IMG/VR virus record: IMGVR_UViG_3300028571_000142
Span: 1-21,747 of that record
Origin: a virus
Reading direction: 5' to 3' (one strand)
DNA: 21,747 nt
Numbering within the stretch: the first letter of the stretch is position 1; every line of letters begins with the position of its first letter. The notes beneath the pieces were generated by a model. The model was given only the letters and a program-made list of their open reading frames with translations, searched no databases and was not told where the DNA came from. This document shows positions 1-21,747 of the stretch, piece by piece. A program made the position numbers and the translations under genes.

Positions 1-137
1 TGAACATTGCCCGAATTGTCCTCAAAAAACAAATTGCCATCTGTGTAGTTGATGGCCAACTCACCAGGTTGCAAGTCCCCGGGTACAGGGACTGCATTGG
101 CTGTGCCCGAACGCTTTAATAGGAGAGTATTGCTCAT
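1..137 (-). CDS. Tail fibre-type protein, N-terminal fragment (cut by window edge)
   Basis: An open frame begins at the ATG complementary to 135-137 and runs off the window, giving 45 codons. It starts MSNTLLIKRSGTANAVPVPG and continues with a GELAINYTDGNLFFED segment. This closely parallels the N-terminus of the 1265-residue protein directly upstream (MSNTLLIKRSATSGAAPG, then GELAINTYDGRLYTK), so the two are paralogues at least over this domain. The LLIKRS...GELAIN..DG.L pattern resembles the short N-terminal domains of phage fibre and Mtd-like tropism proteins, which fold into a small trimeric attachment unit. The start codon follows the upstream stop codon by only 8 nt and there is no evident Shine-Dalgarno sequence, which suggests translational coupling. 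The C-terminus and receptor-binding part lie outside the window, so function is inferred from the paralogue. Confidence 0.8.
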   Translation of the reverse strand, partial: MSNTLLLKRSGTANAVPVPGDLQPGELAINYTDGNLFFEDNSGNV

Positions 138-145
138 ATTTGATG

Positions 146-3100
146 TTAGTATGTACCACCATCAATGGTGCTGTTCACTGTAAGTACAGAATCTCCCAGC
201 ACATACATACCATCAGCATAGACGTTTCCTGTGACACCTATGCCGCCAGCTACTCGCAATGCACCAGTGATGTTGCTGACGCTGATTGTGGTAGCCAAAA
301 TATTGGCAAATGTGTTTACTACCAAGGTTCCCACACTGGCAGTTGCCGATGTTACTAGGTTGCCAGCTGTAACGTTACCTGTGGCTGAAACCAGGCCTGA
401 AGTAATGATGTTGCCCGATACCACATTGGCTGTGATTGTGGCGTTGGCACCATTGATGTTGCCCACGGCGCTGACATTGCCAGTAACGTTGACGTTGCCT
501 GATGCAATGTTGCCAGTGACTGTGAGCAGGCCAGTGCTGATCACATTGGCACCAGTGATGTTGCCAGTTAGACTTAGGCTGGTACCTGTGGCAGCACCAA
601 TATTGGGCGTGGTCAAATTGGCTGATGCCTTGACCACAACGTTGCCGCCCACAATAGCCGTGGTATTGTTGTCTACGTTGACTGAGAACACTGTGCCAGT
701 CAGTGACAAGCCATTGCCAGCACTGTAAACTTGGCTGGCGCTGAACTGTGTAAACGTTAGGTTGTCATAGCCCAGTATGATTTCGCCCACAGGTGCTGTG
801 AGCACATAGCTTTCGCCTGCTCCGGTGTTGCCACTCTGTACAAAGAAATAATCGCCGGCATCTAGTCCGTTGATGCCGCTAGGCGCATAGGTATTTGTAT
901 CTGATGAACGTGTCATGATCCAGGGAGCAGACACATTACCAACATCAGTTACAACGTAAACACCGTTTTGATAAGCAGTTGTTTGGTTGTAAATCAACAC
1001 ACGCTGGTTAGAAGTCAGCGACACACCGTCAATTACCACAGCACCATTGACATTGGCAGTGAGTGTGGCGCCAACACCTGGGTTGGCTCTACCAACCTGA
1101 CTGAGTCCAGTGCCATTGGTTAGATTGGTAATCTGAGGACCGCCATAGATATTGGCCAGTGTGATCTGTGTGCCAGTCGGCGTTGAGAAAACAAAGTAAC
1201 TGGTGTTGGCAGTGATGCCGTTGAAACTGGCAGTCCAATAAATTTGATCATTCACATTCAAGCTGTGTGCTGATGAGAACGTCAGTGTGGTATTGCCAGT
1301 GATGTTAGTAACTGTGTGAGTAGTACCACCTTGAGCATAGGTAGCTGCCAGAGCTGTGGGAGATTCTACATACACTGGTGTGTGTATAACAATACCAGTT
1401 GACACAGCATCATCAACATACTGTTTGGTAGCTGCATCAAACGACTGAACTGGATTGGCCAGGTGATTGATATAGGTGTTGGCCAGGTGAATGTTACCTG
1501 ATGTAGGCCACAAATTGATGTCACCAGCACCAGTTGTCACTGTGAGAGAAGTGGCGCTGTTGATGTTGGGTGTAGTGACTACCCCGGCAGTGACAATGTT
1601 ACCACCAGTGACGTTACCAGTGGCTGTGATTAAGCCAACTGTGTTGAAATTTCCTGCTGTGACGTTGCCTGTGACAGTGACCAAACCAGCTGTGGCAATG
1701 TTGCCACCAGTGATGTTGCCTGTAGCACTGACTTGTTGACCAGCCAAAACATTGCCCGAGGTACTGATCTGGCCAGCACTCATCAAGTTGGTGATTGCAG
1801 CGTTGTTGGCCGACACGTTGCCAGTTATTGCTGCTGCGCCTGAAGTAACTAGATTACCACCTGTGATGTTGCCTGTTGCTGAAACCAGTCCGCCTGTTAA
1901 GAAATTGCCACCAGTGATGTTGCCAGCAGCAGTGATTAAGCCAGCTGTATCAACGTTGCCACCAGTGATGTTGCCTGTGGCTGATACTATGCCACCAGTT
2001 AATAGATTGCCACTGGTGGTATTTCCAGTTACCGAAGCTGAACCAGCTTGAACCAAACCGGCTGTGACCAAATTGCCACCAGTGATGTTGCCAGTGACAG
2101 TGGCCAAGCCTGCTGTGACCAAATTGCCACCAGTGATGTTGCCTGTGACAGTGGCCAAGCCGGCTGTGACCAAATTGCCACCAATCACGTTGCCCGCAAC
2201 CGATGCCAAACCAGCAGTGTTGATGTTGCCGCCTGTTACATTACCAGTTGCTGTGACTTCTCCAGCTGTGGAAACATTGCCGCCTATGACATTGCCCGAA
2301 GCGCTGACTGTGACGCCTTGAACCAAGGCATTGCCAATGACGTTACCGCCTGTGATGTTGGCAGTGGCAATGACTTGTCCAGCAGTGGTTATATTGCCAG
2401 CAATGACGTTGCCCGCAACCGATGCCAAACCAGCAGTATTGATATTAGCACCAGTGATGTTACCAGTTACTGTGGCATAACCCGCAACTACAGCATTGGC
2501 TCCAGTTACAATGTTGCCTGTGGCTGTGATTAAACCTGCTGTTACCAAGTTGCCACCAATCACATTGCCAATTGCACTGACAAAAGTGTTGGCTGTGACA
2601 GAATTTACTATAATGTTGCCGGTAACTTGGATATTGCCTACGTCAATATTGCCAACTACAGCGTTAACTGCAATAACATTGTTGCCTGAAAGGTTGCCTG
2701 TGGCACTGACATTACCAGCGGTGGCAATGTTACCGCCAGTGATGTTGCCTGTGGCTGTAACTAGTCCTGCTGTAATCAGATTAGCACCAGTGACATTACC
2801 ACCTGCTGAAGTTTGGCCAGCTGTGAGCAAATTGCCACCAGCAATGTTGGCTGTAACTGTTAAATTGCCTGTTATTGATCCTGTTCCAGTTACTTCAAGT
2901 GTGCCAATATTGGCCTTGCCAGCTGTAGTGACGTTGCCACCAGTTATATTGCCAGTTACACTACTGGTGCCAGTAACTGTGAGGATACTATTGGCACTGT
3001 CAAATGCCAAGTTGGCGCTGGCAGCAAAATCATCGCCTAGATTGAACTGAATCTCACCGTTGGCACCAGCAGCTTGTTGGAAATCAACTGGAGAGCCATT

Positions 3101-3943
3101 GGCATAATAATAGTTGTTGGTGAGTATACCACCAGCAGCAATGTTGCCTGCTGTGGAGATGTTGCCACCAGTGATGTTACCAGTTACCGTGGCATAACCC
3201 GCAACTACAGCATTGGCTCCAGTTACAATGTTGCCAGTGACAGTGGCATAACCTGCTGTGACTAAATTGGCTCCAGTTACAATGTTACCAGTTACCGTGG
3301 CATAACCCGCAACTACAGCATTGGCTCCAGTTACAATGTTGCCAGTGACAGTGGCCAAACCGGCTGTGACCAAATTGCCACCAGTGATGTTGCCAGCCAC
3401 GCTGGCCAGGCCAGCTGTGTTAAAGTTGGCGGCTGTGACATTTCCTGATACTGATTGCAGTCCAGTTACGTAGACTCCAGTGTTGGCAAACACTGCTACA
3501 TTGGGCGTTCCTGCTACTGTGATTGAAATGTTAGCACTGTTGGCAATTTCAATATTGCTTGTACCATTGCTTAGAGACGAAGTTGATATAGCAACGTTGG
3601 ATGCTGAAGTGATACGACCGTACTGATCTACTGTGAACACACCAATGTTGCTGGTAGGTCCTACTGATCCACCGTAGGTGCCTGCCGAAACGCCAGTTGA
3701 ACTCAGAGTCAGTGTTAAATTTGTAGTTCCGGTACCAGTGTTGACAGAATTGCCAGTAACGTTGCCCAAGACTTGAATGGGCTGGTTCTGTGTGAGCTCA
3801 AAAACGTTTGCAGTGCCAGTATCAACTTTGGTATAGAGACGACCATCATAAGTGTTGATAGCCAATTCGCCCAGTGCAAGGTTGCCTACCCCGGGCGCTG
3901 CACCGGACGTTGCTGAACGTTTGATTAACAGTGTATTTGACAT
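146..3943 (-). CDS. Giant repeat-built tail fibre / adhesin (1265 aa)
   Basis: Predicted structural adhesin of the virion tail. Residues 1-50 are an N-terminal attachment-like domain (LLIKRS...GELAINTYDGRLYTK). From about residue 155 to 795 the protein is dominated by imperfect 17-18-residue repeats of the form TGNITGGNLVTAGLAT or TGNIVTGANAVVAGYA, interrupted around 265-350 by a non-repeat segment. About 834-845 is AATKQYVDD, a motif common in phage fibres. About 955-1065 is a fold with GATLTANVNGAVVIDGV and QNGVYVVTDVG that recurs in fibre proteins. GN repeats then return, and the protein ends IDGGTY. The Gly/Asn/Thr composition with regular spacing suggests a beta-helical trimeric shaft (inference). 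A Shine-Dalgarno-like AAAAAGG precedes the ATG. It lies 12 nt after the 402-residue fibre gene, so the two are probably cotranscribed. The exact receptor and position on the virion cannot be read from sequence. Confidence 0.85.
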   Translation of the reverse strand: MSNTLLIKRSATSGAAPGVGNLALGELAINTYDGRLYTKVDTGTANVFELTQNQPIQVLGNVTGNSVNTGTGTTNLTLTLSSTGVSAGTYGGSVGPTSNIGVFTVDQYGRITSASNVAISTSSLSNGTSNIEIANSANISITVAGTPNVAVFANTGVYVTGLQSVSGNVTAANFNTAGLASVAGNITGGNLVTAGLATVTGNIVTGANAVVAGYATVTGNIVTGANLVTAGYATVTGNIVTGANAVVAGYATVTGNITGGNISTAGNIAAGGILTNNYYYANGSPVDFQQAAGANGEIQFNLGDDFAASANLAFDSANSILTVTGTSSVTGNITGGNVTTAGKANIGTLEVTGTGSITGNLTVTANIAGGNLLTAGQTSAGGNVTGANLITAGLVTATGNITGGNIATAGNVSATGNLSGNNVIAVNAVVGNIDVGNIQVTGNIIVNSVTANTFVSAIGNVIGGNLVTAGLITATGNIVTGANAVVAGYATVTGNITGANINTAGLASVAGNVIAGNITTAGQVIATANITGGNVIGNALVQGVTVSASGNVIGGNVSTAGEVTATGNVTGGNINTAGLASVAGNVIGGNLVTAGLATVTGNITGGNLVTAGLATVTGNITGGNLVTAGLVQAGSASVTGNTTSGNLLTGGIVSATGNITGGNVDTAGLITAAGNITGGNFLTGGLVSATGNITGGNLVTSGAAAITGNVSANNAAITNLMSAGQISTSGNVLAGQQVSATGNITGGNIATAGLVTVTGNVTAGNFNTVGLITATGNVTGGNIVTAGVVTTPNINSATSLTVTTGAGDINLWPTSGNIHLANTYINHLANPVQSFDAATKQYVDDAVSTGIVIHTPVYVESPTALAATYAQGGTTHTVTNITGNTTLTFSSAHSLNVNDQIYWTASFNGITANTSYFVFSTPTGTQITLANIYGGPQITNLTNGTGLSQVGRANPGVGATLTANVNGAVVIDGVSLTSNQRVLIYNQTTAYQNGVYVVTDVGNVSAPWIMTRSSDTNTYAPSGINGLDAGDYFFVQSGNTGAGESYVLTAPVGEIILGYDNLTFTQFSASQVYSAGNGLSLTGTVFSVNVDNNTTAIVGGNVVVKASANLTTPNIGAATGTSLSLTGNITGANVISTGLLTVTGNIASGNVNVTGNVSAVGNINGANATITANVVSGNIITSGLVSATGNVTAGNLVTSATASVGTLVVNTFANILATTISVSNITGALRVAGGIGVTGNVYADGMYVLGDSVLTVNSTIDGGTY
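1580..2430 (-). repeat. 51-bp tandem repeat array in giant fibre gene (main block)
   Basis: A run of 51-bp units encodes 17-residue TGNITGGNLVTAGLAT-type repeats. The clearest direct copies are 2066-2116 and 2117-2167, which differ at only a few bases; 2168-2218 is more diverged. Other units across the block are degenerate. Confidence 0.9.
3130..3470 (-). repeat. 51/54-bp tandem repeats in giant fibre gene (N-terminal block)
   Basis: Units of 51 and 54 bp encode TGNITGGN and TGNIVTGANAVVAGYA repeats. Copies starting near 3189 and 3243 are 54 bp apart. The unit at 3367 is close to the main block's 2066 unit, linking the two arrays. Confidence 0.85.
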
Positions 3944-3955
3944 AATTTTACCTTT

Positions 3956-5164
3956 TTAAAACGTCCCGCCATCAATTTGCTGGTCGTTGTTTGTCATTCT
4001 TATCCACGGGGTCCAGGATTCTCCCCAATAATTTCTCACAAACTGTATTTTGACATTGTCAAAATTGTCAATTGTGCCTGGGTAGTAGGTTTGAGTTACA
4101 GCAGCATTGCCCACAATGTTGCTGTTTTTGACTTCAAGCAATCCCACATACACCAAGCTATCCAGTGGGGGACCAGTTACACCACCCCAACTTGTTCTAT
4201 TTACCGTGTAAGTGCCCATTTGCAACAGCACGTTCCAGTTGGAAGTGTCGCCACCGCGGTTGACCATGGTCTCTGACAAGCCCACACCTGATCCCACAAA
4301 ACTACCACCTGACACCACATTGCCAACAACTGTCACACTGTTGGCAGTTTTATTAAAGGTAAATCCTGCAGATGCTGTGGCTACACCACTGTCGTTGAAC
4401 ACAACTCCGGTGTTGGCTCCAGAAATGCTGATGTTACCACTGATATTACCTACAAATGAGTTGGCAACGACAACGTTGGCGGTAACGTTGCCAGTAACAT
4501 CAACTGATCCAACGACTGTTAATCCTTGCTCAACATTTAACCCGTCTGCTATGTTGACAAAACTTGAATCATCAGACTTAATGTTGTTGGTCACAATCTG
4601 TGGTACTGTAACTGTGCCATTTACGTCAAGTCCTGCAGTAGTGAACTCAGCAACATTGACCGAATCAACTTCAACAAATATGTTGTCGTTGTCTGATGGA
4701 ATTGATACACTGCTGTTGCCGTTGTCAATTGACGAACCACCTGAAACTACAATTCCAGTTATAGCACGACCATTACCAACAAAATACCCCGAAGTTGTGA
4801 TATTACCTGGTGCATAGATTTCGCCACGAGCTTCAATATCATTGGCTACAACATCCCCATAAATGTCAAGACTAGAATTGACATTGCCAGCAATTGCCAA
4901 GTTGCCGCCAATGGTTGCATTACCAGTTGTGATGTTTGCTGATGTAACGTTGCCTGAAAAGACTGCATTGCCAGCAGTGACGTTGCCGGCACTGAACGTG
5001 GTAAAACTTCCTGCTGCCGGAGTGGTGTTGCCAATAACTATGCCGTTGATGGCTCCTTGCGGTTGCAGGCGCCATGCTTGGCCAGTCCAGATCCAAGACT
5101 TTCCAGAAAAAGTGTAAATTTCACCTGAGGTTGGGTTGGTTGGAAAATTTAAAGTTGATGGCAT
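3956..5164 (-). CDS. Tail fibre protein with C-terminal pyocin-knob-like domain (402 aa)
   Basis: Predicted tail fibre. The N-terminus (SGEIYTFSGKSWIWTGQAWR) looks like a short capping domain. It is followed by INGIVIGNTTPAAGSFTTFS, a motif seen in many phage fibres, then GN-rich repeats similar to those of its neighbours up to about residue 290. The last ~105 residues, starting near MVNRGGDTSNWNVLLQMGTY and including YYPGTIDNFDNVKIQFVRNY and WTPWIRM, resemble the pyocin knob domain found at the tips of R-pyocin and phage fibres, a probable receptor-facing head. The protein ends IDGGTF, nearly the same tail as the 1265-residue neighbour (IDGGTY). The ATG has no Shine-Dalgarno sequence but sits 6 nt after a CTAAATA late-promoter-like element, suggesting a nearly leaderless late mRNA. 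Confidence 0.82.
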   Translation of the reverse strand: MPSTLNFPTNPTSGEIYTFSGKSWIWTGQAWRLQPQGAINGIVIGNTTPAAGSFTTFSAGNVTAGNAVFSGNVTSANITTGNATIGGNLAIAGNVNSSLDIYGDVVANDIEARGEIYAPGNITTSGYFVGNGRAITGIVVSGGSSIDNGNSSVSIPSDNDNIFVEVDSVNVAEFTTAGLDVNGTVTVPQIVTNNIKSDDSSFVNIADGLNVEQGLTVVGSVDVTGNVTANVVVANSFVGNISGNISISGANTGVVFNDSGVATASAGFTFNKTANSVTVVGNVVSGGSFVGSGVGLSETMVNRGGDTSNWNVLLQMGTYTVNRTSWGGVTGPPLDSLVYVGLLEVKNSNIVGNAAVTQTYYPGTIDNFDNVKIQFVRNYWGESWTPWIRMTNNDQQIDGGTF

Positions 5165-5170
5165 AGTGAA

Positions 5171-5177
5171 TATTTAG
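5171..5177 (-). promoter_or_regulatory. T4-type late promoter-like element (CTAAATA)
   Basis: The minus strand reads CTAAATA, sharing the TAAATA core of the T4 late promoter TATAAATA. Only 6 nt separate it from the ATG of the 402-residue fibre gene. With the T4 spacing (+1 about six bases after the final A), transcription would start one base before the start codon. No Shine-Dalgarno sequence is present. Confidence 0.55.
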
Positions 5178-5183
5178 TGGAAA

Positions 5184-5879
5184 TCATGCTGGTGTAATTG
5201 ACGCCAACCCATTGGTGTTTCTCCACATTGAAGTTGGAGTGGACCCTGTGGCCACATAAATGGTCCAGTTGTCGGTGCTGACTACTACTCGACCAAGCAC
5301 TTTTCCAGTGGTGTTGACTATGGCAGCGGCATTGCCAATTGTGGCATTTGATGCTGTGTCCAGCACAGAGGTTGCTGCTGGAGAACTAAAACTTTGATAC
5401 GCCTCCATTTCAGCCCACTGATTGCTAGTGTTGTCATTGAAATAAATGTACTGCACACCAGTGTCACTTTCAATCCAGACATCACCAATGTTGGCTGGGT
5501 TTGGGGCAAACTGGCTGAATGTGACTTGACTGCCACCGCCACCTGAAATACCAGTTAAAAATGCTCCGTTGCCGTAGAAGTATTGAGCACGTATACTACC
5601 AAACAGCTTGTCTGGAGTACCAAGATCATACACCCCGCTGATACCTGGGTTTATGGTGCTGTTGACTTGAATATTGCCAATTCCATTGGCCTGTAATATC
5701 AGTTCGTTGTTATAGCCCCGGACTGTGACGGTGTTGTTGGCAATGACAACATTGCTATCTACTGGTCCTGATGACCAAATTGCCGTGAAATTGTTGTTTA
5801 CTGCATCAAATGCAGCACGTAGAGATTCGCCTGTGCCGTCATTGGCCACTAGGCCTGTGTTAATTATTTGTTGAGTCAT
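5184..5879 (-). CDS. Short tail fibre / virion structural protein (231 aa)
   Basis: Predicted virion structural protein of the fibre module. It opens with IINTGLVANDGTGESLRAAF followed by DAVNNNFTAIW, a signature N-terminal motif widespread in structural proteins of T4-like marine phages. Residues ~40-110 contain beta-rich segments (NNTVTVRGYNNELILQANG, GVYDLGTPDKLFGSIRAQYF, FLTGISGGGGS) of the kind that precede fibre tips. The C-terminal half (PNPANIGDVWIESDTGVQY and following) looks like a small globular beta domain. AGGGA lies 5 nt before the ATG and AAGGA a little further upstream, and a GTAAATA late-promoter-like element lies 21 nt upstream. The gene sits between two repeat fibres on the same strand and lacks their long repeat shaft. 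It may be a chaperone, adaptor or short fibre; sequence does not separate these. Confidence 0.75.
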   Translation of the reverse strand: MTQQIINTGLVANDGTGESLRAAFDAVNNNFTAIWSSGPVDSNVVIANNTVTVRGYNNELILQANGIGNIQVNSTINPGISGVYDLGTPDKLFGSIRAQYFYGNGAFLTGISGGGGSQVTFSQFAPNPANIGDVWIESDTGVQYIYFNDNTSNQWAEMEAYQSFSSPAATSVLDTASNATIGNAAAIVNTTGKVLGRVVVSTDNWTIYVATGSTPTSMWRNTNGLASITPA

Positions 5880-5900
5880 GAAGTCCCTGGGTCCTTGGTA

Positions 5901-5907
5901 TATTTAC
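5901..5907 (-). promoter_or_regulatory. T4-type late promoter-like element (GTAAATA)
   Basis: The minus strand reads GTAAATA, 21 nt before the ATG of the 231-residue gene, in the short gap after the 883-residue fibre gene. The predicted leader of about 16 nt includes a Shine-Dalgarno-like AGGGA. Confidence 0.5.
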
Positions 5908-5921
5908 CAGAACCCAAAGGC

Positions 5922-8573
5922 TTATGCTTGCCCCACTACAATTTCAATTACACCAGTTGAGCCTGAAAAATCAGCCAGTGCTTTGCCAATAATGGTGCCT
6001 GGCAAAGGGGTTGATTCTGATCGAGCAACGCCGTTGCCAGCCGACACCAACAAATCGCCTTTGGCAACTGAGCCCTGAATTTTGCAGGGCACACGTCCGG
6101 CCAAGGCCACAATTGCCACGTGTTCAGCTTGTAGAACTGAGTTCATGATAAAACTGGGGTTTTCTGATATCACTCCAGCAACTCGGTGATCTCCATCTAT
6201 GGCTGATACTGTGACTTCTTTTTCACCGCCAAATACCACCACAGTACCTGTTTCGTAACGTGCATCTGCTTCGTACAATTCTGCCAAGTCGGCGTATTGC
6301 GCCGATGTGGCCTTGGCAAATATGGTGTTGAACCCATTTGTAGCATTGCCGATGTTGCCAGTGCCGTTGGTACTGCCATTGATGATGTTGTTCACAGTGA
6401 TGGTACCAGTGCCCACACTAAGGTTACCACCTGTGATGTTGCCTGATGCACTAACTGTGGTGCCAGTTAAGTTGCCAACAATGGCACCAATAAGGTTACC
6501 ACCTGTGATGTTGCCTGATGCACTAACTGTGGTGCCAGTTAAGTTGCCAACAATGGTACCAATAAGGTTACCACCTGTGATGTTGCCGGTTGCTGAAATC
6601 AATCCACCTGTTAGAATATTACCACCAGTGACGTTGCCACTGAGTGATGCTGTAGTGCCTGTATGCGTGGTGGCATTGACGTTGGCGCCACCTAAGATGT
6701 TACCACCAGTGATGTTGCCTGTTACAGATACTGAGTTCAATGTACCCACACTGGTGATGTTGGGTTGTGCATTAGTGGTCACAGTACCAGCTGTGGTAGC
6801 TGATTCAGCTGATCCAGAACTGACTGCATAAGTAGCATTGGCCACAGTGCCTGACACGTTGCCACCAGCAATATCTGACAGCCCGGCGCCTGAACCATAA
6901 TATGCAGCAGCAGTGATGTTGCCCGATGCACTGACACGCCCAACGTTGACGTTACCGGTGCCATTTGGGGTGAGTACGATGTTGGCGTTGGCAGCAGTGG
7001 TTTGAATATCCAGCTGTGCCGAATCAAGTATGGCGCCTGAAATCAGTAAATTGCCAGATGTGACGTTGCCGGTACTTACGCTCAAACTGCCACCAGTGAT
7101 TGCACCAGTTACAGACACCGAGCTCAAAGTGCCCACTGAGGTAATATTGGGTTGTGCGGCTGTTGTGACTGTGCCTGCTGTAGTGGCTGATCCAGCACTG
7201 ACTGCATAAGTGGCATTGGCCACAGTGCCCGACACATTGCCACCAGGAATATTAGTCAGCCCTGAACCTGAACCAAAAAAGTTTGCCGCAGTGACATTGC
7301 CAGCAGCTGATACTAATCCAGCAGTGGTTACATTGCCTGCAATCACATTGCCTGTTACTGAGTTAAGCCCAGTTACGGTAATACCCACATCGGACAACAC
7401 CCATACGTTGGATATGCCATTTACTGCACCAGTGATGTTGCCGTTGGTTTGAGAAACTGCCAACAATGATGTACCATTGGCAATTTGAGTAACCGCCACG
7501 TTGCTGGTCGCAGTAACGTTGGACAAAAATCCGCCATCGCCTACAAAGTATTTGCCAGCTTGGACTGTGACGTTGCCAGTTGATGACACTGCGCCAGCTG
7601 CCACCGTGCCCAGAGTGGTAATATTTCCACCAGTTACTGTGCCTGTTGCCGACACTGCACTGGTGGTATAAACGTTGCCAGCATTGATGTCTGAATTTGC
7701 TGTCACATACGCCGCAACTATATTTCCAGTTAAACTTAAAGAAGTGCCCAAGTATCCAACAGCTGATACGTTGTCACCAGTGATGTTGCCTGTGGCTGAA
7801 ATCAGGCCACCTGTCAGAATGTTTCCACCTGTGACGTTGCCACTTAATGATGCTGTGGTGCCTGTGTGTGTGGTGGCATTGACATTGGCACCACCTAGAA
7901 TATTGCCACCTGTGATGTTGCCAGTTGCCGAAATCAAGCCAGCAGTGAGTATGTTACCACCTGTGACGTTGCCACTTAATGATGCTGTGGTGCCTGTATG
8001 CGTAGTGGCATTGACATTGGCTCCACCTAGAATATTGCCACCCGTGATGTTGCCTGTAGCTGAAATCAAGCCAGCCGTTAATATATTGCCAGCCGTTGCG
8101 TTGCCGGTAGCACTGATTAATCCACCAGTTAATAAGTTGCCACCTGTGACGTTGCCACTAAGTGATGCTGTGGTGCCTGTGTGTGTGGTGGCATTGACAT
8201 TGGCGCCACCTAGAATATTACCACCTGTGATGTTGCCAGTTGCCGAAATCAAGCCAGCAGTGAGTATGTTACCACCTGTGACGTTGCCGGTGGCACTGAT
8301 CAATCCTGTGACATATTCTCCAGTAGTGGCCCAGACCACCACATTGCCTGTACCACCAATTCCCACTGTGACATTGCCGCTAGAGGTGGCCACGTCGACG
8401 TTGCTGGTACCGTTGAAAATTCGAGTAACACTGATGTTACCAGCAATACTAGTGTTGCCCGAAATTGACAAGTCGCCTGTAACGACCACTGTGGTGGATT
8501 GCAAGGTAATTAAATTACCTGCTCCTAGAGTTTGGATAGTGTAATCGCCGGCGACACGTTTAACGGTTGACAT
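5922..8573 (-). CDS. Large repeat-built tail fibre with conserved C-terminal domain (883 aa)
   Basis: Predicted tail fibre. After ~85 N-terminal residues, the shaft is made of GN repeats organised into 44-residue super-repeats (GNITGGNILGGANVNATTHT, then GTTASLSGNVTGGN, then ILTAGLISAT), with near-identical copies. Two longer copies of a segment with SGTVANATYAV and AQPNITSVGTL, common in fibres of environmental phages, lie in the middle, and two 24-residue repeats (NLIGAIVGNLTGTTVSASG) precede the end. The last ~128 residues (from about 756, SAQYADLAELYEADARYETG, through VVVFGGEKEVTV and HRVAGVISENP) form a non-repeat domain. Its ADLAE...V.G...V..I.GV.S..P layout loosely recalls the C-terminal autoproteolytic or chaperone domains of phage appendages (Peptidase_G2-like); this is weak and no catalytic residue was assigned. 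AAGGA precedes the ATG, which abuts the stop codon of the upstream gene. Confidence 0.85.
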   Translation of the reverse strand: MSTVKRVAGDYTIQTLGAGNLITLQSTTVVVTGDLSISGNTSIAGNISVTRIFNGTSNVDVATSSGNVTVGIGGTGNVVVWATTGEYVTGLISATGNVTGGNILTAGLISATGNITGGNILGGANVNATTHTGTTASLSGNVTGGNLLTGGLISATGNATAGNILTAGLISATGNITGGNILGGANVNATTHTGTTASLSGNVTGGNILTAGLISATGNITGGNILGGANVNATTHTGTTASLSGNVTGGNILTGGLISATGNITGDNVSAVGYLGTSLSLTGNIVAAYVTANSDINAGNVYTTSAVSATGTVTGGNITTLGTVAAGAVSSTGNVTVQAGKYFVGDGGFLSNVTATSNVAVTQIANGTSLLAVSQTNGNITGAVNGISNVWVLSDVGITVTGLNSVTGNVIAGNVTTAGLVSAAGNVTAANFFGSGSGLTNIPGGNVSGTVANATYAVSAGSATTAGTVTTAAQPNITSVGTLSSVSVTGAITGGSLSVSTGNVTSGNLLISGAILDSAQLDIQTTAANANIVLTPNGTGNVNVGRVSASGNITAAAYYGSGAGLSDIAGGNVSGTVANATYAVSSGSAESATTAGTVTTNAQPNITSVGTLNSVSVTGNITGGNILGGANVNATTHTGTTASLSGNVTGGNILTGGLISATGNITGGNLIGTIVGNLTGTTVSASGNITGGNLIGAIVGNLTGTTVSASGNITGGNLSVGTGTITVNNIINGSTNGTGNIGNATNGFNTIFAKATSAQYADLAELYEADARYETGTVVVFGGEKEVTVSAIDGDHRVAGVISENPSFIMNSVLQAEHVAIVALAGRVPCKIQGSVAKGDLLVSAGNGVARSESTPLPGTIIGKALADFSGSTGVIEIVVGQA
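6420..6563 (-). repeat. Two tandem 72-bp repeats in fibre gene
   Basis: Units at 6420-6491 and 6492-6563 are almost identical, and a partial third unit begins at 6564. They encode 24-residue units (NLIGAIVGNLTGTTVSASG core) just before the C-terminal domain of the 883-residue fibre. Confidence 0.9.
6622..8272 (-). repeat. 132-bp super-repeats in fibre gene (four near-identical copies)
   Basis: Near-identical units begin at 6622, 7825, 7957 and 8140. The 7825 and 7957 copies are directly tandem (132 bp apart), and 8140 follows after 183 bp, which is 132 plus one 51-bp unit. Each encodes a 44-residue block with the distinctive ANVNATTHTGTTASLSGN core. High DNA identity between copies makes unequal recombination plausible. 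Confidence 0.88.
6720..7270 (-). repeat. Direct repeat of a ~190-bp fibre segment
   Basis: Two similar blocks, about 6720-6905 and 7080-7270, both encode a VTGAITGG-like or VTGNITGG-like unit, AQPNITSVGTL, TAGTVTT and SGTVANATYAV. The copies diverge more at the DNA level than the 132-bp repeats nearby, so this is an older duplication. One copy has a small in-frame insertion (SAESATTAG versus SATTAG). Confidence 0.75.
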
Positions 8574-9161
8574 TTAGAGTTCCTTTGTGTTATTTATTCG
8601 GTTTAGAAAGTCTTCCATTTGCATGTTGGCCATGTTTTTTATCTTGTACAGCTCAGGTATGTCAGCAGTGGTGTTACCAAACACACGAAAAAAGTTGGTG
8701 TTGGGAAAATCTCCAGCCACAGTTTTTAGTTGGCGTGCCCAGTTGCCAGTGTATGTGGGAACATCTGCACTTTTCTTGTAAAATTCAGTGTCAGCATAGC
8801 AGTTGTTGAATTTGCCAGTGGCAGTGGGTCCCATGTCAAATCCCAAGAGATACACTGCTCGATTACCGGCCAAGGCTGCTAGAGCCACTGCAATTGGTCC
8901 TGAACTGAATCCGTAATATTGCTGTGGCACTGGTTTTGCTGCCAAGTGCGGCAGAGGTTTTCTGGTGTAAAACTCATGTTGTTTTGCATACCCTGAATGC
9001 TGAATCTGTTCGCTGATGGGACGATCTGTACTGACCAAGACATCTGGTGCAAATTCACGATACAAAGCATTACAACCATACACAGGCCCTAGCCCTTGCA
9101 GCGTGGCTATATTGACTGCTTGACGACTAACACCGTTGCCCAAAACAAATGCTCTACTCAT
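8574..9161 (-). CDS. DUF115/MAF-like Rossmann protein, possible glycan-related enzyme (195 aa)
   Basis: Probably a nucleotide-sugar or pterin-type enzyme of the DUF115/MptE/sialyltransferase-like fold group; this is a family guess from motifs, not a firm match. Visible features are an N-terminal strand-loop LGNGVSR (residues 7-13), YGCNALYR (28-35), VSTDRP (43-48), SSGPIA (86-91) and a hydrophobic strand VYLLGFDMG (103-111). In that group the GNGxS loop, the N-ally-R region, the D at the end of a strand and the late LLGxD motif mark the ligand pocket. There is no signal peptide or membrane segment. The gene is embedded between a virion structural gene and the fibre cluster on the same strand, suggesting late expression and a role in decorating fibres or host surface sugars. 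GGGAGGA precedes the ATG but lies inside a stable hairpin. The stop codon abuts the next start. Confidence 0.65.
   Translation of the reverse strand: MSRAFVLGNGVSRQAVNIATLQGLGPVYGCNALYREFAPDVLVSTDRPISEQIQHSGYAKQHEFYTRKPLPHLAAKPVPQQYYGFSSGPIAVALAALAGNRAVYLLGFDMGPTATGKFNNCYADTEFYKKSADVPTYTGNWARQLKTVAGDFPNTNFFRVFGNTTADIPELYKIKNMANMQMEDFLNRINNTKEL
8591..8598 (-). promoter_or_regulatory. T4-type late promoter-like element (AATAAATA)
   Basis: The minus strand reads AATAAATA, matching seven of eight positions of TATAAATA. It lies 17 nt upstream of the 883-residue fibre start, inside the last codons of the preceding gene, and the leader would carry AAAGGA as ribosome binding site. Confidence 0.6.
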
Positions 9162-9166
9162 AGAAA

Positions 9167-9193
9167 ATCCTCCCTGTATGTACCAAGGAGGAT
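9167..9193 (-). promoter_or_regulatory. Hairpin sequestering ribosome binding site / possible terminator
   Basis: On the minus strand ATCCTCCTTG pairs with CAGGGAGGAT (10 bp with one T-G wobble) around a 7-nt loop GTACATA, followed by TTTTCT and then the ATG of the 195-residue gene 5 nt from the stem. The GGGAGG ribosome binding site is wholly in the 3' arm. The T-run after the stem means it could also act as an attenuator or terminator for the upstream structural gene, whose stop codon is about 18 nt away. Confidence 0.75.
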
Positions 9194-9210
9194 CCCAGTG
9201 CTAGATTAAA

Positions 9211-10032
9211 TTAGCTTGTGACTTTGTCAACTTGAGCCAATTGCAAGCTGCCGTTTTGAGCTTCAGCACCTGCAATGATTTCAGCGCCGGACCATGTGAC
9301 GGTGCCTTCATCAGTGAAGAAGTTCACAGGATAGAAGTTTTCGCTAGATTGCACGTTGGTACCAAGATTGCTGTCACTGTAATTGCCGTAGGTCATGCCA
9401 TTCCAGTCACGCACCCACTTATTGGTGATGTAGCTGGCATACACAGCAGAGCTGTCGCCTACTGAGTAAGAAATACTCATGAAGCCGGCTGCAGGAGTAG
9501 CGGTATTGGACAGTACACATTGTCCAACAGGATATGCTGTGCCTGTACCTGAACCCACTGCTGTGGCTGTGAATACATCACCCAATGCATAATCTACACC
9601 GGCGCCGCAAGCAGCCCAGTCGGTTGTTCCAACTGAGGCAATTTGATATGCCTGACCCACAATCAAAGACTCATCAGCTGTGGCAGCAGCAGTGTAAGCT
9701 ACCAAGAACTTGTGTGAACCTTTTTGTCGAATAATGCGGCCAGCTCCTGAAGTTGTACTGGTACCATCTGACAAACTGATGTTGACCACGGCAGCAATTT
9801 CTGGAAATGTTGTTGTTGGAGTTGAAGTTGCTGGAGAACCACCCACCACGCCCAGAAAATCTGTGTCGCTGAGTGTGTTGGCACTGTTGTAAACTGGATT
9901 GGTCAAGCTACCAAAGTTGGGGTAACCTGCATCAGTGAGAACGGTTTGATTGTATGTGGTCACTGGTGGTGTGCCACTAACGACGGTTCCAGAACCAACG
10001 TTGTTTTTTTGAATTTTGAGAGCTCTTCCCAT
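9211..10032 (-). CDS. Virion structural protein with SVGTTDW module (273 aa)
   Basis: Predicted virion structural protein. The start MGRALKIQKNNVGSG followed by GYPNFGSLTNPVYNS and DFLGVVGG is a recurrent pattern in structural proteins of T4-like environmental phages. Residues ~114-169 carry a module with GQAYQIASVGTTDW, GDVFTATAVGSGTG and a flanking QCVLSN segment, which recurs across unrelated phage structural proteins and looks like an inserted beta-sandwich domain. The C-terminal part (WVRDWNGMTYGNYSDSN, YPVNFFTDEGTVTWSG) is beta-rich. A clear AAGGAG precedes the ATG. It heads the tail-fibre transcription unit, with a long leader of about 80 nt containing a stem-loop and an upstream CTAAATA element. 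The precise location in the virion is unknown. Confidence 0.75.
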   Translation of the reverse strand: MGRALKIQKNNVGSGTVVSGTPPVTTYNQTVLTDAGYPNFGSLTNPVYNSANTLSDTDFLGVVGGSPATSTPTTTFPEIAAVVNISLSDGTSTTSGAGRIIRQKGSHKFLVAYTAAATADESLIVGQAYQIASVGTTDWAACGAGVDYALGDVFTATAVGSGTGTAYPVGQCVLSNTATPAAGFMSISYSVGDSSAVYASYITNKWVRDWNGMTYGNYSDSNLGTNVQSSENFYPVNFFTDEGTVTWSGAEIIAGAEAQNGSLQLAQVDKVTS

Positions 10033-10095
10033 TTGATTTCTCCTTATAGAAGCCCAATGCGGGTTCTAGCCGCTACGCAGGGGTTGGCTGCATAA

Positions 10096-10111
10096 GTCGC
10101 CCTATTGCGAC
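10096..10111 (-). promoter_or_regulatory. 5'-leader stem-loop (ATAGG loop), copy A
   Basis: The minus strand reads GTCGC-AATAGG-GCGAC, a perfect 5-bp stem with a 6-nt loop. Its first base falls six nt after the CTAAATA element, exactly where T4 late transcription would start, so the mRNA may begin with the hairpin. A related hairpin lies at 11724-11742. Confidence 0.6.
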
Positions 10112-10116
10112 AAGTG

Positions 10117-10123
10117 TATTTAG
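10117..10123 (-). promoter_or_regulatory. T4-type late promoter-like element (CTAAATA)
   Basis: CTAAATA on the minus strand, 84 nt upstream of the 273-residue structural gene. It lies in the divergent region shared with the plus-strand TPR-glycosyltransferase. Confidence 0.55.
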
Positions 10124-10160
10124 TGTGTTCAACAAATTTAAACCGTTAGTCCAGATTTTT

Positions 10161-10167
10161 GTAAATA
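10161..10167 (+). promoter_or_regulatory. T4-type late promoter-like element (GTAAATA), plus strand
   Basis: GTAAATA on the plus strand, with exactly 5 nt (TCTAC) before the ATG at 10173. With T4 late spacing the first transcribed base would be the A of the ATG. No Shine-Dalgarno sequence precedes it. Confidence 0.5.
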
Positions 10168-10172
10168 TCTAC

Positions 10173-11321
10173 ATGGACATCAACTACCTCATCGACCAAG
10201 GCAATCAGCATCGGTCAAACCATGAACCCGAACAAGCCCTGCATTGTTATGCCATGGCATTTGTAAGTGACCGTAATTCTGCTGCGGCATTCAACAACTA
10301 TGGCAATGTACTGAGAGAAATTGGCCAACCCAGGCGTGCTGTGCCGTTTTTACAGAACGCAATTGAGCTTGATCCCAACAATATCACAGCGAGGTTTAAT
10401 CTAGCAGTGGCATATTTGCTCATGGGCGACTATGCCAATGGTTGGCCAGCATACGAAACTCGTTGGCAATACGAGCACTTGGCCGGAACCGAACCACAGT
10501 TCTCACAACCCAGATGGCGTGGCGAAGACCTCAAGGGCAAAACAGTATTGGTTGTGGGCGAACAAGGTCACGGTGATAACATTCAGTTTGTGAGATTTGT
10601 GTACAACCTGCATGTCATGGGAGCTAGAATCAAACTGCAAGTAACAGATGGATTGATACCACTGTTGCTCAACAGTGCTATCATTGAAAAAGTGGGAAGC
10701 TATGTTGATGACATGGGAGAATTTGATTACTGGGTTCCCATCATGAGTCTACCAGGAATCTTGGGCGTGACTCTTAATCGGTTGACCAGCACTGTGAGTT
10801 ATCTCAATGTGCCCGACACAGTGTCTCAAGAATGGACTCGGCGTCTAGGCGCCAAAACACGCATGCGAGTGGGCATCAGCTGGAGTGGACGCAGAGATTC
10901 ATGGTTGAATCAACACAAGTCAGTTCCGTTTCCAACAGTGCTGGAAATGATTCGAAACAATCCACAATATGAGTGGATCAACTTGCAGGCTGATGCCAGT
11001 GATGATGAAGTTGTTGCATTACAGGATGCCGGGGTAACCATGTTTCCCGGCGCTGTTAACAACTTCTTGGACACTGCCGGGCTCATGAATCAACTGGACG
11101 TTGTGATTGGAGTTGACACCGCGGTGAGTCACCTGGCAGGTGCACTGGGTCGTTCCACTTGGATCATGCTCAATAACTATGCCACAGACTGGCGTTGGTT
11201 GTTGGATCGCGACAGTTCACCTTGGTATGGAACTGTGAGACTGTTCCGTCAACCTGCCATGGGAGATTGGACAAGTGTAACCAAAAAGGTTACCCAATAT
11301 CTGTCTTGGTTCAAGGTATAA
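10173..11321 (+). CDS. TPR-repeat glycosyltransferase (GT9/heptosyltransferase-like)
   Basis: Predicted cytoplasmic glycosyltransferase fused to TPRs, 382 residues. Residues ~5-100 form about three tetratricopeptide repeats (HEPEQALHCYAMAF, AAFNNYGNVLREIGQPRRAV, ITARFNLAVAYLLMGDYANG), a likely protein-binding arm. From ~120 a GT-B-like catalytic part follows: GEQGHGDNIQF (129-139), GISWSGR (234-240), GVDTAVSHLAGALG (313-326) and DWRWLLDRDSSPWY (339-352). The GVDT.vsHLAGALG block matches the donor-binding region of ADP-heptose-type GT9 enzymes found in TPR-GT proteins of bacteria. The frame is open upstream to a GTG at 10125, but the ATG at 10173 is preferred because it sits just before the TPRs and 5 nt after a GTAAATA element. 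It is the only complete plus-strand gene, standing between the head and fibre modules. Acceptor unknown: virion protein or host glycan. Confidence 0.85.
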   Translation: MDINYLIDQGNQHRSNHEPEQALHCYAMAFVSDRNSAAAFNNYGNVLREIGQPRRAVPFLQNAIELDPNNITARFNLAVAYLLMGDYANGWPAYETRWQYEHLAGTEPQFSQPRWRGEDLKGKTVLVVGEQGHGDNIQFVRFVYNLHVMGARIKLQVTDGLIPLLLNSAIIEKVGSYVDDMGEFDYWVPIMSLPGILGVTLNRLTSTVSYLNVPDTVSQEWTRRLGAKTRMRVGISWSGRRDSWLNQHKSVPFPTVLEMIRNNPQYEWINLQADASDDEVVALQDAGVTMFPGAVNNFLDTAGLMNQLDVVIGVDTAVSHLAGALGRSTWIMLNNYATDWRWLLDRDSSPWYGTVRLFRQPAMGDWTSVTKKVTQYLSWFKV

Positions 11322-11437
11322 TTTGCTATAATAACCTTGTTATTGAGCTACTGTTAAACTATACTAGGTCGTTAAATTAATTATTTTGTCCGCACTGCTC
11401 CTTGAATGACCAACATGGATGTGCAGGATTTATACAA

Positions 11438-11465
11438 GAAAGCCCCTTTCGGGGCTTTCGTTTTT
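11438..11465 (+). terminator. Rho-independent terminator between convergent genes
   Basis: GAAAGCCCC-TTTC-GGGGCTTTC is a perfect 9-bp stem followed by GTTTTT on the plus strand, ending the TPR-glycosyltransferase unit. Read on the minus strand it gives a GAAA tetraloop directly after the stop of the 75-residue gene, though the following T-run is poor, so it probably works mainly for the plus strand. The 116 nt between 11322 and the hairpin hold only a weak AATAAC/GTTATT inverted repeat and two TATAAT-like hexamers without a matching -35. Confidence 0.9.
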
Positions 11466-11691
11466 ACGCAGCGTCTACAAACTTTTTGAGTTCTTCGGCC
11501 TTGCTGATAATATCCGTTGTGCTGGGAAAATCAGGCATGGTTGGGAACGGAAGGTCTGCACGATTGGCATCGGTCAGCTTGGAATGATATTCGTCGCTGA
11601 GTTTGCTACGTTTTTCGTAAATTGGCGCTTGGAGGATTTCCTTGGCCAGATTAAGAAGTTCGAGACGGATCTCGTAAGGTGTTTTGCTCAT
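11464..11691 (-). CDS. Small conserved phage protein downstream of major capsid gene (75 aa)
   Basis: Function unknown. The sequence MSKTPYEIRLELLNLAKEIL followed by an amphipathic helix, a Pro-rich stretch (LPFPTMPDFPSTTDI) and a final helix (ISKAEELKKFVDAA) is reminiscent of small proteins encoded next to gp23 in marine T4-like phages; I recall this pattern but cannot verify it here. It has no membrane segment and is charged and soluble-looking. A good ribosome binding site (AGGAG, 6 nt spacing) precedes the ATG. A leader of about 70 nt contains a stem-loop and a CTAAATA element, so the gene has its own late promoter despite lying just past the gp23 terminator. A role as a capsid accessory or host-takeover peptide is speculation. 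Confidence 0.75.
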   Translation of the reverse strand: MSKTPYEIRLELLNLAKEILQAPIYEKRSKLSDEYHSKLTDANRADLPFPTMPDFPSTTDIISKAEELKKFVDAA

Positions 11692-11723
11692 GTTTTTCTC
11701 CTGTGTATGTGTGTGTCGTTCAA

Positions 11724-11742
11724 GTCCCGCCCTATGCAGGAC
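11724..11742 (-). promoter_or_regulatory. 5'-leader stem-loop (ATAGG loop), copy B
   Basis: The minus strand reads GTCCTGC-ATAGG-GCGGGAC, a 7-bp stem with one T-G wobble. It shares CTTGTC, the ATAGGGCG loop and 3' flank, and GACTT with the hairpin at 10096-10111, while the stem pairs differ. It lies in the leader of the 75-residue gene, about 18 nt after the predicted transcription start. Confidence 0.6.
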
Positions 11743-11764
11743 AAGATTGCTACACGAGCATTTT

Positions 11765-11771
11765 TATTTAG
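11765..11771 (-). promoter_or_regulatory. T4-type late promoter-like element (CTAAATA)
   Basis: CTAAATA on the minus strand, 73 nt upstream of the 75-residue gene and just past the gp23 terminator, providing an independent start for this gene. Confidence 0.55.
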
Positions 11772-11792
11772 TGATGTGAAAATTAACCCAAC

Positions 11793-11818
11793 AAAAAAGG
11801 GCTCCGAAGAGCCCTTTT
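11793..11818 (-). terminator. Rho-independent terminator after major capsid gene
   Basis: On the minus strand AAAAGGGCTC-TTCG-GAGCCCTTTTTT: a 6-bp GC stem, extended by A-T pairs, with the very stable TTCG tetraloop and a T6 run. It lies 24 nt after the gp23 stop and closes the head operon. Read on the plus strand the hairpin has a CGAA loop and a shorter T-run. Confidence 0.95.
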
Positions 11819-11841
11819 GTATTTTCTGCAATCCGGTTGGA

Positions 11842-13038
11842 TTAGCTGAAAGACAAGTTCGACACAGCGATTTCACCAACGTAGTCGCCAGCGTTGCCAA
11901 AGCTGCTAGCAGTGTTGGTCAATTCGATGTAACCATAACGTGTCATGAATGACACCACTGGTTCGAATGTTGTTGGATCCAGAACAACACCGCTGCTCAT
12001 CAATGGAATGTATGGGCAGTAGAATGCTGGAGCGTCAGCTTCGCTTGAACCTTTGTAACCAACCAATACTGGTGTGGTGTCTTGGGCGTAGCTGTCAACA
12101 AACACGCGGAGTGAACCGTTCAATGTACCAACAAACTTGGTGTTTGTAGGAGCTTCAAATGTGCCTTCTGTAGTGCGAGCAAAAGCACTAGTTGTTGCAC
12201 TTTGCAACACTGTCAATGCAGCAGAGCTAACCACAGCGTAGTTACCGGCGCCACGACGTGTGCGTTGGGCGATCAAGTTAGCAACACGGTTGATCAAAAC
12301 AGCCAAAGCGGCGTGTTCGTCACCAACGAATGTAGCTGTACCTGAAACGGTAGCTTGGTTGTATGTAAACTCAGTAGCAGCCAAAGAACGCAGGCTGAGA
12401 AGGATTTCTTGGTCAATCTCAGCGGTAATTTCTTGGGCCAGTGCTGCCATGATTTCTGCTTCAACGTCAATACCATGCATGGCTTGTGCGTCTTGTGCAG
12501 ATTCAAATGTCCAACGTGCTTGCAATTTGCGAGTCTTGGCTTCAACAGCTTGCTTCAAGATTTGAACGCTGATTTGCTTACCGCCAGTACCTTCCATGGT
12601 AGCTGTAGCAGCACCAGTATAATTGGTAGCTGTTGCAGTAGCCTGGGGCACTGTAGAATATGCAGTAGCGATCTTGAATGGGCTCAAGGCTTCTTCACCA
12701 GCTGTTACCGAAGTAGCAGCCAGGCTGTTGTCAGTCAAGCTCTGTGCATAGCGAACACGCAGAGTGTGGATTTGACCAACTGGACCAGTCATGGGCTGAA
12801 CGCCAACCAACTCGTTAGCAATAACGGTGGGCATTACACGACGGATAACTGGAAGAATCACACGGTTCAAAGTTGCAACGTTACCGGCAACTGTGGAACC
12901 TGCTGAAGCATTTTCTTTCAGATACTTGCGAGTGTTCTCGAGGATAACACCCATGCTGTTGCGCTTAGAGCCGTTCAGACCTTCAAGCAGAGCTTCTTTG
13001 GTCTCGCCCCAGCGACTTTCTAGTAGTTCTTGTGACAT
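11842..13038 (-). CDS. 23: Major capsid protein (T4 gp23-like)
   Basis: Major capsid protein of the HK97 fold, assembling into the icosahedral prohead on the gp22/gp67 core. Recognisable from MSQELLESRW, LNRVILPVIRRVMPTVIANE, LVGVQPMTGPVGQIHTLRVR and QITAEIDQEILLSLR, typical of gp23 in T4-like environmental phages, and from its position directly after the scaffold gene. At 398 residues it is clearly shorter than T4 gp23 (521) and many cyanophage homologues, suggesting loss of the insertion domain. A candidate gp21 maturation site is YLKE|NAS after Glu42, fitting the (L/I)xE preference of T4 prohead protease; this is inference. AGGAG sits 6 nt before the ATG. There is no good late element immediately upstream (only TTATAAAATC across the gp22 stop), so it may depend on operon transcription. 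Confidence 0.96.
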   Translation of the reverse strand: MSQELLESRWGETKEALLEGLNGSKRNSMGVILENTRKYLKENASAGSTVAGNVATLNRVILPVIRRVMPTVIANELVGVQPMTGPVGQIHTLRVRYAQSLTDNSLAATSVTAGEEALSPFKIATAYSTVPQATATATNYTGAATATMEGTGGKQISVQILKQAVEAKTRKLQARWTFESAQDAQAMHGIDVEAEIMAALAQEITAEIDQEILLSLRSLAATEFTYNQATVSGTATFVGDEHAALAVLINRVANLIAQRTRRGAGNYAVVSSAALTVLQSATTSAFARTTEGTFEAPTNTKFVGTLNGSLRVFVDSYAQDTTPVLVGYKGSSEADAPAFYCPYIPLMSSGVVLDPTTFEPVVSFMTRYGYIELTNTASSFGNAGDYVGEIAVSNLSFS

Positions 13039-13059
13039 TTAAGTCTCCTAAAAAAGATT

Positions 13060-14157
13060 TTATAACCCTGCCAGACGCTTGAGGTCGATCACGTTGCTCT
13101 TGGCTTCGTTTTCGTCCTGCTGATGACTTGGGACAGTTTTATCTCCTGTGACTGAGGTGACGCTCTCTGCAATTACCTTGGGGGCTTTTGCAGTTCGATT
13201 CTCCAGAACAGCCGGTAGATACTTTTCAAAAGCGTTCTTCAAACGAGTTGTTTGAACGCTTTCCAGTAAATTACGCATGACATCTTGCTTTTCCCGGTTC
13301 AAGGGACGCAATAGGTCAGTCATGAGTTCATTACGCTCGTTGCTTTCCTTGATGATACGTAGTTCACGTTCTTTACTCTCGACCAGGGTCTTAGCCTGCA
13401 CGCCGAGCTTGATGGCTTTCGCCAATTGTTGTTGCTTGCTTTCGATAACTTGGTGCAATTTACGAACTTCGGCTTTCTCATTGAGATGAGTAGCGCCAAA
13501 TTCAGCTGCATAAGCTTCAAAAATACGACGACCAAAACTGTTCTCGCGAGCAATTTTAATATCTTCGTGCAATTGAGTGAGTTCAGTCTTGAGATGCTGG
13601 CTAACAGCTCGGCTCATTTTGGCTGAAGATTCTTTTACGAACTTAGCCTTGAGAGATTCCAACTTGCTGCGGGCTTCACTTACCAGGCGGACCTTAGTCT
13701 CAACCACGGCACGCTTGTCTGCGGCAAATTCTTGAATTTCTCGAGCCAATGCATGCACCACGAAGTTTTCTAGTTTTCCTAGTCCTTCACTGTGCATTTT
13801 ACGATCCTTGCGCAATTCGCCAATTTCCTCGGCAAGTTTGGTCACCATAAAGTTGTTGAACTTTGTAGCTGACTCTTTCATCTTGCTTTGAAACTTGACG
13901 CGATCTTCTGCCAATGCTTGCTTTTCAGCAGCCATACTGGCAATTTCTGCGCTTAAACCTTCTGTAACCATGCGATCCAGGGCTTCCACCATCACTTGCT
14001 TGTCGTGTTCGTAGCGGTGCGCAAACTCTTCACGTAGTTCGGCACGAGCCTGTTCACGAGCTTCACTTAGCTTGGCTTCCCAAGCTTCGTTGATCTCTTG
14101 GCGAGTTTCCTCGGTGATCAGGTTGCTATCTAGCAATGGTTTGATTGCATCTAACAT
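13060..14157 (-). CDS. 22: Prohead scaffold protein (T4 gp22-like)
   Basis: Main core (scaffold) protein around which the capsid forms, degraded by gp21 during maturation. At 365 residues the protein is almost entirely charged helix: MLDAIKPLLDSNLITEETRQ, then long Lys/Glu/Arg/Ala-rich coiled-coil stretches from about residue 20 to 285, and a less structured Lys/Pro/Val-rich tail. The family is recognised by the N-terminal LL.SNLITEETRQEINEAWE segment and by its place between protease and capsid genes, as in T4. It is larger than T4 gp22 (269), as is usual in environmental relatives. AAGGAG precedes the ATG. It is transcribed with gp21 and gp23 with gaps of 13 and 21 nt. Confidence 0.93.
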   Translation of the reverse strand: MLDAIKPLLDSNLITEETRQEINEAWEAKLSEAREQARAELREEFAHRYEHDKQVMVEALDRMVTEGLSAEIASMAAEKQALAEDRVKFQSKMKESATKFNNFMVTKLAEEIGELRKDRKMHSEGLGKLENFVVHALAREIQEFAADKRAVVETKVRLVSEARSKLESLKAKFVKESSAKMSRAVSQHLKTELTQLHEDIKIARENSFGRRIFEAYAAEFGATHLNEKAEVRKLHQVIESKQQQLAKAIKLGVQAKTLVESKERELRIIKESNERNELMTDLLRPLNREKQDVMRNLLESVQTTRLKNAFEKYLPAVLENRTAKAPKVIAESVTSVTGDKTVPSHQQDENEAKSNVIDLKRLAGL

Positions 14158-14170
14158 TAGTAGATTCTCC

Positions 14171-14806
14171 TTAGATTTTGAGTTCCTTGATGAGCTTGAC
14201 TACTTCGCTCTTCAAGTATCTCTGCACTTTGTTGTCCTGACCAGCTTCTCGGGCTACTTCAAGTAATCTATGTCCGTAGTTCATGTTCATGAGACTTTCA
14301 TAAATTGCCTTGGGGTATGCATTTGGGGCACTGGGCTGGGCAACCACATCAATCGTGACTATTTCAAAGTCACTGACATGTCCGGTTCTATCGTCAACGT
14401 TACCACTGCCTCGGCTTGAAACACCTAGACGTACACCTGATTGCAGCAAGGTTTTAACAAGATTACCCATTGGAGTAGGTAACACCTTGAGCTTGCCGCA
14501 ACCGGCATCACCGTCCATCCACATTTCTTCAACACTATGGCAAACACGATCTAGATTGACTTTGAGATCATCTGGATGGTCCACTTCACCTAGTACAGAG
14601 TATCCTTCTTGGATCTGTTTGTTGATAGTGCCAACAGCTCGAGTGATTTCGTTTAATGGGTAAACACGCTCATTTGCATTGCGTTTGTTTCCCTCGATAC
14701 ATATCCCTTTGAGATACATGCTTTTACCCTGGCCGGATGCATCAGCTTCTTCAAGAACCTGCATGCGAGCCTGATTAAAAGTAAGTTGTTCTCTTAGGGT
14801 TTTCAT
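14171..14806 (-). CDS. 21: Prohead core protease (T4 gp21-like, peptidase S77)
   Basis: Serine protease that cleaves scaffold, core and capsid proteins inside the prohead. With the ATG at 14806 (211 residues, MKTLREQLTF) the visible motifs are NERVYPLNEI, GEVDHP with the likely catalytic His at ~77, GVSSRGSG with candidate Ser at ~130-131, and the following DFEIVTIDVVAQPSAP segment. This His/Ser layout is that of the T4 prohead protease family. An in-frame TTG six bases upstream is possible but unlikely. No strong Shine-Dalgarno sequence is visible; the gene begins immediately after the TGA of the gp67-like gene, so translation is probably coupled. Ile/Leu-x-Glu sites in its neighbours fit its specificity. 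Confidence 0.95.
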   Translation of the reverse strand: MKTLREQLTFNQARMQVLEEADASGQGKSMYLKGICIEGNKRNANERVYPLNEITRAVGTINKQIQEGYSVLGEVDHPDDLKVNLDRVCHSVEEMWMDGDAGCGKLKVLPTPMGNLVKTLLQSGVRLGVSSRGSGNVDDRTGHVSDFEIVTIDVVAQPSAPNAYPKAIYESLMNMNYGHRLLEVAREAGQDNKVQRYLKSEVVKLIKELKI

Positions 14807-14808
14807 AA

Positions 14809-15669
14809 TCAATTATGCTTGCTTGGGATGATAGACTTGGTGTTAACACCAGTAGCTTGGCTCAAGTGTGGCTTGGTAGCAGGCGTTTGGCCTTTCATGC
14901 TAGCACCAGCTTTGTTCTGAAAATCACCAATCAAGTCTTTGGTTGAGTTGCTGTATGCGCTAGAGTCATGCTTGCCACCCATTTCGCCGCCAGTGTGTAC
15001 CGGACGAACTGTGCTGCCAATTGGACCCTTGGCGCCAGCGTTTGCGGCCACAGTAGACTTCTTGTTGATGCCGCCTTCTTCAGAAGTCACTGGCTTTGGG
15101 GCTGCTTTTAGCGTCACCGCTTCCATCATGCCGCCGCCAAACTCGTCAGTCATTTCTTCAGTGTCGTCCATTTCAATGGCGTCACCACCTTCTTCAGCGC
15201 CAAATCCGTCGCCGTTGCCGCCAACATCATCACCGCCCATTAATCCTTCAAACTCGGCCATCAACTGGTCCAGTTTGTCTTCAAGATTCATGATGTCGTC
15301 TTTGGTAGCTGTTTCTCCGCTGCCACCCATGTCATCGCCGCCGACATCTTGTTCGTCGTCAGCATCGATATCAAATTCTTCTTCTTCGTCGCCTTCAGCT
15401 TCCATGCTCATGTTGTCTTGCTCTTCAGCTTCAACATCATCAATCAAGTCATCACTAGCGTCGCCGCCCATCATGCCTTCTTCAATGTCTTCTTCAGCTT
15501 CGTCAAGCTCTTCGTCTGCGCCTTCTTCTAGATCTTCCTGGGCTTCTTCGGCCATTAGATTTTCGTAGATTTGGCGGCTTTTTTCCACAACGATGTCATG
15601 GAAAAGTTCTTGGGCTTTCGCCTCTTCGTCGTTGATCACGTATTCGATCAATTGTTCAAAACGGTTCAT
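14809..15669 (-). CDS. Acidic prohead core protein (T4 gp67-like, extended)
   Basis: Likely internal prohead core protein. It sits in the slot occupied by gp67 and gp68 in T4, between portal and protease. The N-terminal helix (FEQLIEYVINDEEAKAQELF, then EKSRQIYENLM) resembles the start of T4 gp67, and as in gp67 it is followed by a strongly acidic tract (residues ~40-180, rich in Glu, Asp and Gly). At 286 residues it is far longer than T4 gp67 (~80). The C-terminal ~100 residues are polar and net basic (KPVTSEEGGINKKS, GEMGGKHDSSAYSN), perhaps a fused or analogous core segment, since no separate gp68 is seen. AGGAG precedes the ATG, and a GTAAATA element is 33 nt upstream. The gp67 assignment is inference from position, helix and acidity. 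Confidence 0.7.
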   Translation of the reverse strand: MNRFEQLIEYVINDEEAKAQELFHDIVVEKSRQIYENLMAEEAQEDLEEGADEELDEAEEDIEEGMMGGDASDDLIDDVEAEEQDNMSMEAEGDEEEEFDIDADDEQDVGGDDMGGSGETATKDDIMNLEDKLDQLMAEFEGLMGGDDVGGNGDGFGAEEGGDAIEMDDTEEMTDEFGGGMMEAVTLKAAPKPVTSEEGGINKKSTVAANAGAKGPIGSTVRPVHTGGEMGGKHDSSAYSNSTKDLIGDFQNKAGASMKGQTPATKPHLSQATGVNTKSIIPSKHN

Positions 15670-15702
15670 ATAAGAAAACTCCTATTAGGTAAAGTGCGTT
15701 GT

Positions 15703-15709
15703 TATTTAC
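15703..15709 (-). promoter_or_regulatory. T4-type late promoter-like element (GTAAATA)
   Basis: GTGTAAATA on the minus strand, 33 nt before the gp67-like start. The predicted leader of ~28 nt contains AGGAG. Just upstream is a short ATAGA/TCTAT inverted repeat at 15713-15727 of doubtful meaning. Confidence 0.5.
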
Positions 15710-15765
15710 ACCATAGACTAAATCTATAGTGTTTATCGGCAGAAAATGGCAATAAATGCCAGAAA

Positions 15766-15984
15766 TTACACCGCAGGTTGTGCAGGAGGGGAGTATTGTT
15801 GACGCACCAGCTTGAGTTTTTCTTTGTACTCAACCATGCGAACATCATTCATTTTGCGCAGTTTGTTGAGCTGACGCAAGGTAAGGCGACTCTTGCGTAG
15901 GTCGCCTAGACGGGCTTGACTGTTGTCTTTTTCAACGTCTTGATATGCCTTGGGCTCTTTGTCCCAGAATTCTCGTAGTATCAT
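15766..15984 (-). CDS. Small conserved charged protein between portal and core genes (72 aa)
   Basis: Function unknown. The sequence (MILREFWDKEPKAYQDVEKD, RLGDLRKSRLTLRQLNKLRK, MNDVRMVEYKEKLKLVRQQY, then a Pro/Ala tail) is highly charged and mostly helical, with a basic central segment. Similar short proteins sit next to gp20 in T4-like environmental phages as far as I recall. T4 itself has no gene in this exact slot apart from gp67/gp68, which are acidic, so this is not gp67. Its Arg/Lys-rich helix could contact the portal, the acidic core or DNA (speculation). The ATG lies 9 nt after the portal stop, lacks a Shine-Dalgarno sequence and follows a CATAAATA element by 5 nt. Confidence 0.75.
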   Translation of the reverse strand: MILREFWDKEPKAYQDVEKDNSQARLGDLRKSRLTLRQLNKLRKMNDVRMVEYKEKLKLVRQQYSPPAQPAV

Positions 15985-15989
15985 GTCAA

Positions 15990-15997
15990 TATTTATG
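15990..15997 (-). promoter_or_regulatory. T4-type late promoter-like element (CATAAATA)
   Basis: CATAAATA on the minus strand, seven of eight matches to TATAAATA, overlapping the portal stop codon. Five nt (TTGAC) separate it from the ATG of the 72-residue gene, placing the predicted transcription start on the A of the ATG. No Shine-Dalgarno sequence. Confidence 0.6.
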
Positions 15998-17774
15998 CAG
16001 CCGGAGGTGCTGCTCCGTCACTGGGTGCAGCACCGCCTGGGGTCATGCCTGCACCAATTTCGGGTGTGCCCGGAGCAGCAGGCGCCATGCCAGCAATTTC
16101 CTCGCCAGTTGACACATCAGTTTCCAGGGCGCCTGGAGTAATGCCCACACTGCGAAGATCACTGCCCTTGACTGACTGCATGTCAGGATTGTCACGTTCT
16201 TCGCGCCAGAGTTTTTCGTTTTCTTTGATTTCTTCTTCGGTCAGGCCCAGGAATCGATTCAGCATGAACCGCTTGCTCATGTAGGGCAATTGCTCAAGAC
16301 CTTGAAATGCTTGAATACGAGTATTGTCCATTTCAGCTTGACGATAGCTGGCAAAGTTCTGCGGTGGGTTGAACTTGATGCTGAACAGGCCCGAGTCAAT
16401 GTTGAATCCGCGCCATTTCATGAACATCTTGAATTCATCGTCTAGCTTTTGTGCAATCAAGTTCTGCAGTCGTTCACAGTACTGATTGAAACGATATTCT
16501 TGAATCAGGGCCGTGCCCACTTTGCCATCGCTCATGGCTCGATCACTGTCATCGGGACCAGTGGGCAAGTAACTTGACGGCACACGCAGGCCACGTGCCA
16601 TTTTGTTGTTGAAGTACTTTAAGTCGTCAATTTCGCCTAGGTTCTGTCCACCGGGCAAGGTTTCTACTGAGCTGCCACGACCGTCTTGACCCTGGGGAAA
16701 GAAGTAGTCTTCACCCACTGAAAGTGGATTGTAAGATGCATCCATGATGTTCTGCCCACCACCTGTTATAGTGGGAATTCTGCGCTGATGCATTTCGTTT
16801 TTCACACGTTCCACAAAGGCCATGGCCAAGTGTGACGGCATGTTGCCCACATCAATTTTGAAGATTCGTCGTTCTGGCGCACGTTGCACACGATAGATCA
16901 AGATTGAATCTTCCAGCAGTTCTTTCTGTTTGTACACCTTGTAGATCTGCTCTAGCACACTGCGACCAAACGGCCAGAACACATCTAGACCTTCGTTCAA
17001 ACTGCAATGCACCACGTGCTTGGCATCAATACAGACTTCGTTCATGGCCTGCATAAAACGGCTGTTGCCCACGCCGCCACCTGATCCACCGTTGGGCATG
17101 GTGTAGTTGGATGATCCAGAGATTGTGCCGGTCACAGGATTGGTCATGTAGTCTGTGGTGGTTTTTGCTGCCACAGTCATGTTTTGAAAGTTGGGGTTGA
17201 TGTCGCGAATCACATACTGCTCGGGACGCTTGCCTTCGCTCTCGTTCACAATCACTCGAGCAACCTTGCTCATGTCCACCCACATCATTTCAAATGTTTC
17301 TGGGTCACGCACAAAGATTTGATCGCCATACTTGATGGTGTTGCGGAACAGTTTGAATATGCGCTGGTCCAGCTTGTTCAGCTTGACCCACTGTTGCAGT
17401 TGTTTTTTAACAATGTCAATTTCATGATCCGTGGGTGTTTCATGATAGTTTACTTCAAACGGAGTTTTGTTCTGCTCACTGAGTTGCGTGGAAAATTCAG
17501 CAATGATGTCTAGGCAAGCATTGACTTCCGAGTCCATGTCCATGTTTTCATACTGATTGTAACGTTCCACACGATTGGGATGGCCTGAATACACCTCGGG
17601 TAATCTTGATGCATAGTTGCGAAACACAAAGTCTGCTTGGATGCCACCGTTGCCATCATTTTTTTGATAACCTGGTACGCCGTAGCTGTTGCGCCCGTTG
17701 ATGGGACTCATCTGTCCAGATGTGTCTGCTACTTTGAAATATTTGCGCCAGCCCGGTTGTTGTTGATCTGCCAT
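15993..17774 (-). CDS. 20: Portal vertex protein (T4 gp20-like)
   Basis: Portal protein: a dodecamer at one capsid vertex that initiates head assembly and forms the DNA channel and neck contact. It is recognised from GHPNRVERYNQYENMDMDSE, VNACLDIIAEFSTQ, FRNTIKYGDQIFVRDPETFE, GLDVFWPFGRSVLEQIYKVY, KQKELLEDSILIYRVQRAPE, RRIFKIDVGNMP and YFNNKMARGLRVPSSYLPTG, hallmark blocks of T4-type portals. The length, 593 residues, is somewhat above T4 gp20 (524), with an added Ala/Pro/Gly tail from about residue 550 and a Gly/Ser-rich insertion near residues 215-240. It starts 17 nt after the tape-measure stop. The ATG has no Shine-Dalgarno sequence but follows a GGTAAATA element by 7 nt. Confidence 0.97.
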   Translation of the reverse strand: MADQQQPGWRKYFKVADTSGQMSPINGRNSYGVPGYQKNDGNGGIQADFVFRNYASRLPEVYSGHPNRVERYNQYENMDMDSEVNACLDIIAEFSTQLSEQNKTPFEVNYHETPTDHEIDIVKKQLQQWVKLNKLDQRIFKLFRNTIKYGDQIFVRDPETFEMMWVDMSKVARVIVNESEGKRPEQYVIRDINPNFQNMTVAAKTTTDYMTNPVTGTISGSSNYTMPNGGSGGGVGNSRFMQAMNEVCIDAKHVVHCSLNEGLDVFWPFGRSVLEQIYKVYKQKELLEDSILIYRVQRAPERRIFKIDVGNMPSHLAMAFVERVKNEMHQRRIPTITGGGQNIMDASYNPLSVGEDYFFPQGQDGRGSSVETLPGGQNLGEIDDLKYFNNKMARGLRVPSSYLPTGPDDSDRAMSDGKVGTALIQEYRFNQYCERLQNLIAQKLDDEFKMFMKWRGFNIDSGLFSIKFNPPQNFASYRQAEMDNTRIQAFQGLEQLPYMSKRFMLNRFLGLTEEEIKENEKLWREERDNPDMQSVKGSDLRSVGITPGALETDVSTGEEIAGMAPAAPGTPEIGAGMTPGGAAPSDGAAPPAA

Positions 17775-17781
17775 AGTTGTT

Positions 17782-17787
17782 TATTTA
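17782..17787 (-). promoter_or_regulatory. T4-type late promoter-like core (TAAATA)
   Basis: GGTAAATA on the minus strand, 7 nt before the portal ATG, in the short gap after the tape-measure gene. The first two bases do not match TATAAATA, so this is one of the weaker cases. Confidence 0.4.
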
Positions 17788-17790
17788 CCG

Positions 17791-20700
17791 TTAATTACGT
17801 GCGTGACGCAACATCTTTTCACTGGAGCCTGCGGCAGCAGCATTAGTTTGACTGATGTCTTTTAATACAGCCAGCATCTCTGAATCCAGTGGATTTTCTT
17901 TTCGCAATTCATCTTGCAGCTTGGTAAAGATATCTGTGTAGAATGTTTTCATCATGTCAGCAAACTCAGTTCTAGTTTGAGCAATTGTTTCAGTGCTGTC
18001 TTGCCGATTGTTAATGAGTTCTTTGATTCTGCTTGCAATTGCATCAGCCACAGATTCTGCCCCTGCACGGCTGGACAAGTCCTTAGTACCAACTTGTGTC
18101 ATTCCAAAATCATAGTTCATCAGCATGCCTGATTTTAGGATATCTTTCCAGAGTTTTGGATCAGTAATGGTCTGTGTGGCTTTGTCGTATGCGCCCAGCT
18201 TGCCGGCAATCTTCTCTAGCATGGCTATGTCAGTGGTCATGGGACCCATGCTGTAACCAGTGTATTCGTTGTGACCACCCATGGTTGGGCCAATACCGCC
18301 TGGGGCCATGACGTCTTTTTGTGTGAGACGTATCACATTGGCAGTTAGGTTGCGAACTTCTTTGTGTAACAGGTCAGCATTTTTGTTGTCAATGTTAACC
18401 GGAACTTCGCCGTTCTTGAGTGGGATCACTGCTTCGTCACCATGCAAGGTTGCCGGATAGCCAGACTTTGGTCCACTGAACATACCGCCGTCGGCTGCTG
18501 ATACAACTTGCCCAGTTTTCCATCCTTCAAACTCTCGTTGTTTTACCACCATTGACTGTAGTTGTTTGTCTGTCAAGGTACCCACAACGGTATCAAGTGT
18601 TGCACCGGCGGCCGTGGCCATGGCCCGGGCATAATTTGAGCCATATCCGAATTTTTTAGCGCCTTCGGCCCACTGTTGTATGGCTGCGTCTATGGTAAGT
18701 TTGGTGTAGAGAGGGCGGCGCCACAGGTCCTTCTTTAAATTAATTCCAGCTTCTTCGGTGGGCATGATAGCAATACCAGTTGATCGCTGTTGCGCATCGC
18801 CCCGAGGATTCTTCCATGTTCCTATAGCACCAAACTTTTTAGCCAGTTCACCGTAACTAACGTTGCCTGGGTTGTTGGTTCTCCAGGCAATTGAACCACC
18901 TTTTCTAATTTGATTTCCTATCCTAATTTCGTTGCCCATTTGAACCAACTGGTCTGCTTGTGGTCCGCCTGCTCCACCCGGTGCTGTTGATGTTGTCCCC
19001 CCGCCTGCTGGTGCAGCTCCACCGCCACCAGCAGGTGATGCAGTTGGACCCACAGGCACTGTTGCTGGTGCCGCAGTACTAGTGCCGCCAGGTGCTGCTC
19101 CACCGCCTGCTCCACCGCCTGCTCCGCCGCCTGCTCCACCGCCTGCTCCGCTGGATGATGCTGCACCAGGTGGCCTTGGTGCAGACGGAGCCGGTTTTGG
19201 CTGATTTTTTTTGATTTTTTCTTTAAGAGCTTCGGCTTCTGTTTCAAGTTCTTTGGTGCGTTTGGTTATTGTTTCGTTGACTCTTTCTAGAGACTCAATA
19301 GTGGCCTTGTCTCGAGTCTTGTCAAGTTTGGCCAACTGATCAGTGTTGGCTTTGAGATTTTCTCGCTGTCTGGTCAGCGTCTCATTTATTTTTCCTAGTG
19401 CAGCCGTGTCCTTTTCTCGTTCCTGGCGCTGGGCACTTGCTTTCAGAGCCTCTTCGGCAGTTAGTCGTTCTCCCCCGCCCATGCCTGCCCGAGATTGAGC
19501 TCGCAAGCTGTCGCGAGTGGCTTTGTCTTCGGTTGCTTTGGCGTCGGCATCTTTTTTTCTAGCTTCTGCCGCTGCCGCTTCGCGTTGTGCCACAGCTGCC
19601 TTGGCAGCCTCGGCTATCCGAGCTTGTTCTGCCACAATGCCTTGCAGCCGACGTTGTTCTGCCATGGCCTCTGACAGTCTCAGGCGTGTTCTTTCGGCAT
19701 CTTCCTGAGCCTTTTTACGTTCTTGGTCAGTGCCAGCCGAGTCAACTTTGGCAGCGGCTGCACGTTCCTGTCTTTGCAGTCGTTGTACATCAAAATTGAC
19801 ACCAGGTTGAGTACCAACCCCTTGCAATTGAGCCTTGGCTCGGTCAGATTGACTTTGAGCCTCTTTCAGTGCTTTACGTTCGGCCTCTAGAGCCGCTTCA
19901 GCTTGTTTTTTGGCTTCTGCTGTGGCTGCACGTTCTGCAGCCGCACGTTCTGCGGCTTGTTTAGCTGCTTCTTCAGCGGCTGCTAGTTGTTGTTCTTTTT
20001 CAGTTTTCTCACGTGGGGTTGTGTCTATCCCCATGAATTTCAATACCTGCCCCCAGAATCCCTTGGATTCATCTTTTACGCTGCCCAATGCATCAGCTGC
20101 ATCGTTGGCCATTCTAGCCAACTTGGCCAGTTTTTCAGACGCAAATTCAGATGCCTCGGCTGCTCCAGTAATTGCACGGTCCATCAGTTTTTGTGATTCC
20201 AGCATGGCGTCCTGCTGATTTACCACGGTGTTGCTCTGCGCAGCTAGCCGTCCGTCGGTGCCAGCCATTTGCTTGGCAGTTTCTTCACGAGACTTGGCCA
20301 TGGCTGCGGCAAATTTCTCACCCTTGAGTTCTTGGGCTCGTCGTTGCTCGGCATAAGAACCAAATGTTTTGTCGTAGGCACCGGCTGCTGCCAAGGGCTG
20401 CATGTTCTTGTTAAAAGCCGCAACATTGTTGTAAATGCTCTGTTGCGCACGGTCTATTTCTCCAGGAGCTTTTATCAGCCCTTGCTTGACCATGTCAAAC
20501 TGCTTGAGTGCATCGCCTTGTGTGGCCAACAGCACTTGTCTTGCTTCTTCAGTGTTGGCAAATCCCGACGCCAAGTCAGTCATGCCTTTCTGGAACTGCG
20601 GTCCCAGCTGACCTGATGCTTGTACCATGACCCGCAGATTTTCAGCTTCTTCAGTACGCCCTTCGGCCACCAACTGATCCAAGGTGGCAGCAAACCGCTG

Positions 20701-21543
20701 ATTGCGCATGGCTTCTTCCATGGCTTTTTCTTGTTCTTTGCGTGAAATGCCAGTGACCTTGGTCAGTGCATCCTGCTCCATGATGTACTTGCGAGCAGCT
20801 TCAGCAGTGTCTGCATAGCCTCGTTCTTGCAGTCTTGATGCATTGCCCAGGCGAGTTTGCAAGCGAATGTAGCCCATGACAGCTTCGTTTTGCTGTTCAG
20901 CATTGAGTCCCAGGCGTTCAAATTCAGCCCGCATGGGCTTCATGGTCTGACGTAGATTTGCAAAGTCAGCTGACCCTTCAAACACTGTTCGGCCAAACAG
21001 GGCCAGGTCTTGTGAACTTTCATTGACCAGCCCTAGATACTTGTCTAGGTCCTGGAATCCAATGCCCAGTTTGTAGATGTCCTGACCCAGTTGAGTGGTA
21101 CCACCAGCGGCAACTGAACCAGACTTGGCTAGATCTTGAAATCCCTTGTACAGGGCATCGCCCTGTATGTTGACTTGTTTGAGTGTTTCAGCAGCAAATC
21201 CAATGGCCTTGCCCAGAGCCATGAGTGCTACTTTTACTGCAACACCACCCGGTATAATGGCCATGAGCATGGTGGTAGCCGACTGTGCAGCACCGGCCAT
21301 GCTGTCAATGCTGCTGTTGAACGCCGACGCACCTTTTTGCCCATCGTACATGGCCTTGGCCATTTTGCCGGCTGCATCTGCTACTTGACCTGGAGCCTTG
21401 CGCATGGCTGCTGAAAATCCTTCTACTCCAACCTGAGCATCGCGCAGTGAGTCCGCAGTGGTGCCGCTGAGGCGCCCAAATCGTTCCAGTTCGTAGTTTA
21501 CTTGTTCTGTGATTTCTGCCAGGCGCTGATTTTGATCTGCCAT
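17791..21543 (-). CDS. Tape-measure-like tail protein with embedded muralytic-type domain (1250 aa)
   Basis: Predicted tail tape measure or tail-lumen protein. The N-terminal ~500 residues are helical with a hydrophobic stretch (TTMLMAIIPGGVAVKVALMA and following, ~90-115), as in phage tape measures. About 505-780 is a long Ala/Glu/Arg/Lys coiled coil. About 784-865 is a Gly/Ala/Pro linker including four GAGG repeats. About 875-1010 (SIAWRTNNPGNVSYGELAKK, GIAIMPTEEAGINL, LTIDAAIQQWA, SNYARAMATAAG) resembles the NNPGN-type lysozyme-like domains of phage structural hydrolases. About 1015-1040 is DGGMFSGPKSGYPATLHGDE followed by AVIPL, a typical tape-measure C-terminal motif. It may determine tail length and open the cell wall at injection. 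It is much larger than T4 gp29 (~590), so orthology to gp29 is uncertain. A perfect TATAAATA element lies 24 nt upstream. Confidence 0.82.
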   Translation of the reverse strand: MADQNQRLAEITEQVNYELERFGRLSGTTADSLRDAQVGVEGFSAAMRKAPGQVADAAGKMAKAMYDGQKGASAFNSSIDSMAGAAQSATTMLMAIIPGGVAVKVALMALGKAIGFAAETLKQVNIQGDALYKGFQDLAKSGSVAAGGTTQLGQDIYKLGIGFQDLDKYLGLVNESSQDLALFGRTVFEGSADFANLRQTMKPMRAEFERLGLNAEQQNEAVMGYIRLQTRLGNASRLQERGYADTAEAARKYIMEQDALTKVTGISRKEQEKAMEEAMRNQRFAATLDQLVAEGRTEEAENLRVMVQASGQLGPQFQKGMTDLASGFANTEEARQVLLATQGDALKQFDMVKQGLIKAPGEIDRAQQSIYNNVAAFNKNMQPLAAAGAYDKTFGSYAEQRRAQELKGEKFAAAMAKSREETAKQMAGTDGRLAAQSNTVVNQQDAMLESQKLMDRAITGAAEASEFASEKLAKLARMANDAADALGSVKDESKGFWGQVLKFMGIDTTPREKTEKEQQLAAAEEAAKQAAERAAAERAATAEAKKQAEAALEAERKALKEAQSQSDRAKAQLQGVGTQPGVNFDVQRLQRQERAAAAKVDSAGTDQERKKAQEDAERTRLRLSEAMAEQRRLQGIVAEQARIAEAAKAAVAQREAAAAEARKKDADAKATEDKATRDSLRAQSRAGMGGGERLTAEEALKASAQRQEREKDTAALGKINETLTRQRENLKANTDQLAKLDKTRDKATIESLERVNETITKRTKELETEAEALKEKIKKNQPKPAPSAPRPPGAASSSGAGGGAGGGAGGGAGGGAAPGGTSTAAPATVPVGPTASPAGGGGAAPAGGGTTSTAPGGAGGPQADQLVQMGNEIRIGNQIRKGGSIAWRTNNPGNVSYGELAKKFGAIGTWKNPRGDAQQRSTGIAIMPTEEAGINLKKDLWRRPLYTKLTIDAAIQQWAEGAKKFGYGSNYARAMATAAGATLDTVVGTLTDKQLQSMVVKQREFEGWKTGQVVSAADGGMFSGPKSGYPATLHGDEAVIPLKNGEVPVNIDNKNADLLHKEVRNLTANVIRLTQKDVMAPGGIGPTMGGHNEYTGYSMGPMTTDIAMLEKIAGKLGAYDKATQTITDPKLWKDILKSGMLMNYDFGMTQVGTKDLSSRAGAESVADAIASRIKELINNRQDSTETIAQTRTEFADMMKTFYTDIFTKLQDELRKENPLDSEMLAVLKDISQTNAAAAGSSEKMLRHARN
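19095..19150 (-). repeat. 12-bp tandem repeat encoding GAGG linker
   Basis: About 4.7 copies of a 12-bp unit (plus strand ctgctccaccgc) encode an alternating Gly-Ala-Gly-Gly linker between the coiled coil and the hydrolase-like domain of the tape-measure protein. Length variation by slippage would stay in frame. Confidence 0.9.
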
Positions 21544-21554
21544 GTTTTTGTACC

Positions 21555-21562
21555 TATAAGTA
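21555..21562 (+). promoter_or_regulatory. Late promoter-like element (TATAAGTA), plus strand
   Basis: Seven of eight matches to TATAAATA, 21 nt before the baseplate gene ATG. It is interleaved with the divergent TATAAATA on the other strand. Confidence 0.5.
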
Positions 21563-21567
21563 GAGTA

Positions 21568-21575
21568 TATTTATA
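21568..21575 (-). promoter_or_regulatory. T4 late promoter, perfect TATAAATA
   Basis: The minus strand reads TATAAATA, an exact match to the T4 late consensus, 24 nt upstream of the tape-measure ATG. The predicted leader is about 19 nt and includes ATAGG as a weak ribosome binding site. It is the best promoter in the window and anchors the interpretation of the weaker TAAATA sites. Confidence 0.8.
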
Positions 21576-21583
21576 GGTGATCT

Positions 21584-21747
21584 ATGACCCCAAATGCTAA
21601 CCCCCTGAATCAGTATTTCCGACAACCAGCAATTCACTTGCGCCTGCCATCTGCTGGCAAATTCTGGCCTGAAGAAGCCATTAGACGCACTGCCACCAAC
21701 GAATTGCCGGTTTATCCCATGACTGCCATAGACGAAATCACCTATCG
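21584..21747 (+). CDS. Baseplate protein, T4 baseplate (gp26-like) family, N-terminal fragment
   Basis: The open frame begins at ATG 21584 and runs off the window (54 codons). The sequence MTPNANPLNQYFRQPAIHLR, LPSAGKFWPE, then TNELPVYPMTAIDEITYR matches the N-terminal pattern of the T4 baseplate family (Pfam T4_baseplate; gp26-like hub or wedge-associated subunits of cyanophages): NPL..YFRQP.I.l.LPS.GKF, then LPVYPMTA.DE. An AGGTGA Shine-Dalgarno sequence lies 3 nt before the ATG (AGG six nt away). It is divergent from the tape-measure gene with only 40 nt between starts, consistent with a tail and baseplate cluster continuing to the right. The exact T4 equivalent cannot be fixed from the fragment. 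Confidence 0.8.
   Translation, partial: MTPNANPLNQYFRQPAIHLRLPSAGKFWPEEAIRRTATNELPVYPMTAIDEITY

Follow-up and report, generated by a model that had tools for sequence, protein, structure and literature searches.

A predicted minimal Maf/GT42-superfamily domain encoded among the virion genes of T4-like aquatic phages

We report on GT42L (a working name), a gene of uncultured T4-like aquatic phages whose product is predicted to be a minimal domain of the Maf/GT42 superfamily and which, with a probability that we put at about one half, acts as a glycosyltransferase on one of the virion proteins. The gene was studied in a 21.7-kb IMG/VR virus record, the whole of which was analysed and is referred to here as the window (Table 1). 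The enzyme-like fold of the protein, coupled with the fixed place of its gene among virion genes, suggests that the T4-like aquatic phages with GT42L probably attach sugars to their own particles.

Table 1. Position of GT42L and of the surrounding genes and RNA elements in the window.
Feature	Position	Strand	Remarks
T4-like head genes (gp20 portal, orf72, orf286, gp21 protease, gp22-like, gp23 capsid)	11842..17774	-	gp20, gp21 and gp23 by Pfam and PHROG; context
TPR + GT9-like glycosyltransferase	10173..11321	+	divergent strand; frequent, not obligatory neighbour
freshwater-2 RNA (RF02980)	10030..10112	-	ORF273 leader; 75.3 bits, E 3.7e-10
ORF273	9211..10032	-	conserved, all-beta, Ser/Thr-rich (23%); virion-like, candidate acceptor
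Hairpin in the 49-nt ORF273-GT42L gap	9162..9210	-	terminator-like, ribosome-site-masking
GT42L (Maf/GT42-superfamily gene)	8574..9161	-	195 aa; ORF, conserved family, AF2 model, fold matches, purifying selection
First repeat fibre gene	5922..8573	-	883 aa; ATG abuts GT42L stop; C-terminal PHROG tail-fibre match
Further fibre-like ORFs (5184-5879, 3956-5164, 146-3943)	146..5879	-	

The open reading frame had been delimited exactly in an earlier sequence-only reading of this DNA, and the four motifs quoted there (LGNGVSR, YGCNALYR, VSTDRP and VYLLGFDMG) all occur in the translation and hold many of the residues that are invariant in the family. The start codon is the ATG at 9161, with a Shine-Dalgarno sequence, GGAGG, a few nucleotides 5' of it. 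Relatives were found in 114 viral contigs with a single-sequence query and in at least 591 with a profile search; a 343-kb record carries one that is 95% identical. Close pairs show dN of 0.007-0.066 at dS of 0.14-1.0, a dN/dS of about 0.03-0.09 and typically near 0.05; GT42L is under purifying selection and is a real gene, more than a chance reading frame. An alignment of 33 members, the most distant 41% identical to the window protein, has 32 invariant positions out of 195. Only three records of annotated phages match, none closely and two of them from the same phage; these are the Pelagibacter phages HTVC008M and Mosig, where the proteins are annotated 'hypothetical protein' and the neighbouring genes are non-structural. 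The cultured HTVC008M (L082) has two relatives, at 752-1309 and 4180-4983, near genes for a carbamoyltransferase and phytanoyl-CoA-type dioxygenases. A family-profile scan of genome contigs found no bacterial relatives, and a literature search found no paper combining DUF115, phage and glycosyltransferase.

An AlphaFold2 model built from the family alignment forms a single domain (pLDDT 89.9, pTM 0.89). Its top structural match in VIA-align is to residues 272-517 of Maf (5mu5; Z 12.6, rmsd 4.0, 169 residues aligned), followed by CstII (1ro7, Z 10.3), an archaeal MptE-type HPPK (8sd5, Z 9.2), thiamin pyrophosphokinase (3lm8, Z 8.5), a Pasteurella GT42 enzyme (Z 8.3), SteA (Z 8.2) and human sialyltransferases (Z 7.6), while unrelated folds reach a Z of at most 6.9. 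A Foldseek search of the PDB at E<=0.001 gave CstII as the sole match (1ro8, E 6.2e-4), and at the same threshold BFVD yielded 23 viral models, nearly all of them uncharacterised, unnamed or called MptE-like/DUF115. When searched against PDB sequences, the family profile found nine matches, all GT42 enzymes (best E 0.0059). Structure and profile thus bear out the earlier suggestion of a Rossmann-like nucleotide-binding enzyme fold with DUF115/Maf and GT42 kin, the central domain of the Maf flagellin glycosyltransferase being the best match and CstII/GT42 the next.

The model has the GT-A variant-1 fold with a lid seen in GT42, the fold of the Maf_flag10 domain, and also that of the MptE-type HPPK/TPK pyrophosphokinases. 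An enzyme of this last branch, or another nucleotide enzyme, would be in keeping with the two pyrophosphokinase matches (Z 9.2 and 8.5) and with the weak matches of 11 GT42L members to the Pfam MptE-like family; we consider it highly improbable, as the profile matches in the PDB are to GT42 only, and Maf and CstII align over 169-174 residues, at higher Z, against 120-131 for the pyrophosphokinases. The sequence-based family definitions are less accommodating than the fold. The cut-off of Pfam PF06002 (CST-I, GT42) was not reached by any member, with matches in 5 of the 33 (best E 0.0043), nor was it passed in any of 20 large records; that of PF01973 (Maf/DUF115) was not reached either, the window protein scoring 12.1 bits against a required 34.6 and 11 of the 33 members matching at E<=1 (best E 0.017). 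The N- and C-terminal domains that surround the catalytic domain in Maf are absent from the 195-residue, single-domain model. PHROG 4603, named 'alpha-2,3-sialyltransferase', matches 31 of the 33 members over residues 72-150 only, and PHROG 30607, a longer profile (296 positions) to which no function is assigned, matches all 33 and is probably the same family. On the strength of its modelled fold, GT42L belongs to the Maf/GT42 superfamily; by the narrower tests it is a member of neither family.

The residues of the predicted active site tell a similar story. With hhalign, only short local matches emerged against Maf domains of bacteria and a single GT42 homologue, and a joint MAFFT alignment put the DUF115 insert in the wrong place, so residues beyond the PDB profile alignment were mapped by eye. 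Within that alignment (hmmsearch), G8-N9-G10-x-S12 and C30-N31 match CstII residues 8-12 and 30-31 without a gap, S86-S87-G88 pairs with T131-S132-G133, and G107-x-D109 with G152-x-D154; the GT42 nucleotide-binding motifs GNGxS, CN, (T/S)SG and GxD are therefore all present, and all are invariant in the family alignment. Motifs of the form P-D-hhh-(S/A)-x-D and GFD(L/M) are, by eye, common to GT42L and Maf. Many invariant residues lie directly after strands 1-5 of the model (3-7, 27-30, 41-44, 63-66 and 102-106) or within the loop formed by residues 113-141, and a comparable lid covers the donor site of CstII (PMC8433944). In the model, this placement of invariant polar residues at the strand ends, with a lid-like loop, is as expected of a nucleotide-sugar active site.

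The general base of GT42 enzymes is His188 in CstII (PMC4202792), and we looked for a counterpart of this residue, or of His202 in CstI. No conserved histidine matches CstII His188: no column of the alignment has His in more than 13 of the 33 members and none is invariant. The position of CstII Tyr156 is occupied by Gly, and an invariant N140-W141 stands, as mapped by eye, where the His188 counterpart might be expected. GT42 membership in the narrow sense founders on the missing histidine and the unreached Pfam cut-off. The absence of the histidine would also suit a protein that keeps the sugar-nucleotide fold without catalysis and whose role towards fibre or head proteins is that of assembly chaperone or binding partner, much as the cell-division regulator SteA (Z 8.2) uses this fold, and the fibre operon of some genomes ends with a divergent second copy without the GFD aspartate. 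Non-catalytic paralogues usually lose their pocket residues, as this second copy did, whereas D46, D109 and the lid residues of GT42L are invariant across 33 diverse members, and we regard a non-catalytic role as quite unlikely.

On its minus strand the window runs from the T4-like head genes through ORF273 and GT42L to four fibre-like repeat ORFs; the term 'purely structural operon', applied to it previously, is fair for these genes; the TPR-glycosyltransferase lies on the opposite strand. The relatives form two clades, for which 'freshwater' and 'marine' serve here as working names suggested by the relatives that turned up, and not as a tested habitat split. Loci of the freshwater clade have, in succession, ORF273, a gap usually of 45-52 nt, GT42L and a fibre gene, with ORF273 always directly upstream of GT42L and the fibre ATG usually abutting the GT42L stop codon. 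GT42L directly follows 205 of the 220 ORF273 copies that have 500 nt downstream, a set in which some contigs are counted twice and the copies are not independent; 13 of the 15 exceptions are distant copies from the marine clade, and the other two have GT42L close by, outside the distance rule. The mostly marine sister clade has GT42L within the head cluster, between portal/orf72 and orf286/gp21 protease (between orf72 and orf286 in 56 loci, between gp20 and orf286 in 14 more), and has ORF273-like and fibre-like genes after gp23 without GT42L there. The link to adhesins drawn in the sequence-only reading consequently holds strictly for the fibre operon of the freshwater clade and fails in the marine clade, where GT42L lies away from the fibres. 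The GT42L and gp23 trees show the same two-clade split with full support; GT42L has been inherited with the capsid gene. Each of 21 large records, picked because they carry GT42L, has one full-length copy, and six have in addition the divergent second copy. In the two genomes examined for it (L335:6427-7101, minus strand; L336:11854-12519, plus strand) this paralogue lies at the fibre operon's far end, its GNG and GFD motifs are degraded and the GFD aspartate is lost.

An enzyme of the same class could instead modify the host surface (LPS or capsule), blocking superinfection or keeping progeny from binding to debris, and be made late because it is needed late. GT42 enzymes do act on lipooligosaccharide (PMC4202792), the TPR-GT9 neighbour is heptosyltransferase-like, and the HTVC008M relatives lie near the carbamoyltransferase and dioxygenase genes. 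We nevertheless think this unlikely, given a position fixed among virion genes in two clades and a spacing to the fibre gene that is near zero.

The gap between ORF273 and GT42L encodes a hairpin whose 5' arm begins ATCCTCC and whose 3' arm, GGGAGGAT, is the GT42L Shine-Dalgarno sequence, followed by TTTTCT and the ATG. It was present in all freshwater-clade ORF273-GT42L gaps examined, with the consensus AUCCUCCCAG-CUACAUA-CUGGGAGGAU-U6-AUG, in which the U-tract gives it a terminator-like character. In 33 sequences, 93% of cells are paired and 38 changes affect both sides of the stem, against 12.9 in shuffles, none of 500 of which scored as high; sliding the alignment abolishes this covariation signal. 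A covariance model scores a single strong copy, of 49 bits, in the window and places the hairpin directly 5' of GT42L in 36 of 43 loci, the seven without it being outside the freshwater clade; for the marine clade and the isolates the same model gave no convincing match. The hairpin may hold the enzyme at a low level next to a virion protein that is abundant. Its loop, UA-x-x-UA, is nearly invariant and could be a protein-binding site. The second RNA element of this region, the freshwater-2 RNA, occurs at the same place in all seven relatives compared, a location that links an orphan RNA motif with a cluster of structural genes in T4-like phages.

Proximity in the genome does not by itself point to one acceptor. 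Among the candidates ORF273 comes first, being present in both clades; it lies near gp23 in each, and GT42L lies beside the fibre gene in one only, which makes ORF273, or a head protein, no worse a candidate than the fibre. ORF273 has no Pfam, PHROG or PDB match, and its model is of low confidence (pLDDT 71), with no PDB match above Z 4.1. Members of its family, which is widespread after gp23, begin MGR[AP]LKIxK. The first fibre has 45 N-X-S/T sequons where shuffling predicts 22, an excess that follows from its TGN(I/V)TGGN repeat unit and does not speak for N-glycosylation. We likewise rejected the conserved C-terminal K(D/E)L of GT42L as a protein motif: the AAGGA Shine-Dalgarno sequence of the first fibre gene sits inside the C-terminal K-E-L codons, with which the motif coincides, and the motif is usually lost where no fibre start abuts.

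The fibre genes that were expected to co-occur with GT42L do adjoin it in the freshwater clade, and the TPR-glycosyltransferase, of which the same was expected, is often absent. Of 150 loci containing GT42L, some of them incomplete, 92 have it, and it is missing from several complete gp23-ORF273 intervals, which rules out an obligatory pairing; the two-gene glycan system proposed earlier does not fit the many loci whose complete intervals lack this gene. In one contig (L052:3482-4240, plus strand) the gp23-ORF273 slot that holds the TPR-glycosyltransferase in other genomes is occupied by an ORF that starts LHMFEKNNPVLISMPRCGSTVTGKML and looks sulfotransferase-like by eye. Searches of 20 large phage records for CMP-sugar synthetase (PF02348) and NeuB (PF03102) were empty, with positive controls, and we discarded a phage-encoded sialic-acid pathway; NTP_transferase was found in none of 15 large phage records, and NDP-sugar epimerases in 12 of 15. 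Since none of the three was found, a donor from the host would be required. The missing catalytic histidine, together with a CMP-nonulosonate pathway that was not found in the 20 records, leaves the name 'sialyltransferase' unsupported.

These observations suggest a model for the activity of GT42L as a virion glycosyltransferase. The protein would represent the catalytic domain of the Maf (DUF115)/GT42 glycosyltransferase superfamily in minimal form and on its own. It would be made late, alongside the virion proteins, in small amounts governed by the hairpin acting as terminator or on the ribosome site. The sugar nucleotide would be held at the C-terminal edge of the parallel sheet by G8-N9-G10, N31, D46, S86-S87 and D109, under a flexible lid contributed by N119-N120, Y128, T136 and G139-N140-W141. 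Most likely a virion protein would then receive one sugar on Ser/Thr (or Asn), either ahead of assembly or in the course of it, with ORF273 as first candidate acceptor and the fibre proteins as second; the benefit to the phage may lie in shielding the particle or in tuning adsorption.

The proposed activity has parallels in known systems. The Maf_flag10 domain is linked to Cst-II, and Maf O-glycosylates Ser/Thr of a polymeric surface protein (PMC11339370). GT42L shares its fold over 169 residues (PF01973, 5mu5) and adjoins the gene of a polymeric surface-structure protein, as Maf adjoins flagellin; it is a lone 195-residue domain among phage virion genes, whereas Maf is a three-domain protein encoded among flagellar genes. 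With CstI and CstII (PF06002) it has in common the GNGxS, CN, (T/S)SG and GxD motifs and a lid-like loop, and it differs from them in the absence of the His188 base, the Gly at Tyr156 and a score below the Pfam cut-off. Mycobacteriophage virions are glycosylated by phage-encoded glycosyltransferases (Freeman 2023, as cited in PMC12619734), and a sugar on phage structural proteins, observed there, is the outcome proposed here for different phages. Jumbo aquatic phages have been reported with several core glycosyltransferases (PMC12619734). New here are a Maf-type domain of minimal size, a place among the virion genes that is fixed in each of two clades, and a dedicated RNA element.

In its fullest form, which we advance tentatively and hold to be more doubtful than the virion role itself, our proposal is that GT42L belongs to the core virion genes of a large group of T4-like aquatic phages, all uncultured, that it has moved once between head cluster and fibre operon, and that, dosed by the hairpin, it O-glycosylates ORF273 or the fibres, virion glycosylation being a basal trait of the group. 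GT42L would also offer a very small Maf/GT42-type domain for studies of catalysis without the usual histidine. Sugar has been observed on the particles of few phages, and with GT42L at a fixed place in the virion gene clusters of hundreds of T4-like phage contigs, freshwater and marine, virion glycosylation could be tested on a large scale.
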